DNA of 64,000 nucleotides. It comes from Flavobacterium kayseriense. GTDB taxonomy: Bacteria; Bacteroidota; Bacteroidia; Flavobacteriales; Flavobacteriaceae. The stretch's first letter is position 1; each line of letters starts with the position of its first letter. A program made the position numbers and the translations under genes. The stretch spans positions 667,695 to 731,694 of the forward strand of contig NZ_JACRUI010000001.1 in NCBI RefSeq assembly GCF_014305095.1, given 5' to 3'. The notes below the pieces were generated by a model. That model was not told the DNA's origin, ran no database searches, and saw nothing but the letters and a program-made list of their open reading frames with translations. Below are positions 1 through 64,000 of this stretch, in pieces.

Positions 1-51
1 GCTTCTGTTGCTAACAGATTACAAGTATTAAAAAAAGAGTTAAGTAATTAG
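1..51 (+). CDS. atpH: ATP synthase delta subunit, C-terminal end (partial)
   Basis: The first 51 bases read as an open frame of 16 codons ending in TAG. The peptide is basic and helical in character (ASVANRLQVLKKELSN). It lies 36 bases upstream of atpA, where the usual Bacteroidota order puts the delta subunit. The call rests on position and on the look of the C-terminus; the fragment is too short to be diagnostic. Confidence 0.6.
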   Translation, partial: ASVANRLQVLKKELSN

Positions 52-87
52 TTTTATCACACATTAGTGTCTAAATTATAAATTAAG

Positions 88-1665
88 ATGGCAGAAATTA
101 AACCAGCTGAAATTTCAGCAATATTAAGAAAGCAAGTAGAAGGTTTTGAATCTGGTGCTACGCTAGAGGAAGTAGGAACAGTACTTCAAGTTGGAGATGG
201 TATTGCTCGTATCTACGGGTTATCTAATGTACAATACGGAGAGTTAGTAGAATTCGAAAATGGTCTTGAGGCTATTGTTTTGAACCTTGAAGAAGACAAT
301 GTTGGTGTGGTACTTTTAGGACCATCAACAGGAATCAAAGAAGGATCTACTGCAAAAAGAACACAACGTATCGCTTCTCTTAAAGCAGGAGAACAAATGG
401 TAGGACGTGTAGTAAACACACTTGGTTTTCCTATCGACGGAAAAGGACCAATTGGAGGTGACTTATACGAAATGCCGTTAGAAAGAAAAGCTCCTGGAGT
501 TATCTTCCGTCAACCAGTTACTGAGCCATTACAAACAGGAGTAAAAGCAGTTGATGCTATGATCCCAGTTGGTAGAGGACAACGTGAGCTAGTTATTGGT
601 GACCGTCAAACAGGTAAATCAACGGTTTGTATCGATACTATCTTAAATCAAAAAGAATTTTACGATGCAGGGAAACCTGTTTACTGTATATATGTTGCAA
701 TTGGACAAAAAGCGTCTACTGTAGCAGGAATTGCTAAAATGTTAGAAGAAAAAGGAGCAATGGCTTATACCATTATTGTTGCTGCTAATGCTTCTGATCC
801 AGCTCCTATGCAAGTGTATGCTCCTTTCGCAGGTGCTGCAATTGGTGAGTATTTTAGAGATTCAGGTCGTCCAGCTTTAATTGTTTATGATGATTTATCT
901 AAGCAAGCTGTTGCTTACCGTGAGGTTTCTCTTTTATTAAGAAGACCACCGGGACGTGAGGCATATCCTGGAGACGTTTTCTACTTACACTCTCGTTTAT
1001 TAGAGCGTGCTTGTAAGGTGATTGCTGATGATGGAATTGCAAGAAACATGAATGATTTACCAGATTCTCTTAAAGGAATTGTTAAAGGTGGTGGTTCATT
1101 AACAGCTTTACCAATTATCGAAACACAAGCAGGTGACGTTTCTGCATATATCCCAACAAACGTAATCTCGATTACTGATGGTCAAATTTTCTTGGATGGA
1201 GATTTGTTTAACTCTGGGGTTCGTCCAGCAATTAACGTAGGTATCTCGGTATCTCGTGTTGGAGGTAATGCTCAAATTAAATCTATGAAAAAAGTATCAG
1301 GTACTTTAAAATTAGACCAAGCACAATTCCGTGAATTGGAAGCGTTTGCAAAATTTGGTTCTGATCTTGATGCCGTTACGTTAAATGTAATTGAAAAAGG
1401 AAAAAGAAACGTTGAGATCTTGAAACAAGGTTTAAATGATCCTTATACTGTTGAAGACCAAGTAGCTATTATCTACGCGGGTTCTAAAAACTTATTGAAA
1501 AATGTTCCTGTGAACAAAGTAAAAGAGTTCGAGAAAGATTTCTTAGAATTTTTGAACGCGAAACACAGACCAACATTAGATGCTTTAAAAGCAGGTAAGT
1601 TAACAGATGAAATTACAGATGTAATTCAAACTGTAGCAAAAGAAGTTTCAGCAAAATATAACTAA
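88..1665 (+). CDS. atpA: F1F0 ATP synthase subunit alpha
   Basis: This is the non-catalytic nucleotide-binding alpha subunit of the F1 head, which alternates with beta in the hexamer on the cytoplasmic face. At 525 residues it is full length. A beta-barrel N-terminal domain is followed by the P-loop GDRQTGKST at about residues 171-179 and the alpha/beta signature [13 protein letters not shown] near residue 385. The ATG at 88 follows an AT-rich leader without a clear Shine-Dalgarno, as is usual in this phylum. It sits between the atpH tail and atpG, so it is part of the atp operon. Identification is secure. Confidence 0.98.
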
Positions 1666-1681
1666 AAAGTACTAAGTAAGG

Positions 1682-1718
1682 AGTATTAAGTATCAAGATT
1701 ATCACGATACTTAATACT
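1682..1718 (+). other. Perfect hairpin between atpA and atpG
   Basis: A 13-base perfect inverted repeat (AGTATTAAGTATC and its complement) encloses an 11-base loop in the 80-base atpA-atpG gap. No long U-tract follows it directly, so it is more likely an mRNA processing or stability element, or a small palindromic insertion, than a terminator. Confidence 0.6.
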
Positions 1719-1745
1719 TAATACTTAAATCTTAATACAACAAAC

Positions 1746-2606
1746 ATGGCAAATTTAAAGGAAATCCGTAATAGAATTACTTCCGTTTCATCAACGATGC
1801 AAATTACATCGGCAATGAAAATGGTTTCTGCTGCAAAGCTTAAGAAAGCACAAGATGCAATTACAGCAATGCGCCCTTATGCCGAAAAGTTAACTGAATT
1901 ATTACAAAATCTTTCTGCTACACTTGAAGGTGATGCTGGAGGAGAATTTACTACACAACGTGAAGTAAAAAAAGTATTGGTAGTTGCCATCACTTCTAAC
2001 AGAGGACTGTGTGGTGCTTTTAATAGTAATGTAATTAAGGAGGCTAAAAATCGTGTTTCTTTTTATGCTGGTAAGCAAGTGGATATTTTCGCTATTGGAA
2101 AAAAAGGAAACGATATTCTAACAAAGACTAGCGTAGTTATCGAAAACCAAAGTGGTGTTTTTGACAACTTAACTTTCGATAATGTAGCTGCTATTGCTGA
2201 TACCTTGACGGAGAAATTTGTTAATGGTGAATACGACAAAATCGAATTGATTTACAATCAATTTAAAAATGCCGCTACTCAAATTGTTCAAACAGAGCAG
2301 TTTTTACCTTTAGCGCCTATTAAGTCAGACGTTCCAGTTACCGCAGGAGATTATATTTTCGAACCATCTAAAGAAGAGATTGTCTTGACTTTGATTCCTA
2401 AATCATTGAAAACACAATTGTACAAAGGAATTCGTGATTCGTTTGCCTCTGAGCATGGAGCACGTATGACTGCGATGCACAAAGCAACGGATAACGCAAC
2501 GGAGTTGAGAAATCAATTAAAGTTAACCTACAACAAAGCACGTCAAGCTGCAATTACAAACGAAATCTTAGAGATCGTTGGTGGAGCGGAAGCTTTGAAT
2601 GGATAA
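1746..2606 (+). CDS. atpG: F1F0 ATP synthase subunit gamma
   Basis: This is the central rotor stalk of F1, which couples proton flow to catalysis in the alpha/beta ring. At 286 residues it has normal length. The N-terminal helix MANLKEIRNRITSVSSTMQI is typical of the family, as is the C-terminal coiled-coil helix with KLTYNKARQAAITNEILEIV. It is transcribed with atpA and is followed 22 bases later by a strong terminator, so this is the end of the operon. In Bacteroidota the epsilon and beta genes usually lie in a separate operon, which fits their absence here. Confidence 0.97.
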   Translation: MANLKEIRNRITSVSSTMQITSAMKMVSAAKLKKAQDAITAMRPYAEKLTELLQNLSATLEGDAGGEFTTQREVKKVLVVAITSNRGLCGAFNSNVIKEAKNRVSFYAGKQVDIFAIGKKGNDILTKTSVVIENQSGVFDNLTFDNVAAIADTLTEKFVNGEYDKIELIYNQFKNAATQIVQTEQFLPLAPIKSDVPVTAGDYIFEPSKEEIVLTLIPKSLKTQLYKGIRDSFASEHGARMTAMHKATDNATELRNQLKLTYNKARQAAITNEILEIVGGAEALNG

Positions 2607-2628
2607 GAATAATTTTTATAATATATTT

Positions 2629-2659
2629 AGAGTCTCGCAATGCGGGACTCTTTTTTTTT
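2629..2659 (+). terminator. Rho-independent terminator of the atp operon
   Basis: A 10-bp stem (AGAGTCTCGC / GCGGGACTCT, one G-U pair) with an AAT loop is followed by a run of nine T. It lies just after the atpG stop codon. Confidence 0.92.
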
Positions 2660-2691
2660 GATTAATTTTATGCCTGTTTATTAATTTAATA

Positions 2692-3138
2692 TTGGAACTC
2701 TTGTTACTAAAAGAATTGACCACAATTAACGAAATGCTTGCCGAAATTGAAATCTTAAAGCATTTGTACCCTACTTTCACTATCGAAAAATACCAATCTT
2801 ATCTTGAAGAAATGGTGCCTCATAATTACAAACAATTAGCAATTTATGACGAGGGTGTTTGTGTGGCGCTAACTGGGTTTTGGACAGGAGTAAAGCTATG
2901 GTGCGGAAAGTATATTGAAATTGATAATTTCATCGTCGATCCTAATCATCGCTCCAAAGGTTTAGGGAAAATGTTAACTGATTATATTGATGCTAAAGCT
3001 ATTGAATTAGGATGTACTATGACTGTTTTAGACGCTTATACAGGTAATTATACCGCGCATCGCTTCTATTACAATCAGGGTTTTGTGCCTAAAGGATTTC
3101 ACTTTTTGAAAATATTAAATGAAGATGGTTTATCGTAA
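2692..3138 (+). CDS. GNAT-family N-acetyltransferase
   Basis: A small cytoplasmic acyltransferase using acetyl-CoA; the substrate cannot be told. The acetyl-CoA binding motif A is visible as VDPNHRSKGLGKML at about residues 82-95, followed by AHRFYYNQGF, the usual motif B region. The frame opens at a TTG at 2692; the reading frame is closed by a TGA at 2659, so the start must be TTG or an internal ATG at codon 15. At 148 residues it is a normal single-domain GNAT. It stands alone between the atp terminator and the flippase gene. Confidence 0.85.
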   Translation: MELLLLKELTTINEMLAEIEILKHLYPTFTIEKYQSYLEEMVPHNYKQLAIYDEGVCVALTGFWTGVKLWCGKYIEIDNFIVDPNHRSKGLGKMLTDYIDAKAIELGCTMTVLDAYTGNYTAHRFYYNQGFVPKGFHFLKILNEDGLS

Positions 3139-3216
3139 TGTTCCATTTTATGTGCTCAGCGTATACAATTTATTTTAATCAATTGTAGTTACTTACTAAT
3201 AAACAAAAGAATTAGT

Positions 3217-3224
3217 TATTTTTG
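3217..3224 (+). promoter_or_regulatory. Candidate -7 promoter box (TATTTTTG)
   Basis: It matches the Bacteroidota -7 consensus TAnnTTTG and lies 28 bases before the flippase start. No well-spaced -33 TTTG is obvious. Confidence 0.4.
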
Positions 3225-3251
3225 TTTTTAATATAAATCACACCTCTTATT

Positions 3252-4709
3252 TTGGGATTATACAAAAGCCTTTTTAAACAAACAGCCATTTACGGACTAG
3301 CTACGGTTTTGCCTAGGATGTTTAGTTTTATATTAGTTCCACTTTACACTGATTTGCTTCCAGAAGTCGAATACGGAAAAGTATCTATCATTTTTGCTTG
3401 GATGATATTTTTTAATGTAGTGCTGGCCTACGGAATGGAAACAGCCTTTTTTAGATTCTACAACAAGGAAACCGATAAAAGTAGTGTGGTTGAAACCAGT
3501 TCTGTATCACTATTTTGGACCACCGTTAGTTTTCTATTCATCGCTCTTTTATTTAGAGATCAACTATCTCACTATCTGCGAATCGATGTTCAATATATAA
3601 CGTATGCTATTTGGATTTTGGTATTTGATGCCTTGGTAATTATTCCTTTTTCAAAATTGCGCGCTGCACAAAGGCCCATCAAATACGCATTGATAAAAAT
3701 CGGTAATGTGGTTGTTTTTTTATTGCTAAATATCTTTTTTTTAATTTATTTACCCAAAATTGCGACGCATTATCCCGATAGTTTTTTAGGAACAAATTAT
3801 GTTCCGGATTATCAAATAGGCTATATTTTTATGGCTAATATCATCGCCAGTTTCCTTACTTTTCTGGCTTTGTCTAATAACTATTTGGTTCTAAAGTGGA
3901 AATTCAATTTTGCCTTGTGGAAGAGCATGATGCGTTACGGTTTACCCATTATGATTGCCGGTATCGCCTTTGCCATTAACGAACAGTTTGATAAAATCTT
4001 ATTAGGTCGCTTGTTGCCTGCTAACGTAGCCGAAGCAGAGGTGGGAGTTTATTCTGCTTGTTACAAACTAGGCTTGTTTATGGTTTTGTATAGACAAGCG
4101 TACACATTGGGAATCGAGCCCTTCTTTTTTAGCCATGCTTCTGATAAAAATGCGCCACAAACCTATGCCATGATAACCAAGTATTTTGTAATTTTTGGTT
4201 CCTTTATATTATTATCGGTTATTGTCTTTGCTGATTTGTTTAAGATGCTTATGATACCTAACGATTCCTATTGGGTCGCTATGAAAGTAGTTCCCTTGAT
4301 TATATTGGCTAACTTCTTCTTAGGTATATATACCAACTTATCAGTTTGGTACAAACTAATTGATAAAACCTATATTGGCGCTTATATTTCTATTGTAGGA
4401 GCAGTAGTTACCTTGGTTTTAAATTTTTTGCTAATACCAAGTATGAGTTATTATGGATCAGCGATCGCGACCTTAGCAGCATACGGAAGCATGATGTTCA
4501 TTTCGTATTATTTGGGGAATAAATACTATCCTATTCCGTACGAAATGAAAAAAATTGGAGGCTACCTATCCTTATCAGTGATTTTTTCCGCAGTGTCCTT
4601 TTACGGATTCCGAGAAAATTATTTTGTAGGCGTTAGTCTATTAATCGTTTTTCTGTATTTCATATACCATAACGAAAAAGAAACCCTCATGAAAATTATA
4701 AAAAAATAG
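3252..4709 (+). CDS. Polysaccharide flippase, MOP superfamily (Wzx-like)
   Basis: An inner-membrane protein of 485 residues with about 12-14 hydrophobic segments. The N-terminus (LFKQTAIYGLATVLPRMFSF) is typical of polysaccharide biosynthesis (Wzx/RfbX) transporters, which flip lipid-linked sugar repeats to the periplasmic face. The start is a TTG at 3252. It lies upstream of dut and a sugar nucleotidyltransferase, a common order in Flavobacteriaceae. The sugar and lipid carried are not visible. A MATE or MurJ-type role is possible, but the N-terminal pattern favours the polysaccharide branch. Confidence 0.88.
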   Translation: MGLYKSLFKQTAIYGLATVLPRMFSFILVPLYTDLLPEVEYGKVSIIFAWMIFFNVVLAYGMETAFFRFYNKETDKSSVVETSSVSLFWTTVSFLFIALLFRDQLSHYLRIDVQYITYAIWILVFDALVIIPFSKLRAAQRPIKYALIKIGNVVVFLLLNIFFLIYLPKIATHYPDSFLGTNYVPDYQIGYIFMANIIASFLTFLALSNNYLVLKWKFNFALWKSMMRYGLPIMIAGIAFAINEQFDKILLGRLLPANVAEAEVGVYSACYKLGLFMVLYRQAYTLGIEPFFFSHASDKNAPQTYAMITKYFVIFGSFILLSVIVFADLFKMLMIPNDSYWVAMKVVPLIILANFFLGIYTNLSVWYKLIDKTYIGAYISIVGAVVTLVLNFLLIPSMSYYGSAIATLAAYGSMMFISYYLGNKYYPIPYEMKKIGGYLSLSVIFSAVSFYGFRENYFVGVSLLIVFLYFIYHNEKETLMKIIKK

Positions 4710-4726
4710 TAATTATTTGAAGCCAT

Positions 4727-4799
4727 TTCCTGCTATCCGCTGTATCTTTTTATCCTGATAAAAATCAGGATAAAAAGGATGCCGCTACTATCAGGGCTA
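4727..4799 (-). repeat. Structured intergenic repeat, copy 1 (Flavo-1-like)
   Basis: Read on the minus strand it begins TAGCCCTGATAGTAGCGGCAT and ends GATACAGCGGATAGCAGG. The conserved arms enclose a variable inner hairpin (TATCCTGAT / ATCAGGATA). It shares both arms with the copies at 18431, 25863, 28336 and 54521, and lies between the flippase and dut. It may be the Flavo-1 RNA motif; this is from memory and unconfirmed. Confidence 0.7.
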
Positions 4800-4849
4800 A
4801 AAAAACAGAAGCGCCATTCACAAATTGTGCTTTAAAACAAACCAATATT

Positions 4850-5284
4850 ATGAAAGTAAACATCATCAATAAATCGCAACATGCCTTGCCACACTATGAA
4901 AGCATAGCATCAGCAGGTATGGATTTAAGAGCTAATCTTACGGAGAGCATCAGCTTACAACCCCTAGAAAGAACCATAATCAAAACAGGTCTTTTTATAG
5001 AATTACCTATAGGATATGAAGCGCAAGTACGACCGCGCAGTGGCCTGGCTTTCAAAAATGGAATCACAGTGCTTAATTCCCCTGGAACAGTTGATGCGGA
5101 TTATCGTGGAGAAATTGGTGTGATTTTAGTAAATTTATCCAATCAAGTATTTGAAATTCAAAACGGAGAACGTATTGCACAACTAATCATTGCTAAGCAC
5201 GATCGTGCTGAGTGGATAGAAGTACAAGAATTATCACAAACTGCTAGAGGTGAAGGCGGATTTGGGAGTACGGGGGTTAAGTAA
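4850..5284 (+). CDS. dut: dUTP diphosphatase (dUTPase)
   Basis: It hydrolyses dUTP to dUMP and pyrophosphate, keeping uracil out of DNA and feeding dTMP synthesis. At 144 residues it is a normal trimeric dUTPase. All five motifs are seen in order: AGMDLRA (22-28), RPRSGLA (61-67), [17 protein letters not shown] (79-95), GERIAQLII (106-114) and [10 protein letters not shown] (133-142). The catalytic Asp lies in the third motif. The start is ATG. It is followed after about 175 bases by the nucleotidyltransferase gene. Confidence 0.97.
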
Positions 5285-5459
5285 GTAGTGAATAGCGATT
5301 AGTAATTAGTTGACAGTATTCCTTTGTGGAAAGCAAATAAATGTAATATGGAAAGCTATAGCAATCGGTTAAATCCGTTTAATCTGTGGCCTAATATAAA
5401 AATAGAATAATCTAACAACACGGAATGAGATTAGTTCGTTCCTCGCAATGATAAATACA

Positions 5460-6476
5460 ATGAAAATAATAGTACCAATGGCCGGACGTGGTTCTCGCCT
5501 TCGCCCACATACCTTAACAATACCTAAACCATTAATCCCTATTGCGGGTAAATCGATTGTACACCGTTTAGTAGAGGATATTGCCAAAATACTAAAAGAA
5601 CCAGTAACCGAAGTTGCTTTTGTTTTAGGTGACGAAGCTTTTTTTGGAGAGCAAGTAGTGGCAGATTTAGAGACTTTAGCCAAAAGCTTGGGTGCAAAAG
5701 CATCCATTTATAGACAAGACCAACCATTAGGAACCGGTCATGCGATCATGTGTGCACAAGATTCTTTATCAGGTCCAGCGGTTATTGCGTATGCAGACAC
5801 CTTGATTAGAGCTGATTTCGAATTAGATCCACAAGCCGATGCCGTAATCTGGGTAAAACAAGTAGACCAACCAGAAGCATTTGGTGTGGTAAAATTAAAC
5901 GCAACAAATGACATTGTAGAATTAGTCGAAAAACCAACCACTTTTGTTAGTGACTTAGCCGTTATTGGGATTTACTACTTTAAGGAAGTGGGAGATTTAA
6001 AAATAGAGTTGCAAAAAGTATTGGACAACAATATTCAAAATGGGGGTGAATACCAAATTAATGATGGTATCAAAGCGATGATGGCGAATGGTAAAGTCTT
6101 TAAAACCGGTAGCGTCGACGAATGGATGGACTGCGGTAACAAAGAGGTAACTGTTGAGACCAATAGTAGAATGCTTGGCTTTTTACATCAAGATGGCGTT
6201 CCATTAGTGTCTAAATCGGTACAACTAGAAAACTCGACTATTATTCCGCCGTGTTATATTGGTGAAAATGTAGTTTTAATTAATGCAACAGTTGGACCTA
6301 ATGTTTCGTTAGGAAAAGGATGTCGTGTAGAAAATGCTTCGATAAAAAACAGTTTGATACAAACAAATTCTTTTATAAAAAATGCAACTTTAGACAATGC
6401 CATGATTGGGAATCACGCTCGGTTTGATGGTCAATTCACTAGTGTAAATATTGGTGATTATTCTGTACTAGAGTAA
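5460..6476 (+). CDS. Sugar-phosphate nucleotidyltransferase with hexapeptide-repeat tail
   Basis: It transfers an NMP to a sugar 1-phosphate to make an activated sugar; the exact nucleotide and sugar are not clear. The signature MAGRGSRLRPHTLTIPKPL stands right at the N-terminus, and the acidic AYADT follows near residue 115. The last 100 residues have the I/V/L-rich six-residue periodicity of a left-handed beta helix. I chose the second ATG (5460), which puts KIIVPMAGRGSR at the start; an ATG at 5448 in the same frame would add four residues. Nearest named relatives are glucose-1-phosphate thymidylyltransferase and GlmU-like enzymes. The flippase upstream suggests a cell-surface glycan role. 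Confidence 0.88.
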   Translation: MKIIVPMAGRGSRLRPHTLTIPKPLIPIAGKSIVHRLVEDIAKILKEPVTEVAFVLGDEAFFGEQVVADLETLAKSLGAKASIYRQDQPLGTGHAIMCAQDSLSGPAVIAYADTLIRADFELDPQADAVIWVKQVDQPEAFGVVKLNATNDIVELVEKPTTFVSDLAVIGIYYFKEVGDLKIELQKVLDNNIQNGGEYQINDGIKAMMANGKVFKTGSVDEWMDCGNKEVTVETNSRMLGFLHQDGVPLVSKSVQLENSTIIPPCYIGENVVLINATVGPNVSLGKGCRVENASIKNSLIQTNSFIKNATLDNAMIGNHARFDGQFTSVNIGDYSVLE

Positions 6477-6510
6477 TTGGATTTATACTTTTAAAGATAC
6501 TTTTCCACAA

Positions 6511-6518
6511 TATATTTG
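6511..6518 (+). promoter_or_regulatory. Candidate -7 promoter box (TATATTTG)
   Basis: It is a perfect TAnnTTTG match 10 bases before the ATG of the TPR gene. If used, the leader would be only a few bases long. No clear -33 element is seen. Confidence 0.4.
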
Positions 6519-6528
6519 TAACAATAGA

Positions 6529-7869
6529 ATGAAAAAAAAATCGATTGTTGTTTTACTATTTGCCTTACTAAGCAATTCTGCTTTGCTGTGGTCTCAAGTG
6601 GAGCCGGCGGAGACGAAAACCAATGCCGATAAATTTCAGGATTATTTTTATGAATCATTAACCCAAAAAGGAATCGAAAACTACGATAAAGCGATTGTTT
6701 CTTTACAGCAATGCTTAAAGTTGGAGCCGCAAAATGCGGTAGTTTTTTTTGAATTAGGCAAAAATTATTTGGCTCAAAAAGACTATCGAAACGCCTTCGC
6801 CTCCTTTGATAAAGCAAGCCAAATTGACCCTACAAACAAGTGGTTTTGGATAGGGATGTACGATGTAAATTATGCTACAAAGGATTACCAAGGAGCTATA
6901 AAAACCATTGACAAACTCATCACCTTTGATCCTAAGTTCAAGGAAGACTTAACATCTCTTTATATGAATACCGGACAATTTGATGCGGCCCTTGAACTTA
7001 TTAACGAACTTAATGAAACAGTAGGCAAATCAGATCGCAGAGAATCCTATAAACTACAAATCCTATCACAAGGCAAATATCAAAATACAGAGATTGCTAA
7101 TCTTCTCCAGCAAATTAGTAAATACCCTCAAGAGGAATCCAATTATATTTCACTGATTTATTATTATTCAAAAAGTGATGATATTAATAAAGTCTTGGAA
7201 ACAGCACAAAAATTAGAGAAAGCGATTCCTACTTCAGAGTGGGCACAAGTAAGTTTGTTTAAATACTATTTGGAAAAAAACGATGGACCGAAAGCCGTTG
7301 CTGCTATGAATATCGTTTTAAAAAGTAACAAAATCGATAATAAAATCAAGCATAGGATTTTAAATGAGTTCTTGATTTATGCGTATGCTAATCAGCAGTA
7401 CATGCCAGAGGTTGAAAAGGCAGTACGCTATTTTGACTCTGATCCTTCTGTAAATATCGCAAAGGAGATTGGGAAGTACCACCAAAACAAGAAAAACTGG
7501 ATCGAAGCCATTAATTTTTACGAAATAGCGAACGAAAAAAGTAGTACGGTCGATATTGAAACCAATTTAATTTTGCTTCAAGCCTATACCGAAACGGCAC
7601 GTTTTGAGGTAATGGTCAAAAAAGCAAATGAACTTTTAGAACTTTTTCCAGCGCAACCACAATTCTATTTTTATGCTGGTTTGGGATACAACCAACTCAA
7701 ACAATTTAAGAAAGCAAAAGACGTTTTAGAAATAGGCATGGATTATGTAGTAGAGGATATACCATTAGAGGCTAATTTTAATATTCAGTTAGGAGAATCC
7801 TATAATGGACTAGGCGATACCAAGAAAAAAGAATTCTATTTTTCTAAAGCCAATCAATTATTAAAATAA
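6529..7869 (+). CDS. TPR-repeat periplasmic protein
   Basis: A 446-residue exported protein with a signal peptide (MKKKSIVVLLFALLSNSALL, cut near WSQ). The rest is tetratricopeptide-like helix pairs, clearest in the first half (YDKAIVSLQQCLKLEPQNA and YRNAFASFDKASQIDPTNK) and again near the C-terminus. TPR arrays are protein-binding scaffolds; no enzymatic motif is seen. It is followed after 9 bases by the DUF4292 lipoprotein and then the EnvC-like gene, so the three are probably one envelope operon. This set is conserved next to dut in Flavobacteriaceae as far as I recall. Its partner is unknown. Confidence 0.85.
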   Translation: MKKKSIVVLLFALLSNSALLWSQVEPAETKTNADKFQDYFYESLTQKGIENYDKAIVSLQQCLKLEPQNAVVFFELGKNYLAQKDYRNAFASFDKASQIDPTNKWFWIGMYDVNYATKDYQGAIKTIDKLITFDPKFKEDLTSLYMNTGQFDAALELINELNETVGKSDRRESYKLQILSQGKYQNTEIANLLQQISKYPQEESNYISLIYYYSKSDDINKVLETAQKLEKAIPTSEWAQVSLFKYYLEKNDGPKAVAAMNIVLKSNKIDNKIKHRILNEFLIYAYANQQYMPEVEKAVRYFDSDPSVNIAKEIGKYHQNKKNWIEAINFYEIANEKSSTVDIETNLILLQAYTETARFEVMVKKANELLELFPAQPQFYFYAGLGYNQLKQFKKAKDVLEIGMDYVVEDIPLEANFNIQLGESYNGLGDTKKKEFYFSKANQLLK

Positions 7870-7878
7870 AAAAATAAA

Positions 7879-8679
7879 ATGAATCTATTTTCAAGAACAA
7901 TAGTGATGGTTTGTATTGCGGGTATTAGCTCCGCTTCATTAGTGTCATGTAAAGCGAAGGCTAATGCAGTTGCATCTGTGGCTACTGAGCCGGTTGACTA
8001 TATGAAAGCGAGTAAAATTATAGGCAATCATTACAACAATAAAAGCACCTTTTCTACTTTATACATTAGAGCTAATGCGAAATATGCTGATGACAAGCAA
8101 TCTCAAAATGTAACTGCCGAGATCAAGATAAAAAAGGACGAACAAATTTTAGTAAGTGTCCGTTTTCTAGGGATCACGATGGCAAAAGCTTCGATTACAC
8201 CGACCTCTGTTAGTTACTACGAAAAAATAAAAGGTACTTATTTTGAAGGAGATTTTAGTGCATTGAGTCAATGGTTGGGAACCGACTTAGATTACAGCAA
8301 AATTCAGAATTTACTAGTTGGGGAAGCACTCGATGATTTAAAAAAAGGGAAATATACAGAAACTCTTGTTGAGCAATTGTACCGTTTAGATGATGCGATG
8401 GTGGATAACACCAAGAAAACATTTTACATTAACGGAGCTGATTTCACCGTAAACAAACAAGAGATCACCCAAACTGCTGAGTCTAGAATGATTCAAGTAG
8501 CCTATGCAGAGAACAAAGTATTTACAGAAGCCATTATGCCTACTAATGTGAACATTAAAACATTTCAGCCTAAAGGAAAGTCTGAAATTAATTTAGAGTA
8601 CAACACCATCACCTTTAATGAAGAACTTTCTTTTCCTTATAGTGTGCCAAATGGTTATAATCGAATTATAATTAAGTAA
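7879..8679 (+). CDS. DUF4292 lipoprotein
   Basis: A 266-residue lipoprotein: the hydrophobic N-terminus ends in the lipobox-like SLVSC with Cys at about residue 24. The body is rich in beta strands (ADFTVNKQEITQTAESRMIQVAY), in keeping with the DUF4292 family, whose fold resembles the LolA/LolB lipoprotein carriers. A role in outer-membrane lipoprotein or envelope assembly is inference from fold and operon position between a TPR protein and an EnvC-like factor. Confidence 0.8.
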   Translation: MNLFSRTIVMVCIAGISSASLVSCKAKANAVASVATEPVDYMKASKIIGNHYNNKSTFSTLYIRANAKYADDKQSQNVTAEIKIKKDEQILVSVRFLGITMAKASITPTSVSYYEKIKGTYFEGDFSALSQWLGTDLDYSKIQNLLVGEALDDLKKGKYTETLVEQLYRLDDAMVDNTKKTFYINGADFTVNKQEITQTAESRMIQVAYAENKVFTEAIMPTNVNIKTFQPKGKSEINLEYNTITFNEELSFPYSVPNGYNRIIIK

Positions 8680-8701
8680 ATTTGCAAAAATATTTTTTAA
8701 G

Positions 8702-9988
8702 ATGCCAAAATTTCTCCTAAGCCTACTATTTATTTGCTTGACTTCCCTTTCATGGAGCCAGTCGCAACAAGAAAAGTTAGAACAACGTAAAGCTGAAATA
8801 CAAAAAGAGATTAGAGAAAACGAAAAAATGCTCCTTAACGTTAAGTCTAAGGAGAAGTCAGCTATGAATGTTTTTTTGATTCAAAAAAACAAGATCCGTT
8901 TAAAGGAAACCTTGATAAATACTACTGAAAAGCAAATGAAGTTGCTTGCTAATGATATGTATATTAATCAAATGAAGATTAATAAACTGAACAAAGAATT
9001 AGATGTTCTAAAAGAAGACTATGCAAAGATGATTGTGAAGTCCTATAAAAGTCGTTCAGAGCAAAGTAGAGCGATGTTCATTTTATCCTCTGAAAACTTC
9101 TTGCAAGCCTACAAGCGAGCGCAGTATTTGAAGCAGTACACCAGCTTTAGAAAAAACCAAGGAGAAGAAATTAAAAGTAAATCAGTAGAACTGGTTGATT
9201 TTAACGCAAAATTAAACGTTCAAAAAGTAGCTAAGAAAAAATTACTTGTTGAGAATCAAAAGGAACGTGTTGCCTTAGAAAAAGAGAAACAAGTACAGGA
9301 ACAATTGGTGAATTCGATTAAAAAAGACAAGAACAAAATTGTATCTGACATTCGAAAAAAACAAAGAGAATCCAAATCTATCGATAAACAAATTGATCGT
9401 TTAATTAGAGAAGCAATTGCCGAAGCCAATAGAAAAGCGGCGTTGGAAAGAGCAAAAGCGCAAGCTCTAGCCTCTAAATCTACTGATACTCCTAAGGAAG
9501 TTGCAGCCAAAGCAGCCAAAACACCAGTATCGTCCTCTAGAATAGAACTAACACCGGAGTCAAAAATAATTGCTGATAATTTTAGAGCCAATAGAGGGAG
9601 CTTGCCTTGGCCTGTAGAAAAAGGATTTATCTCTCTAGGGTACGGAAATCAAGCACATCCCATTTACAACACCTTAGTGATTCACAACAGTGGAGTAGAA
9701 ATTACTACTAACGAAGGCGCTAGTGCAAGAGCCGTTTTTAGTGGTGAAGTAACGAGTGTCATCGTGTTATCACCTATCAATAAGGCAGTAGTAATACAAC
9801 ATGGAGATTTCTTTACGGTTTACCAAAACTTAAGTTCAGTATCAGTTAACCAAGGAGAAAAAGTGAGCGGTAAGCAAACTATCGGAAGAGTGAGAACCAA
9901 TGGAGATACGGGTAAAACGGTCATTAAATTTTTACTCTCTCAAAACACCGTTTACACTAATCCACAACCGTGGTTAGCTAACAAATAG
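8702..9988 (+). CDS. EnvC-like murein hydrolase activator (degenerate M23 peptidase)
   Basis: A 428-residue exported protein: a signal peptide (to about residue 20), a long charged coiled coil (about 20-270), then a C-terminal LytM/M23 domain (about 300-428). In active M23 enzymes zinc is held by HxxxD and HxH. Here the matching places read HNSGVE, IQHGDFFTVYQNL and KFLLSQ, so most zinc ligands are missing. This is the pattern of EnvC/NlpD-type proteins, which activate cell-wall amidases during division rather than cutting peptidoglycan themselves. It is the third gene of the TPR-DUF4292 operon and is followed by a strong terminator. Confidence 0.87.
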   Translation: MPKFLLSLLFICLTSLSWSQSQQEKLEQRKAEIQKEIRENEKMLLNVKSKEKSAMNVFLIQKNKIRLKETLINTTEKQMKLLANDMYINQMKINKLNKELDVLKEDYAKMIVKSYKSRSEQSRAMFILSSENFLQAYKRAQYLKQYTSFRKNQGEEIKSKSVELVDFNAKLNVQKVAKKKLLVENQKERVALEKEKQVQEQLVNSIKKDKNKIVSDIRKKQRESKSIDKQIDRLIREAIAEANRKAALERAKAQALASKSTDTPKEVAAKAAKTPVSSSRIELTPESKIIADNFRANRGSLPWPVEKGFISLGYGNQAHPIYNTLVIHNSGVEITTNEGASARAVFSGEVTSVIVLSPINKAVVIQHGDFFTVYQNLSSVSVNQGEKVSGKQTIGRVRTNGDTGKTVIKFLLSQNTVYTNPQPWLANK

Positions 9989-10010
9989 CGGCGTAAAATA
10001 ATGTCATAAA

Positions 10011-10047
10011 AAGAGCGAATCAATAATTTGATTCGCTCTTTTTTTTT
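10011..10047 (+). terminator. Rho-independent terminator after the EnvC-like gene
   Basis: A perfect 13-bp stem (AAGAGCGAATCAA and its complement) with a TAAT loop is followed by nine T. Confidence 0.92.
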
Positions 10048-10158
10048 GGTATGTTGCAGTACTTATTGAATTTTGTAGTAGGGATTTTGCCTACTAAACG
10101 GTTTTCCAAAGGTAGAAGTAAGGATATCCTATTCTATTATTTTTTTTAAGAGAGTGTA

Positions 10159-11010
10159 TTATTTATTAAAAGTAGCTTCTATTCCTTTTAGCACTTGCTC
10201 TGTTTTCCAATTTCCGGAAACAATCATGCGTCGTATCGTATAAAGCGGCGCGACCGTATCTCTCTTGGTAGATAAAATATAGGCCATTTTGTAACCGCTT
10301 TTTTCAATTTGTGGTATGGCGGTAGTGTTCCAGAGGCCAAAAGGGTAAGCAAACGAGGTTACCGGTTTACCAATGATTTTTTCTAGTTTTGCCTTAGGTT
10401 TTACGAGTTGAAGTTCCCAATCATCAGCTGTATATTTAGTCACCATATGGTGGTCCCATGTATGAGCGGCTACTTCATGACCCGCCTCAGCTAGTTTTTT
10501 TATATCGTCAGCGGATAGATAATTGGGTCGATTGATAGCAACGGTCATCACGAAGAATACTCCTTTAAAATTATATTTTTCCATTTCAGTTGCGCCAATG
10601 CTATACTGTTCTCCTCTTGTATCATCAAAGGTAATCATAATGGGTTTTGCGGGTAGTTTATCTCCGTAAGCTAAATAATTATACAATTGCTGGGGTAGAA
10701 TACTGTGATAACCAGCGTCATGAATTGCTTTCATTTGTGCTGCAAAATTCAATGGTTTTACCGTATAGATTTTGGTCATTTCACCCGCTTGATCTGTAAA
10801 ATATTTGATATTGTGGTAACATAAAATAGGCACTTCTTTTCGGTTGAGTATTGTGGCTGCATCAGCCATTACCTTAGGGGCATCAGCGGTTTTAGTACTA
10901 GGTTGTGGTGCTGTAATTTGTTCAACAACTGGTGTGGGAGCATTCTTTTTTTGCTGACAAGCTGTGATTAGAAAAAAGACTACTAAGGAGGTAACTATTT
11001 TATTTTTCAT
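10159..11010 (-). CDS. Polysaccharide deacetylase lipoprotein (NodB domain, CE4)
   Basis: A 283-residue lipoprotein (lipobox FLITAC, Cys near residue 18) with a NodB homology domain. The family removes N- or O-acetyl groups from glycans with a divalent metal. The metal and catalytic motifs are visible: MITFDD (motif 1), AAHTWDHH (motif 2) and FAYPFG (motif 3). The target could be peptidoglycan, an exopolysaccharide or a diet glycan. It is the second gene of a minus-strand pair, 18 bases after the lipoprotein gene that ends at 11029. Confidence 0.9.
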   Translation of the reverse strand: MKNKIVTSLVVFFLITACQQKKNAPTPVVEQITAPQPSTKTADAPKVMADAATILNRKEVPILCYHNIKYFTDQAGEMTKIYTVKPLNFAAQMKAIHDAGYHSILPQQLYNYLAYGDKLPAKPIMITFDDTRGEQYSIGATEMEKYNFKGVFFVMTVAINRPNYLSADDIKKLAEAGHEVAAHTWDHHMVTKYTADDWELQLVKPKAKLEKIIGKPVTSFAYPFGLWNTTAIPQIEKSGYKMAYILSTKRDTVAPLYTIRRMIVSGNWKTEQVLKGIEATFNK

Positions 11011-11028
11011 ATGGCACAGTGTATTAGA

Positions 11029-12054
11029 TTATTGAAATTGAATGTAAATTGGCTTTGGCGTCAATTGTAATAGCTCCTCTGGAGTATACATGGTCCAATT
11101 ATTCCAATTGTCATTTTTGTAAAACAATTTAAAACCAGTAAACTGTACAGGCTCTCTAAAAATATAAGTTTTATAGGTAGATCGTTTTAAAACTTTACTC
11201 CCAAAACCGTCCATATCCATGACTATTTGGACTTCTGGAACTGTTTTTATTTTTTTATAATTAGTCACCATTCCTTGTGTAAAACGATGTACTACAAGTA
11301 CTTTAGGCGGAAGTTTATGCTCCTTAACTACCTTGGCCAAAATATCAATTGCGTCATTAATATCGTCGGCAGTAAAGGAACCAATTTTTGAACCCGGAAT
11401 TTCTCCATTTTTCAACGAAAATTCAGGATCGATACCTAAATGTACATTGGGTAAGGCTAAAAAACGTTCTAATTCTGAGACCTCTGCTTTGACGGTACTA
11501 TGACCCACTTGAATGTCTAAGAAAACGAGTGCTTTTATGGGTTTTGCCCAACTTAAAACAGTGTCAATTTGCTTAAATGGCATTCTCATTCGGTGCATAT
11601 TATCTCTTCCCGGTGCACCTTGAGCGGTAACGGCTATATAATGTAAAGCAGGAATTGCAATCAAACTCGAATCTGCTTTTTGCCATTTAGCGACTTCGGC
11701 TTCTAATTTAGAAATCATCTCTGCACGAGGGTATTCTCCTAAAACGCCCATTCGTTTCGAATATAAATTTCCGTAAAAGGCAATAATTCTGTGGTAAGGC
11801 AATACTGCACCAGGCAATGGGTAGGGTGTTTTAACGGGCCATCTACCGGTAGTGTCGTTATTGCTTAGAGCAACTATTCGTCTGTTGTAGTCAATAGTAT
11901 CAATAGTGTTAGCCGCTTTTTGTAAAAGGGAATCTTTTTTAATGATCGCGATCGTGTCTTGGTTGCTATCTTCGCTAGTTTCTTTGGTTTTTTGACAACT
12001 AAAAAACGCAAGAGTAAAAAAAGAGCAAAGAAGTAAAGGAAGTAATTTTTTCAT
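11029..12054 (-). CDS. Lipoprotein of unknown function
   Basis: A 341-residue lipoprotein (lipobox LAFFSC, Cys near residue 20). I do not recognise the family with confidence. The body has alternating strand-helix segments and conserved-looking acidic ends (VFLDIQVGH, HLGIDPEFSL, IVMDMDGFG), reminiscent of a TIM barrel such as a glycoside-hydrolase-like domain; that is only a guess. It is the first gene of a two-gene minus-strand unit with the NodB deacetylase, so a role in cell-surface glycan handling is plausible. It is divergent from the TonB receptor at 12255. Confidence 0.65.
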   Translation of the reverse strand: MKKLLPLLLCSFFTLAFFSCQKTKETSEDSNQDTIAIIKKDSLLQKAANTIDTIDYNRRIVALSNNDTTGRWPVKTPYPLPGAVLPYHRIIAFYGNLYSKRMGVLGEYPRAEMISKLEAEVAKWQKADSSLIAIPALHYIAVTAQGAPGRDNMHRMRMPFKQIDTVLSWAKPIKALVFLDIQVGHSTVKAEVSELERFLALPNVHLGIDPEFSLKNGEIPGSKIGSFTADDINDAIDILAKVVKEHKLPPKVLVVHRFTQGMVTNYKKIKTVPEVQIVMDMDGFGSKVLKRSTYKTYIFREPVQFTGFKLFYKNDNWNNWTMYTPEELLQLTPKPIYIQFQ

Positions 12055-12254
12055 ATCGCATTTTATTATAGTAACCTACAAAGATAGGTGAATATAGCAA
12101 CGTTCTTCGTACTAAATTAGTATGATACGTTCTTACTTTTATCTAATGAACAAATAAGTTTTACTATTACTTAGTGATAATCCATTGAGCTAGTTTTGTA
12201 ACTACCTTTTAATAGCCTATTTTTAGTTTTTTAATTCCTGTAAAAAGTAAAACT

Positions 12255-14333
12255 GTGTTTCCACTAAAATTTTCCTCTTTTTTTGCGCTATTGTTTGCCG
12301 CTTTCTCCGCTCTTGGCCAAACCAAAAAAGATACTACGGCCTTATCAGAAATTAAGATAACTGCTTCTCCTATAGCAACACAACTGCAAGTAGCGGCATC
12401 ATCAGTCGCGATTATAGAAAAGAGTGCGATTCAAAAAAATGATGGTGCGATTCTAACTCCAATTTTGAATAAAATCGCAGGGGTTTATATGCAACAGGGC
12501 GCGCTAAACACCAATAGAATCACCATTCGAGGTATAGGTGCTCGAACGCCATTTGGGACCACCCGCATTAAAACGTATTTTGATAATATTCCGCTTACGA
12601 ACTCGGAGGGTGAATCAAGTATTGAAGATATCGATCTAGAAACCATTGGTAAAATCGAAATTAGTAAGGGGCCTAATACTACTAGTTTTGGCGCCGGTTT
12701 GGGAGGTACGATTCATCTTTTTACAAATTCTGCCACAGAACAAGAAACCTTTGCTAAATCGAGTACTACCTTTGGGAGTTTTGGATTAGTGAAGCAAAGT
12801 TTTTCAGGCGGATATGTTTTAGAAAAATCTAATTTGTATGCTAATTACATTCATTTACAAAGTGACGGCTTTCGCCAAAATTCTGCTTACGACCGAAAAT
12901 CAGTTCATTTACAAGCCAAGCAAAAAATTAGTGCGACCGCTAGCTTGTCTTTTTTAGGAGTGTATACTAAACTGAAGGCCTTTATCCCAAGTTCGATTAA
13001 TGAGACTGATTTTAACAACAGTCCTCAAAAAGTAGCAGCCAATTGGTTAGCGGCTGAAGGGTTTGAGTCGTACGATAAATTTCTAGTCGGAATTGGATAT
13101 GAGCAGCAATTAGGCAGTAAATGGCTATTCAAATCCAGTGTCTTTACCAATTATAAAAAAGCATTTGAACCACGACCTTTCGATATTCTGGATGATGAAT
13201 CTGCCTCTGTGGGCTTGCGATCAACGATAAACTACAAGAGTGCGATTTTATCAGTTCCGTTTGAGTTAAGCGTAGGAACCGAAATGGCTTTTGACTCCTA
13301 TCGTTTTTCGCTCTTTAGAAATTTATACCTGTCGCAACCCAATCAAGGAAGTGTGCAGGGAGCTGAATTTAGTACTAAAAAACAAAATAGTAGTTACCAA
13401 AATTATTTTGCTCAAATGGATTTTTCACTTTCTAAAAAATGGCATTTGGAAACAGGCTTGGCCTTGAATTCAACTCAATATGCTTTAGAGGATCTTTTTG
13501 GGAGTACTTCAGCACCTAAACTGGCCTATAGTTTTGGAACCCTATTATCGCCAAGAGCTGGCTTATCCTATAGCTTTACTAAAAAGCAAACACTTTTTGC
13601 CGCGGTAAGTAAAGGATTCTCGACCCCGACCGTAGCTGAAACTTTAACCCCTACAGGAGCAATAAATACCGACTTGCAGCCCGAAATAGGTTGGAATTAT
13701 GAACTAGGTTGGAAAGTACGAAGTTTGGATAACAAGCTTTACACAGAGCTCAGTTTATTTAGTACGCAAATAACCAATTTGTTAGTAGCAAGACGCACTG
13801 CCGAGGATCAATACATAGGGATTAACGCCGGAGCGAGTTCCCACAACGGTGTGGAGCTGCTACTGAATTATCAGTTGCTAAAAAGGGCATCTTGGGAATT
13901 AAGTACGAATCTTTCGGCGGCAGTAAATCATTTCAGGTTCAAGGATTTTGTTGATGATACCAATGATTATTCTGGAAATAAATTAACTGGTGTGCCCAGC
14001 GCACAATGGCATTTAGGAGTAGACTTGACGACACAATCGGGTTTTGCATTCACCGCTTCTTATTTACAAGTAGGGAAGATCCCTATGAATGATCAAAATT
14101 CAAAATTCACAGAATCGTATTCCTTGGTTGATCTTAAAACGAGTTATGCTTTTTCTATCTTAAAAACCATTAGAGCTACCCTAAGTGCTGGAGCTAACAA
14201 TTTAACCAATACGCGTTATGCTTCAAGTATTTTACCTAATGCTGTTGGTTTTGGAACAGCACAACCTCGTTCGTACTATCCGGGAAACCCTCGCAATTAT
14301 TATGGAGGATTTGCCGTTAGTTATCTTTTTTAA
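12255..14333 (+). CDS. TonB-dependent outer-membrane receptor
   Basis: A 692-residue outer-membrane gated channel, driven by TonB, for an iron complex, vitamin or similar ligand. It has a signal peptide (cut near residue 22), a TonB-box-like stretch, a plug domain with ILNKIAGVYMQ and ITIRGIGARTPFG, and a C-terminal barrel that ends in an aromatic residue (SYLF). There is no N-terminal carboxypeptidase-like domain, so it is closer to the iron-complex type than to SusC. The start is GTG at 12255. It converges with the cytochrome gene 15 bases downstream. The ligand is not visible from context. Confidence 0.92.
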   Translation: MFPLKFSSFFALLFAAFSALGQTKKDTTALSEIKITASPIATQLQVAASSVAIIEKSAIQKNDGAILTPILNKIAGVYMQQGALNTNRITIRGIGARTPFGTTRIKTYFDNIPLTNSEGESSIEDIDLETIGKIEISKGPNTTSFGAGLGGTIHLFTNSATEQETFAKSSTTFGSFGLVKQSFSGGYVLEKSNLYANYIHLQSDGFRQNSAYDRKSVHLQAKQKISATASLSFLGVYTKLKAFIPSSINETDFNNSPQKVAANWLAAEGFESYDKFLVGIGYEQQLGSKWLFKSSVFTNYKKAFEPRPFDILDDESASVGLRSTINYKSAILSVPFELSVGTEMAFDSYRFSLFRNLYLSQPNQGSVQGAEFSTKKQNSSYQNYFAQMDFSLSKKWHLETGLALNSTQYALEDLFGSTSAPKLAYSFGTLLSPRAGLSYSFTKKQTLFAAVSKGFSTPTVAETLTPTGAINTDLQPEIGWNYELGWKVRSLDNKLYTELSLFSTQITNLLVARRTAEDQYIGINAGASSHNGVELLLNYQLLKRASWELSTNLSAAVNHFRFKDFVDDTNDYSGNKLTGVPSAQWHLGVDLTTQSGFAFTASYLQVGKIPMNDQNSKFTESYSLVDLKTSYAFSILKTIRATLSAGANNLTNTRYASSILPNAVGFGTAQPRSYYPGNPRNYYGGFAVSYLF

Positions 14334-14348
14334 AGTAAGTGTATTGTA

Positions 14349-14813
14349 TTATTTTTTTACTGAAGCAACCTCTGCTACCGTTACCATTTTTGCTTGTTTG
14401 TTAGACCAAGAATTCATGATGTAGTTCATAACATCTGCTACTTCTTCATCACTTAAACCCATGGGAGGCATCATGCTACTAAATTTCTTTCCATTCACTA
14501 CTATAGCGCCTTTTATGCCATATTTTACAGCATGAATACTCTCCGTACGTTTATTTTTTAACCAGTCAGAGCCGTCAAGCGGCGGGTAACTGCCACCACT
14601 ACCATTTCCTGTAGCTTTGTGACATTGCATACAAAAATCAGCATATACCTCTTTGCCATTAGCGATGCTTTTTTGTAAATCGGTTTGCTGATTTATTTTG
14701 GTAGGTAGTGTAGTATAATTTGTTGCTACAGTGCTAGAAAGGGAACTGCTGACTAAAGTAAAAGCAGTTGAAGCGATTACTGCTAATGTCACGGATATTT
14801 TTGATACAATCAT
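14349..14813 (-). CDS. Monoheme cytochrome c
   Basis: A 154-residue exported electron carrier. It has a signal peptide (about 1-27) and one class I heme site, CMQCH (about 61-65). The distal Met is probably in the MMPPMG stretch near residue 118, followed by the C-terminal helix EEVADVMNYI. It starts one base after the stop codon of the sugar dehydrogenase gene, so the two are cotranscribed. The cytochrome is the likely electron acceptor that passes electrons from the PQQ enzyme to the respiratory chain. Confidence 0.93.
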   Translation of the reverse strand: MIVSKISVTLAVIASTAFTLVSSSLSSTVATNYTTLPTKINQQTDLQKSIANGKEVYADFCMQCHKATGNGSGGSYPPLDGSDWLKNKRTESIHAVKYGIKGAIVVNGKKFSSMMPPMGLSDEEVADVMNYIMNSWSNKQAKMVTVAEVASVKK

Positions 14814-14814
14814 T

Positions 14815-15930
14815 TTAGTTTGGGATTATTTTTAGAATTCCTTTTCCTTCTACACCAAGGTAAATATAACCATCAGGACCTTGAATGATGTTGCGCAATC
14901 GCCCTACATCAGTAGCAATTTTTTGTCTGCCTGTGATTTTATTTCCTGTAAAAGTAAGCATTTCTACATATTGAAATTTTAATGAACCTACTAATAAGTT
15001 CCCTTTCCAGTTCGGGTAAATAGTACTACTTATAAAAGCCATTCCGCTTGGCGCAATAGAGGGTGCCCAATAATATTCAGGATCTTGAATACCTTCTTTT
15101 TGTTGCTCCTTGCTTATGATGGTGTTGTCATAGTCAATCCCGTAGGTTACAACCGGCCAGCCGTAATTGGCACCTTTTTTTACAATATTAATTTCGTCTC
15201 CACCTTGTGGACCATGTTCATGCTCCCAAATAGCGCCAGTTTCAGGATGCTTTACCATTCCTTGCGGATTTCTATTTCCGTAGGTATAAATTGCTTCTTT
15301 GGCATTAGCCACGCCCACAAACGGGTTGTCTTTTGGGATACTGCCGTCTGCATTTAGTCGGTAAATTTTTCCGTTGTCTCTTGTAAGATCTTGGGGATTT
15401 ACATAGTGAGCTCCACGTTCTCCTGCTGAGAAATACAAATAACCGTCGTTGTCAAAAACAATGCGAGAACCAAAATGTTGCCCTTTGGTTGTATTAGGCC
15501 CACATTTGTAAATGGACTCTATAGCGGTTAAACTTTCGTTTTCTAGCTTGGCGCGAATAATTTTTGTGTTTCCTCCTGTTCCCTCTCCTTCTGTTGAGGC
15601 ATAACTAATGTAAATCCAACCATTTTTAGCGTAATCAGGATGTAACGCAATATCAAGCAAACCACCTTGTCCTCGGTTGTATACTTCGGGTACATTCTTA
15701 ACTTCCGTTTTTTTACCTTTTATAACATGATACAAAATTCCGCTCTTTTCCGTTACTAAAAAGGAACCGTCTGGTAAAAAAGTCATTCCCCAAGGAATTG
15801 GGATACCATCAACAACAGTTTCTAATGTATAATTTAAGGGAGCTTCCCTTAGGGGCAAATCATTTAGTTTTACTTGCGAGTTACATCCTATAGTGGCCAT
15901 CGTAATAATAGCGAGAGCAAAATTTTTCAT
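14815..15930 (-). CDS. PQQ-dependent sugar dehydrogenase, lipoprotein
   Basis: A 371-residue lipoprotein (lipobox ATIGC, Cys near residue 16) with the six-bladed beta-propeller pattern of soluble aldose dehydrogenases (GSDH family). Visible family motifs are IPWGMTFLPDG, the HPDY blade, FGSRIVFDNDGYLYFSAGERG, YGNRNPQGM and EHEHGPQGGDEINI. Such enzymes oxidise aldose sugars at the anomeric carbon with PQQ and calcium, in the periplasm. The downstream cytochrome c would take the electrons. The sugar is unknown. Confidence 0.9.
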   Translation of the reverse strand: MKNFALAIITMATIGCNSQVKLNDLPLREAPLNYTLETVVDGIPIPWGMTFLPDGSFLVTEKSGILYHVIKGKKTEVKNVPEVYNRGQGGLLDIALHPDYAKNGWIYISYASTEGEGTGGNTKIIRAKLENESLTAIESIYKCGPNTTKGQHFGSRIVFDNDGYLYFSAGERGAHYVNPQDLTRDNGKIYRLNADGSIPKDNPFVGVANAKEAIYTYGNRNPQGMVKHPETGAIWEHEHGPQGGDEINIVKKGANYGWPVVTYGIDYDNTIISKEQQKEGIQDPEYYWAPSIAPSGMAFISSTIYPNWKGNLLVGSLKFQYVEMLTFTGNKITGRQKIATDVGRLRNIIQGPDGYIYLGVEGKGILKIIPN

Positions 15931-16212
15931 GTTTTCAATGTTTAAAGGATTTTAAAGATAGTAAAAAAGTTTTAAAAACGGTTTTGAATGCACAGATCAA
16001 GCAGCCGTATTTTAGGCGAGCCGTTTTTGTAGGACCTGTGCTGGTAAGGGTATCTCAGAATTTGAAATCGAATACAAGATTATTTAGTAAGCTTTTATTA
16101 GCCTCTTTAATTTTCTTACATTTATTTTTAAAATCTGTAGCCAAATCATTTTAAAATTATGATTATTAGCTTTATATTCGCAATCTGATTTTCAAGATAT
16201 TAAAACGAATTA

Positions 16213-18264
16213 ATGAAAAAAGCGTTCTGTATTCTCTTACTTATTGTACTTCCTTACGTAGCAGTGGGGCAGTATGTAAAAGCATTACGATATGATGAGC
16301 GAAGCATTAACAAGGCTTTTATTCAGGATACGGTACGAATTGATGTTGCTCTACAAAAAGCCATCAGTTTCCCAATTAGTAAGGATAAAGAGGCTTTAGT
16401 TTATTTTGAAAAAGCGGCCGCTTTGGCTAAAAAACTAAAATCGCAGGAACAAATTGCTAAGGCATTTTTGATTAAAGGGACTTATTATCGAGACAACTTC
16501 AATTATTTTGAGGCTATCAAAAGTTTAAATAAAGCATTGCCCTATCTCGAAAACACAAAAGATAGTAAGCACCTGAGCAAACTATACTTCTATCTGGGAC
16601 AATCGTACTTTTTTGTGTACTCTGATGATATTGCATTTAAATATTATTTGAGAGCTTTGAATTTGTATAAGAAAGACAAAAACGAAGTTGGGATGGCCTA
16701 TTGTTACAATGGTTTTGGTACCATTTACACGAAAACCAATCCTAAAGAGGGGTTAAGATACCTGAATAAATCACTAGCTCTTTTCAAGAAAAACAACTTT
16801 AACAAAGGGATAGCCATAAGCTACATTAACATGGCGAATGCTATTGCTGATTATGACCAAAGCATCGTACTGTACAATAAATCAATAGCGGTTATAAAAG
16901 GGCACAAGGACGATTATAGTTTAGCAGTAAACTACAATAACTTAGGAGATTGTTATATGCATGCTGAGGAGTACAACAAAGCTATAGCTTATTTTGAAAA
17001 AGCCTTGTTGATTTCAGATCAAATGGAATCTAAACCACTACATGGCCTACTGTACCTTAACATTGCCGAGGTAAAGTTAAAACAACAACTGTATGATGAC
17101 GCTATTAAATACTCTAATATAAGTCTAGAATATTCAAAAGAAAAAGGCGATATCGAAATACAAGCGGCTAATATTTTAGCGCTTTCGGATATATATGAGC
17201 AACAAGGAAATATAAAGAAAGCGTTGCAGTACAAAAGCGAATATATTGAAACAAAGGAGCGGGGCTTAAAATATAGTGATCAGAAAAAAATACAGTTGTT
17301 CCAGAGTTTAAACGAATTAGATAAGACGCAATTTGAGGTACAGAAACTTAAAATTCAGAATGAGAATTCAGATTTGAAGTTACAAACTAAGAATAACGAA
17401 GCCTATTTCTTGATTTTTGTTACTTTAGGATTAGTTTCGATTGTTGTTATATTGTTTGTACAACGGAAAGCAAAAAATAAAATTTATGCGGAGCTCAAAG
17501 AGCAAACAGAGCAAATTAGTGCCTTAAAAGATAATGTTCAGGTGCAAAATGACAACCTGAACGATTTGAACAACACTAAAAACAAACTCTTTAAAATCAT
17601 TGCACATGATTTAAAAAATCCGTTGAGTTCAATCGAAGCCTTCACGGACTTAATGCTGCAGGACGATGTAGAATGTAGTGAAGAGGATAAGGTTCTTTTT
17701 CTGAATTTAATAAAGGAATCAGCTACTAAAGCATCGGAAATTTTGAACGATGTTTTAATATGGGCTTTGAACCAAGAGAAACCTGTAGAAAATAAAAAGC
17801 TATCGATTAAAAACTTGATCGACGAGGAGTTGAAATTATTAGAGATTCAGGCCTTACAAAAGGAGATCAGCATACACAATCAAATTGATTCTGACTTAGA
17901 TGTGGTTACCGATAAAAACAAAGTAGCTACCGTCATCAGGAATTTGATCTCGAATGCGATCAAATATTCACATTCCAAAGGCGCAATTACCATCAGCGCC
18001 ACTTTACAAGACCAATTCATAAAAATTACGGTTATGGATCAAGGTATTGGTATGACAAAAGAGGAAATGCACAACCTTTTTATTGTCGATTATAAAAAAT
18101 CGAAATTAGGAACCAATAATGAGGAAGGTACTGGTTTAGGCCTAGTGTTGTGCAAAGATTTTGTCCAAAAATTAGGAGGCAAAATGACCGTTAGCAGCGA
18201 ACTTAATCAAGGAAGCGCCTTTAGCTTTACGTTGCCTTACGACAGCGGAGCAACCCAAGCATAG
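16213..18264 (+). CDS. TPR-sensor histidine kinase
   Basis: A 683-residue membrane kinase. A signal peptide is followed by 7-8 tetratricopeptide repeats (about 60-350) that lie outside the inner membrane, a short coiled coil, one transmembrane segment (about 398-418), a second coiled coil, a HisKA domain with the phosphoacceptor in HDLKNPLSS (His about 465) and a HATPase_c domain with N box NLISNAIKYS (about 577), G1 DQGIGM and G2 GTGLGL. No receiver domain is attached and no response regulator gene lies next to it, so its partner is elsewhere. The TPR sensor suggests that it reads a protein-protein contact or cell-envelope state. Confidence 0.93.
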   Translation: MKKAFCILLLIVLPYVAVGQYVKALRYDERSINKAFIQDTVRIDVALQKAISFPISKDKEALVYFEKAAALAKKLKSQEQIAKAFLIKGTYYRDNFNYFEAIKSLNKALPYLENTKDSKHLSKLYFYLGQSYFFVYSDDIAFKYYLRALNLYKKDKNEVGMAYCYNGFGTIYTKTNPKEGLRYLNKSLALFKKNNFNKGIAISYINMANAIADYDQSIVLYNKSIAVIKGHKDDYSLAVNYNNLGDCYMHAEEYNKAIAYFEKALLISDQMESKPLHGLLYLNIAEVKLKQQLYDDAIKYSNISLEYSKEKGDIEIQAANILALSDIYEQQGNIKKALQYKSEYIETKERGLKYSDQKKIQLFQSLNELDKTQFEVQKLKIQNENSDLKLQTKNNEAYFLIFVTLGLVSIVVILFVQRKAKNKIYAELKEQTEQISALKDNVQVQNDNLNDLNNTKNKLFKIIAHDLKNPLSSIEAFTDLMLQDDVECSEEDKVLFLNLIKESATKASEILNDVLIWALNQEKPVENKKLSIKNLIDEELKLLEIQALQKEISIHNQIDSDLDVVTDKNKVATVIRNLISNAIKYSHSKGAITISATLQDQFIKITVMDQGIGMTKEEMHNLFIVDYKKSKLGTNNEEGTGLGLVLCKDFVQKLGGKMTVSSELNQGSAFSFTLPYDSGATQA

Positions 18265-18430
18265 CGTAAACTAATGCTACGCTAATACAGCTTGCGTTAC
18301 GAGCAATCTCCTCTTATATTGCGATAGGATTCTTAATTTTATCAAATCACCACTGTTATTTATTGTTCGAATTTACCCGTTATATTGATCGGTCTAGTGT
18401 ACTAAAATAGGGAACGTTACTGCTCTTGAT

Positions 18431-18574
18431 TAGCCCTGACCCTAGCGAAACTCCTGTTGCAGGACGGCTGTTCGTTTTTCGTGGGCTGCAAGAGCGACAG
18501 CAGGAAGCTCCTTGCAGCCCATAGAAAACACAGCGGGACCAAACAGAGTGTAGCGGAGGGCAGGAATAGCTCCT
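18431..18574 (+). repeat. Structured intergenic repeat, copy 2 (Flavo-1-like)
   Basis: It begins TAGCCCTGA, ends GCAGGAATAGCTCC and has an inner hairpin GGGCTGCAAG / CTTGCAGCCC. The two copies at 25863 and 28336 keep the same hairpin with changed but still pairing bases (GTATACAAG / CTTGTATGC). The rest of the 575-base gap from 18265 to 18839 shows no gene. Confidence 0.75.
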
Positions 18575-18823
18575 AAAAACAGATGATGTAGGTATAAAAA
18601 AGACCATCGGATGATGTATAAAAATAATTGCTTGTGATCTAGTTAGAAAAGTTTTAAAATTGAGGGTTAAAAATAAATGACTTTGCTGTTTTTTGATTTG
18701 AATTCAAACTACTTTGTTGAATTGCAGCTCATTTAGGTGGTTTTTATGAAGAAAGTAGCGTTTACAATGGATAATTGATGATTGAAAATAGTAAGGATTA
18801 GGTTAGGGTTTTAAATTTTTGTT

Positions 18824-18831
18824 TAACTTTG
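18824..18831 (+). promoter_or_regulatory. Candidate -7 promoter box (TAACTTTG)
   Basis: It is a perfect TAnnTTTG match 20 bases before the DUF2452 start region. No well-spaced -33 TTG is evident. Confidence 0.45.
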
Positions 18832-18851
18832 CATCGTAAATGATAAACAAA

Positions 18852-19271
18852 ATGGAAAATAAAAAACCAGATAACATTGTGTACTCTGTAGAGGAGGGAT
18901 ACAATGCTAATGTATTGCCTTATGCTACGACGGTAGGCGCGCCTGTGATTCGGGTAGCTGATGTAGTGTCATGGAAAAGCCGCGGAATTGAGAATGTAAA
19001 CAAGGAATTGGTTAATAAATTTAATGAGCTCCAGCAGCAATACCAAAAGCTAATGGAGGAATACGAGTGGAACGAACTGGTGTATAGTGCTAAGTTTTCG
19101 TTTGAGCCTGTAATAGGCGAAATTTATCATTTGTACCGCGATGCTGCTGGTGTAAACTTTTTGTCACTGATTTCACCTTTGGAATGGAACCGCGAACACA
19201 TAGGCACTTTTAAATTGAACAGCGATAAAAAATGGGTGGTACTAAAAGCAGGGGAGTCTCAGCTATACTAA
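18852..19271 (+). CDS. DUF2452 family protein
   Basis: A 139-residue cytoplasmic protein of unknown function, with the DUF2452 pattern as I know it: KPDNIVYS at the N-terminus, a GAPVI turn, a helix with the run YQKLMEEYEWNELVYSAKF, then FEPVIGEIYHLY and FLSLISPLEWN. I chose the ATG at 18852, which gives MENKKPDNIVY; an in-frame ATG at 18840 would add four residues. It stands alone, with a -7 promoter box upstream and a hairpin terminator downstream. Confidence 0.85.
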   Translation: MENKKPDNIVYSVEEGYNANVLPYATTVGAPVIRVADVVSWKSRGIENVNKELVNKFNELQQQYQKLMEEYEWNELVYSAKFSFEPVIGEIYHLYRDAAGVNFLSLISPLEWNREHIGTFKLNSDKKWVVLKAGESQLY

Positions 19272-19280
19272 TAGCAGGGG

Positions 19281-19322
19281 AAAGCGATTTGTAGCACTAT
19301 TGTTCTATAAATCGCTTTTCTA
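19281..19322 (+). terminator. Terminator after the DUF2452 gene
   Basis: A 14-bp stem (AAAGCGATTTGTAG with CTATAAATCGCTTT, one G-U pair) and a 10-base loop begins 9 bases after the stop codon. The T-tract is short. The remaining bases up to 19636 hold nothing recognisable. Confidence 0.75.
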
Positions 19323-19636
19323 TTATAGAATGCGTATTCTAATGTAATTGGTACGACTAAGGCGGAGGTCAAAATACAAACCGTTTAGCGTAAAGGAACT
19401 GCACCAATATTTAAATTTATTCCACATAAAAGCGTTTTAAGTTAAAGATACGGAATTTTAAAGGAAGTGGTATATTAATGACCTGTGATTGCAACTTTTG
19501 TTGCTGCTATCGCTTTTGGAATGAAGTTAATGATATTATAGTGCTTGTGATTTAATTGAGATAAATAGTGGATGGAGAAATCGAAATGTGTTGAAGAAGC
19601 ATTCTCTGAAAAAATAATTGTTGCTTATATAATATA

Positions 19637-19676
19637 AAAGACAATCAAAACAGTAGTGTTTTGATTGTCTTTTTTT
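19637..19676. terminator. Bidirectional terminator after the helicase gene
   Basis: A perfect 16-bp stem (AAAGACAATCAAAACA and its complement) with loop GTAG has T-runs on both sides. It ends 18 bases from the stop codon of the minus-strand helicase gene and can serve either strand. Confidence 0.88.
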
Positions 19677-19693
19677 GTGACTGAGGATTAATA

Positions 19694-22600
19694 TTATTGA
19701 TTTGATGTAATAATTGAAACAAACTCACCCACAACTCTCATTTGTGATCCATTCTCTTCATTGATAATAATATCTTTATAAGAAGAATCAAATGAATTTG
19801 GTTTTAAAGCAATTGATTTGTGTTCGTAACCTTCTTCAGTTACTAATTTTTCACTTGAATAGGTCTTAATTGTAAAAGCCGAATTGAAATCTTGATCTTG
19901 AATGTCGATATTTTCAACTAAAACTATTTTTCCATTTCTACTACCGCCAGTATAAGGCTTAAGTAAACAAATTGAGCCATTAGGAATCACTCTATTCATT
20001 GATTCTCCAACAATTTTACATGCAAAATAGTCGCTTTTAGAATTTGCAGGCCCTTCAATTAGGATAAATTCTTTCTCAGATTGAATTTCACTAAACGTTC
20101 CAGCTGCTGCATAAAAATCGTATAAAGGGATTGGATTATTGAAAGTTGGTTCAAAATCAAAAGTTGATTGAAAATCTTTCTTTTCGGCTTTCTTTTTAGG
20201 TTTTTCAGCTTTAACAGTTGCTTTTTCCTCTAAATAATTATACATCGAAGGTGAAACTGGACTAGCTAAATTAAAGCGGATTTTTACAACTGAAACTTGT
20301 TTCCCGCTATCATTCCCCATCGTGGTTTGCTCGACTTGATTCATTTCAGGACTTATATCGCCCATGTAATAAAAGTCCATTCCTTCATCATTGTTCTTTT
20401 TGATAAAAAGAGGAAGTCTAATTGGACCATTTTTGCCCAGAATAGATTGAACGTCATTACTATTAATTTTTCTATTTGATTTTGACATCCAATCAAATTC
20501 CTTAGTATTCACAAACTTATCTTCATATTTTGTAGATTCGGATATGTCTTCTTCTTTGTGATAGTTTACAAAAATTGGACAATGAGAATTGTCAGGACTT
20601 ACTAAATACCCTCCTACATTTTGCGCTACAGGATTTTCTTTAGTGTTCAATATCCTAAAAACATCTTTTCGAGAATATTTTCGATAAAGTAAAAACCCTT
20701 CTTGCCAGTTATGAGGTTCAAATAATTTGTCAAATTCATAAATAGAATAATCGGTACAATCAATTAGAAAAGCTTTGAATGTATCTTGACTTAAATACGA
20801 TAGAAATGTAGTTGAGAATATGAAATTGTCATTTTCTAATTTTATAATATCTAAATTATAAATCTTCTTTGCCGAAATCAGTTTTCCTTCTTTCTTTTCT
20901 CTAATAAATTCAAAATTTAAGTTTGTAATACAAGATTGAATTGTTTCATCAGAAACAGTGTAATGATATTTTGTTAATATGGTTTCTTTTAAACTAGTTA
21001 ATGAAAGGGTATTATTTTTAATTAATAATTTGATGATTAAACTTTCTTCAACTCTTTTCGAATTATTTATTTCTTTCGAAAACAATTCTAAAAGTTTAAT
21101 TTGCTCCGCTTTTAAATCGGAATTGTATTCTTGCTCAACTTTGATAATGAAATTATAATACGAACCGATATAATTCACATACAAATAAGGGTCTCTAGAG
21201 CCATGCTCTATAAAATCCATCATCATTGGTATTCTACCAAGTTTGAACTTTAATAAGTTGTAATCCTTTTTCAAATCAGAGAACAATTGCATGTTTGCAG
21301 AGTCAATAGATTGAAATATTTTTTCTTTGGTGATTTCATCAAAATTAATTGTCGACGAACCGGGAATCATCCTACTGCCTTCGGTAATTAATTTTCGAAG
21401 AGAATCTTTATTGTATGAGGTATCACCATAAAGTGCAATTGGGATCAGATAATTATTTTCATAGTTTCCTATAAAATCAATAACTGTAACATAATTTTTC
21501 CCTTCAATTTTCCTCAATCCTCTACCCAATTGCTGAATAAAAATGATAGCTGATTCAGTTGGTCTAAGCATAATAATCTGATTAATTTTAGGAATATCAA
21601 TACCTTCATTGAAAATATCAACTGTAAAAATATAATCAAGTTTATCGTGTATGTTATCTGATTCTAATCTTTCAATTGCTTTTGCTCTTTCTAATTCTGA
21701 ATTATCACCCGTTAATGAAATGGATTTAATTCCATTTGAATTAAATAATTCAGAGAGTTCAATAGCTTCTTTTTTTCTTGAACAAAAAATTAAGCCTCTG
21801 GTAATACCGTTGTCACTTCCGTAAAATTGGGCTTGTTCTATTATTCTTTTTACTCTTTCGGTAGAAACTAATAAATTAAAGTCTGATTTATTATCAATTA
21901 CATTATTGTCGATTAATAAATCAGAGACACCATAATAATGAAATGGACTGAGCATTTCTTCTTCCATTGCTCGGTTCAGCCTGATTTCATAAGCAATATT
22001 GTGGTCAAATAATTGAAATATATCTGTTCCGTCTGTTCGCTGAGGAGTTGCGGTCATTCCCAAGAGAAATTTTGGTTCAAAATAATCTATTAAACGTAAG
22101 TAGGAATCTGCACCAGATCTATGCGTTTCATCAATAATGATGTAATCAAAATGATCTTTTGAAAAATTCTCAAGATGCGTAAGTTTTGAAATTGTTTGAA
22201 TAGTTGAAAACACGAAATCACATTCTAAATCTCTTTTTTCGCCTGAATACAATCCCATCGTTTTAGTTGTCCCAAAAACTTTTTGAAACGTCTTCAATGA
22301 ATCTTCTGCAATAGTCAATCGATGTACTACAAATAGCAACTTTTTAGGATTAAATTTTTTTGCATCAAACGCTGATAAATATGTTTTTCCTGTTCCGGTT
22401 GCAGAAATTATTAAAGCTTTGTTTTTATCGTCTTTTCTTAAATTTCTTAAATTCCTTAATGCTTCTACTTGCATCGCATTAGGAATAATTTCCGTTAAAG
22501 AATTATCAGCTTCTTGAGTTTTACTACTAAGAAATTGCTTTTTATAAATTACTTCATAATGAGAAATATAGTCGACTGTTACGGGAGTTGCTTTTTCAAA

Positions 22601-23128
22601 ATCAGTTTGAAATTCTCCCAATACTTTTTCAACTAAACCACTTTCATCTAAGGCTGATACTTTTATATTCCATTCCCTATTAGTCGATAAAGCGCTATCT
22701 GTTAAATTGCTACTGCCTACAATTAAATTATAATGATATTTATTTTTAAAAATGTAACCTTTTGCATGGGCATTACCAGTTGTAGCAATGCGTAAATCAA
22801 TATTTTTAAATTGCAATAACCTCTTTAATGCCTCAGGTTGGGTGAAATTTAAATATTGAGAAACTAAGATTTGACCACTTATGTTGCGGTTTTCTAATTC
22901 TTTTAGTTTGTTTATTATAGTAGCGACACCACTTGTTGTAACAAAAGCAACGGAGATATAAAATTGGTCGCAATTTTCAAGCTCATGAAGTATTGTTGTA
23001 AGTACTTTTTTAGGTGGGTTTTTCTGATTTACAAGCAACTCTGGTTGATACGCTAAATCAGAAAAGACAGTTTTATTTACGTACCCTGTTTGTAAACTGG
23101 AATTGAAAATTTGAACTATCTTATCCAT
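19694..23128 (-). CDS. PLD-like / SF2 helicase / DUF3427 / S24 fusion protein
   Basis: A 1144-residue multidomain protein. Order: phospholipase D-like nuclease domain (about 30-180; HAKGYIF and VGSSNLTDSAL, lacking the usual Asp of the HKD motif); SF2 helicase with Walker A SATGTGKT (about 240), DETH box (about 334), MTATPQR, and motif VI QQLGRGLRK; a DUF3427 region; then a LexA-like S24 domain (about 990-1140) with the nucleophile Ser in GESMN (about 1041) and a likely Lys in TIKTY. The ATG overlaps the end of the NUDIX gene by 8 bases, so the two are translationally coupled. Nuclease-helicase fusions of this type are found in defence islands; DNA-damage control through the S24 domain is inference. 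Base composition is more AT-rich than the flanking core genes. Confidence 0.88.
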   Translation of the reverse strand: MDKIVQIFNSSLQTGYVNKTVFSDLAYQPELLVNQKNPPKKVLTTILHELENCDQFYISVAFVTTSGVATIINKLKELENRNISGQILVSQYLNFTQPEALKRLLQFKNIDLRIATTGNAHAKGYIFKNKYHYNLIVGSSNLTDSALSTNREWNIKVSALDESGLVEKVLGEFQTDFEKATPVTVDYISHYEVIYKKQFLSSKTQEADNSLTEIIPNAMQVEALRNLRNLRKDDKNKALIISATGTGKTYLSAFDAKKFNPKKLLFVVHRLTIAEDSLKTFQKVFGTTKTMGLYSGEKRDLECDFVFSTIQTISKLTHLENFSKDHFDYIIIDETHRSGADSYLRLIDYFEPKFLLGMTATPQRTDGTDIFQLFDHNIAYEIRLNRAMEEEMLSPFHYYGVSDLLIDNNVIDNKSDFNLLVSTERVKRIIEQAQFYGSDNGITRGLIFCSRKKEAIELSELFNSNGIKSISLTGDNSELERAKAIERLESDNIHDKLDYIFTVDIFNEGIDIPKINQIIMLRPTESAIIFIQQLGRGLRKIEGKNYVTVIDFIGNYENNYLIPIALYGDTSYNKDSLRKLITEGSRMIPGSSTINFDEITKEKIFQSIDSANMQLFSDLKKDYNLLKFKLGRIPMMMDFIEHGSRDPYLYVNYIGSYYNFIIKVEQEYNSDLKAEQIKLLELFSKEINNSKRVEESLIIKLLIKNNTLSLTSLKETILTKYHYTVSDETIQSCITNLNFEFIREKKEGKLISAKKIYNLDIIKLENDNFIFSTTFLSYLSQDTFKAFLIDCTDYSIYEFDKLFEPHNWQEGFLLYRKYSRKDVFRILNTKENPVAQNVGGYLVSPDNSHCPIFVNYHKEEDISESTKYEDKFVNTKEFDWMSKSNRKINSNDVQSILGKNGPIRLPLFIKKNNDEGMDFYYMGDISPEMNQVEQTTMGNDSGKQVSVVKIRFNLASPVSPSMYNYLEEKATVKAEKPKKKAEKKDFQSTFDFEPTFNNPIPLYDFYAAAGTFSEIQSEKEFILIEGPANSKSDYFACKIVGESMNRVIPNGSICLLKPYTGGSRNGKIVLVENIDIQDQDFNSAFTIKTYSSEKLVTEEGYEHKSIALKPNSFDSSYKDIIINEENGSQMRVVGEFVSIITSNQ

Positions 23129-23516
23129 TCATTATTAATTTATCGACAATAGGAATATCTGCTGCGGCCCAATCAAGTTTTTTAAGTTCATTTAAACTTA
23201 ACCATTCTTTAGCGATGTGCTCATTTAGAGTTAGTTCCTTAGATTGTACTTCACAAATATAACTATGCATTGTCAGTTCAAAATCTGGATACTTGTGTAC
23301 GACTGTTAGAAATAGAGATTTAATATCGGTAGCAATATTTAATTCTTCAACTAATTCACGTTTCAATGCCTCTTTTTGTGTTTCGCCTACTTCTATTTTT
23401 CCGCCGGGAAATTCAAATTTCTCGGATATATAATCGTGTTTGTTTTTAGGTCGTTGAACACATAAAATCTCGCTTTCAAAATATATTATCGCTGCGACTA
23501 CTTCAACTTTTTTCAT
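23121..23516 (-). CDS. NUDIX hydrolase (MutT/8-oxo-dGTPase-like)
   Basis: A 131-residue NUDIX protein. The Nudix box is complete: GGKIEVGETQKEALKRELVEEL at about residues 38-59, with the REXXEE core (RELVEEL). The N-terminus KKVEVVAAIIYFESEILCVQ is typical of MutT-like (d)NTP pyrophosphohydrolases. It is the first gene of a pair and overlaps the helicase fusion by 8 bases. Coupling to a nuclease-helicase suggests that it works with that system, for example on a modified nucleotide or a nucleotide signal; a plain housekeeping MutT is also possible. Confidence 0.92.
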   Translation of the reverse strand: MKKVEVVAAIIYFESEILCVQRPKNKHDYISEKFEFPGGKIEVGETQKEALKRELVEELNIATDIKSLFLTVVHKYPDFELTMHSYICEVQSKELTLNEHIAKEWLSLNELKKLDWAAADIPIVDKLIMNG

Positions 23517-23583
23517 TCTTAACTCTAGTTTCTTGTAAAATTATTTCCTTAATAAGTAATGATTTTTTATAATTTGTGTTTTA

Positions 23584-23591
23584 CAAATATA
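23584..23591 (-). promoter_or_regulatory. Candidate -7 promoter box for the NUDIX-helicase pair
   Basis: The minus strand reads TATATTTG, a perfect TAnnTTTG match about 68 bases before the NUDIX start. A TTTTTG lies upstream but the gap is short (about 12 bases). Confidence 0.4.
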
Positions 23592-23771
23592 TAAGTTTAT
23601 TCGCAAAAATTCGAGGTTTTGCAGTACCATAGGATTTTTAAACCGTAATATTCTTGATGATATCATTACTAAATGATTGCTAAGATGTTTAATCTAATAC
23701 TAATCCCCGTAACACTTGCTTTGATGGAATTACTTTTGCAAGAGTCTACTATAAAATTTAACATGTATCAA

Positions 23772-24632
23772 TTAGTATTCTTTTTTACTTGGAATAACGA
23801 CACGAATTCCTCCTCTTGGATTTTCAACATCGTCTTTATATCTTGGAATAATGTGTATGTGACAATGTGGAATAGTTTGTCCCGCATCTTTATTTACGTT
23901 TATACCAACGTTAAAACCATCAGGATTATATTTTTCTTGAAGAAAGGTTCTTACTTTATTTGCAACAATCCAGCAAGCGGTTTGTTCTTTTAGTGTAAGA
24001 TCAAAATAATTTTGCACTAATCTTTTGGGTACGATTAAAGCATGTCCTATAGATACCGGAAATTTATCATAAAAAGCAAATACTGTCGCCGTTTCAACGA
24101 TTAATCCTCTTGTTTCTTCGCCGATCAAAAATGGACTTAAATCAGACCTTCCTTTGTTTACAGTCGTGTAATGTTCATATTCATACACTTCACAGTTTTC
24201 ATTTTTATAAATGGATAAATATGCTAATTTTATGATGCATTGATAGGTTTCTTTTTTGTGGATTTTATGAATTCTAAATCCTTCATACTGTATATCTCTG
24301 CGAACAGCAAAATATGCTTTTCCGTTTGGTTTCAGGAGATTTGAAACGTTCATTAAAACTTCTGCTTGCTCTTCAGGAAGTAAAACATTCAAGACATAGA
24401 AGCATATAATTGTATCGAATTTTTCAATTGGATATTCTGGAAAATAAAACGGATCATAACCAACAACATTGAATCCTTTGAGTTTTAAAAGCTCTACATC
24501 TTTTCCAATGCCGCAACCAAAATCAAGAATTTTTCCTTTTATCTTTTTTTGGTTAAGTAATATTCGAGCTGGATATGAAAGTGATGTTCTTTCAATTGCA
24601 GTTAAATGACTATTTGAATTTTGATTATTCAT
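23772..24632 (-). CDS. Methyltransferase-HIT hydrolase fusion
   Basis: A 286-residue protein with two domains. The N-terminal half is a class I SAM-dependent methyltransferase: motif I LDFGCGIG (36-43), the acidic end of strand 2 near VGYDP, and FDTIICFYVLNVL as motif IV. The C-terminal half (about 165-286) is a HIT-family nucleotide hydrolase with the triad HCHIH (256-260) and the GHALIVPKR stretch. HIT enzymes cut nucleoside phosphoramidates or dinucleoside polyphosphates; joining one to a methyltransferase is unusual. The start overlaps the end of the HNH gene by 8 bases, so the two are coupled. The substrate is unknown. Confidence 0.88.
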   Translation of the reverse strand: MNNQNSNSHLTAIERTSLSYPARILLNQKKIKGKILDFGCGIGKDVELLKLKGFNVVGYDPFYFPEYPIEKFDTIICFYVLNVLLPEEQAEVLMNVSNLLKPNGKAYFAVRRDIQYEGFRIHKIHKKETYQCIIKLAYLSIYKNENCEVYEYEHYTTVNKGRSDLSPFLIGEETRGLIVETATVFAFYDKFPVSIGHALIVPKRLVQNYFDLTLKEQTACWIVANKVRTFLQEKYNPDGFNVGINVNKDAGQTIPHCHIHIIPRYKDDVENPRGGIRVVIPSKKEY

Positions 24633-25689
24633 CTTTCATATACAAAAAACCGTTATTACTTGCTATTGTTATTAATGGCTGTATTGTATTAGAAAATTTT
24701 TCTTTTTCAAAATTTTCAATGCTTGGAAAAATGGAAAGGTATTCATCCATATATCTGCTTTTGGAGTTATTATGTTTATTAATCTCAAAAGCTAGTTTTT
24801 GTAAATCGTAAAATTTGTCAAAATGTTTATCAAACAACGGAAGATTATCACTTTTCTTTGAATTACTAATTTTTTCGACAGGAATTAAATTCCAAATTAA
24901 ATCATGAGAAACAAATGCGTGTGGAATAAAATGGTCAATTGCAAAATTCTTTTCCTCAAAATATAGCTTACTCCCAGAAAAAATACATTCTATGAAACCT
25001 AATTCCTTAAAGACGATTTTCCAATATTCATTTGTCTGTTTTGTCAAACCATTTCTTACTGGCGGTTTAATTAGTTTATTTGGGATATCTGGAACACTTG
25101 GATTTCTTGTTTGAAGAAACAAAGATAAATTCCAATAACAGAAATCTTTGAGGATTTTGGCGTTTGTTTTTAAATAGTTAATCCACAATGGATTTATTTC
25201 AATAAATTCATGATGTAAAGCATATAGACAATTATCTTCAAATTTTTGAGAAGAGGAATAGATTCGTTTCTTATAATTTGAATCATTTTCATTTTTCATT
25301 TTGGGGAACCAAGGCGATAAAAAGCGATGAGGAACATTCAGATTAAAGTGATCTAGGGACTTTTTAGTTGCGGATTTCGTAGTCTTTTCTAAAATTGATA
25401 TTAGATTATCTTTCTTGATATCGATTGCTAGATTTTCAAGTTTTAAAATATCTTCAACAGCATTTTGAATCAAATCTTGTTTTCCAAAAGAAACGTGAAA
25501 ATAGTTTACGGTGTACCAAGAACTACTAATCATTCTAGCAAAGATATCTCGTTTATTTATCTTGCTTTGCTCATTCTCGACTAGTTCAATAATCGCAATC
25601 AGCCAATAGAATTTATAAGTAGCGACAGTATTTGCGAAAGAAGCCGCAAGTTTATTGGTGGATAAATCTTCTGAAAAAGGTAAATGCAT
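24625..25689 (-). CDS. HNH-type nuclease domain protein
   Basis: A 354-residue protein. The C-terminal third shows an HNH-like core: ECIFSGSKLYF (an incomplete zinc or turn motif with one Cys), AIDHFIPHAF (Asp-His, about 255) and WNLIPVEKISNSKKSDNLP (the N and the second K/S part, about 268-285). The N-terminal 240 residues are helical and match nothing I know; they may be the recognition part. It is the first gene of the HNH / methyltransferase-HIT pair. A nucleic-acid-cutting effector is the simplest reading; activity is inference from the motif. Confidence 0.75.
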   Translation of the reverse strand: MHLPFSEDLSTNKLAASFANTVATYKFYWLIAIIELVENEQSKINKRDIFARMISSSWYTVNYFHVSFGKQDLIQNAVEDILKLENLAIDIKKDNLISILEKTTKSATKKSLDHFNLNVPHRFLSPWFPKMKNENDSNYKKRIYSSSQKFEDNCLYALHHEFIEINPLWINYLKTNAKILKDFCYWNLSLFLQTRNPSVPDIPNKLIKPPVRNGLTKQTNEYWKIVFKELGFIECIFSGSKLYFEEKNFAIDHFIPHAFVSHDLIWNLIPVEKISNSKKSDNLPLFDKHFDKFYDLQKLAFEINKHNNSKSRYMDEYLSIFPSIENFEKEKFSNTIQPLITIASNNGFLYMKDE

Positions 25690-25862
25690 AAAATTTCAAG
25701 TAATAAAAATAGTGTTTTCAGAAACTCATTAGTTACAAATAAACGATTCTTTATTATTTTATCCAATACCCACTTTTAATGATTTTTTTGTCAGTGTCTG
25801 TTTCTAATTTGGCTTTAGTTTGAAGATTAACTTGATACAGCATTTCTCTGAACCGTTATCCC

Positions 25863-26004
25863 TAGCCCTGACTGCAATGGAATTCCTTATGCAAGAGGCC
25901 GCTGTTTTTTCTAGGTATACAAGAGCGACTGCAAGAAGCTCCTTGTATGCGGTAGAAAAGCAAGGACTATAAATAAGAATGTAAGGAAAGGCAGGATTAG
26001 CTCC
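25863..26004 (+). repeat. Structured intergenic repeat, copy 3 (Flavo-1-like)
   Basis: It is about 85-90 percent identical by eye to the copy at 28336 and shares the TAGCCCTGACTGCA opening and GCAGGATTAGCTCC ending. It stands in the 643-base gap between the HNH gene and the amidase, just at the edge of the accessory block. The rest of this gap has one terminator-like hairpin (26109) and no gene. Confidence 0.78.
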
Positions 26005-26108
26005 AAGAGAAAATAATTCCTAAAATGGGCCGCTCTGGGATGCTTTTGTAATAAGGTAGTTTGTGGGAATGTAACTTCTAATGTAATCACGGTAGTATAT
26101 AAAGCAAA

Positions 26109-26140
26109 AAAGACCTTACATTGCTGTAAAGTCTTTTTAA
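26109..26140 (-). terminator. tRNA-type terminator, orphan copy
   Basis: On the minus strand the stem is AAAAAGACTTTACA with TGTAAGGTCTTTTT and loop GCAA; the one non-Watson-Crick pair is G-U on this strand only. The same sequence follows the tRNA-Asn 3' remnants at 28533 and 29073. Here it is preceded (minus sense) by TCGGTCACCCA, which looks like a degraded tRNA 3' end. Confidence 0.65.
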
Positions 26141-26332
26141 AATGGGTGACCGATAGCTATTGCGACTTTTTCGGTTGATTTATAATATGCTTATATCAAT
26201 GTCATATCAAGATGTTGCATTAGGTTTTTAACACCGATTTTGTCTTGTATTTACGTGCGCAAAACTAGCGTTGTAATCCACCTAAAAGTGATTTGATAGC
26301 CACTGTTATTTTTGATTTTTAATGGTTTAAAA

Positions 26333-27976
26333 CTATTTATAGTCGGTAGGTAATTTTCTTGTTTTGGTTGCTTTTTCAAAGGCAAAACCCATTTTTAAAA
26401 GGGCATCTTCTTGATAGGGTCTAGCTATAAAGGTAAGTCCCCAGGGTTCTCCCGTTGCTTTATACCCCATAGGGATAGTTAGGCAAGGGTAGTTGGCCGC
26501 AGCGGCATGACCAGAGTTGTTATTGTTTATGGAAAAGATAGCGTCGAGTTGGTATTTTACCATTGGTGTTTCAAAAAATTGGATACCTGCTTTTCTGACT
26601 TTAGCCTTTATTTGGACTAACTCTGCTTCAGTAGTTTTATCAGATAACATACCATCAAAACGGCCTTGTCCGTAAGGGATTTTCAATGTTGTATCACTGT
26701 TATTGTAGGCTACAATTTCAGCAATCGATCGGCTAGTGATGTCATTTGACGCATAGGTATTCAAATAATTAGGGAGATCGACCTTCATGTCGGCGGTAAG
26801 TATGGTTCCAAAACCATCAAAACTCATGGGTTCCGGTTCATATTCAACGACTGTACCGCCCAACTCAATTATGGTATTGATACTTTGCTTATAAATAGAA
26901 TCTCCTAAAAAGTTTTTTATGGCGCCAAAACGCAATCCTTTTAGTGTGCCCGTTTTTAGATGATCGAGGTATTGTATGTTTTGTGGACTGTTTTGTGTAG
27001 CGGGATCATTACTGTCTTCTCCACTCATAGCCGAAAGAAGGATGCCACTGTCAGTGATGTTTTTTGTCATGGGTCCAGGCGTATCTAATGTACTTGAGAT
27101 GGGAACGATACCTGATCGACTCAATAAACCTGTAGTTGGTTTTAGACCAATAATTGAATTTTGCCAAGATGGAGAAATTATAGAGCCTGAAGTTTCGGTA
27201 CCCACTGCTGCTGCTGCATAATTTGCGGCTACTGCGGCTCCACTTCCCGAGCTCGAACCGCCGGTGTCAAATATTTTGCGTCCGTAGGGATTAAGTGTTT
27301 GTCCACCTACCGCACTATAACCGTTAGGACCAGTAAGGAAAAGGAAATTAGCCCATTCGCTTAAGTTTGTTTTTCCTAAAATAATAGCGCCTTTGTTTTT
27401 TATTTGGGTGATGATAAATGCATCAGCAGCGGTATTGTTGCGTAGCAAATGTGTTCCTGCGGTGGTAGGCATTCCTTCCACGTTAGTGTTGTCTTTTATA
27501 AGTATTGGAATACCGTAAATAGCGTGGTCGCCATTGGATTTGTTTTTATCTTTCTTTCGCGCTTCATTGACCGCTTCGGGGTTAATGGCAACGATCGCGT
27601 TGAGCATTTTGTCTTTGTCATTCTCAAATTTGGCAATACGGTACAGATACCATTTTGTTAATTTCTCGTAGTTCAGGCTGCCCGATTGAATATAAGCTTG
27701 AATGGTGGGAATATCTTGTTCTAAGATGAAGGGTTTTAGCCTTTGATACTCGCTTTCGGAAAAAGTACCTAGCTGATTAGCTATGTTTTTCAACATTGCA
27801 TTTTTATCTAGAAGTTTTGACTGAATCGATTTGTATTGCATTCTTAGGGATGCGTTGGTAGCATTTTTTGCTAACTCTTCGGTTTCGTCATAAGGTTCCC
27901 AAGCCGGAATAACTGTTTTTTGAGTTGGCTTGCAAGCCAGTATAAAAAAAAGGGAGAGGAAAAGAATTTTCTTCAT
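26333..27976 (-). CDS. Amidase-signature lipoprotein
   Basis: A 547-residue lipoprotein (lipobox FFILAC, Cys near residue 15) of the amidase signature family (GatA/FAAH fold), hydrolysing amides in the periplasm or at the cell surface. The Ser-cisSer-Lys triad can be placed: Lys in PILIKDN, the cis-Ser and nucleophile in GGSSSGSGAAVAAN and GTETSGSIISP. The C-terminal PCLTIPMGYKATGEPWGL is typical of secreted bacterial amidases. It is too long and is exported, so it is not GatA. The natural amide is unknown. It stands alone. Confidence 0.92.
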   Translation of the reverse strand: MKKILFLSLFFILACKPTQKTVIPAWEPYDETEELAKNATNASLRMQYKSIQSKLLDKNAMLKNIANQLGTFSESEYQRLKPFILEQDIPTIQAYIQSGSLNYEKLTKWYLYRIAKFENDKDKMLNAIVAINPEAVNEARKKDKNKSNGDHAIYGIPILIKDNTNVEGMPTTAGTHLLRNNTAADAFIITQIKNKGAIILGKTNLSEWANFLFLTGPNGYSAVGGQTLNPYGRKIFDTGGSSSGSGAAVAANYAAAAVGTETSGSIISPSWQNSIIGLKPTTGLLSRSGIVPISSTLDTPGPMTKNITDSGILLSAMSGEDSNDPATQNSPQNIQYLDHLKTGTLKGLRFGAIKNFLGDSIYKQSINTIIELGGTVVEYEPEPMSFDGFGTILTADMKVDLPNYLNTYASNDITSRSIAEIVAYNNSDTTLKIPYGQGRFDGMLSDKTTEAELVQIKAKVRKAGIQFFETPMVKYQLDAIFSINNNNSGHAAAANYPCLTIPMGYKATGEPWGLTFIARPYQEDALLKMGFAFEKATKTRKLPTDYK

Positions 27977-28335
27977 TACAATTAATTTTTAGGTTTAAGT
28001 ATTGGCTTTTTTTGGTTAATTCTAGTTCGTTTTTACGTTATGCACTTAATTAAAGTGACTATCAACAAAAGGTCTCGGAAATTTATTCGAAATACAAGAG
28101 CATAAATTCTGCTACTTTGAACGGATTCAACTGTCCTTAGAAATAGCAAAACAGCAAGATTGTCGATTAGAACTCAAAGATAAACTTTTATTGTGCTTTT
28201 GGAGCATGATGACAGTAAAAGCAGGGTAGTATTTTGTATAAAAAAGTGAATCGTTTTTGTTCCTAATTACAAAGAGTGTTGTTAATTACAGAGCGTAAGT
28301 TTTTTTTTAAAATGCCCTTGTGGATACAGATTCCC

Positions 28336-28476
28336 TAGCCCTGACTGCAGTGGAATTCCTTATGTAATAGGCCGCTGTTTTTCGTGGTATACAAGAGCGA
28401 CTGCAAGAAGCTCCTTGTATGCCGTAGAAAAACCAGGGCTATAAATAAGAATGCAACGAAAGGCAGGATTAGCTCC
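28336..28476 (+). repeat. Structured intergenic repeat, copy 4 (Flavo-1-like)
   Basis: It has the same opening, ending and inner hairpin (GGTATACAAGAGC with GCTCCTTGTATGCC) as the copy at 25863. The 787-base gap from 27977 to 28763 holds this repeat, two terminators and two tRNA-Asn scars; 27977-28330 itself shows nothing recognisable. Confidence 0.78.
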
Positions 28477-28532
28477 TAGAGATAGAAGTAGATCAAAGTA
28501 CCGATACAATTTTAGGTGAAAGTATATAAAAC

Positions 28533-28565
28533 AAAAAAGACCTTACATTGCTGTAAAGTCTTTTT
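28533..28565 (-). terminator. tRNA-type terminator next to tRNA-Asn scar 1
   Basis: It has the same stem and GCAA loop as the copies at 26109 and 29073, pairing fully only on the minus strand. It lies immediately downstream (minus sense) of the tRNA 3' remnant at 28571. Confidence 0.75.
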
Positions 28566-28570
28566 AAAAA

Positions 28571-28610
28571 GCTTCCTCTCTTGTCCCGATAGCTATCGGG
28601 AGAACCAAGG
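28571..28610 (-). pseudogene. tRNA-Asn 3'-end remnant with palindrome in the T-loop (scar 1)
   Basis: The acceptor strand and both sides of the T-stem of tRNA-Asn are present, with one change in the acceptor strand. The T-loop is replaced by the perfect 18-base palindrome TCCCGATAGCTATCGGGA (28584-28601). Similarity to the tRNA stops after the T-stem. A tRNA-type terminator follows. Confidence 0.65.
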
Positions 28611-28662
28611 TTTAAAGTTTGCAGCATGATTAAAAAGCATGAAGATACCTGAAAATTAAGAA

Positions 28663-28696
28663 AAAAAAAAGCCCGACATTGCTGTCAGGCTTTTAA
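28663..28696 (-). terminator. tRNA-type terminator next to tRNA-Asn scar 2
   Basis: Minus-strand stem GCCTGACA with TGTCGGGC, loop GCAA, then ten T. It follows the second tRNA 3' remnant. Confidence 0.78.
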
Positions 28697-28699
28697 AAA

Positions 28700-28739
28700 G
28701 CTCCCTCTCTTGTCCCGATAGCTATCGGGAGAACCAAGG
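28700..28739 (-). pseudogene. tRNA-Asn 3'-end remnant with palindrome in the T-loop (scar 2)
   Basis: It matches the tRNA-Asn acceptor strand and T-stem exactly, again with TCCCGATAGCTATCGGGA (28713-28730) in place of the T-loop bases. It differs from scar 1 by one base in the acceptor part. Confidence 0.68.
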
Positions 28740-28763
28740 CATTTCGATTTCAACTCAATAATT

Positions 28764-29051
28764 TTAGGCGTTATATTTTTGAAGTAATTTGATTGCAATT
28801 TCGGGATAGCGCAAAAGATTTTCAATATAAATTTTAGTTTTCATTTTCTTGATATGCTTTTCGATTGCTAAAGCTTGAGTTTTGGTTTCACATTCAATTT
28901 TATAATAGATTTGCCAGTCTTTAGTTTTAGCTGTAAATTTTCTATTTTCAGTTGGGTTTAAATGTAATTCGAGTCGCTGTTCTAAATTGGAGGTGAAGCC
29001 AATGTAGAATTGATTTAACAGAGAGGAATGTAAAATGTAAACATAGAACAT
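28764..29051 (-). CDS. GIY-YIG domain nuclease-like protein
   Basis: A 95-residue single-domain protein of the UvrC/homing-nuclease type GIY-YIG fold. The N-terminal MFYVYILHSS supplies the first (Y-Y) strand and NQFYIGFTSNLEQRLELH the YIG strand and catalytic Arg (in EQRL). The Glu expected near the C-terminal helix may be in ALAIEKHIKK. Such short proteins (DUF123/YhbQ-like) are many-copied in Flavobacteriaceae. It is wedged between the tRNA-Asn scars, with a tRNA-type terminator on each side. Confidence 0.9.
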   Translation of the reverse strand: MFYVYILHSSLLNQFYIGFTSNLEQRLELHLNPTENRKFTAKTKDWQIYYKIECETKTQALAIEKHIKKMKTKIYIENLLRYPEIAIKLLQKYNA

Positions 29052-29072
29052 AGTAGAGAAATGAGTTTAAAA

Positions 29073-29106
29073 CAAAAAAGACCTTACATTGCTGTAAAGT
29101 CTTTTT
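29073..29106 (-). terminator. Terminator of the original tRNA-Asn locus
   Basis: Minus-strand stem AAAAAGACTTTACA with TGTAAGGTCTTTTT. It directly follows the left 47-bp tRNA-Asn repeat, so it is probably the terminator the tRNA gene had before the element integrated. Confidence 0.72.
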
Positions 29107-29111
29107 AAAAA

Positions 29112-29158
29112 GCTCCCTCTCTTGGGCTCGAACCAAGGACCCTCTGATTAACAGTCAG
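29112..29158 (-). repeat. Left attachment site (47-bp copy of tRNA-Asn 3' part)
   Basis: These 47 bases are identical to 47067-47113. They cover the tRNA from the anticodon stem to the discriminator. The tRNA 5' half is missing here, so this is the displaced end left by integration of the 29.1-47.1 kb element. Confidence 0.92.
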
Positions 29159-29270
29159 TCTCATATTCGTTGCATTTCTTAGTTTTTATTAGCAAATAGT
29201 AGTAATACAGCCTATTGGATAGTTTAAGGTTTATCTTTTTGCATCACTTTTTTACACTTCTTACTATGAA

Positions 29271-29292
29271 TGTTTAACCTATGTTTGACCTG
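29271..29292 (+). repeat. Left pair of 11-bp direct repeats (candidate integrase arm sites)
   Basis: TGTTTAACCTA is followed directly by TGTTTGACCTG, 113 bases inside the left attachment site. The right end has TGTTTGACCTA plus TGTTTAACCTG at 46998-47019 in the same orientation, with similar flanks. The remaining bases between 29159 and 29335 show no gene. Confidence 0.65.
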
Positions 29293-29335
29293 AATAAAAT
29301 TTGAGCTGTATTGAATGTCTAATTTTGTTTGAATT

Positions 29336-29698
29336 TTAACCATTAAATATAACTTCAAAATTAATTTCAAGAATTGATCTATAGTCGTAGTAGAGAATAA
29401 GTGTTACTCCAATAAGTACTATTATAATAATTTTATGATAGATTTTTAAATTAGGTATAAATAGTGACATTATACCTAAGACAATTAATGCTGCACCTAA
29501 AATATAATACCATAGCATTAAAAATGCAAATATTAAATTTAATGCAAAATAAAGAATTGGCAGCCCAAAGCAAATAGACAAGCATACATAGATAACATTA
29601 ACAGGTTTAAGTTTTATTCTATCAGCGTATGCTGTTACTAAAAAGAAGACAAGTGTAGCAAAAGAAATTGAAGCCAAAATTAAATGTAGGTATTTCAT
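29336..29698 (-). CDS. Small membrane protein, unknown
   Basis: A 120-residue, very hydrophobic protein with four predicted transmembrane segments (about 3-22, 35-60, 64-85 and 92-106). There is no recognisable family motif. It is the leftmost gene of the integrated element, 122 bases downstream of the DUF805 gene on the same strand, and may be cotranscribed with it. Function unknown; it could be a cargo or an immunity-type membrane protein. Confidence 0.55.
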   Translation of the reverse strand: MKYLHLILASISFATLVFFLVTAYADRIKLKPVNVIYVCLSICFGLPILYFALNLIFAFLMLWYYILGAALIVLGIMSLFIPNLKIYHKIIIIVLIGVTLILYYDYRSILEINFEVIFNG

Positions 29699-29820
29699 CT
29701 GTCAGTTATTTTAAGTATTTCATAAGCTTAAACATGTAACTACAAAAAAGATCACTATTTACATCTTTGTAAATATACTCATAAGTTACTTTAGCTTTAA
29801 TCAAAGTTGCATTGTCTGGA

Positions 29821-30759
29821 TTATTTTTCTTCTGAATTCCCGTATTTGTTTTGAGATTTTGAACCAGGTATCAATGTGAGTAAAAGCATAGAAAAAGGAA
29901 CAGTCCACATAAAGATAATTATTATACCAGCCGCATAATCTATTGATATATAACCTTTTAAAATAAAGGCAAAAAGCAACAATTGTTTTGGAATAATAGG
30001 TAATAAACTAACCCAACCTGGTAGATTTAAATCGTGGAGTCTTTTAATTATTGGTTTTATTTCAAGTATCAACCAAAGAATATTTAGTAAGACTAGTAAT
30101 AATACTATCTCGTAATCATTATAATACTCAGCATCTGAAGTAATTGTTGTTTTAAATATACTATAGAAGAATAAGCTAAGTAATCCAATTTTTAGAAAAA
30201 AATCAGTTCTTCCAATTCTTCCGTCATAACTAAAAAGTCTTTTCACTAAGCTTTTTTTGACTTCGATTTTTTTTTGGGCTTCACATTTTTCAATCTCAAC
30301 CATGTTATTGTTATGGTCTATTAGATAAAAATTTTTGATGTATGTTTTAATTTTTTGAAGAATTGATAGAATGTTACTTTTATTACTATGATTTAAAGTG
30401 GGTTCTCCAATGTAATTTTTATTAATTTCTGCTGATTTTTTTTTTAAAATTGATGAATTGATGAATTGTTTAAATCTATCTATAAAAACCATTGGACTCC
30501 TTTTTATTTTATCATCTTTTGTAAATAAGAAACAATAGATTGCTATTCCTAATAATATTAGTAATGAAATTAATAAATATTTATACGACACATTGTATCC
30601 AAAAAAATCGATATGATAACGATGCAAGGGGGTAGAAATTTTTTCCCGATAATATTTTCCGTTTTTAAAAGGTTGTTTAATGGAGTAACCAATAATCATC
30701 CCAATACTACTTATTAAAATAAGAATTACAGAAATTTTTTTCTCTTCTAGGTTTTTCAT
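29821..30759 (-). CDS. DUF805 membrane protein with N-terminal extension
   Basis: A 312-residue inner-membrane protein. The C-terminal part (about 170-312) is a DUF805 domain: LFSYDGRIGRTDFF at its start, IKRLHDLNLPGW in the middle and LIPGSKSQNKYG at the end. Two more transmembrane helices lie in the N-terminal part (about 10-25 and 57-80), followed by a charged linker. DUF805 proteins have no established biochemical role. It is cargo of the integrated element. Confidence 0.82.
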   Translation of the reverse strand: MKNLEEKKISVILILISSIGMIIGYSIKQPFKNGKYYREKISTPLHRYHIDFFGYNVSYKYLLISLLILLGIAIYCFLFTKDDKIKRSPMVFIDRFKQFINSSILKKKSAEINKNYIGEPTLNHSNKSNILSILQKIKTYIKNFYLIDHNNNMVEIEKCEAQKKIEVKKSLVKRLFSYDGRIGRTDFFLKIGLLSLFFYSIFKTTITSDAEYYNDYEIVLLLVLLNILWLILEIKPIIKRLHDLNLPGWVSLLPIIPKQLLLFAFILKGYISIDYAAGIIIIFMWTVPFSMLLLTLIPGSKSQNKYGNSEEK

Positions 30760-30897
30760 TTACTTGTTTTATAATTAATATTTTTTGCTACTTTTCTTTA
30801 AAATTTTACGTTGGAAAAAATCTTTGACATCAATTTCTGCATTATTTCTTGTGACTAATAATTTGGCTATAAAAATAGAACCACTTTTTGTTTGTGA

Positions 30898-31512
30898 TCA
30901 ATTGCAATATTTTTTTATATAATCATATGAAAGTTTATTCCCTAATTCTCCTGCTTTACTAAAATCCAAACAAGCTGATTCTTTTTGCCCTAAACTAAAT
31001 TTCACCACTCCTCTGATTCCATAAGCGAAAGCATATTTAGGATTAATTTTAATTGCCATGTTCAAATCGGTTAATGCTCCCTGAAAATCATTTAATGCAA
31101 ATTTTGCAATTCCTTTTTGTGCATAAGATTCGAAATTGTTTTTATCTATTTCTATAGCTCTATTGTAATCGGAAATAGCTCCTCTGTAATCTTCACTTTT
31201 ATGCTTTTCTATTCCTCTAAATAAATAAGCATCAACATATTTAGGATCTAATTCAATAGCCTCGTTGAAATTAATCATTGTAAATACGTTAAATGCACCT
31301 GATTTTGGATCAGCACATAGCATTGCTTTATAGAAGTATGCTTTAGCATTTTTTGGGTCAATTTCAATTGCTTTGTCAAAATCTTTAAATGCTCCACGGT
31401 AATCTTTAAGTATTTTTTTTGAAGTTCCTTGACTAATATAATAATCACTTGATTGACTAAAAGAGTTATTTGTAAAGAGAATAAAAAGAATAAGTATTAT
31501 AAGGTTTTTCAT
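30898..31512 (-). CDS. Exported TPR-repeat protein
   Basis: A 204-residue protein with a signal peptide (cut near residue 19, NSFSQ) and about four to five classical tetratricopeptide repeats; three are very regular (YRGAFKDFDKAIEIDPKNA, YRGAISDYNRAIEIDKNNF and FQGALTDLNMAIKINPKYA). It ends with a Cys-containing Sel1-like helix (ESACLDFSKAGELG). It is probably a periplasmic binding scaffold. It is cargo on the element; its partner is unknown. The 374 bases upstream hold the operators described at 31816 and 31864, and otherwise nothing recognisable. Confidence 0.85.
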   Translation of the reverse strand: MKNLIILILFILFTNNSFSQSSDYYISQGTSKKILKDYRGAFKDFDKAIEIDPKNAKAYFYKAMLCADPKSGAFNVFTMINFNEAIELDPKYVDAYLFRGIEKHKSEDYRGAISDYNRAIEIDKNNFESYAQKGIAKFALNDFQGALTDLNMAIKINPKYAFAYGIRGVVKFSLGQKESACLDFSKAGELGNKLSYDYIKKYCN

Positions 31513-31815
31513 TTCATTTGTAATTTTTAGATTGTCAAAATATTTATCTGTATACCTCTTACCGAGTCTTCAGTTTGAGTTTTTTTAAAGCTTACAATAT
31601 CATCAGTTGTAATGGTTGTTTTTTCACATTTTATTGTTTTTTGGAATTTTGAACTCTAATAAGTTTCCATATTTAATAGTATTACTTTCTTGGTAAAGAG
31701 GAGGGCAGTGCTCAATAATAAACTTTTCATTTTATATAAGATTGATTTTTCAAAGTAATCTATTTTAGATATCATTCCCTTACGGTTTTCCTCATTCTGT
31801 TAAAATAACGGTTAG

Positions 31816-31831
31816 TTATCTTTTACGATAA
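31816..31831 (+). promoter_or_regulatory. Operator half-site 1 (TTATCTTTTACGATAA)
   Basis: A 16-base element 55 bases before the XRE gene. It is the exact reverse complement of the element at 31864-31879, giving a divergent pair 48 bases apart. It is the likely binding site of the XRE protein. Confidence 0.65.
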
Positions 31832-31863
31832 CCACTATATCCAAATATAGAACAAATTTTGAC

Positions 31864-31879
31864 TTATCGTAAAAGATAA
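31864..31879 (-). promoter_or_regulatory. Operator half-site 2 (reverse complement of site 1)
   Basis: On the + strand it reads TTATCGTAAAAGATAA, 7 bases before the XRE start codon. A bound repressor here would block the gene's own expression. Confidence 0.65.
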
Positions 31880-31886
31880 TTAAAAT

Positions 31887-32099
31887 TTGGAAGAGTCACT
31901 ACAGATAAAGGTTGGTAAGCGTATTCAGGAAATTAGAGTTGAGAAAAATATATCTCAACAAGATTTGGCTGCTAGGTGCAACTTTGAAAAAAGTAACATG
32001 TCTAGGCTAGAAGCAGGTAGAGCAAATGCTACGCTATCTACATTGGATGTAGTAGCTAAAGCTTTAAATGTAAATATTACTGAGTTTTTTAAATTCTAA
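31887..32099 (+). CDS. XRE-family transcriptional regulator
   Basis: A 70-residue single-domain Cro/CI-type helix-turn-helix protein. The HTH is seen as ISQQDLAARCNFEKSNMSRLEAGRAN (about 22-47), followed by TLDVVAKALNVNITEFF. The frame opens at a TTG just after a stop codon, so the start is TTG or internal. Paired 16-base inverted operators lie directly upstream, which suggests autoregulation. It is the only + strand gene in the left half of the element apart from the R-M set, and may control it or the lysogeny-like state of the element. Confidence 0.88.
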   Translation: MEESLQIKVGKRIQEIRVEKNISQQDLAARCNFEKSNMSRLEAGRANATLSTLDVVAKALNVNITEFFKF

Positions 32100-32611
32100 T
32101 TTTCATCATCTTGACCCACAAATTCTAGTTCTTTATCAAGAAGATATAACATTAATAGAGCCTTATCATTTATCACTTTTATATTAATCAAATAGTCTAT
32201 GAGTCTATAAACGTATAGATCCTTGATTATTACTCGAGCAACAATAGCTGTAGGTTTTTCAAATTTTTCGCAGTTGTAATCTAAGTTTTCACAAAAATCT
32301 AAATTTCTAAAACAGGTACATTTAGATAATCCACAAGTAACCTTATCAGGAAAGAGTAAAGCCAAATTAAACTTTTTGCTTACTAAATCATTTTGCTTTA
32401 GGGAATTCCAATCCCATTAGTCTCTATATTTTTCTAATAGAGGATAACTCCATTTGATTTTTGAATTGTATGAAAGGATGTTAAAATCTAGTTTGTCATT
32501 GTAGAATTCAATATCATCATCTGTAAATGGATAGAGTTCTGCAATACTATCTTTTAAGAATTGCATTCTTACTTCTCTTGGGAAATTTAAATAATTTTTG
32601 AACTTATCCAT
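32096..32611 (-). pseudogene. Unknown protein gene split by one in-frame TAA
   Basis: Two open stretches lie in the same minus-strand frame: 64 codons from the ATG at 32611 to a TAA at 32417-32419, then 106 more codons from 32416 to the stop at 32096. Across the stop the text reads PLLEKYRD-stop-WDWNSLKQND. As far as I know, PLLEKYxDxWDW runs on without a break in related proteins of unknown function, so the TAA looks like a nonsense change of a Lys codon. The C-terminal part is Cys-rich (CGLSKCTCF, CENLDYNC), perhaps metal binding. Alternatively a TTG at 32365 starts a separate small gene. Confidence 0.6.
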
Positions 32612-32733
32612 TATAAAAAAAATAGGGCTGTATTGAGTAGCAAATTAATGAATACGCTATTAATAGTAATCTGTAAGAAAGAAAATAATTGAAATTTAGT
32701 TACTGCAAGGTATATCTTTATTAGTTTACACTT

Positions 32734-33192
32734 TCATGTTAACATTCCTTCACTTGAGAAGCTATAAAAAACATTCTTTGTAATTATTAAGTGGTCTATT
32801 AAAGTAATGTCAAGTAAGTCTGAACATTTTTTAATTTTCTTTGTTAATCTAATATCAGCATCACTTGGTTTTGTGTTCCCAGATGGATGATTATGTGAAA
32901 TGATGATACCACAAGCATTGCATTTCAATGCTACTGCAAACAGTAATCTTACATCTACTACAGTTCCAGTTATTCCGCCCTTAGATAGAGAGTAAATACC
33001 TAAAGCCTCATTACTTCTATTTAGTAAAATTACTTTAAACTCTTCCTGAAGTTCTAGTGTACCTAAATCCCAAGACTTTAATAAGAACTCGTATGCAGTT
33101 TGTACAGAGTTCATTTTCTCTTTTTGAATATTTTGTGTAGAGTAGTAAACCTGTATCTCTGCTAATTCATTTGTGGAGTTAGTTGTTTTCAT
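32734..33192 (-). CDS. RadC-like JAB/MPN domain protein
   Basis: A 152-residue RadC-type protein with the JAMM metal motif SHNHPSGNTKPSDAD at about residues 98-112 and the upstream NRSNEALGIYSLSKGG strand. It lacks the N-terminal helix-hairpin-helix domain of chromosomal RadC, which is normal for the short forms carried on Bacteroidota plasmids, phages and integrative elements. The precise role of these proteins is unsettled; a link to DNA processing of the element is likely. Confidence 0.92.
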   Translation of the reverse strand: MKTTNSTNELAEIQVYYSTQNIQKEKMNSVQTAYEFLLKSWDLGTLELQEEFKVILLNRSNEALGIYSLSKGGITGTVVDVRLLFAVALKCNACGIIISHNHPSGNTKPSDADIRLTKKIKKCSDLLDITLIDHLIITKNVFYSFSSEGMLT

Positions 33193-33290
33193 AATTTAGA
33201 AGTATTTAGGTAATTGGGAAATAGTTGAAATACCCTCTATACATTTTAACCATTTAGGTTTATTCGGATAGAGGATATTTTTAAATAAAA

Positions 33291-33695
33291 TTAATGTTGC
33301 AATTGACCATTACTTGAAAATGAATTCTCACTAGGAGTTTTGCTCATAAATTCATCAACAGTAGTTTTGCTTTTCTGTGCTTTTGGAGTAGTGGCTTTTT
33401 CTTCTTCCACATATTCAAATCTATGGGTTAAGGTGATTACCTCTCCAGTATCTTTGATGGTGTAATCATAAGCCTCACATTCCACTTTCTCTACCTTTCC
33501 AGGTAGTTCAGTTCCAATTAATGCTTGACAAGTCAATTCATCAAATGTGGTAGAGATGGAAGCTTTTCTAGCTGTAATATAAAATTTGCTTGTTTCTTTG
33601 GATTTCACCATTTCAATTCCACCTTGAAGTTCGAGTACAAAGAATTCTTTGCCGTCCTCTGTTTCTCTTTTTTTGTAATTAATAATTCTTACCAT
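33291..33695 (-). CDS. Conserved-type element protein, unknown
   Basis: A 134-residue protein. The first 95 residues are beta-rich (FFVLELQGGIEMV, SKFYITARKASIS, KVEKVECEAYDY) and the last 40 are a polar, probably disordered tail with many Ser, Thr and Lys. A single-strand-DNA-binding (OB-fold) type role would fit the strand pattern and acidic tail, but I see no diagnostic motif. It lies 98 bases upstream of the RadC-like gene on the same strand, and divergent from the R-M operon. Confidence 0.55.
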   Translation of the reverse strand: MVRIINYKKRETEDGKEFFVLELQGGIEMVKSKETSKFYITARKASISTTFDELTCQALIGTELPGKVEKVECEAYDYTIKDTGEVITLTHRFEYVEEEKATTPKAQKSKTTVDEFMSKTPSENSFSSNGQLQH

Positions 33696-33955
33696 GTTCT
33701 TGATTTTTTTGAGTTAAACTTTTTAGCATTCAAAAACATAAACCTGTAGCTTCAAATACAGCTATCAACTTGTATCTATATCTACGGGAATAATTTTTTG
33801 GTATGCTAGTGATAGGTGGGGGTCTTGAGTTTAGGTTTTGTTACGGGGGGAGTGTTGTCAAGGTAGTTTATTCTCTTAAAAATTTGAGCCAAAAAAATAT
33901 CCAAAAAAAAATTATGTAAAAAGTATTACATTTATGCTTTTAAATTTTAAAACGT

Positions 33956-35527
33956 ATGCCAACACTTAATTGGATAGGAAAAGACAAAGTAATAAACCAT
34001 CACCAGGATGTTCCTTATAGAGTACTAGAAAAACAATACACTTATAGTAATGGATCTGAAACTAATGACACCATTAGTGAGAATAAAATAATTCATGGAG
34101 ATAATCTTGAAGCATTAAAAAGTTTATTACCTGAATATGAAGGGAAAATAAAGTGTATTTATATTGACCCTCCCTACAATACAGGTAATGAAGGGTGGGT
34201 GTATAATGATAATGTAAGTGACCCTAAACTTAAAAAATGGTTAGGTCAAGTTGTAGGTAAAGAGAGCGAAGATTTATCAAGACATGATAAATGGTTGTGC
34301 ATGATGTACCCTAGATTGAAACTATTACATAAGTTATTAGCAGAAGATGGTGTAATCTTTATTTCTTTAGATGACAATGAGTTCGCTAATTTGAAATTAA
34401 TTTGTGATGAAATTTTCGGCACTAATAATTTCTTGAATGATGTTATTTGGCAACATAGCATACAGCCTAAAGGATATCTAGGAAAATTTTCAATTCATCA
34501 TAACCATACATTGGTATATTCAAAATACTCAAGTTACATTCTTGGAAATCTGGATAGAACTGATGAACACAATAAAGCTTATTCTAATCCTGATAATGAT
34601 GTTAAGGGGATGTGGAGGACGGGTGATGTTAGAAATGCATTATACAGGCCTAATTTAATTTATGATATTCAAACCCCTTCAGGTAAAATAATTAAACCAC
34701 CAAAGAATGGCTGGAGATGGAGCAAACAAACTTTACATGAAAAAATTGAAACAAAAGAGATATTTTTCAACAAAGGAGAAACTAACATTATAAGAAAAAT
34801 ATACTTGAAAAATCTTGAAGGAAGAGCTCCTGAAACAATTTGGTTTGGTCAAGATGTTGGCACTACTAGGGATGCAAATAAAACATTAAAAGATATATTT
34901 CAAAATGAGGAAATTCCATTTGATACACCAAAACCAGTTAATTTAATTAATAGAATTTTAGAAATATCAACAGACAAGAACTCAATAATACTTGATTCCT
35001 TTGCTGGTTCAGGCACAACAGCTCATGCAGTTTTAAACCTAAATAAACAAGATGGTGGCAATAGAAAATTCATTTTGATAGAAATGGAAGACTATGCTAA
35101 TACTATTACAGCTGAAAGAGTAAAAAGAGTTATAAAAGGATATGGCACAGATGCTAAACCAATTGAAGGAACAAATGGGGATTTTAGTTATTATGATCTA
35201 GGTGAGCCTATTTTTCTAGAAAATGATTTGCTAAATGAAGCTATTGGTATAGAGAGAATTAATGAGTATGTATGGTTTTCTGAAACTAAGTCTAAATACA
35301 GCAAGCAAACAGAAAAGCATTTACTTGGAGTAAAAGAGCAAACAGCTTATTATTTTTATTATAATGCCACAAATATGACCACTCTAGATGAAAGCTTTTT
35401 AAGAAAGCTTAAAACTAAGGCAGAACAGTATATAATTTATGCAGATAATTGCTTGCTAGATGAAAAGCTAATGAGTAAATACCACATCATTTTCAAGAAA
35501 ATCCCAAGAGACATTACTAGATTTTAG
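33956..35527 (+). CDS. Type III restriction-modification methyltransferase (Mod)
   Basis: A 523-residue beta-class DNA methyltransferase that protects host DNA and supplies sequence recognition to the type III complex. Motif IV DPPY stands at about residues 71-74, within YIDPPYNTGNEGWVY, and motif I FAGSGTT at about 348-354; this order is that of the N6-adenine beta class. The recognition domain lies between them. It is the first gene of a tight + strand operon with rhuM (9-base gap) and res (1-base gap). The recognition sequence cannot be read from the protein. I saw no long simple repeat that would make it phase variable. Confidence 0.93.
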   Translation: MPTLNWIGKDKVINHHQDVPYRVLEKQYTYSNGSETNDTISENKIIHGDNLEALKSLLPEYEGKIKCIYIDPPYNTGNEGWVYNDNVSDPKLKKWLGQVVGKESEDLSRHDKWLCMMYPRLKLLHKLLAEDGVIFISLDDNEFANLKLICDEIFGTNNFLNDVIWQHSIQPKGYLGKFSIHHNHTLVYSKYSSYILGNLDRTDEHNKAYSNPDNDVKGMWRTGDVRNALYRPNLIYDIQTPSGKIIKPPKNGWRWSKQTLHEKIETKEIFFNKGETNIIRKIYLKNLEGRAPETIWFGQDVGTTRDANKTLKDIFQNEEIPFDTPKPVNLINRILEISTDKNSIILDSFAGSGTTAHAVLNLNKQDGGNRKFILIEMEDYANTITAERVKRVIKGYGTDAKPIEGTNGDFSYYDLGEPIFLENDLLNEAIGIERINEYVWFSETKSKYSKQTEKHLLGVKEQTAYYFYYNATNMTTLDESFLRKLKTKAEQYIIYADNCLLDEKLMSKYHIIFKKIPRDITRF

Positions 35528-35536
35528 ACAAAAATT

Positions 35537-36532
35537 ATGGAAGAAGATTTAAAAAAATTCATTTTATATACTGCTCCAAGTGGAGAAGTAAGGGTAGACG
35601 TTTTGCTACAAAATGAATCTGTATGGCTTACACAAAAAGCTATTGCAGAGTTATTTGGAGTACAAGTTCCTGCCATAAGTAAACATTTAAAAAACATTTT
35701 TGAAGAGGAAGAATTAATTGAGTCTTCAGTTCTTTCCATTTTGGAAACAACTGCCAAGGATAATAAAAATTACAATACAAATTATTACAACCTTGATGCT
35801 ATAATTTCTGTTGGCTATAGAGTTAATTCTACCAAAGCTACACAATTTAGAATATGGGCTACTAAAACTCTGAAAGAATATATTATTAAAGGTTTTGTAT
35901 TAGATGATGATAGGCTAAAACAAGGTCAAACCCTTTTTGGAAAAGATTACTTTAAGGAGTTATTACAAAGAGTACGTTCCATACGTGCAAGTGAAAGAAG
36001 AATTTACCAACAAGTAACTGATATATTTGCTGAATGTTGCATAGATTATGACAGAAATGCTGACATAACCAAGAATTTTTATGCTATGATACAGAATAAG
36101 TTTCACTTTGCTATTACTGGAAAAACAGCAGCAGAGATTATACATAGCATTGCTAACAAGCAAAAGGAAAATATGGGATTAACCAACTGGAAGAATAGCC
36201 CAGAGGGAAGAATTTTAAAACAAGATGTAATTGTTGCTAAGAACTATTTAGAAGAAAAAGAAATCAGACAACTGGAAAGAACTGTAACCTCCTATTTTGA
36301 TTATATTGAAGGATTAATAGAAAGAGAAAACACTTTCACTATGGCAAAATTAGCAGCAAGTGTCAATAAGTTTTTGAATTTTAATGATTACAAAATTTTA
36401 GAGGGAAAAGGTAAAATCTCAAAAATACAAGCTGATAAAAAAGCTTTGAAAGAGTACGAGGTTTTTAATAAGACACAAAAAATAATTTCTGATTTTGATA
36501 AAGAAATTAAGAAATTAAACAAGAAAAAGTAA
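35537..36532 (+). CDS. RhuM-family protein
   Basis: A 331-residue cytoplasmic protein of the RhuM/virulence-protein family. Visible are the N-terminal VWLTQKAIAELFGVQVPAIS segment (an HTH-like DNA-binding part), IISVGYRVNSTKATQFRIWA and the C-terminal helical region. RhuM genes are often found within or beside R-M operons and in genomic islands; their biochemical function is not established. Here it lies between mod and res with gaps of 9 and 1 bases, so it must be coexpressed. It may modulate or toxin-guard the R-M system; that is inference. Confidence 0.9.
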   Translation: MEEDLKKFILYTAPSGEVRVDVLLQNESVWLTQKAIAELFGVQVPAISKHLKNIFEEEELIESSVLSILETTAKDNKNYNTNYYNLDAIISVGYRVNSTKATQFRIWATKTLKEYIIKGFVLDDDRLKQGQTLFGKDYFKELLQRVRSIRASERRIYQQVTDIFAECCIDYDRNADITKNFYAMIQNKFHFAITGKTAAEIIHSIANKQKENMGLTNWKNSPEGRILKQDVIVAKNYLEEKEIRQLERTVTSYFDYIEGLIERENTFTMAKLAASVNKFLNFNDYKILEGKGKISKIQADKKALKEYEVFNKTQKIISDFDKEIKKLNKKK

Positions 36533-36533
36533 A

Positions 36534-39206
36534 ATGGAATTAAAACCATACCAACAAGATGTAATTAAGGATTTAGAAAATTACCTTTCCTATCTTCAAA
36601 AATATAAAACCCCAAACAAAGCTTTTAATGAACTTTGGACTGAAAGAGTTGGTGCATACAATCCACTTACTCAAACAGGAATGCGAGGATACAAAGACAA
36701 CATTCCTAATGCTGTTCATATTGCTATAAAAGTTCCTACTGCTGGTGGTAAAACATTTATAGCCTGCAATGCATTGCATACTATAAACAAACATTTTAGT
36801 CAAGGTAATGCCAAAGCTGTAATATGGTTGGTGCCTTGGAGTAACCTGCTGCAGCAAACATACAACAACCTTAATAACCCAAACCATCCTTATAGAGAAA
36901 AGCTAAATAGCTTATTTGGTCATAAGGTTGAAGTGTATCAAAAGGACCAATTACTGCAGGGGGCTAATTTTAATCCAACCTCAGTAACAGAACAGCTTAA
37001 TATTTTTGTGTTGAATTTTAGTAGTTTACGTATTGATAAAGCTAAAAAAGAAGATAGAAAAATATTTCAAGAAAATGGTGCATTAGAATCCTTTAGAGAT
37101 ATAATTATTAATAAGGATTTAGTACTTGAGGGTACAGATGAGACAGCTTTAATTAATATAATAAGGAGCTTAAATCCTATTGTAATAGTTGATGAAAGTC
37201 ATAATGCTGAGAGTGACTTAAGTGTTGAGATGCTACAAAATCTTAACCCTTCACTTGTATTAGATTTAACTGCTACACCAAAGGAAAATAGTAACATCAT
37301 AAGTTTTGTAAGTGCTTTAAAACTAAAGCAGGAAAGCATGGTTAAACTACCTGTAGTAGTATATAATCACCACAAAAAAGAGGAAGTTGTTAATAGTGCG
37401 CTACACTTGCAGAGACAGTTAGAATTAATAGCTAAAGAGGAAGAAAAAGAAAGTGGGAAGTATATTAGACCTATAATTTTGTTTCAAGCTCAATCTAATA
37501 TCAAGGGTAAAAACAACACTACCTTTCAAAAAATAAAGGAACAGTTAGTTAAGCTAAAAATACCCGAAGAACAGATCAAGATAAAAGTTAGTGGTGTTGA
37601 TGAACTTAAAGGTGTTAACTTAATGGATAGAAATTGTCCCGTTAGATACATCATAACTGTAAATGCTCTTAAAGAGGGATGGGATTGTCCTAATGCTTAT
37701 ATTTTAGCTTCATTAGCTGACAAATCCTCTGCTGTAGAAGTTGAGCAAATCCTTGGTAGAGTGCTTAGACAGCCTTATGTTAGCAGACACAAGAATGCAT
37801 TATTGAACATGTCATTTGTATTAACTGCCTCTGATAAATTTAAAGACACCTTAGATAATATTGTAAAGGGGTTACAAGATGCAGGATTTTCTAAAGATGA
37901 TTATTTTGCTGCGGAATTACCTGAACCACAATTGACAAATGAGGAAATTTTACAAAAAGACTTATTTGAAAACCCTGCAAATGCAGAAGATACAGAAGTT
38001 AAATCAGATGAAGAGTTTGATACTGAGTCAATAGATTTTAATCCTGAGGATGAAGTAACCATAGAAACTTATACGGATACTTCTACTGTAGTTGGTACAA
38101 TAACAAAACAAGCTATTATTGATAGTAAGATATTTGATGAGAAAGTTAGCAATTTAGATATTGATGACAATACTACATTCTTTACAGAAGTTATGAAGCA
38201 AACACCAAAGAAATATTTAATAGATACACAATTCCAAGCACTAGCTACAACTATAGAATTGCCTCAGTTTTTCCTAAAGACAGAGGAAGATGAGCTAACT
38301 GATGGGATATTGTTTGAGGAATTAACCAGCTATGATTCTTTATTAAATAAGAATAGCTTATTGAAAGGATTTAATTTACTGGAGTGTGATACAAAAATAA
38401 ACTTTGATGAAATTTCAGCTGACATATATGCAGTAGATTTTGATGGTAGTAAAGGTACCGCTACAGCTAATAAAGTTACTCAAAGAGCCAAAAGCATATT
38501 AGTAGATACCATTTTATCTAAGCCAAAAGAAAACCAAGTAAAAGATGTAAGTAGGTTTATTGTAGGTAAGTTAGGAGATATGACCCCTATAAGAGAGCAA
38601 GATTTAACACGATATGTAAGTAGGGTTTTTGAAAGTTTATCTAATGACCAAATTAGAGATATAATTAATAACGAATTCATATACATTCAAAAAATTAAGA
38701 ATAAAATTAATGATTTAGGTGCTGCTTATTCTAAAGCAAGATTTAAGATGTTACTAGATGCAAATGAGGTTTTTGTAAAAGAAAATTTCTCATTTACTGA
38801 GAGTATAAACCCCTTAAGTCCTAGTACGCCAATTGGTAAGTCATTATATGAATTAGAAGACTCCATGAATATCTTTGAACAAGATATGATCATGAGTATA
38901 GCTACACTTGACAACGTTGTTTTTTGGCATAGGAATCTTTCTCGTGGAAAGGGCTTTTTTATTAATGGGTATTACCGTGATCATTATCCTGACTTTATTA
39001 TTTCTACTAAAAAAGGAAACATTATTCTAATAGAAACTAAAGGAGATCATTTAGATAATGATGACAGCAAGGACAAAAATAAGTTAGGTAAAATATGGGC
39101 TGAAAAATCAGGAGACAAATACAAGTATTTCATGGTTTTTCAAACTAAGAATGTAGAGAATTGCTACACGGCAAACACGATAATTGAAGTTTTAAAGAGG
39201 TTGTAA
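36534..39206 (+). CDS. Type III restriction endonuclease subunit (Res)
   Basis: An 890-residue SF2 translocase-nuclease that cuts unmodified foreign DNA with Mod. The helicase motifs are intact: Walker A PTAGGKT (about 69-75), VDESHNAE (Walker B, about 217-224), TATPKE, and motif VI with EQILGRVLRQP. Near the C-terminus a PD-(D/E)xK nuclease motif is visible as YPDFI and then ILIETKGD (about 820-838). All key residues are there, so the enzyme is probably active. It is the third gene of the mod-rhuM-res operon. Confidence 0.93.
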   Translation: MELKPYQQDVIKDLENYLSYLQKYKTPNKAFNELWTERVGAYNPLTQTGMRGYKDNIPNAVHIAIKVPTAGGKTFIACNALHTINKHFSQGNAKAVIWLVPWSNLLQQTYNNLNNPNHPYREKLNSLFGHKVEVYQKDQLLQGANFNPTSVTEQLNIFVLNFSSLRIDKAKKEDRKIFQENGALESFRDIIINKDLVLEGTDETALINIIRSLNPIVIVDESHNAESDLSVEMLQNLNPSLVLDLTATPKENSNIISFVSALKLKQESMVKLPVVVYNHHKKEEVVNSALHLQRQLELIAKEEEKESGKYIRPIILFQAQSNIKGKNNTTFQKIKEQLVKLKIPEEQIKIKVSGVDELKGVNLMDRNCPVRYIITVNALKEGWDCPNAYILASLADKSSAVEVEQILGRVLRQPYVSRHKNALLNMSFVLTASDKFKDTLDNIVKGLQDAGFSKDDYFAAELPEPQLTNEEILQKDLFENPANAEDTEVKSDEEFDTESIDFNPEDEVTIETYTDTSTVVGTITKQAIIDSKIFDEKVSNLDIDDNTTFFTEVMKQTPKKYLIDTQFQALATTIELPQFFLKTEEDELTDGILFEELTSYDSLLNKNSLLKGFNLLECDTKINFDEISADIYAVDFDGSKGTATANKVTQRAKSILVDTILSKPKENQVKDVSRFIVGKLGDMTPIREQDLTRYVSRVFESLSNDQIRDIINNEFIYIQKIKNKINDLGAAYSKARFKMLLDANEVFVKENFSFTESINPLSPSTPIGKSLYELEDSMNIFEQDMIMSIATLDNVVFWHRNLSRGKGFFINGYYRDHYPDFIISTKKGNIILIETKGDHLDNDDSKDKNKLGKIWAEKSGDKYKYFMVFQTKNVENCYTANTIIEVLKRL

Positions 39207-39337
39207 GTTTGTTTTTTTTATAATTTTTAGAATCCTATCCAGATTTTAATTGTTAAAAAAGTCAAAGAATTGTGAATAAGTTTGGCTTTCATAATGTCAA
39301 TTAAAAACTAAACTTTGTAATGTAACAAATTGATTAA

Positions 39338-40216
39338 ATGGGAAGTTTAGCAACCACAGTGGAAGAGCAAATAGAAAAGCTTTCGGAGAGAGGAATGGGT
39401 TTTGACGATAATGACCAAAAGGAAAAAGCAAAAGAAATTTTACTTGATATTGGTTATTATAGATTAGGGTTTTATTGGAATCCATTTGAGAGCGGAAATA
39501 GGCATAATTTTGTTGAGGGCACCAAATTTTCTGATGTTGTATGTTTATACTATATGGATGTTGATTTAAAAAACATTTTAAATAAAGCTTTAAATAGAAT
39601 AGAGATTAACTTACGGACACAAATTATTTACTATGTTTCAAATGCTAATGCCGATAACCCAACGTGGTTTGCTAGTAAACGTGTTATGCAATCCAAATTT
39701 GTAGATGAATTTCCAAATTACTATAATGATAAATTTAAAAGGAATAATAAACCCATTAAAAAGCATCATATAAATTATCCAAATGATATATATGCTCCTG
39801 CATGGAAAACACTAGAATTCTTAACATTTGGAACCATATTTACAATTTACTTCTCTTTAAAAGATGAAGAGTTGAAAAAAAGGATTGCAAATGTATATGG
39901 GATTAGGAGAGTTAGAGTGTTTGAGAATTTTTTAAAAACAGTTATATTTATAAGGAATTTATGTGCTCATAGTGGAATATTATTTGATTCAAATACACCA
40001 AAAGAGATAAATACAACACCCCTAATTACATTTAACAACAATAATAGACATTCATTGGATTCTTCAATCAAGGTTATTTTATATTTTCTAGAAAAGATTT
40101 CTACTAGCAGAAAAAAAATTATCGAAGATGAAATAATTGCTCTTTTTGACAATCATTTTGATAATCCAATATTAAGAAAAATTATAGATGACAAGATCGG
40201 GTATATTAAAAATTAA
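39338..40216 (+). CDS. Abi_2 (AbiD/AbiF-like) abortive infection protein
   Basis: A 292-residue protein of the Abi_2 family, related to lactococcal AbiD and AbiF. Seen are the N-terminal TVEEQIEKLSERGM segment, IGYYRLGFYWNPF, the helix LKNILNKALNRIEINLRTQI, and the conserved RNLCAHSGILFD near residue 205, resembling the RxxxxH motif of HEPN ribonucleases. Such proteins stop phage growth by killing or arresting the infected cell. It follows res by 131 bases on the same strand, so R-M and Abi make a two-layer defence cargo. A terminator follows. Confidence 0.88.
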   Translation: MGSLATTVEEQIEKLSERGMGFDDNDQKEKAKEILLDIGYYRLGFYWNPFESGNRHNFVEGTKFSDVVCLYYMDVDLKNILNKALNRIEINLRTQIIYYVSNANADNPTWFASKRVMQSKFVDEFPNYYNDKFKRNNKPIKKHHINYPNDIYAPAWKTLEFLTFGTIFTIYFSLKDEELKKRIANVYGIRRVRVFENFLKTVIFIRNLCAHSGILFDSNTPKEINTTPLITFNNNNRHSLDSSIKVILYFLEKISTSRKKIIEDEIIALFDNHFDNPILRKIIDDKIGYIKN

Positions 40217-40316
40217 CTCAAAAAATTTTTTTATATAATATAAATGATATAATTTTGTTGTCCCAAGTGCCCAACTTTTCATTTGCATTAGTGCTGCACT
40301 ATAAAATAGTAAACAT

Positions 40317-40341
40317 AACCCAGCCTTGCGCTGGGTTTTTT
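40317..40341 (+). terminator. Terminator after the Abi_2 gene
   Basis: An 8-bp stem (AACCCAGC / GCTGGGTT) with loop CTTGC is followed by T residues. Confidence 0.82.
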
Positions 40342-40345
40342 ATTA

Positions 40346-40374
40346 CCCAACCCCCAAATAAAGAGGTTGGGGGG
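40346..40374 (-). terminator. Probable terminator of the minus-strand DUF3871 operon
   Basis: On the minus strand CCCAACC and GGTTGGG pair around an A/T-rich loop within a C- and G-rich stretch just beyond the DUF3871 stop codon. The U-tract is imperfect. Confidence 0.5.
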
Positions 40375-40376
40375 AA

Positions 40377-41540
40377 TTAACTCAAAAACCAAGAATAGTT
40401 GGTAGAACTACCACTTAGTGCATTTGAGATACCTTCAGAAAAGCTGAAGGCATTCACACCTCTTTCAAGGAAAGTGTCAACATAGGAAGTCTTATTGCTT
40501 CCTGTGAGCAGGTTATAGAACTCCCACATACTGATATCACCATTTGCATTTCTACAAAAGCTTTCATCTTGGTAGTAGTCTTTTGCTACGGTGCTAATAT
40601 GTCCATCATTCAGGAGCAACTCAGGTATTAGAGCCTTTTCCTTTTTAGGTAAGTAATTATATAACCTAGATTTACCAATAATTTGAGCAAATTGAGTTTC
40701 CGAAAGCGAATTGTTCAGTAAGTTTTTCATAGAGCTTAAATGCTGTGTTGCATTATAGCTTTGTATCACTTGAAGTATTTTATCTTCTAGGTCTAAATAA
40801 CTCATTGCTCTAATTTCACTTTGAAAACCATCTGTGGAAACACATAGGTTACAGCATACCATATTCTGGAACCCTATGAAGAATTTGAATTTTTCATAAG
40901 TTTTCTTATTGTACAGGTTCTCTAGGTTGTAACTTCTAACGCCTCCTATTGTAAGTGATAACTTGTTTCCATTTATAGTTTCTGTAATACCTGGAATCCT
41001 TATAATAAATGCCATCCTCTCAAAATATGAAGTCCTTTGATGCTCTTGCAAATCTTTAGCAGCAATATGCAATGCATCAGGAGTCCTTCCTTTAATTTGA
41101 TGGCTAACCCTAATTTCAGGAATATCTAGGTTTTCATTTGGAAACATCTTAGTAATAGCTGATAATGCAGTTTCAATAAATTCTTGATGACTTAAAGTAA
41201 TTTCATTGTCCTTTGTGAATACAGGTATAACACACTTTTCTTTTAAATGAAAAAGACTAACCTCCTCTGTGTTAGCCTCTATAAAAGGTGATTTTTGTAT
41301 ACTATTTGAAGTTTCGTCTAAACCTAGATCCTTTATATTGTTAAGGGATACAGGTAGATGTGTAGCTTGTGTATCTTCTATAAAATTCACACTTCTATTT
41401 TCTGAACTTACTTCAATAAAAGAAGTGTTTGTGTGTATTTGTGAAGATTCTTGTATACCTAGATCCTTTATATCTTTAAAGACTTTAGGTACTTGTGAAA
41501 GAGTGTCCTTGTTTTCGATTTTAGTGAGTTCCATTTCCAT
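40377..41540 (-). CDS. DUF3871 family protein
   Basis: A 387-residue protein. The region from about residue 110 to the end fits the DUF3871 family as I know it: TPDALHIAAKDLQEHQ, AFIIRIPGITETINGNKLSL, GGVRSYNLENLYNKK, MVCCNLCVSTDG and a C-terminal GSNKTSYVDTFLERGVNAF. The N-terminal 110 residues contain two imperfect copies of a segment with FKDIKDLGIQESS and LNNIKDLGLDETS, an internal duplication. These proteins are common on Bacteroidota mobile elements with an unknown role. Its start overlaps the AAA ATPase gene by 20 bases. Confidence 0.85.
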   Translation of the reverse strand: MEMELTKIENKDTLSQVPKVFKDIKDLGIQESSQIHTNTSFIEVSSENRSVNFIEDTQATHLPVSLNNIKDLGLDETSNSIQKSPFIEANTEEVSLFHLKEKCVIPVFTKDNEITLSHQEFIETALSAITKMFPNENLDIPEIRVSHQIKGRTPDALHIAAKDLQEHQRTSYFERMAFIIRIPGITETINGNKLSLTIGGVRSYNLENLYNKKTYEKFKFFIGFQNMVCCNLCVSTDGFQSEIRAMSYLDLEDKILQVIQSYNATQHLSSMKNLLNNSLSETQFAQIIGKSRLYNYLPKKEKALIPELLLNDGHISTVAKDYYQDESFCRNANGDISMWEFYNLLTGSNKTSYVDTFLERGVNAFSFSEGISNALSGSSTNYSWFLS

Positions 41541-42369
41541 TTGATGAGATATTAGAAGTTAGTTGTTGTATGAGATTTTTCTTTGCTACAAAGTCCTGTT
41601 CTATGCTTTTAGCACTCTCTAGGTTATTGTTGTAAAGGTTTGTAAGCTCTGACAAGTTATTACATTCACTTACCTTAACCTTTAGCTCTTCCTTAGTCAT
41701 GGTACTGTTGCACCAGTCTAAAATTTTTTTACCTGTGTTAGAATTAATAACAAACTGTGGTTTCCCCTCAAACAAATTAGTTCTGTCTTTTGATGCAGTA
41801 GCAAAGTGTTTATAATCAATGTCAAAGACTATTGTAAACTCATAGCTAATCTCATCTCTCTGAATTGCTTTTAATCCTACTTTTTCAGGGACCATCTTGC
41901 CATTTCTCTCACTCAAGACGTAATCTTGTTTTACCCTCATAGTGCAAATGATGTGAACATCACTTTGAAGTATCTTTTCTACAAATGCTTTTTGTCTCGG
42001 AGTTATCTTATTCCAATTTGTGAATGAGTTTCCAGTAAGCGAAGCATGGTAATCCAGTAGAAAATCCCAACAATGTGAGATACTATCTAAAATTATTACT
42101 TCCATCCCTGACTTTATGCATAATTCTATTGCCTCTATGTATCTCTCAGGGGAATGAGGAGACTTTAGGTTCAAGACATTGTAACTACCTAGATGGGCAT
42201 AAAGATTACTAGAACCTGCTTCTGTATCAATGACTGCTACTTTTGAAAGGTTTCCATTGGTTAATCCTTTTGCTAATAAAAGTGCACTGTAGCTCTTTCC
42301 AGCTCCTGATGGAGCTTGCAAAGCCATTTTAATTTTGGCTTTGCTTCTTTCTGATTTTTTTAATTCCAT
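41521..42369 (-). CDS. AAA ATPase (RecA-like, phage nucleotide-binding type)
   Basis: A 282-residue P-loop ATPase. Walker A is APSGAGKSYSA (about 18-28), Walker B EVIILDSISH (about 89-98), and there is a sensor-like IICTMRVKQDY. This is the AAA_24 / Sak4-like single-strand annealing or RecA-like group often found in phages and mobile elements, where it helps recombination or replication. It overlaps DUF3871 by 20 bases; the two are a conserved-looking pair in the element's core. Confidence 0.88.
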   Translation of the reverse strand: MELKKSERSKAKIKMALQAPSGAGKSYSALLLAKGLTNGNLSKVAVIDTEAGSSNLYAHLGSYNVLNLKSPHSPERYIEAIELCIKSGMEVIILDSISHCWDFLLDYHASLTGNSFTNWNKITPRQKAFVEKILQSDVHIICTMRVKQDYVLSERNGKMVPEKVGLKAIQRDEISYEFTIVFDIDYKHFATASKDRTNLFEGKPQFVINSNTGKKILDWCNSTMTKEELKVKVSECNNLSELTNLYNNNLESAKSIEQDFVAKKNLIQQLTSNISSNGNGTH

Positions 42370-42574
42370 GATTTATAATTTAGAGATTTATGTTGTTTTT
42401 TGTAGGTTTTAATTTTCCATCAATGGAAATCCTCCAATAAAAGAGAAAGCTATAATTATATATAACTTTACTCCCTATGTATATAATCTTACTTTATATT
42501 GTAATTTATTAAAGGAAATCCTGTGGTGGGGTATTTAAGCAAAAAGGGAAAGCTATTAGCCCTCCCTTTTTTAA

Positions 42575-43396
42575 TTATTGCATGATGTTAGTAATATCTA
42601 TTTTTTCAGTAGGAACACTAACTTTCTTTAATGCAGGTTCAAGATATTTTTTAATGTCTCTATCAATGTCCTCGAAATGTTCTTCAATGTAAATTTTTGG
42701 TAACAACTCTAAGATCTTGTCTGTGTCCAGATGGTAATATGTTACTTGTGATGGTCTTCCATCAATTAATTTTGTTTTTATCTCAGTTTTTAAAAATCCT
42801 AGTCTTTGAAATTTTCGTGATATTGTAATAGCTCTATCTTTCTTAATTCCTAATTCATTAAATATTGTAGGATAAGAAATGTAAAATGGCTTAAAGCGAA
42901 ATGCATGAAACTTTATTAATAAGGTTTCAAAAAAGACTCTTTCATCACAGCTAAAATATTTACTGTTGTACTTTTGGAAAACTAATAGTCTTAAGCCAAA
43001 CATAGTGTTATAGTCTATGATAAAGATGTCTGAAATGATATCCAGATTCTCTCTAAATCCATCATTGTTTACTACTATTTTACCCCCAGCATTTAGTAGT
43101 GGAGTGTATGAGCTTTCATTCACTACTCCGTCTTTATTAATTGGCAATAAAATGTATTTTGTTTCAATGCCATCTTGAAAGTTTTCCTCAGAATCTAAAG
43201 TCAAATCATAAAGCGGTACTTCAATTGATTCTTCTTCTAACTCTTCTTGTTCTTCGTAATTTTGAGAAGGATCATTAAGGCAACTTCCTATACTTATTTC
43301 CTGATTAATAAATGGGTTATCTGAAGGATTAATATATTGGTCATTAGAAGAACTATCAAAAGGGTTATCAAAACCGTATTCATTTTCTGTATTCAT
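42575..43396 (-). CDS. Winged-helix-type element protein
   Basis: A 273-residue protein. The N-terminal 70 residues are acidic and of low complexity (EEQEELEEESIEV). The C-terminal half has the look of a winged helix: YISYPTIFNELGIKKDRAITISRKFQRLGFLKTEI, then a beta wing with GRPSQVTYYHLD. This pattern is typical of plasmid replication initiators and of element-borne transcription regulators. The family is not certain. It lies between the AAA ATPase and integrase genes. Confidence 0.65.
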   Translation of the reverse strand: MNTENEYGFDNPFDSSSNDQYINPSDNPFINQEISIGSCLNDPSQNYEEQEELEEESIEVPLYDLTLDSEENFQDGIETKYILLPINKDGVVNESSYTPLLNAGGKIVVNNDGFRENLDIISDIFIIDYNTMFGLRLLVFQKYNSKYFSCDERVFFETLLIKFHAFRFKPFYISYPTIFNELGIKKDRAITISRKFQRLGFLKTEIKTKLIDGRPSQVTYYHLDTDKILELLPKIYIEEHFEDIDRDIKKYLEPALKKVSVPTEKIDITNIMQ

Positions 43397-43479
43397 GATT
43401 TTATTTTTTTAAATTAATTTATTAATGATATTTAAGTTTAATCTTAAATTTTTTTAAGATTAATATGTAATAACTACGG

Positions 43480-44736
43480 TTAAGCTGAAAACCTAACTTC
43501 ATTTTCTACATTGTAATTTGGTAAGGGTTCTTGCAATAGCTTTTCATTTGCATCATCAATAGTATTATTATCAAAATCTTTTAGATAAGCAGTTGTTATT
43601 CCAACATTTTGATGCCCCATAGATTGACTTATCATATCTATTGAAACTCCTGATTCCTTCAGGTTAGTGGCGTAACTATGTCTTGCAACATAGCTCGTAA
43701 CAGTACTTTCTATTTCCTGTATTTCAGCAATTTTTTTTAAGTCACTATTAAATTTCTTTAATGTCTTCGCTTTTCTATTCTCAATTTGAATAGGAGTCAA
43801 CCCTTCTTTTAAAAGGATAGGAAATACATAATCGGTTATGGTGTTTACATGCTTGTATTCTTCAAGAATGATTCTGACAGGTTCCAGGATTTTTACACTG
43901 AAATTACCTTTTGTTTTGGAGCGTGTATAAACAATTCTTCCATTTTGTACATTACTCCATCTTAATTTCATAATGTCAAAGAAGTTTATTCCAGAGGTGT
44001 AATAAGAAAACAAGAACAGTTTTTTTGACTCTGCTAAATGTGGGTATTTCAACTCGTCTAAATCTTCAATTTTGCGAATTTCAGCTCTTGTTAGGGCTTT
44101 CTTTATTCCAGAACCTTTTAATTTTGAAACTTTATAAGCTTTAAATGGATAGTGCTTTTCATCAACTACTCCCTTTTTTATAGCATCATTATACAATGCT
44201 CTTAATTCTCTCATTCTAACTCCAATCCCACCATCTTTGCTTCCTGTAGCTCTTAAATGTGTTTCATATTTGTCTAGCATCTCAACAGAAATGTCTCTAA
44301 ATTTCAATTGATTGTTTTTGGCAAACTTGTAAAAGGAATTCATAGTGTCTAAGTAAGCTCTTGCATTTCCAGTTCTTCCAGCTTTGTTTAAATCAGCAAT
44401 CTTATCTTCCCAAAATGTCTTTACAGATGTATTACTGTCCTTTTTGCCCCTAAATTTGGCTTCAAATTGAGTAAGAGTAAAGTCAATTTCTTCAATATTG
44501 AATTCATCAATTACTTTAAAAGCTTTTTCTTTTAGTTTTAGGAGTACTCTGTTTCTTTGAACATGGTTTGGATGACTTTTTTTAAATTGCGCATTAGCTT
44601 CATCCCAATCTTTCTTTGTACAATCCATACCTAAAGAAATCATTTTAGGTTTTCTGTCTTTAATGATTTTGAGAACTAGTGGAAACAATCCCTCTTTTGA
44701 TGCTTTGTCTCTTAATAATATTTTTATACTTGCCAT
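43480..44736 (-). CDS. Tyrosine recombinase (integrase)
   Basis: A 418-residue site-specific recombinase that catalyses integration into and excision from tRNA-Asn. It has an N-terminal arm-binding domain (about 1-90), a SAM-like core-binding domain (about 95-190) and a catalytic domain (about 210-400). Catalytic residues can be placed: first Arg in FFDIMKLRWSNV (about 257), Lys in the TRSKTKGN turn, YVARHSYAT with the second Arg (about 352), GHQNVGIT, and the nucleophile Tyr in TAYLKDF (about 385). The usual HxxR His is Tyr here, as is common in the Bacteroidota group. It is about 2.3 kb from the right attachment site. Confidence 0.95.
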   Translation of the reverse strand: MASIKILLRDKASKEGLFPLVLKIIKDRKPKMISLGMDCTKKDWDEANAQFKKSHPNHVQRNRVLLKLKEKAFKVIDEFNIEEIDFTLTQFEAKFRGKKDSNTSVKTFWEDKIADLNKAGRTGNARAYLDTMNSFYKFAKNNQLKFRDISVEMLDKYETHLRATGSKDGGIGVRMRELRALYNDAIKKGVVDEKHYPFKAYKVSKLKGSGIKKALTRAEIRKIEDLDELKYPHLAESKKLFLFSYYTSGINFFDIMKLRWSNVQNGRIVYTRSKTKGNFSVKILEPVRIILEEYKHVNTITDYVFPILLKEGLTPIQIENRKAKTLKKFNSDLKKIAEIQEIESTVTSYVARHSYATNLKESGVSIDMISQSMGHQNVGITTAYLKDFDNNTIDDANEKLLQEPLPNYNVENEVRFSA

Positions 44737-44787
44737 ATTTTTATGATTTACATTTTATACACTTTATAATACCAGAATTTGTAAACA

Positions 44788-45675
44788 TTAATTATTTATT
44801 AGGTATTGAAACTTCTTGTTAACACTATACTTAATAAACTGTTCAACAGTATTTAAACTATACTTTGTTAGAAGTCTTTTAAAGTCAGTTTTATGATTAC
44901 TTTTAGTCATTCTTCTATTGCTTAAACTAGTCCAGTATTTAGGATTAGAGTATCTAGTAATTTTTTCTCTATCTTTTGTTAGAATATCTTTATCGTCATA
45001 GGAGTCAATAATTATCATCTCATCTATTTTTTTTATAAAGTCATTGAACAGTACCTGTAATTTCGACTTATCTAATAGGTCTGTTAACTTCCTTATTTTG
45101 AGCCTAGTTAATTCTGATTTTTCAACATATTTTATTTCAACTCTCAAGATGTTCTTTCCTTTGACTTTATAATGCTTAGCCTTGTCGTATATTTTAATGC
45201 AGTAGTTAGTAGAGTCAAATTGCAAATACTCTCCCGCCCCCCTAAATTGCTTGTTATGATTATATGACTTCCCTCTATAAAGAAATAAACTATTTTTAAT
45301 AATCTCCTCAGCTGGAATTTCAGTCTCAATATTAAAACCAAACTCCAACTGTGTTATCCTTGAGTCTTCCAAAAAGGGTAATTTTTGGGTTAACTCATTG
45401 ATGACCTTTTGTAAACTTTCAAAACTGAAATCATTGTGATTATGATCTTTGCCTTCTGTTTTATAATTGTGGAACTTATGTAGGGAGTTTTTCATATAGC
45501 CTGTATGCTCTGTAACCACTAAGTCCATATTTACAAATTTTGTTCTCATCGGATACTTAGTAGTATCAGAATGCAGTTCATAGCCCATTGTAACTTCATC
45601 AAAATTCCCTTCAGTAGTTATGTAATCTTCGACTTCATTTTTGTAGTTAAATCTAACTCTTACAAAATCTATCAT
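44788..45675 (-). CDS. Candidate replication initiator (phage CRI / Rep-like)
   Basis: A 295-residue protein. ITQLEFGFNIETEIPAEE, YLQFDSTNYCIKIYDKAKHY and ILRVEIKYVEKSEL are reminiscent of the replication initiators of filamentous phages and small plasmids (CRI/gpII-like). The IKIYDKAKHY run would include the Tyr used in rolling-circle nicking, although the second HUH motif is not obvious. It overlaps the upstream excisionase-like gene by 4 bases (ATGA-type), so the two are coupled. If correct, the excised element may replicate as a circle. The call is by pattern, not by a search. Confidence 0.6.
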   Translation of the reverse strand: MIDFVRVRFNYKNEVEDYITTEGNFDEVTMGYELHSDTTKYPMRTKFVNMDLVVTEHTGYMKNSLHKFHNYKTEGKDHNHNDFSFESLQKVINELTQKLPFLEDSRITQLEFGFNIETEIPAEEIIKNSLFLYRGKSYNHNKQFRGAGEYLQFDSTNYCIKIYDKAKHYKVKGKNILRVEIKYVEKSELTRLKIRKLTDLLDKSKLQVLFNDFIKKIDEMIIIDSYDDKDILTKDREKITRYSNPKYWTSLSNRRMTKSNHKTDFKRLLTKYSLNTVEQFIKYSVNKKFQYLINN

Positions 45676-45971
45676 AACTTAGACTTTTGAGTTCTACTTA
45701 AGTAAACTTCCATGTTTGTTTCCAATTCATTGACTGAACTTACCCTACTGTTTAGAATCCAAGTCTCTAACTCTGACCTACGGAAATATATGCGTTTCCC
45801 GCCTGGTACATAGTAGTTCACTTCTTTCCTACTTGTCATTTTATAAAGACAAGATTTCGACAATTGCAAGTACTGAGCTGCCTCTTCAAGAGATAATATC
45901 TCCTTGCTTAAAATGTACTGTCTTTCTATTAAAACTTCTAATTTTTCTAATTTTTTAAGGATAATTTCCAT
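45672..45971 (-). CDS. Excisionase-like helix-turn-helix protein
   Basis: A 99-residue DNA-binding protein with the MerR-like excisionase fold (HTH_17): SLEEAAQYLQLSKSCLYKMTSRKEVNYYVPGGKRIYFRRSELETWI at about residues 27-72. It is typical of the Xis partners of Bacteroidota tyrosine integrases. It would bend DNA near the element ends and set the direction of recombination. A leading helix (KKLEKLEVLIERQY) may mediate dimerisation. Directly upstream lie a 14-base palindrome and four iterated GTGTAA motifs. It is coupled to the replication-initiator gene by a 4-base overlap. Confidence 0.88.
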   Translation of the reverse strand: MEIILKKLEKLEVLIERQYILSKEILSLEEAAQYLQLSKSCLYKMTSRKEVNYYVPGGKRIYFRRSELETWILNSRVSSVNELETNMEVYLSRTQKSKL

Positions 45972-45988
45972 TAGTGTTTAGTTTAATG

Positions 45989-46002
45989 GATATGCGCATA
46001 TC
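45989..46002. promoter_or_regulatory. Perfect palindrome upstream of the excisionase gene
   Basis: GATATGCGCATATC is a 14-base perfect palindrome 18 bases before the start codon. It is a likely operator for the excisionase-like protein or another regulator of the element. Confidence 0.6.
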
Positions 46003-46032
46003 ACTATTATTAATGAAACAAATTAAGCGCAT

Positions 46033-46065
46033 AAAAAAACCCTCAAAGCTAAAGTGTAATGAGGG
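46033..46065 (-). terminator. Terminator after the 46097-46972 gene
   Basis: On the minus strand CCCTCA pairs with TGAGGG around a 14-base loop, followed by seven T. Confidence 0.7.
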
Positions 46066-46094
46066 TGTAAGAGGAAGTGTAAGGTAAAGTGTAA
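46054..46094 (+). repeat. Four GTGTAA iterons at 11-12 base spacing
   Basis: GTGTAA starts at 46054, 46065, 46077 and 46089, so the copies face the same side of the helix. They lie just upstream of the excisionase-replication-integrase genes. This is the form of iterons or cooperative Xis/Rep sites. Part of the stretch overlaps the terminator hairpin. Confidence 0.55.
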
Positions 46095-46096
46095 GG

Positions 46097-46972
46097 TTAG
46101 AAATTATGTTTCTTTGCCATAGCCTGGATTTCGGATAATATTTCTTTATATCTTGAAACATCATTTTTTCTTAGAAAAGTATCAATCCCGTCAATAGCTC
46201 CTTGCTTTAGAAGAGTTCCTTGCTTAGAATAGAAAGACTTACTCCTGTCAATGGCTGACGGAGTAAGATTATCAAAAAACATTTTTATATTATTGATAAA
46301 ATAAAAAGTTATCCTGTTATCTTTGTTAAACACTATTTTGCTATCAACTTGTTTTGGACTAGGGTGAGTGAAAACAGTTATGAAATCATCTTCAAAAACC
46401 ACATTTTCATCAAGGATTCCTAATTCAAGTGCTAACTCATATATTAAAATAAGTTTTTTTCTGCTTATTAAAGGTTTAAACAATCCCTGTTTACTATTTG
46501 TTATTTGAATTGACCTCTTTGCCTCTATTTTTCCATTTCCTAAACTAATTAATGTTTTATTTATATCCTTCAAATAAGGTATGATGTCTAGTTGTAATTT
46601 ATTATAGCTAGATACACCCGTTAATAAGTCTGAGATCTTAAGTTTAGTCTTGCTTATATAGTTAGAAGCAGAATTACCTGAAATTTCAATATCGTCAGCT
46701 TTGTCTTTTATTAACTGAATAGATTTGTTGACTTGTAATTTTATTATTTCGAGTACTTTATCTTTGAAATAGACTTTCCTTGGGATTACATCTTCGTTTA
46801 GGTATTCACAATCTATATACTCTATATATCCTTGATCTCTATATGAAACAAAGGAAGGATTAATGGGATTATCGTAGAAGTCATTTTCAAAAGCATCAAA
46901 GTAGTTTTGCTTTAAAAATGTTTCTAAGAAAAGTAATGGGTAATTTGAAGTTGATTTTGGAGTTTGGATCAT
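46097..46972 (-). CDS. Element-encoded protein, unknown (regulator?)
   Basis: A 291-residue, mostly helical protein with no family I can name. The middle has paired helices (LQVNKSIQLIKDKADDIEI, LQLDIIPYLKDINKTLI) and the C-terminal third has LILIYELALELGIL followed by a beta segment. Position next to the integrase/excisionase set, and a loose likeness to the RteC excision regulators of Bacteroides conjugative transposons, suggest a role in element control. This is weak. Upstream are the right-hand arm repeats (46998), so its promoter may be controlled by integrase binding. Confidence 0.6.
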   Translation of the reverse strand: MIQTPKSTSNYPLLFLETFLKQNYFDAFENDFYDNPINPSFVSYRDQGYIEYIDCEYLNEDVIPRKVYFKDKVLEIIKLQVNKSIQLIKDKADDIEISGNSASNYISKTKLKISDLLTGVSSYNKLQLDIIPYLKDINKTLISLGNGKIEAKRSIQITNSKQGLFKPLISRKKLILIYELALELGILDENVVFEDDFITVFTHPSPKQVDSKIVFNKDNRITFYFINNIKMFFDNLTPSAIDRSKSFYSKQGTLLKQGAIDGIDTFLRKNDVSRYKEILSEIQAMAKKHNF

Positions 46973-46997
46973 AATTCAAATTTACAAAATCTATAAA

Positions 46998-47019
46998 TGT
47001 TTGACCTATGTTTAACCTG
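46998..47019 (+). repeat. Right pair of 11-bp direct repeats (candidate integrase arm sites)
   Basis: TGTTTGACCTA is followed by TGTTTAACCTG, 47 bases from the right attachment site. The pair matches the left-end pair with the two purine variants swapped, in the same orientation. Confidence 0.65.
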
Positions 47020-47029
47020 TAAAAACAAA

Positions 47030-47057
47030 AAAGCCTTTACATCTCTGTAAAGGCTTT
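47030..47057 (-). terminator. Terminator of the tRNA-Asn gene, supplied by the element
   Basis: On the minus strand AAAGCCTTTACA pairs perfectly with TGTAAAGGCTTT (loop GAGA), followed by T residues. It lies within the element, so the incoming DNA brought a replacement terminator. Confidence 0.85.
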
Positions 47058-47064
47058 CTGCAAT

Positions 47065-47141
47065 TGGCTCCCTCTCTTGGGCTCGAACCAAGGACCCTCT
47101 GATTAACAGTCAGATGCTCTAACCAACTGAGCTAAGAAGGA
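47065..47141 (-). tRNA. tRNA-Asn (GTT)
   Basis: A complete cloverleaf on the minus strand. The acceptor stem TCCTTCT pairs with AGAGGGA (one G-U), the D stem is GCTC/GAGC, the anticodon arm has the loop CTGTTAA with anticodon GTT, and the T-arm is CTTGG / TTCGAGC / CCAAG. The discriminator is G and CCA is encoded (47065-47067). The 3' part from the anticodon stem onward is duplicated at 29112-29158, so the gene is the target of the integrated element and was restored by it. Confidence 0.97.
47067..47113 (-). repeat. Right attachment site (47-bp tRNA-Asn repeat)
   Basis: It is identical to 29112-29158 over 47 bases; identity breaks at both outer edges. It is part of the intact tRNA gene. Confidence 0.92.
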
Positions 47142-47280
47142 AACTGTATATTGTTATTTGTATGAACTTTTAAATCTTTGTTGCTGCTTTATTTTGAAAT
47201 GCGTTTCAGTTGTAAAGCGGTGCAAAGATAGGCTATCATTTGGTTTGTGCAAATAAAAATTCAACTTTTTTTTATTTTTT

Positions 47281-48624
47281 TTACTTCCCTATAATTGATT
47301 TGTAAATATCGTTTCCGTTGGCAAATAATAAGAGGGTGATAAGTAAAACAAAACCAACCATTTGTGCATTCTCTAGAAATTTGTCTGATGGTTTTTTACC
47401 TGAAAAGATTTCGTATAATAAAAACATCACATGACCTCCATCGAGTGCCGGAATAGGTAATAAGTTCATTACTCCAAGCATAATTGATAATAGAGCAGTG
47501 ATTCTCCAGAATGTTTCCCAACTCCAAGTCTCCGGAAATATATCAAAAATAGCTTTAAAACCACCTACTTGTTTGTAAGCACCAGTACTTGGGCTAAAAA
47601 TCATTTTTAATTGTTTTCCGTATCCTATTAATTGGTCTTTTCCTTTGATAAGTCCCACCGGAATTGCTTCTGCAAAGCTGTACTCTTTTGTACTAACTTT
47701 ATAGTAACCTAGTTTTTCTAGTGATTCTAGACTCACACCTCCTGGTTGAACGTCTAATCTCCCCTCTTTAGAAACAATTAGGGTAATGTTTTGAATTTTT
47801 TGATCACGTACAATTGTTGCTGGTATGGTTTTACCTTTGTTACTTTCTATAATAGCTGCAGCCTGATCAAAATAGCGTGTAGATTTACCATTCAAAGAAG
47901 TAATGATATCTTTAGGAAGCAAATTAGTGTTGGGAGAGTTTTCCGCAACCGCGCCCACTACAAAAGGAGTACGTGTTGCAAACAAAGATCCTTTTTCGTA
48001 TTGAGACAATTGATCTACTAGATCAATAGGCATCGTAATTTCTTGTTGGTTTCCGTTTCTCTCTACTAACACTTTTTTAGCCATGATGATGGTCATGTTA
48101 ATATCATTATCAAACCTAACAATTGGTTTGCCATCAGCAGCTAGAAACTTGTCACCGGTTTTAAAGCCCGCCTTTAGCATAACAGGGTTTTCGATCAGCA
48201 TTCCGTCCTTAAAGTCGGTACTTGCCACATACGTATCGCCATAGGCGAAAGCCATTCCAATATAAATAATAAAAGCCAATATAAAGTTTACTGTAACACC
48301 ACCCAGCATGATGATCAAACGTTGGTAGGCTGGTTTAGAACGAAATTCCCATGGTTGCGGAGGCAATGCCATTTGTTCTTTGTCCATACTCTCATCGATC
48401 ATACCCGATATTTTCACGTAACCACCAAGTGGTAACCATCCAATACCGTATTCAGTCTCACCAATTTTCTTTTTAAGAAGGGAATATTTAACGTCAAAAA
48501 ACAAGTAAAACTTTTCGACTCTGGTTTTAAATAATTTAGCAGGAATAAAATGTCCTAATTCGTGCAAGATAATAAGTAATGATAAGCTCAATAAAAATTG
48601 AGAAAGCTTGATAAATAGATCCAT
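47281..48624 (-). CDS. rseP: Site-2 protease RseP (zinc intramembrane metalloprotease)
   Basis: A 447-residue inner-membrane protease that cuts membrane-bound anti-sigma factors or signal remnants. The zinc motif HELGH is at 21-25 in the first transmembrane helix, and the third zinc ligand is in NLLPIPALDGGH (about 392-403). Two PDZ domains lie in between (about 120-300), and the final helices follow. The length is that of the E. coli protein. It is a single gene to the right of the tRNA, thus core chromosome. A sigma-E-like target is assumed from the family and is not visible here. Confidence 0.95.
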   Translation of the reverse strand: MDLFIKLSQFLLSLSLLIILHELGHFIPAKLFKTRVEKFYLFFDVKYSLLKKKIGETEYGIGWLPLGGYVKISGMIDESMDKEQMALPPQPWEFRSKPAYQRLIIMLGGVTVNFILAFIIYIGMAFAYGDTYVASTDFKDGMLIENPVMLKAGFKTGDKFLAADGKPIVRFDNDINMTIIMAKKVLVERNGNQQEITMPIDLVDQLSQYEKGSLFATRTPFVVGAVAENSPNTNLLPKDIITSLNGKSTRYFDQAAAIIESNKGKTIPATIVRDQKIQNITLIVSKEGRLDVQPGGVSLESLEKLGYYKVSTKEYSFAEAIPVGLIKGKDQLIGYGKQLKMIFSPSTGAYKQVGGFKAIFDIFPETWSWETFWRITALLSIMLGVMNLLPIPALDGGHVMFLLYEIFSGKKPSDKFLENAQMVGFVLLITLLLFANGNDIYKSIIGK

Positions 48625-48868
48625 TTTTTAAATTTAATTCTTTTTACAACTCACAAAAGTAAGGTTTTCTATTTGTTTAATTTGCAATAATTATTCCACA
48701 TGAGTTTAAAAGTTTGTTAATTAATGAATTTTGAATGTTCGTTTGCGTATTGTCTAGTAACTTTACTTTTTAATTTTTTGAAAACACCACAAGGTACTCA
48801 GATAAAGAGTGTAGTTAAACGCTCTTCTTTGCCTTGATTTCTGTATTATAACCTTAACCTGATCATAT

Positions 48869-49936
48869 ATGAGTGCTACATTATTTACTCCTTTACAAAT
48901 AAAAGACATTACCTTTAAAAACCGCATCGCTATTGCGCCCATGTGCCAATACTCTTCCGTAGATGGTTTTGCCAATGATTGGCATTTAGTTCACCTAGGA
49001 AGTCGTGCTATTGGCGGCGTAAGTTTAATTATTCAAGAAGCTACGGCAGTTTCGCCAGAAGGTCGTATTTCACCAGAAGATCTTGGAATATGGAAGGCCG
49101 AGCATATCGAAAAGCTACAACAAATTAATAAGTTTATTAGCGATCAAAATGCAATTCCCGGCATACAATTGGCGCATGCAGGTCGTAAAGCGAGCGTTTC
49201 AGCTCCGTGGAATGGCAATAAAAAATTAGATACCACTCAAGGTGGATGGCAAACCGTGGCGCCATCAGCAATAGGATACCATGACAACGAAGCAACTCCT
49301 CTTGCCATGGATAGCGAAGCGATTCAAAAAGTGATTTCCGATTTTAAAGATGCTACTAAAAGAGCAGTACAAGCAGGTTATAAAGTAGTAGAAATTCATG
49401 CAGCACACGGTTATTTATTGCACCAGTTTTTATCGCCTTTATCGAATGTGCGAACAGACAATTATGGCGGTAGTTTTGAAAACCGAATCCGCCTTACGCT
49501 AGAAGTAGTGGAAGCAGTGCAAACCGAATGGCCGTCTAACTTACCTTTGTTTGTACGTATATCAGCTACGGATTGGGCTGATGGTGGCTGGAACGTAGAA
49601 GAATCAGTAGCGCTGTCTAAAATACTAAAAGAAAAGGGAGTGGATTTGATCGATGTCTCTTCGGGAGCTTTGGTGTCACATCAAAAAATTCCTGTGGGAC
49701 CTAATTACCAAGTTCCGTTTGCAGACCAAATAAAATCAGAAGCAGGCATCCTAACTGGAGCAGTTGGTTTGATCACCGAAGCGAAGCAAGCTGAAGAAAT
49801 AGTCGCTACAGGCAAAGCCGATTTAGTGTTATTTGCCAGAGAATCATTGCGCGATCCTAACCTTGCCTTAACTTTTGCTCATGATTTGGAGGCAGAAATT
49901 AAGTGGCCGAAGCAGTACGAACGAGCGAAGAAGTAG
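48869..49936 (+). CDS. Old yellow enzyme (YqjM-like NADPH-flavin oxidoreductase)
   Basis: A 355-residue FMN ene-reductase with a TIM-barrel fold. The N-terminal LFTPLQIKDITFKNRIAIAPMCQYS carries the Cys characteristic of the thermophilic-like (YqjM) class. The active-site pair His-x-x-His is in VEIHAAHGYLLHQFLSP, and the FMN-binding Arg is in LFVRISATDW and VLFARESLRDP. It reduces activated C=C bonds; the natural substrate is unknown, and stress response is typical. It stands alone, upstream of the long repeat field. Confidence 0.95.
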   Translation: MSATLFTPLQIKDITFKNRIAIAPMCQYSSVDGFANDWHLVHLGSRAIGGVSLIIQEATAVSPEGRISPEDLGIWKAEHIEKLQQINKFISDQNAIPGIQLAHAGRKASVSAPWNGNKKLDTTQGGWQTVAPSAIGYHDNEATPLAMDSEAIQKVISDFKDATKRAVQAGYKVVEIHAAHGYLLHQFLSPLSNVRTDNYGGSFENRIRLTLEVVEAVQTEWPSNLPLFVRISATDWADGGWNVEESVALSKILKEKGVDLIDVSSGALVSHQKIPVGPNYQVPFADQIKSEAGILTGAVGLITEAKQAEEIVATGKADLVLFARESLRDPNLALTFAHDLEAEIKWPKQYERAKK

Positions 49937-49989
49937 TTTTTTATAAATATATAAGTCCTATAAGTACAGTGGTACTAATATGTTTCAAT

Positions 49990-52044
49990 TTTAAAATAGT
50001 TATGGCCCCAGGATAGAACTGATAGAACGGATTTCCACTGCTTTTATAATTGATAGAAGTAATCTGCGAAAATCTGTGCAATCTGCGGTAAAAAAATTGG
50101 CTCACCGATGAGACGGATATAACGGATTTGTAATGCTTTTTATAATTTAAATTTGACGGAAATAATCTGTGTAAATCTGTGCAATCTGCGGTAAAAAAAT
50201 TGGCCCACGGATGGTACGGACATAACAGATTTGTATTGATTGTTAAATTTTAATTAAGGGGTGTACTCTGCGTTAATCTGTGCAATCTACGGTAAAAAAA
50301 TTGGCTCACCGATGAGACGGATATAATGGATTTGTACTGATTGTTGAATTTTTAATTGAGGGGTGTAATCTGCGTTAATCTGTAGAATCTGCGAGCTATT
50401 GTTTGGAAATTATCGGTGTTTTTTAGGCACTGCCTTGTTTTTTCATAAAGGAAAAAGTAATTATAATTTGCTATTGGGAATCTGTTTTTATCTGTAGTAA
50501 CCTGTTGTTAAATAGAAGTTGATGTGTATAAGCAAATAGTATCACCGCTATCAGAATCTCGACTCCGCTCGATTTGACAAGAGGCGCATAGAAAGATACA
50601 TAAGACATACACTGTTTTTATAAGTTACATTTGAGAAAATAATCTGCGCTAATCTGTTAAATCTGTGGTTAGAAAATTAGCCCACGGATAAAACTGATTT
50701 GTACTGATTGTGGCATTATTAATTAAGGAATTGATCTGCGTTAATCTGTAAAATCTGCGAGCTATTGTTTGGACATTGTCGGTTTTTTTAGGCACTGCTT
50801 TGTTTTTTCATAAAGAAAAAAGTAATTATAATTTGCTAATGGGAATCTGTTTTGTAGCAATCAATAACCTTATTGCCAGAATCTCGACTCCGCTCGATTT
50901 GACAAGAGGCTCATAGAAAGATATATAAGATATACACTGTTTTTATAAGTTACATTTGAGAAAATAATCTGCGCTAATCTGTTAAATCTGTGGTTAGAAA
51001 ATTAGCCCACGGATATAACTGATTTGTATTGATTGTTAAATTTTAATTAAGGGGTGTACTCTGCGTTAATCTGTGCAATCTACGGTAAAAAAATTGGCTC
51101 ACCGATGAGACGGATATAACGGATTTGTACTGATTGTTAAATTTTAATTGAGGGGTGTACTCTGCGTTAATCTGTAGAATCTGCGAGCTATTGTTTGGAA
51201 ATTATCGGTGTTTTTTAGGCACTACCTTGTTTTTTCATAAAGGATAAAGTAACTGTATTTAGCTATTGGGAATCTGTTTTGTAGCAATCAATAACCTTAC
51301 TGCCAGAATCTCGACTCCGCTCGATTTGACAAGAGGCGCATAGAAAGATACATAAGACATACACTGTTTTTATAAGTTACATTTGAGAAAATAATCTGCG
51401 CTAATCTGTTAAATCTGTGGTTAGAAAATTAGCCCACGGATAAAACTGATTTGTACTGATTGTGGCATTATTAATTAAGGAATTGATCTGCGTTAATCTG
51501 TAAAATCTGCGAGCTATTGTTTGGACATTGTCGGTTTTTTTAGGCACTGCTTTGTTCTTTCATGAAGGAAAAAGTAACTGTGATTAGCTACTGAAAATTT
51601 GTTTTGTAGTAATCAGTAACTTTACTATCAGAATCTCGACTCCGCTCGATTTGACAAGAGGCGCATAGAAAGATATATAGGACATACACTGTTTTTATTA
51701 TGCTATGGCACGGGGACAATATTGAATCTCGACTCTGGTCGATTTGACAAGAGACGCCTAGAAAGATACATAAGACATAGACTGTTTTTATTATGCTATG
51801 GCACGGGGAAAATATAGAATCTCGACTCCGCTCGATTTGACAAGAGACGTATAGAAAGATACATAATACATACACTGTTTTATCGTCCTACGATATTTGG
51901 GATAATAGTGAATCTCGACTCCGCTCGATTTGACAGTACAGGCAAATAAAATGATATAAAAATAAAAACTATTTTACTATCCTGTGGCACGGAGACAATA
52001 TTGAATTTCGACTCCGTTCGATTTGACAACATATACATATTAAT
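49990..52044. repeat. Gene-free field of nested direct repeats (about 2.1 kb)
   Basis: There is no credible gene. It is a mosaic of two repeat types. One contains phrases like CTGCGTTAATCTGT and AATCTGCG and recurs many times. The other contains AATCTCGACTCCGCTCGATT. Long duplicates are clear: 50552-50815 is nearly identical to 51304-51567 (offset 752), and 50231-50435 closely matches 51024-51227 (offset about 793). Both sequence phrases are, from general knowledge, dispersed intergenic repeats of Flavobacteriaceae. An ORF on the minus strand (51588-51875) is only repeat translated. Confidence 0.85.
51631..52044 (+). repeat. Tandem array of exact 93-bp period ending at a gene start
   Basis: GAATCTCGACTCC-type starts occur at 51631, 51724, 51817, 51910 and 52003, each exactly 93 bases apart. 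Units vary by a few bases to about a third. The tail of each unit (for example ATAAAAACTATTTTACTATC at 51962) resembles the first codons of the oxidoreductase gene (ATAAAAACCGCTTTACTATC at 52053), so the last unit runs into the coding start. Confidence 0.82.
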
Positions 52045-53085
52045 ATGCAAAAAATAAAAACCGCTTTACTATCCTACGGCATGTCGGGCAAGGTGTTTCA
52101 CGCCCCTTTTTTAGCACTGCATCCTGGTTTTGAACTTTTAGGATCATGGGAACGTACTAAAAAACTAATTCAACTGGATTTCCCAGTTGTGTTAAGCTAT
52201 CCCACATTGGAGGCAATACTCAAATCAGAGAGTGACTTAGTCATAATTAATACTCCTGTTGCTACTCATTATGAATATGCTAAGCAGGTACTCCAAGCAG
52301 GCAAACATGCCATTGTCGAAAAAGCATTTACAACTACTGTAGCCGAGGCTGAGGAATTAGCCGCTATTGGTAAAGCAAAAGGAGTCAAGCTCGCTGTGTT
52401 TCAAAACCGCAGGTGGGATAGCGATCTAAAAACGGTAAAGCAAGTCCTATCAGAAAATTTATTAGGTGATTTAGTAGAAGCCGAGTTTCATTTTGATCGC
52501 TACAATCCGGGATTAAGTCTCAAGCAACACAAAGAAACCGCTAACGCTGGCGCCGGAATTCTAAAAGATTTAGGTCCGCATTTAATCGATCAAGCGCTGT
52601 ACTTATTTGGTTTCCCTACTGCTATTTACGCAGATATTCGCACTACGAGAGCGGAGTCTTTGGTAGACGATTGGATCGATCTCGTTTTGTATTATGCCAA
52701 CTTTAGAGTTCGTCTTAAAGCGGGTTTTTTTGTACGAGAAGCCAATCCCGCTTATGTTGTACACGGAAAAAAAGGATCTTTTTTAAAGCACCGTGGTGAT
52801 GTGCAAGAGGACGAATTAAAAGCAGGGAAAAAACCTAATTTGGTTGATTGGGGAATGGAACCAATAGCCAAAGAAGGGCTTTTGCACACAGTAGAGAATG
52901 ATGAAATTATACGCAAAAGTATACGGACGCTTCAAGGAAATTATTACGACTTTTTTGAAGGCATGTATCAAGCTATTGTCAATGATAGTATTGAACCAGT
53001 TACTGCGCTGGAGGGCATACAAGTAATGCAAATTATTGAAGCCGCCATCCAAAGTAATAGAGAGAAAAAAGTAATTGCATTGTAA
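52045..53085 (+). CDS. Gfo/Idh/MocA-family oxidoreductase
   Basis: A 346-residue NAD(P)-dependent oxidoreductase. The N-terminal Rossmann fold has the GxxG-type motif SYGMSGKVFHAPF (about residues 10-22), then VVINTPVATHYEYAKQVLQAGKHAIVEKAF (about 70-99), with the EK(A/P) motif where the catalytic Lys stands. The C-terminal alpha/beta domain includes GPHLIDQALYLFG (about 180-192). Family members oxidise or reduce sugars and related polyols; the substrate is unknown. The coding start lies in the last unit of a 93-bp tandem array. The MFS transporter gene follows after 178 bases and may supply the substrate. Confidence 0.93.
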   Translation: MQKIKTALLSYGMSGKVFHAPFLALHPGFELLGSWERTKKLIQLDFPVVLSYPTLEAILKSESDLVIINTPVATHYEYAKQVLQAGKHAIVEKAFTTTVAEAEELAAIGKAKGVKLAVFQNRRWDSDLKTVKQVLSENLLGDLVEAEFHFDRYNPGLSLKQHKETANAGAGILKDLGPHLIDQALYLFGFPTAIYADIRTTRAESLVDDWIDLVLYYANFRVRLKAGFFVREANPAYVVHGKKGSFLKHRGDVQEDELKAGKKPNLVDWGMEPIAKEGLLHTVENDEIIRKSIRTLQGNYYDFFEGMYQAIVNDSIEPVTALEGIQVMQIIEAAIQSNREKKVIAL

Positions 53086-53229
53086 AAAATCCAATTGGTT
53101 AAAAATATAAGAAGCCAATCGTCCATATATTTGCTTGGATAACAGACCTTTTCGTATAAACTTATGAACGATAACGATGTAAGTACATGGAGTCAAACAA
53201 ACGATAACAAACTTCCTTAATGGTTTTTG

Positions 53230-53237
53230 TACTTTTG
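53230..53237 (+). promoter_or_regulatory. Candidate -7 promoter box (TACTTTTG)
   Basis: It is a TAnnTTTG match 27 bases before the MFS gene start. Confidence 0.4.
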
Positions 53238-53263
53238 CCATTCACAATATACAACTACTGCCT

Positions 53264-54478
53264 TTGTTACGTTTAAATTTTATAGGAAGCTTTGCGGCTC
53301 AAGGAAAGATCAAAAAAAGTTTTAGAAAAGCCAAGCAGTCGTATCTTAATCGAATACGTATTGCTGTTTCTGCTTTTTACTTTGGGATGGGTCTGTGTTT
53401 CGCTACCTGGGCAAGCCGAATTCCAGATATCAAAATGACCTTGGCGCTTAGTGATGCTGATCTGGGGAGTATTTTATTTGCGCTTCCAGTAGGGCAATTA
53501 GTGATGATGCCGTTCTCAGGAAAATTGGTTACTCGCTACGGTAGTCATCGTTTAGTAGTTTTTTCGGTTATCATGTACGCTATTTGCTTGTCTAATTTAG
53601 GGTTAGCTACTTCGGCTTGGCAACTAGCCTTCGGACTTTTTCTCTTTGGAATCTTCGGGAACATGAATAATATCGCGGTCAATACGCAAGGGGTGTATAC
53701 AGAGAAACTTTTTAATAAAACCATCATGGCATCTTTCCATGGTGTATGGAGTTTTGCTGGTTTTACGGGAGCACTTATTGGCTTAGCCATGCTTAAGTTC
53801 CAGTTAACTCCGCACGAGCATTTTTTAATCGTGGGTGCAATTGTAATTGCATTGGTGTTATTGAATTTTAAATTTTTAATCAAAGCCAAAGAACTACCTA
53901 AAATTGCCCAAAAAACAAAATTATTCTCTAAACCTGATGCAGCTTTACTCTGGCTTGGAGTGATAGGATTTGGCTGTATGGCCAGCGAAGGAATCATGTT
54001 TGACTGGAGCGGCGTTTATTTCAAGGACGTGGTTAAAGCGCCCGGTGAGCTAATCGTGTTGGGGTATATTTCATTCATGATTATGATGGCAACAGGACGC
54101 TTTTTAGGTGACGGAATGATTAATAGATTTGGTCGTAAAACCGTAGTACAGGTAGGTGGGATTTTGATTTCGACGGGGCTTTTTACAGCCGTATTTTTTC
54201 CGTATTTGATTCCGTCAACGATTGGATTCATGATCGTAGGGCTAGGCGTATCGACAATTGTTCCTACTCTATACAGTCTTGCGGGTAAACACCCAACCAT
54301 TCCCCCGGGCGAGGCACTTACGGCAGTATCGAGCGTTAGTTTCTTGGGGTTTTTACTAGGGCCACCAGTAATAGGTTACATAGCTGAACTTTTTGGACTG
54401 CGTTTTTCGTTTGCTTTTATTGGAGTATTCGGTATCGGGATCGCAGTTTTAGTTTCTCGTATTAAAGCAATTCGATAA
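53264..54478 (+). CDS. MFS transporter
   Basis: A 404-residue inner-membrane transporter with 12 predicted transmembrane segments. The MFS loop 2-3 motif is seen as GKLVTRYGSHR (about 86-96), and the equivalent in the second half as GDGMINRFGRK. It resembles the FucP/YbjJ-like branch of small-molecule or sugar transporters (N-terminus FYFGMGLCFATWASRIPDIK). The frame begins at a TTG; with the first 30 residues basic and polar, a later start is possible. It follows the Gfo/Idh/MocA gene by 178 bases on the same strand. The substrate is unknown. Confidence 0.9.
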   Translation: MLRLNFIGSFAAQGKIKKSFRKAKQSYLNRIRIAVSAFYFGMGLCFATWASRIPDIKMTLALSDADLGSILFALPVGQLVMMPFSGKLVTRYGSHRLVVFSVIMYAICLSNLGLATSAWQLAFGLFLFGIFGNMNNIAVNTQGVYTEKLFNKTIMASFHGVWSFAGFTGALIGLAMLKFQLTPHEHFLIVGAIVIALVLLNFKFLIKAKELPKIAQKTKLFSKPDAALLWLGVIGFGCMASEGIMFDWSGVYFKDVVKAPGELIVLGYISFMIMMATGRFLGDGMINRFGRKTVVQVGGILISTGLFTAVFFPYLIPSTIGFMIVGLGVSTIVPTLYSLAGKHPTIPPGEALTAVSSVSFLGFLLGPPVIGYIAELFGLRFSFAFIGVFGIGIAVLVSRIKAIR

Positions 54479-54520
54479 TTTTCTAGGAGCAGATAATTTC
54501 GTTTTTCAGATCATATTTGC

Positions 54521-54600
54521 ACCCGCTGTACGCAGTATCTTTTTATTTTGAGCTAAAAAACAGCTCAAAACAAAAAGGATACACGCTGCCATCGGGGCTA
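54521..54600 (-). repeat. Structured intergenic repeat, copy 5 (Flavo-1-like)
   Basis: On the minus strand it reads TAGCCCCGATGGCAGCG, then ATCCTTTTTG, an inner hairpin (TTTTGAGCTG with TAGCTCAAAA), and AAAAAGATACTGCGTACAGCGGG. The arms match copy 1. The rest of the 427-base gap between 54479 and 54905 holds no gene. Confidence 0.7.
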
Positions 54601-54905
54601 TTTCTCCCGTTTTTCAACACTTCAGATGGCATCAAAATAAATTTTAATTATTTTTCATCGAATTAATTTCCGAATAGTTTTTTTCTTACTTTAGCTATGC
54701 TAAGTGCAAGATTAAAAATTAGTTATACTTTTAAATACCATAGTATATCTGTTTGTGTGCACAATCGTTTTCGTTTCTCAAACTATTTTCCAAAACTCAT
54801 TTTCCCCAAAGAACAACCCAAGTCCCAAAAGCAATATTGGGACTAAATGCTTTTATGCGCTGGTCAAAAAAGTGTTGAAAAAAGGAATGTAAAAGCAATC
54901 AACAA

Positions 54906-57752
54906 ATGGTTTTTATGAGGAATGGTATTATTTCACTCTTTTTTATTTTTCAGTTTAGCTTCTTGCTAGCACAAAACACTAGTTCAGTTTCCGGTACTGT
55001 TCTAGATGCTAAAACGATGCAGCCTCTTGCATTTGTAGTCGTTAGTATGCAAAATACAAGTTTCACCCAAATTACTGAAAAAGAGGGTAAGTTTCTATTA
55101 ACAGCAATTCCTGCCGGTGAGCAACTACTACTTTTTCGAACCCAAAGTTATAAAGAAGCTTTATATACCGTAACCATCGTTGCAGGTGAATCCTTAGACT
55201 TGGGTGTCATTTTGCTCGAGGAAGATCAGTTTACAGACCAGCAAAATACCGTAGTGCGCTTGTTTGAAAATGACCTAACTGATGATAATAGCGGATCCGA
55301 AAGCACCTCTGGTTTACTGCAATCCTCCAGAGATGCTTTTCAGCAAGCCGCCGCATTCAATTGGGGACAAGCCCGCTTTAGGATTCGAGCTTTAGACAGC
55401 GAGAACGCCACCACAATGATTAACGGTGTTACTATGAACAAACTTTTTGATGGTAGGCCACAATGGGGCAATTGGGGCGGACTCAATGATGCGACCCGTA
55501 ATCAAGAATTTTCAGTGGGTACCGCACCCTCTGATTATACTTTTGGAGGCATCCTTGGTACACAAGAAATCAATACAAGAGCTTCTATTTACCGACCTGG
55601 AGCGCGTATCACTTTTTCAGGAACTAATACAAACTATACCTTGCGTATGATGGCTACCTATGCCTCAGGCAACAGCAATAGCGGTTGGTCGTACGTGCTA
55701 TCAGTAGGAAAGCGCTACGCGCAAGAAGGCTATTTTGATGGAACCAACTACGATGGGAACTCCTTTTTTGCCAGTGTCGAGAAAAAATTAAATGATAAAC
55801 ATGCCATTAATATTAGTGGTTTTTATACACCAAATACCCGAGGGAAGAATTCACCAAACACTGATGAGGTAACACAACTAACCTCTGAAACCTATAACTC
55901 CTACTGGGGGTACCAAAACGGTAAAAAGAGGAACGCTAGAGAAAAAACGATTGCTGAACCTATTATAATGCTCAATCATTACTATACGATTAATGATCGC
56001 ACTAGTCTTAATTCGAGCGTTATGTACCAATTTGGTAAAGTGGGGAACACCAATTTAGATTACCAAAATGCAAATAGCCCAGATCCAACTTATTTTAGAA
56101 AATTGCCAAGTTATTACAGTTCGCTTTTTGAACGCGATAAGGGAGAGTTTTCGGGCGCGTTTGTACCTGATTTTGAAAACGCTGAGAAAAGCCGAGTGGT
56201 ATTTTTAGCCAATTCACAAATAGATTGGGAGGCGATGTATCGTGCCAATCAAAATCCTGTGATAGGCAATAACGGTCAGATAACAGGATATGAGCCTGCG
56301 CAAAGTCGTTATGTTTTGTACGAAGATCGAACAGATGATCAAACAGTGGTTGCAAATTCAAATTTTAATTCACAACTCAATGACAACCTTATCATTAATG
56401 CGGGTGCTTCATTTAGGGACTTTAAATCGCACAACTATCAAAAAGTAGTAGACTTGTTGGGTGGTGCTTACTTTGAAGATATCGATGGTTTTTATAATGG
56501 AAACCAGTCACAATCTGATTTAAACAACCCCAATAGACAAGTAGTAGTAGGAGATGCTTACGGCTATAATTATAAATATGCAGCTAGGACACTTGATGCT
56601 TTTACTCAATTTAAATTCAGTTACAATACAGTCGATTTTTATGTGGCGCAGTCGTACAGTAATACAACCTATCAAAGAGAAGGCTTGTATAAAAACGGAA
56701 TTTATGAAACGATTTCTTTTGGGAAAAGTGATGCCGTAAATTTTGAGAATTTTGGTTTCAAAACCGGAATTACCTTTAAAATTTCAGGTAAAAAATCTTT
56801 AAATTTTAATGCGTCACACAGCACGAGAGCACCTACCATTAGAAATTCATTTCCTAATGCACGCTTAAACAATTCGATTATCGATGGGTTACAAAGTGAA
56901 GCGATAAATAGTCTAGACGCGACCTATGTGTTTCGCTCACCAAAACTAAAATCGAGAATAACGGCCTACTATTCTACCATAAAAAATGCAACACGAACTG
57001 CCTTTTATTATGCCGAAGGAATATTTGATAACGGAGCAGGTTATACTAACACGAATGGATTTGTAAGTCAAACTTTAACTAATTTGAATCGAAAAAACGT
57101 GGGAGCCGAATTGAGTTTTGAGTACCAAATGACAACTACTTTAAAAACGACATTCTCTGCTGCTTATGGTAAATTCACCTACGATAACAACCCTAATGTG
57201 AGTATTAGTAATGACGCCTTAGCCACAGTTGAAAATCCAAAACCTTATTTTGATTTTGGCACTGCACTATTAAAAAACTACAAACAAGCAGGTACACCAC
57301 AGCAAGCATATAGTCTAGGTCTTGAGTATCGTGATCCTAAATACTGGTGGATTGGGACCAATGCAAATTACCTAGCAGATACGTATATCGATGTTTCTCC
57401 CATTACAAGAACAAACAGTTTTTATACCAATCCAGCTAGTAGTTTCACCTTTCCTGAAGCCACTGAGGAACGTGCAGCTACCTTGCTAAAGCAAGAAAAA
57501 TTTGACCCTATACTTCTGGTAAATCTAATAGGAGGTAAGTCCTGGCGTATTAAAACGAAAACATTGGGCCTATTTGCTAGTGTGAATAATGTACTCGATT
57601 CTAAGTACAAGACAGGTGGTTATGAACAAGCTCGAAATGGTAATTTTAGACAATTAAACCAAGATGTTTCTAGCGGAACCCCCTCTTTTGGGAATAAATA
57701 TTTTTATGGGTACGGTCGAACCTATTTTGTTAATCTCTATTTCAGTTTTTAA
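54906..57752 (+). CDS. TonB-dependent receptor with carboxypeptidase-like domain
   Basis: A 948-residue outer-membrane receptor. After the signal peptide (cut near residue 22) comes a CarboxypepD_reg-like beta-sandwich (NTSSVSGTVLDAKTMQPLAFVVV, about 25-110), then a plug domain (about 130-230, with FNWGQARFRIRALDSENATTMINGV) and a 22-strand barrel ending YFVNLYFSF. The large size and extra domain are typical of Bacteroidota receptors that import oligosaccharides, peptides or siderophores. There is no SusD gene next to it, so it is not a standard SusC/D pair. The DUF5689 lipoprotein starts 16 bases downstream, probably its surface partner. Confidence 0.93.
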   Translation: MVFMRNGIISLFFIFQFSFLLAQNTSSVSGTVLDAKTMQPLAFVVVSMQNTSFTQITEKEGKFLLTAIPAGEQLLLFRTQSYKEALYTVTIVAGESLDLGVILLEEDQFTDQQNTVVRLFENDLTDDNSGSESTSGLLQSSRDAFQQAAAFNWGQARFRIRALDSENATTMINGVTMNKLFDGRPQWGNWGGLNDATRNQEFSVGTAPSDYTFGGILGTQEINTRASIYRPGARITFSGTNTNYTLRMMATYASGNSNSGWSYVLSVGKRYAQEGYFDGTNYDGNSFFASVEKKLNDKHAINISGFYTPNTRGKNSPNTDEVTQLTSETYNSYWGYQNGKKRNAREKTIAEPIIMLNHYYTINDRTSLNSSVMYQFGKVGNTNLDYQNANSPDPTYFRKLPSYYSSLFERDKGEFSGAFVPDFENAEKSRVVFLANSQIDWEAMYRANQNPVIGNNGQITGYEPAQSRYVLYEDRTDDQTVVANSNFNSQLNDNLIINAGASFRDFKSHNYQKVVDLLGGAYFEDIDGFYNGNQSQSDLNNPNRQVVVGDAYGYNYKYAARTLDAFTQFKFSYNTVDFYVAQSYSNTTYQREGLYKNGIYETISFGKSDAVNFENFGFKTGITFKISGKKSLNFNASHSTRAPTIRNSFPNARLNNSIIDGLQSEAINSLDATYVFRSPKLKSRITAYYSTIKNATRTAFYYAEGIFDNGAGYTNTNGFVSQTLTNLNRKNVGAELSFEYQMTTTLKTTFSAAYGKFTYDNNPNVSISNDALATVENPKPYFDFGTALLKNYKQAGTPQQAYSLGLEYRDPKYWWIGTNANYLADTYIDVSPITRTNSFYTNPASSFTFPEATEERAATLLKQEKFDPILLVNLIGGKSWRIKTKTLGLFASVNNVLDSKYKTGGYEQARNGNFRQLNQDVSSGTPSFGNKYFYGYGRTYFVNLYFSF

Positions 57753-57768
57753 ATTTAAATGTAGTGTT

Positions 57769-59121
57769 ATGAAAAATACAAAAGCTAAATTATATGTGTT
57801 GGTAATTAGTGCAGGGTTTTTTTGGAGCTGTGCCAGCGACGAAACTGCCATTCCTAAATTAGTGTGTTCGCAACCTGATTTTGTAGTAAATAAATCGGTT
57901 GAAGCAATTCAAAACAATGCCGCAGCAATCGTTGCTAAATACACTTATGATGATATTATAGAAGGATATGTAGTTTCGAGTGATGAAAACGGAAATTTTT
58001 TCAAAACTATTTCGCTTCAAACTTTGGCCACAGCCAATAAGCCAGCAATTGGTTTTAGTGTTCCAGTAGACGCTACTAATTTGTATGTAGATTATAGAGT
58101 AGGGAATAAGGTGTACGTTAAATTACTTAATCAATACACAGATATTAATTATGGTAGTTTACGTATTGGGAGTATTTACGTAAACTCGTACAACGAAGGA
58201 GCTGTGGGGAGGTTAACTCAAAACGACTATAAGAAGGTATTGAATGCCTCTTGTACCAATGTCAAAGAAGATGTTTTGGTTCGTTCCACGACGATTGGAG
58301 ATTTATTGAAAGACAGCAATTTAAATACATTGGTTGAGGTCTCAGGAGTACAATTTACAGAGGCAGCTGTTGGAAGGCATTATTTTGAAGAGTCAAATAA
58401 TATAGGAGGTGCAACCAACTGGAGTTTACTAGACAAAAACGGAAATCAAGTTATTTTTAGAACGAGTAGTTATGCTGATTTTTCTAAGAGTTTAGTTCCT
58501 AACGGTAGCGGAAAAGTAAGAGGAGTGTTGACAAAATTTGGTACCGATTATCAACTTGTGGCGCGATCCGAAAAAGATGTAGTGATGACAGGAACTAAGG
58601 CAACACCTTTTTTCGTGCAAAATTTTCAAACAGCAGTAGATAAATCAAATTTAAGTTTACCAGGTTGGACCAATATTGCGCAAAGCGGTACTCCCGTTTG
58701 GAAAGGAGGCGTTTACTCAGGTAACGGTTATGCTGAATTTGTAATCAGCGGAACAAAAGTAGTGTCGAATATAGCTTGGTTAATATCCCCTAAAATTGAT
58801 ATGGATACACACACAAATGAGGTGTTAACGTTTCGGGCAGCCCAACATCATTTAGATATTGACTCGCCACTAAATGCACTCGAAGTTTTAGTCTCGACTA
58901 ACTTTGATGGTCTAAATGTGACTAAAGCGACTTGGGTACCTCTTAAAGCTAACTTACCTACTCAAGCCACACCTTGGTACCAGTTTGTGGGTTCGGGAGG
59001 TATCGATTTGTCAAAATACACTGGCAAAATAAACATTGCTTTTAAGTATGTGGGATCTGGAAAAAACACCGCCTTAGATGGTGCTTTTCAGGTAGATGAT
59101 ATTCAGATTTTTGGTGATTAG
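57769..59121 (+). CDS. DUF5689 domain lipoprotein
   Basis: A 450-residue lipoprotein. I take the ATG at 57769, which gives a lipoprotein signal (MKNTKAKLYVLVISAGFFWSC, Cys near 21); an open frame upstream to 57664 overlaps the receptor gene and is not likely coding. The N-terminal half has the DUF5689 pattern (IIEGYVVSSDENGNFFKTI and VGNKVYVKLLN) with an OB-like fold; the C-terminal half (about 280-450) looks like a choice-of-anchor or MAM/jelly-roll domain (FQVDDIQIFGD at the end). Such proteins often sit beside TonB receptors in Flavobacteriaceae. Ligand binding at the cell surface is inference. Confidence 0.88.
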   Translation: MKNTKAKLYVLVISAGFFWSCASDETAIPKLVCSQPDFVVNKSVEAIQNNAAAIVAKYTYDDIIEGYVVSSDENGNFFKTISLQTLATANKPAIGFSVPVDATNLYVDYRVGNKVYVKLLNQYTDINYGSLRIGSIYVNSYNEGAVGRLTQNDYKKVLNASCTNVKEDVLVRSTTIGDLLKDSNLNTLVEVSGVQFTEAAVGRHYFEESNNIGGATNWSLLDKNGNQVIFRTSSYADFSKSLVPNGSGKVRGVLTKFGTDYQLVARSEKDVVMTGTKATPFFVQNFQTAVDKSNLSLPGWTNIAQSGTPVWKGGVYSGNGYAEFVISGTKVVSNIAWLISPKIDMDTHTNEVLTFRAAQHHLDIDSPLNALEVLVSTNFDGLNVTKATWVPLKANLPTQATPWYQFVGSGGIDLSKYTGKINIAFKYVGSGKNTALDGAFQVDDIQIFGD

Positions 59122-59170
59122 AAGTGTAGATGAAGGTAAAAAAAACAGAATGTATCTAAGGTGTATTTCC

Positions 59171-59178
59171 TATATTTG
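59171..59178 (+). promoter_or_regulatory. Candidate -7 promoter box (TATATTTG)
   Basis: It is a perfect TAnnTTTG match 23 bases before the FKBP start. No -33 TTG is at the usual distance. Confidence 0.45.
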
Positions 59179-59200
59179 TATTTTATTAAATAAAACAACT

Positions 59201-59668
59201 ATGAAATCTACATTAATTGCACTTGTTTCTTTATTATTTGTTTCTTGTTTTTCTGATAATACCATGCAGGAAACACAGCCAACAGATTACACTGCCCAAA
59301 ATGAGAAAGAAATCACAGATTACCTCACAGCTAAAAATTTAACAGCGGTAAAAAGCGACACAGGACTTTATTATATCATAAATGAACCAGGTACTGGATT
59401 AAAGCCAACGGCTAACTCTAATGTTACGGTGGCTTATAAAGGATATTTCACAAACGGAAATGTCTTTGATCAAAGTGATGCTGCAGGAATTTCTTTCGGT
59501 TTACAACAAGTAATCAAAGGTTGGACAGAAGGGATTCCGTATTTCAAAGAAGGAGGAAGTGGTGTTTTATTGATTCCGTCCTCTTTAGGTTATGGAAGTA
59601 GTACAAGAGGACCTATTCCAGGAGGTTCAGTACTTGTTTTTGATATTAAATTAATTAAGGTCAATTAA
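59201..59668 (+). CDS. FKBP-type peptidyl-prolyl isomerase lipoprotein
   Basis: A 155-residue lipoprotein. The ATG at 59201 gives the signal MKSTLIALVSLLFVSC (Cys at 16); the longer frame back to 59096 overlaps the preceding gene and is less likely. The FKBP domain (about 60-155) shows VTVAYKGYFTNGNVFDQSD, VIKGWTEGIPYFKEGG, LIPSSLGYGSS and VLVFDIKLIKV, with the active-site Asp, Trp and Tyr present. It speeds proline isomerisation in envelope proteins. It is the last gene before a bidirectional terminator. Confidence 0.93.
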   Translation: MKSTLIALVSLLFVSCFSDNTMQETQPTDYTAQNEKEITDYLTAKNLTAVKSDTGLYYIINEPGTGLKPTANSNVTVAYKGYFTNGNVFDQSDAAGISFGLQQVIKGWTEGIPYFKEGGSGVLLIPSSLGYGSSTRGPIPGGSVLVFDIKLIKVN

Positions 59669-59687
59669 AAAAGAATATCGATATAAA

Positions 59688-59727
59688 AGAGAAAGGCTGT
59701 CTAAATCTAGACAGCCTTTCTCTTTTT
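59688..59727. terminator. Bidirectional terminator between FKBP and GH97 genes
   Basis: A 14-bp stem (AGAAAGGCTGTCTA and its complement) with loop AATC has a T-tract on the right and an A-tract on the left. It lies between two converging genes and can serve both. Confidence 0.9.
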
Positions 59728-59738
59728 ATGAATAGTTT

Positions 59739-61904
<2,166 letters not shown>

Positions 61905-62134
61905 CTATAATTTTGCTCAAGGCAAAAGCTAGAAGGGTAAAAATACTTCGTTTCACTCTTTTAAGAGCTAATGTTTAAAAAATAGTAGGTCGGACGAGCT
62001 GTATTTAAACCACAAGTAATTGTATTGTAGTGTTTTGTGTTTTTTTTAAAGTAGTAAAATAGTAGGCGATTTAGAAAAAAACCTTTGTTTATTTTGTTTA
62101 TTTCTTCTGTTTTTGAGGACGGATTAACGATTAA

Positions 62135-63781
62135 CTAAAGTTCTGAACTACCAATTGAAATTAGTTTTGATTCAAATTCTTCTCGTGGACCTTTGGATTT
62201 GTTTTTTAGTAAAGAGCGATAATTGTAAATTGTAGAAACGGAATATCTTAAAAAAGTGGCAATTTTAGCGCTATCTTTTATACCCAAACGAATTAAGGCA
62301 ACAATACGTAATTCGGTATTTAGGAGTTCACCTTCCTTGAGTTGTGTTAATTCTTTGTCAATCAATAGCGATTCAAATTGTATTATAAAATCGGGAAACA
62401 ATTGCAAAAAGGTGCGATCGAAGTTGTTGTAAAACTCGGTTAGTTCTTCTGTAATAAATTGTTTAGACTGTACGGCATCTAGTAGCTGATTCATTTTGCC
62501 TGCAGTAGCCATCACATTGAGTTTTTTGCGATATCCTTCTAACTTTGCGATATAATCAGAACATTGGTCCATGTACCTACCAATGTAAATTTCTTTTATT
62601 CGGTTTGTTTCCGCAAGATTATTATTGGTCTCATTCAACATTAAGTTAGTTGATTGTAAGGTAGTATTAAGGACAACTAATTGCTGGTTGGCGATATGAA
62701 TTTCTTTTTGTGCTGCTTTTAGCTGCTTCATTTGCTTGAAAAGTTGGAATAAAGCAATTAATAGAATTACAGTTAGAATGCTCAGACAAACTAAAAACAC
62801 AACGAGTTGTTTTTTATTGGTTTCATTTTGCTGCTGATAGGCACCGCTAATTATAGGTAGCATTTTAGAAATTTCGTAAGTGCGTAATCTTGCATTACAA
62901 AACAAAGCATCTTCTAAGGAGCGCTGAATATAAAGATAGGCCCGGTCTATATCTCCTTCCTCGTACAAGAGGAACGCCAAGTTACGCAGGGAAATATTTT
63001 CCTTTTTTGAATTCTGTAAATCAGAAATAGCCGAAATGATCAGCCATTTTTTCTGTTCCTCACGATTCCCTTTTTTTTGATAAATAGTCGAAATGATATA
63101 AGCAAAAACAGCTCGGTTAGGGTCGTCTAATTTTAGAGATTCAAAGGGAACTTTTAAATAGAGGATGGCTTGATCGTAAACTCCTTTTTCTATTAGTGCT
63201 TCGGATGTATTTATCGTGTATTCATTTGTTTGCTTTTTAACATAAATCAATGCTGAATCTCGGTATTTCTTTACCAAGGATAAATAGTTGTTTTTTTCAT
63301 AATTCGAACTAGCATAGTCTGCCATGTAGCCGTAAATACTACGATTGATATTGTAGTAGGCGCCTTTTAACCCAGGGCTTTTGTCCACTGTTTTTGTAGA
63401 GAGAATATCAATAGCCTCCTTGTACATTCCTAGCGTTCCCATTATAGAGGCTAGGTCTAAATAGGATTGGTTTGTTGTGTTAAAATCATTTATTTTTAGG
63501 GCTATAGCAACATTTTTTCGTGCATATGCAAGAGCTGAATCTGATTTGTACAAACGATATTCCTCGTAAAGTAGTCGAGAAAGGATTTGTTTTTCGGTTT
63601 CAGTTGCGCTGGAATTAAATTGTTTTTTTAGAGCAGCTATTTGTGCTTCTTTTTGCGTTGTATACTGCCCTATATTTGCAATTGTTTGATCTAGTTCTTG
63701 CAATAAAGCAGTTGTATTGTCTTGGGACAAAACGATTGTGGGAAAAAATAAAATTAAAATAACTAGTAGCAAGCGATTCAT
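62135..63781 (-). CDS. DUF6377 / SusR-like TPR transcription regulator
   Basis: A 548-residue regulator. A signal-like N-terminus and a TPR sensor half (about 30-300) are followed by one transmembrane helix (about 322-346), a coiled coil and a C-terminal DUF6377 DNA-binding domain. The helix-turn-helix reads ELRIVALIRLGIKDSAKIATFLRYSVSTIYNYRS at about 490-523. This is the architecture of SusR, the maltose/starch-sensing regulator of Bacteroides, which spans the inner membrane. It lies upstream of the GH97 gene on the same strand (281 bases). The target and ligand here are inferred. The 219 bases beyond its start, to the window end, show no gene; a TAACTTTG box lies at 63885. Confidence 0.9.
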   Translation of the reverse strand: MNRLLLVILILFFPTIVLSQDNTTALLQELDQTIANIGQYTTQKEAQIAALKKQFNSSATETEKQILSRLLYEEYRLYKSDSALAYARKNVAIALKINDFNTTNQSYLDLASIMGTLGMYKEAIDILSTKTVDKSPGLKGAYYNINRSIYGYMADYASSNYEKNNYLSLVKKYRDSALIYVKKQTNEYTINTSEALIEKGVYDQAILYLKVPFESLKLDDPNRAVFAYIISTIYQKKGNREEQKKWLIISAISDLQNSKKENISLRNLAFLLYEEGDIDRAYLYIQRSLEDALFCNARLRTYEISKMLPIISGAYQQQNETNKKQLVVFLVCLSILTVILLIALFQLFKQMKQLKAAQKEIHIANQQLVVLNTTLQSTNLMLNETNNNLAETNRIKEIYIGRYMDQCSDYIAKLEGYRKKLNVMATAGKMNQLLDAVQSKQFITEELTEFYNNFDRTFLQLFPDFIIQFESLLIDKELTQLKEGELLNTELRIVALIRLGIKDSAKIATFLRYSVSTIYNYRSLLKNKSKGPREEFESKLISIGSSEL

Positions 63782-64000
63782 TAAACCTAAATTAAAGTAG
63801 TGTAAAAATAGATAAAATAATGTACTATTAGTTTGTATAAACCTACTCTTTATTCGAGTTAAGAAGATTGGTAATTATGTAATTTAACTTTGGTTGAGAT
63901 TATGAAATGTGCGGCTAACGCTTTAAAAATAAATAATAGTTTCATTTATGTTAATAAAAATGCATAAATTACATAAGTCACTTACAAATTATTAAATTTG

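What the first reader, a model, noticed from the sequence alone, without database searches (positions are those of the whole stretch)
28571..28739. tRNA-Asn 3' remnants whose T-loop is replaced by an 18-base palindrome
Two scars keep the acceptor strand and T-stem of tRNA-Asn, but the T-loop is exchanged for TCCCGATAGCTATCGGGA. Each is followed by a tRNA-type terminator. A third place (26140-26165) shows a similar pattern: a terminator, a tRNA-like 3' end and CGATAGCTAT. It looks as if one palindrome enters the same spot in tRNA 3' ends. A RAYT/REP-like process or repair of an attacked tRNA copy could do this.
Basis: seen in the sequence. Interest (0 to 1): 0.6.

Follow-up and report, generated by a model that had tools for sequence, protein, structure and literature searches.

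The report
A palindrome that replaces tRNA loops
An 18-letter DNA palindrome has repeatedly replaced a few letters in the loops of many different tRNA genes and fragments, and in other non-coding spots, in bacteria of the Bacteroidota; it looks like one of the smallest mobile DNA repeats, moved by a process that is not identified here.

Summary
Two tRNA-Asn 3' remnants (28571-28610, 28700-28739) carry TCCCGATAGCTATCGGGA where the T loop should read GGCTC. The third place (26148-26165) is at best a decayed palindrome without a tRNA end.

The palindrome is a dispersed repeat: 2037 exact copies in 170 of 398 genus genomes, reversed control 0. Of 145 unselected sites, 35 had an empty relative; in 31 of these, 3-5 bases are replaced without duplication. 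Only 7 of those 145 lie in tRNA (5 by BLAST, 2 by eye), so it is not tRNA-specific.

Within tRNA it is near-precise. With 0-6 bases allowed after GGTTC, 22 of 36 places put the palindrome directly against it; all 19 read were tRNA-like, against 0 of 11 read at other spacings. At least 13 isotypes are hit, across Bacteroidota.

The REP/RAYT idea is not supported: 0 of 30 Y1_Tnp loci carry the palindrome. A genome-level association with Y1_Tnp remains (stratified odds ratio 3.4). The two window scars probably share one ancestor.

Best reading: a very small mobile palindrome, agent unknown.

The parts
28584..28601 (+). 18-bp palindrome TCCCGATAGCTATCGGGA in scar 1 (self-complementary)
28713..28730 (+). 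18-bp palindrome TCCCGATAGCTATCGGGA in scar 2 (self-complementary)
28571..28610 (-). scar 1: truncated tRNA-Asn 3' part (CCTTGGTTC-palindrome-CAAGAGAGGAAGC), 5 T-arm bases replaced
28700..28739 (-). scar 2: truncated tRNA-Asn 3' part (CCTTGGTTC-palindrome-CAAGAGAGGGAGC), 5 T-arm bases replaced
28533..28565 (-). terminator-like hairpin of scar 1 (GACCTTACATTGCTGTAAAGTC core)
   Evidence: read; also in direct-repeat family D1
28660..28694 (-). terminator-like hairpin of scar 2, different stem (GCCCGACATTGCTGTCAGGC core)
   Evidence: read
29112..29158 (-). unmodified tRNA-Asn 3' remnant, 47 bases identical to the gene, T loop intact; likely att repeat of the neighbouring island
47065..47141 (-). 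intact tRNA-Asn (GTT), the reference for the replaced bases
43480..44736 (-). tyrosine integrase (Phage_integrase, Arm-DNA-bind_5) of the island between the two tRNA-Asn repeats
26148..26165 (+). possible decayed palindrome (4 of 18 positions differ) beside a similar terminator; no tRNA end

Best explanation
The palindrome is a very small dispersed mobile repeat of Bacteroidota. Shown: one fixed 18-bp word recurs in up to 68 copies per genome and, where an empty relative could be found, stands in place of 3-6 bases with clean junctions and no target duplication. It occupies the T loops, and less often other loops or arms, of tRNA genes and fragments of many isotypes. Inferred: an unidentified enzyme acting in trans pastes the hairpin (as DNA, or through RNA) into a short gap or staggered break, losing the few bases between the cuts. 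tRNA T loops are a recurrent target, possibly because tyrosine integrases cut there or because the GGTTC sequence is favoured. In this window the insertion hit an old tRNA-Asn att remnant, and the palindrome-bearing unit was then duplicated in an att array.
For: 2037 copies in 170 of 398 genomes, reversed control 0. Replacement of 3-5 bases in 31 of 35 unselected sites with an empty relative, 35 being all of 145 sites for which one was found; in phage-collection contigs 8 of 36 sites had one, replacing 3, 5 or 6 bases. In GGTTC-selected loci, 46 of 53 replaced 3-6 bases, and 6 more showed another palindrome at the same spot. Adjacent-GGTTC places: 22 of 36; 19 of 19 read tRNA-like, 0 of 11 read at other spacings. 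T arms of 13 isotypes at BLAST E <= 0.001. A non-random edge: T at -1 is 6% against 33% background, C at -3 is 46% against 17% (144 sites). Near copies with 1-2 changes exist (G006: 77 places against 40 exact), as expected of decaying insertions.
Against: No mobilising gene was found, and no insertion was caught happening or compared between strains of one species. Empty sites are mostly related sequences elsewhere, not orthologous loci, and 110 of 145 unselected sites had none. Short-homology conversion between repeats could spread some copies. The window's two scars are probably one event plus duplication. Within T loops the junction varies: tRNA-Leu in L044 and L149 has it one base later, L088 before C56, L310 with a variant.
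Confidence: 0.7

Rival explanations
1. It is a REP element mobilised by a RAYT (TnpA-REP, Y1_Tnp) of the same genomes.
For: Small palindrome, many copies. Across 398 genomes the palindrome goes with Y1_Tnp: 155 of 170 palindrome genomes have it against 143 of 228 others; after six genome-size strata the odds ratio is 3.4, z 3.7.
Against: In 10 genomes with 16-68 copies, 30 of 41 Y1_Tnp matches were fetched with about 1.5 kb on each side: 0 of 30 carry the exact 18-mer, 1 carries a variant, 25 have other palindromes within 350 nt (no random control was run for that 25). Six RAYT loci with 2 kb flanks, five of them among the same 30 genes, show none either. 15 of 170 palindrome genomes have no Y1_Tnp match, including G068 (37 copies) and G274 (18). 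No GTAG or CGTC tag at the ends.
Confidence: 0.12
2. The palindrome is a repair patch: tyrosine integrases or nucleases make staggered breaks in tRNA loops and elsewhere, the overhang is lost, and an abundant small hairpin DNA is joined in.
For: The replaced length (3-6 bases) looks like a stagger. In tRNA the sites are mostly T, anticodon and variable regions. The window scars lie next to an integrase-bearing island with a tRNA-Asn att repeat. That a phage integrase uses a T-loop attB was seen in a search listing (PMC1762012, abstract start only).
Against: Most unselected copies are outside tRNA, where no integrase site is known, and no source of a free 18-bp hairpin is known.
Confidence: 0.12
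3. The pattern is spread by short-homology gene conversion or by local duplication, not by insertion.
For: Many non-tRNA copies lie in common intergenic word repeats (GCCAC 20, CGCAA 20 of 288 flanks). The window scars share a truncation edge with an array in G237.
Against: T loops of 13 isotypes share little beyond GGTTC on the left and nothing constant on the right, and the replaced bases differ between tRNAs.
Confidence: 0.15
4. Hairpin-tip targeting: the palindrome inserts only where single-stranded DNA or RNA folds into a loop.
For: tRNA loops are hit, and some copies sit inside larger hairpins (own C6 copy in L003; L010, L042).
Against: 143 genus sites: flank pairing is no better than with permuted flanks (z -1.4, -1.5, -0.4 for 8, 12, 20 nt); 33 viral sites reach z -2.6 at 20 nt only (several displaced-control values there were invalid). 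Replaced bases are not more unpaired than neighbours in 28 non-tRNA sites (mean rank 0.52 and 0.42).
Confidence: 0.08

Closest known systems
Small dispersed repeats (SDR) of Nostoc and relatives (Elhai et al. 2008)
   Same: Very small, hairpin-forming in some families, mobile without an assigned enzyme, one family (SDR5) inserted at a precise position of a short word (HIP1), as cited in a passage of PMC4390886.
   Different: SDRs are 21-27 nt and cyanobacterial (recalled; the paper is not held). This is an 18-bp perfect palindrome in Bacteroidota, replaces 3-6 bases and recurs in tRNA T loops.
REP elements with RAYT (TnpA-REP)
   Same: Small palindrome, high copy, intergenic.
   Different: No resident Y1_Tnp gene examined is flanked by it, no GTAG or CGTC tag, and it is shorter than the 20-40 bp given in the abstract of PMC3733652 (listing).
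Yeast mitochondrial GC clusters (GC42) and hairpin elements of organelle genomes
   Same: Short palindromic repeats mobile by an unknown route, with turnover between relatives (passages of PMC4478555).
   Different: GC42 is flanked by short direct repeats like target duplications; here bases are lost and no duplication is seen.
Rickettsia palindromic elements (RPE)
   Same: Palindromic repeats that enter genes; RPE-1 in a gene is mentioned in a passage of PMC3733652.
   Different: RPEs are about 100-150 bp and sit in proteins (recalled).
HIP1 (highly iterated palindrome) of cyanobacteria
   Same: Abundant fixed palindrome in one phylum (PMC4390886, abstract start and passages).
   Different: HIP1 is 8 bp (GCGATCGC) and is linked to methyltransferases; this one behaves as an inserted block with recoverable empty sites.

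Membership tests
REP/RAYT | high-copy small palindrome dispersed between genes | tested here: met
   up to 68 exact copies per genome, 170 of 398 genomes
REP/RAYT | conserved GTAG or CGTC tag at one end | tested here: not met
   flank tally of 144 sites: strongest 4-letter neighbours are GCAA, CCAC, TTTA, TTAG; neither tag is among the 18 most common
REP/RAYT | RAYT gene flanked by copies of the same palindrome | tested here: not met
   0 of 30 Y1_Tnp loci in ten palindrome-rich genomes; 30 of 41 matches were fetched
REP/RAYT | presence tracks Y1_Tnp | tested here: inconclusive
   stratified odds ratio 3.4, z 3.7, but 15 of 170 palindrome genomes have no match, one with 37 copies
very small mobile repeat (SDR-like) | constant block with recoverable empty sites | tested here: met
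   35 of 145 unselected sites have an empty relative, 31 of them lacking 18 and holding 3-5 bases
very small mobile repeat (SDR-like) | recent mobility between strains of a species | not tested
   one genome per species was available in the collections used
transposon or MITE with target duplication | direct repeat of the target at both ends | tested here: not met
   filled and empty junctions show loss of 3-6 bases and no repeat
hairpin-tip insertion | site lies in an unpaired or loop position | tested here: not met
   28 non-tRNA sites, mean rank 0.52 (30-nt flanks) and 0.42 (50-nt flanks); in tRNA, loops are hit

The most novel reading that the evidence does not exclude
Bacteroidota carry a dedicated, undescribed activity that pastes one fixed 18-bp palindrome into short staggered breaks, discarding the 3-6 bases between the cuts. 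tRNA T loops, just beside C56, are its preferred structured target, so that tRNA genes and att remnants throughout the phylum are silenced or locked by the same hairpin. It would be among the smallest mobile DNA elements known.
Probability: 0.3. Interest if true: 0.85.

Novelty: new variant of a known kind. Interest (0 to 1): 0.6.

Why it matters
Mobile DNA of this size has no known mechanism. Here the target (a tRNA T loop) has a known ancestral sequence in every genome, so gains, losses and junctions can be read exactly and a machine can be sought by comparing strains. It also bears on how tRNA att sites and phage-like tRNA arrays decay, and it warns tRNA annotators that palindrome-bearing tRNAs in Bacteroidota are probably broken copies (inference).

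Tried and rejected
Hairpin nesting as a general rule: rejected for the genus and not supported by folding of empty sites. RAYT as the agent: disfavoured, although the association speaks for it. A larger element with the two half-palindromes as its ends: the half TCCCGATAG outside the palindrome occurs 8 times in the unselected loci against a mean of 1.2 (largest 5) for 60 shuffled words; this is a mild excess that decayed copies could explain, and no such element was seen. A gene regularly enclosed by palindromes: three loci with clustered copies were checked for ORFs and gave unrelated genes; three further clusters (L298-L300) lie in repetitive intergenic words or beside each other without a common gene seen in the flanks printed. 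Sequencing artefact: not plausible for copies present in many assemblies, including complete chromosomes among the titles. Literature: the 16-mer occurs in 0 papers of the library; palindromic + tRNA + T-loop + Bacteroidetes + insertion gives 0 papers; two wider searches gave 25 papers each, seen as listings only (20 and 15 shown), with none recognised as describing this repeat. RepRanger (PMC12306157) lists Flavobacterium species with many REPs, but the passages seen give no sequence of this kind. The first look at nested pairing treated all tRNA as one class; the unselected and GGTTC-selected sets were kept apart afterwards because the GGTTC pattern itself selects T loops.

Full report
WHAT IS THERE. 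The window lies at C1:667695-731694 of a 3.58-Mb genome whose genus relatives, by the titles of matching public records, include many Flavobacterium (the genome itself is unnamed). At 28571-28610 and 28700-28739 two tRNA-Asn 3' parts read, in sense, CCTTGGTTC-TCCCGATAGCTATCGGGA-CAAGAG(A)GG(A/G)AGC, where the intact gene at 47065-47141 reads CCTTGGTTC-GAGCC-CAAGAGAGGGAGC. So 5 bases of the T arm are replaced by an 18-bp perfect palindrome. A longer remnant at 29112-29158 shares 47 bases with the gene and has a normal T loop. The terminators of the two scars differ.

LOCAL CONTEXT. Between the remnant at 29.1 kb and the gene at 47.1 kb lies an island with a tyrosine integrase (43480-44736), an Abi_2 protein and a ResIII-type restriction protein. 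The 47-base repeat is therefore most likely the att duplication of an integrated element (inference). In another species (G237, locus L034) two tandem units have the same truncation edge CCTTGGTTC, a palindrome (one decayed) at the same place and the same type of terminator. The two window scars are thus probably copies of one palindrome-bearing att unit, not two independent insertions.

HOW COMMON. CCCGATAGCTATCGGG occurs in 12 of 40 relatives. TCCCGATAGCTATCGGGA occurs in 170 of 398 genus genomes, 2037 copies in all, at most 68 in one genome, with 0 for the reversed pattern. Copy number rises with genome size (Spearman 0.57). With up to two mismatches there are 77 places in G006 (40 exact), 40 in G009 (26), 35 in G015 (22), 97 in G124 (66), 89 in G217 (68) and 8 in the own genome (3), reversed control 0. 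It is also in 37 stretches of the viral collection.

IT REPLACES BASES. For each palindrome in the loci held I looked for a relative in which the same flanks are contiguous or separated by at most 25 bases, dropping hits whose spacer held the palindrome or a 10-base half of it. Of 145 unselected sites 35 had one; the spacer is 3 (6 sites), 4 (13), 5 (12), 8, 13, 14 and 20 bases. Of 36 viral-collection sites 8 had one: 3 (1), 5 (1), 6 (6). Of 104 sites in GGTTC-selected loci 53 had one: 3 (4), 4 (7), 5 (26), 6 (9), 8 (1), and six with 17 or 18 bases, most of them another palindrome at the same spot. No target duplication is seen. No random-position control was run; under even spacing over 0-25, three lengths would hold about 4 of 35 (arithmetic). 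The flanks are not random: T is 6% at the base next to the palindrome (33% background), C is 46% three bases out (17%), and only 14 of 144 sites extend the palindrome by a complementary pair, against about 39 expected from base composition (the 39 is my arithmetic).

tRNA. In the unselected set 5 of 145 sites match a tRNA by BLAST, and two more do by eye (the first window scar and L110), so about 5%. Their places are the T arm (3), the variable region (3) and, by eye, the anticodon region (1). For a test of position I searched 398 genomes with GGTTC followed by 0-6 free bases and the core: 36 places, 22 with the 18-mer directly after GGTTC. Of those 22, 19 were fetched and all look like tRNA T arms by eye; of the 14 at other spacings 11 were fetched and none does. 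A second sample of 345 phylum genomes with 0-30 free bases gave 14 places in 10 genomes, 6 of them directly adjacent; two of these are the window's and three are near-identical neighbours in one genome. A scan of 84,980 species for the adjacent form found 62 stretches, all but one titled as Bacteroidota (the exception is a Limnohabitans bin). That scan fixed the spacing and so cannot test it. T arms of Asn, Tyr, Pro, His, Leu, Cys, Ala, Met, Thr, Phe, Glu, Asp and Arg tRNAs match at E <= 0.001 on at least one side. L184 has three consecutive array tRNAs with a palindrome in the T loop, one of them a variant, near intact neighbours. The position is not absolute: tRNA-Leu copies in L044 and L149 carry it one base later, L088 has GTT replaced on the other side of C56, and L310 holds a variant one base on. 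Other insertions fall in the variable region (GGTCC replaced; L036, L148, L123, L128), the D region (L153, L198) and the anticodon arm (L178, L183, L147); L303 may be one near the acceptor end. Related palindromes (TCCCGATAATTATCGGGA, CCCCGAAAGCTTTCGGGG and others) occupy the same places.

NOT HAIRPIN TIPS IN GENERAL. Pairing of the flanks outside the palindrome does not exceed permuted flanks in 143 genus sites (z -1.4, -1.5, -0.4), though 33 viral sites reach z -2.6 at 20 nt; flanks at displaced points pair less than real ones at 8 and 12 nt, which fits GC-richer flanks, and some displaced values were invalid. The replaced bases of 28 non-tRNA sites are not unusually unpaired.

NOT THE RESIDENT RAYTs. 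Y1_Tnp occurs in 298 of 398 genomes. In ten palindrome-rich genomes there are 41 matches, some weak; 30 were fetched, none has the exact 18-mer within about 1.5 kb, one has a variant, and 25 have other palindromes within 350 nt, which look like their own REPs. On the other side, palindrome presence and Y1_Tnp presence are associated (155 of 170 against 143 of 228; odds ratio 3.4 and z 3.7 after size strata). I read this as shared richness in mobile DNA; it could also mean an ancestral or sporadic role.

READING. The simplest account is a very small mobile palindrome, pasted in place of a few bases by an unknown agent, with tRNA T loops as a recurrent target. The closest described things are the SDRs of cyanobacteria (recalled, and cited in PMC4390886) and the GC clusters of yeast mitochondria (passages of PMC4478555), which differ in host, length and target duplication. 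No paper with this sequence was found in the library searched. The mechanism steps are inference throughout; the replacement pattern and the tRNA targets are shown.

Noticed in passing
window 28333-28474 and 25860-26002 (+), 4722-4802 and 54515-54603 (-): Four Flavo-1 RNAs (RF01705) above the gathering score; two stand just upstream of the scar terminators, and the two share a 91-94% direct repeat. In G009 several palindromes sit inside sequences that look like Flavo-1.
   Followed up: partly
window 29112-47141: Likely integrated island at tRNA-Asn with tyrosine integrase, Abi_2, ResIII and DUF3871 proteins, bounded by a 47-base tRNA-Asn repeat.
   Followed up: partly
L148 4684-5431, L151, L034 (G237): Tandem series of tRNA-Asn genes or 3' remnants with palindromes in variable and T regions; L034 lies upstream of an ORF that looks like a cytosine-5 DNA methyltransferase by eye.
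   Followed up: partly
L317, L324, L333 and other Y1_Tnp loci: Flavobacterium-group Y1_Tnp genes have different palindrome families beside them (for example CTGGACTTCAGTCCAG, ATGTTCCTAGCGGAACAT, CCCACGGTTTCAACCGTGGG), apparently a set of RAYT/REP pairs.
   Followed up: no
L200 about 5863; L150 4006 and 4378: tRNA-Met copies carry palindromes of another family (CCGCC..GGCGG) in the D or variable region together with the 18-mer in the T loop.
   Followed up: no
L210, L223, L225, L235 (viral collection): The palindrome replaces 6 bases inside CCCTCT..AGAGGG-type hairpin repeats that are themselves common in these contigs.
   Followed up: no
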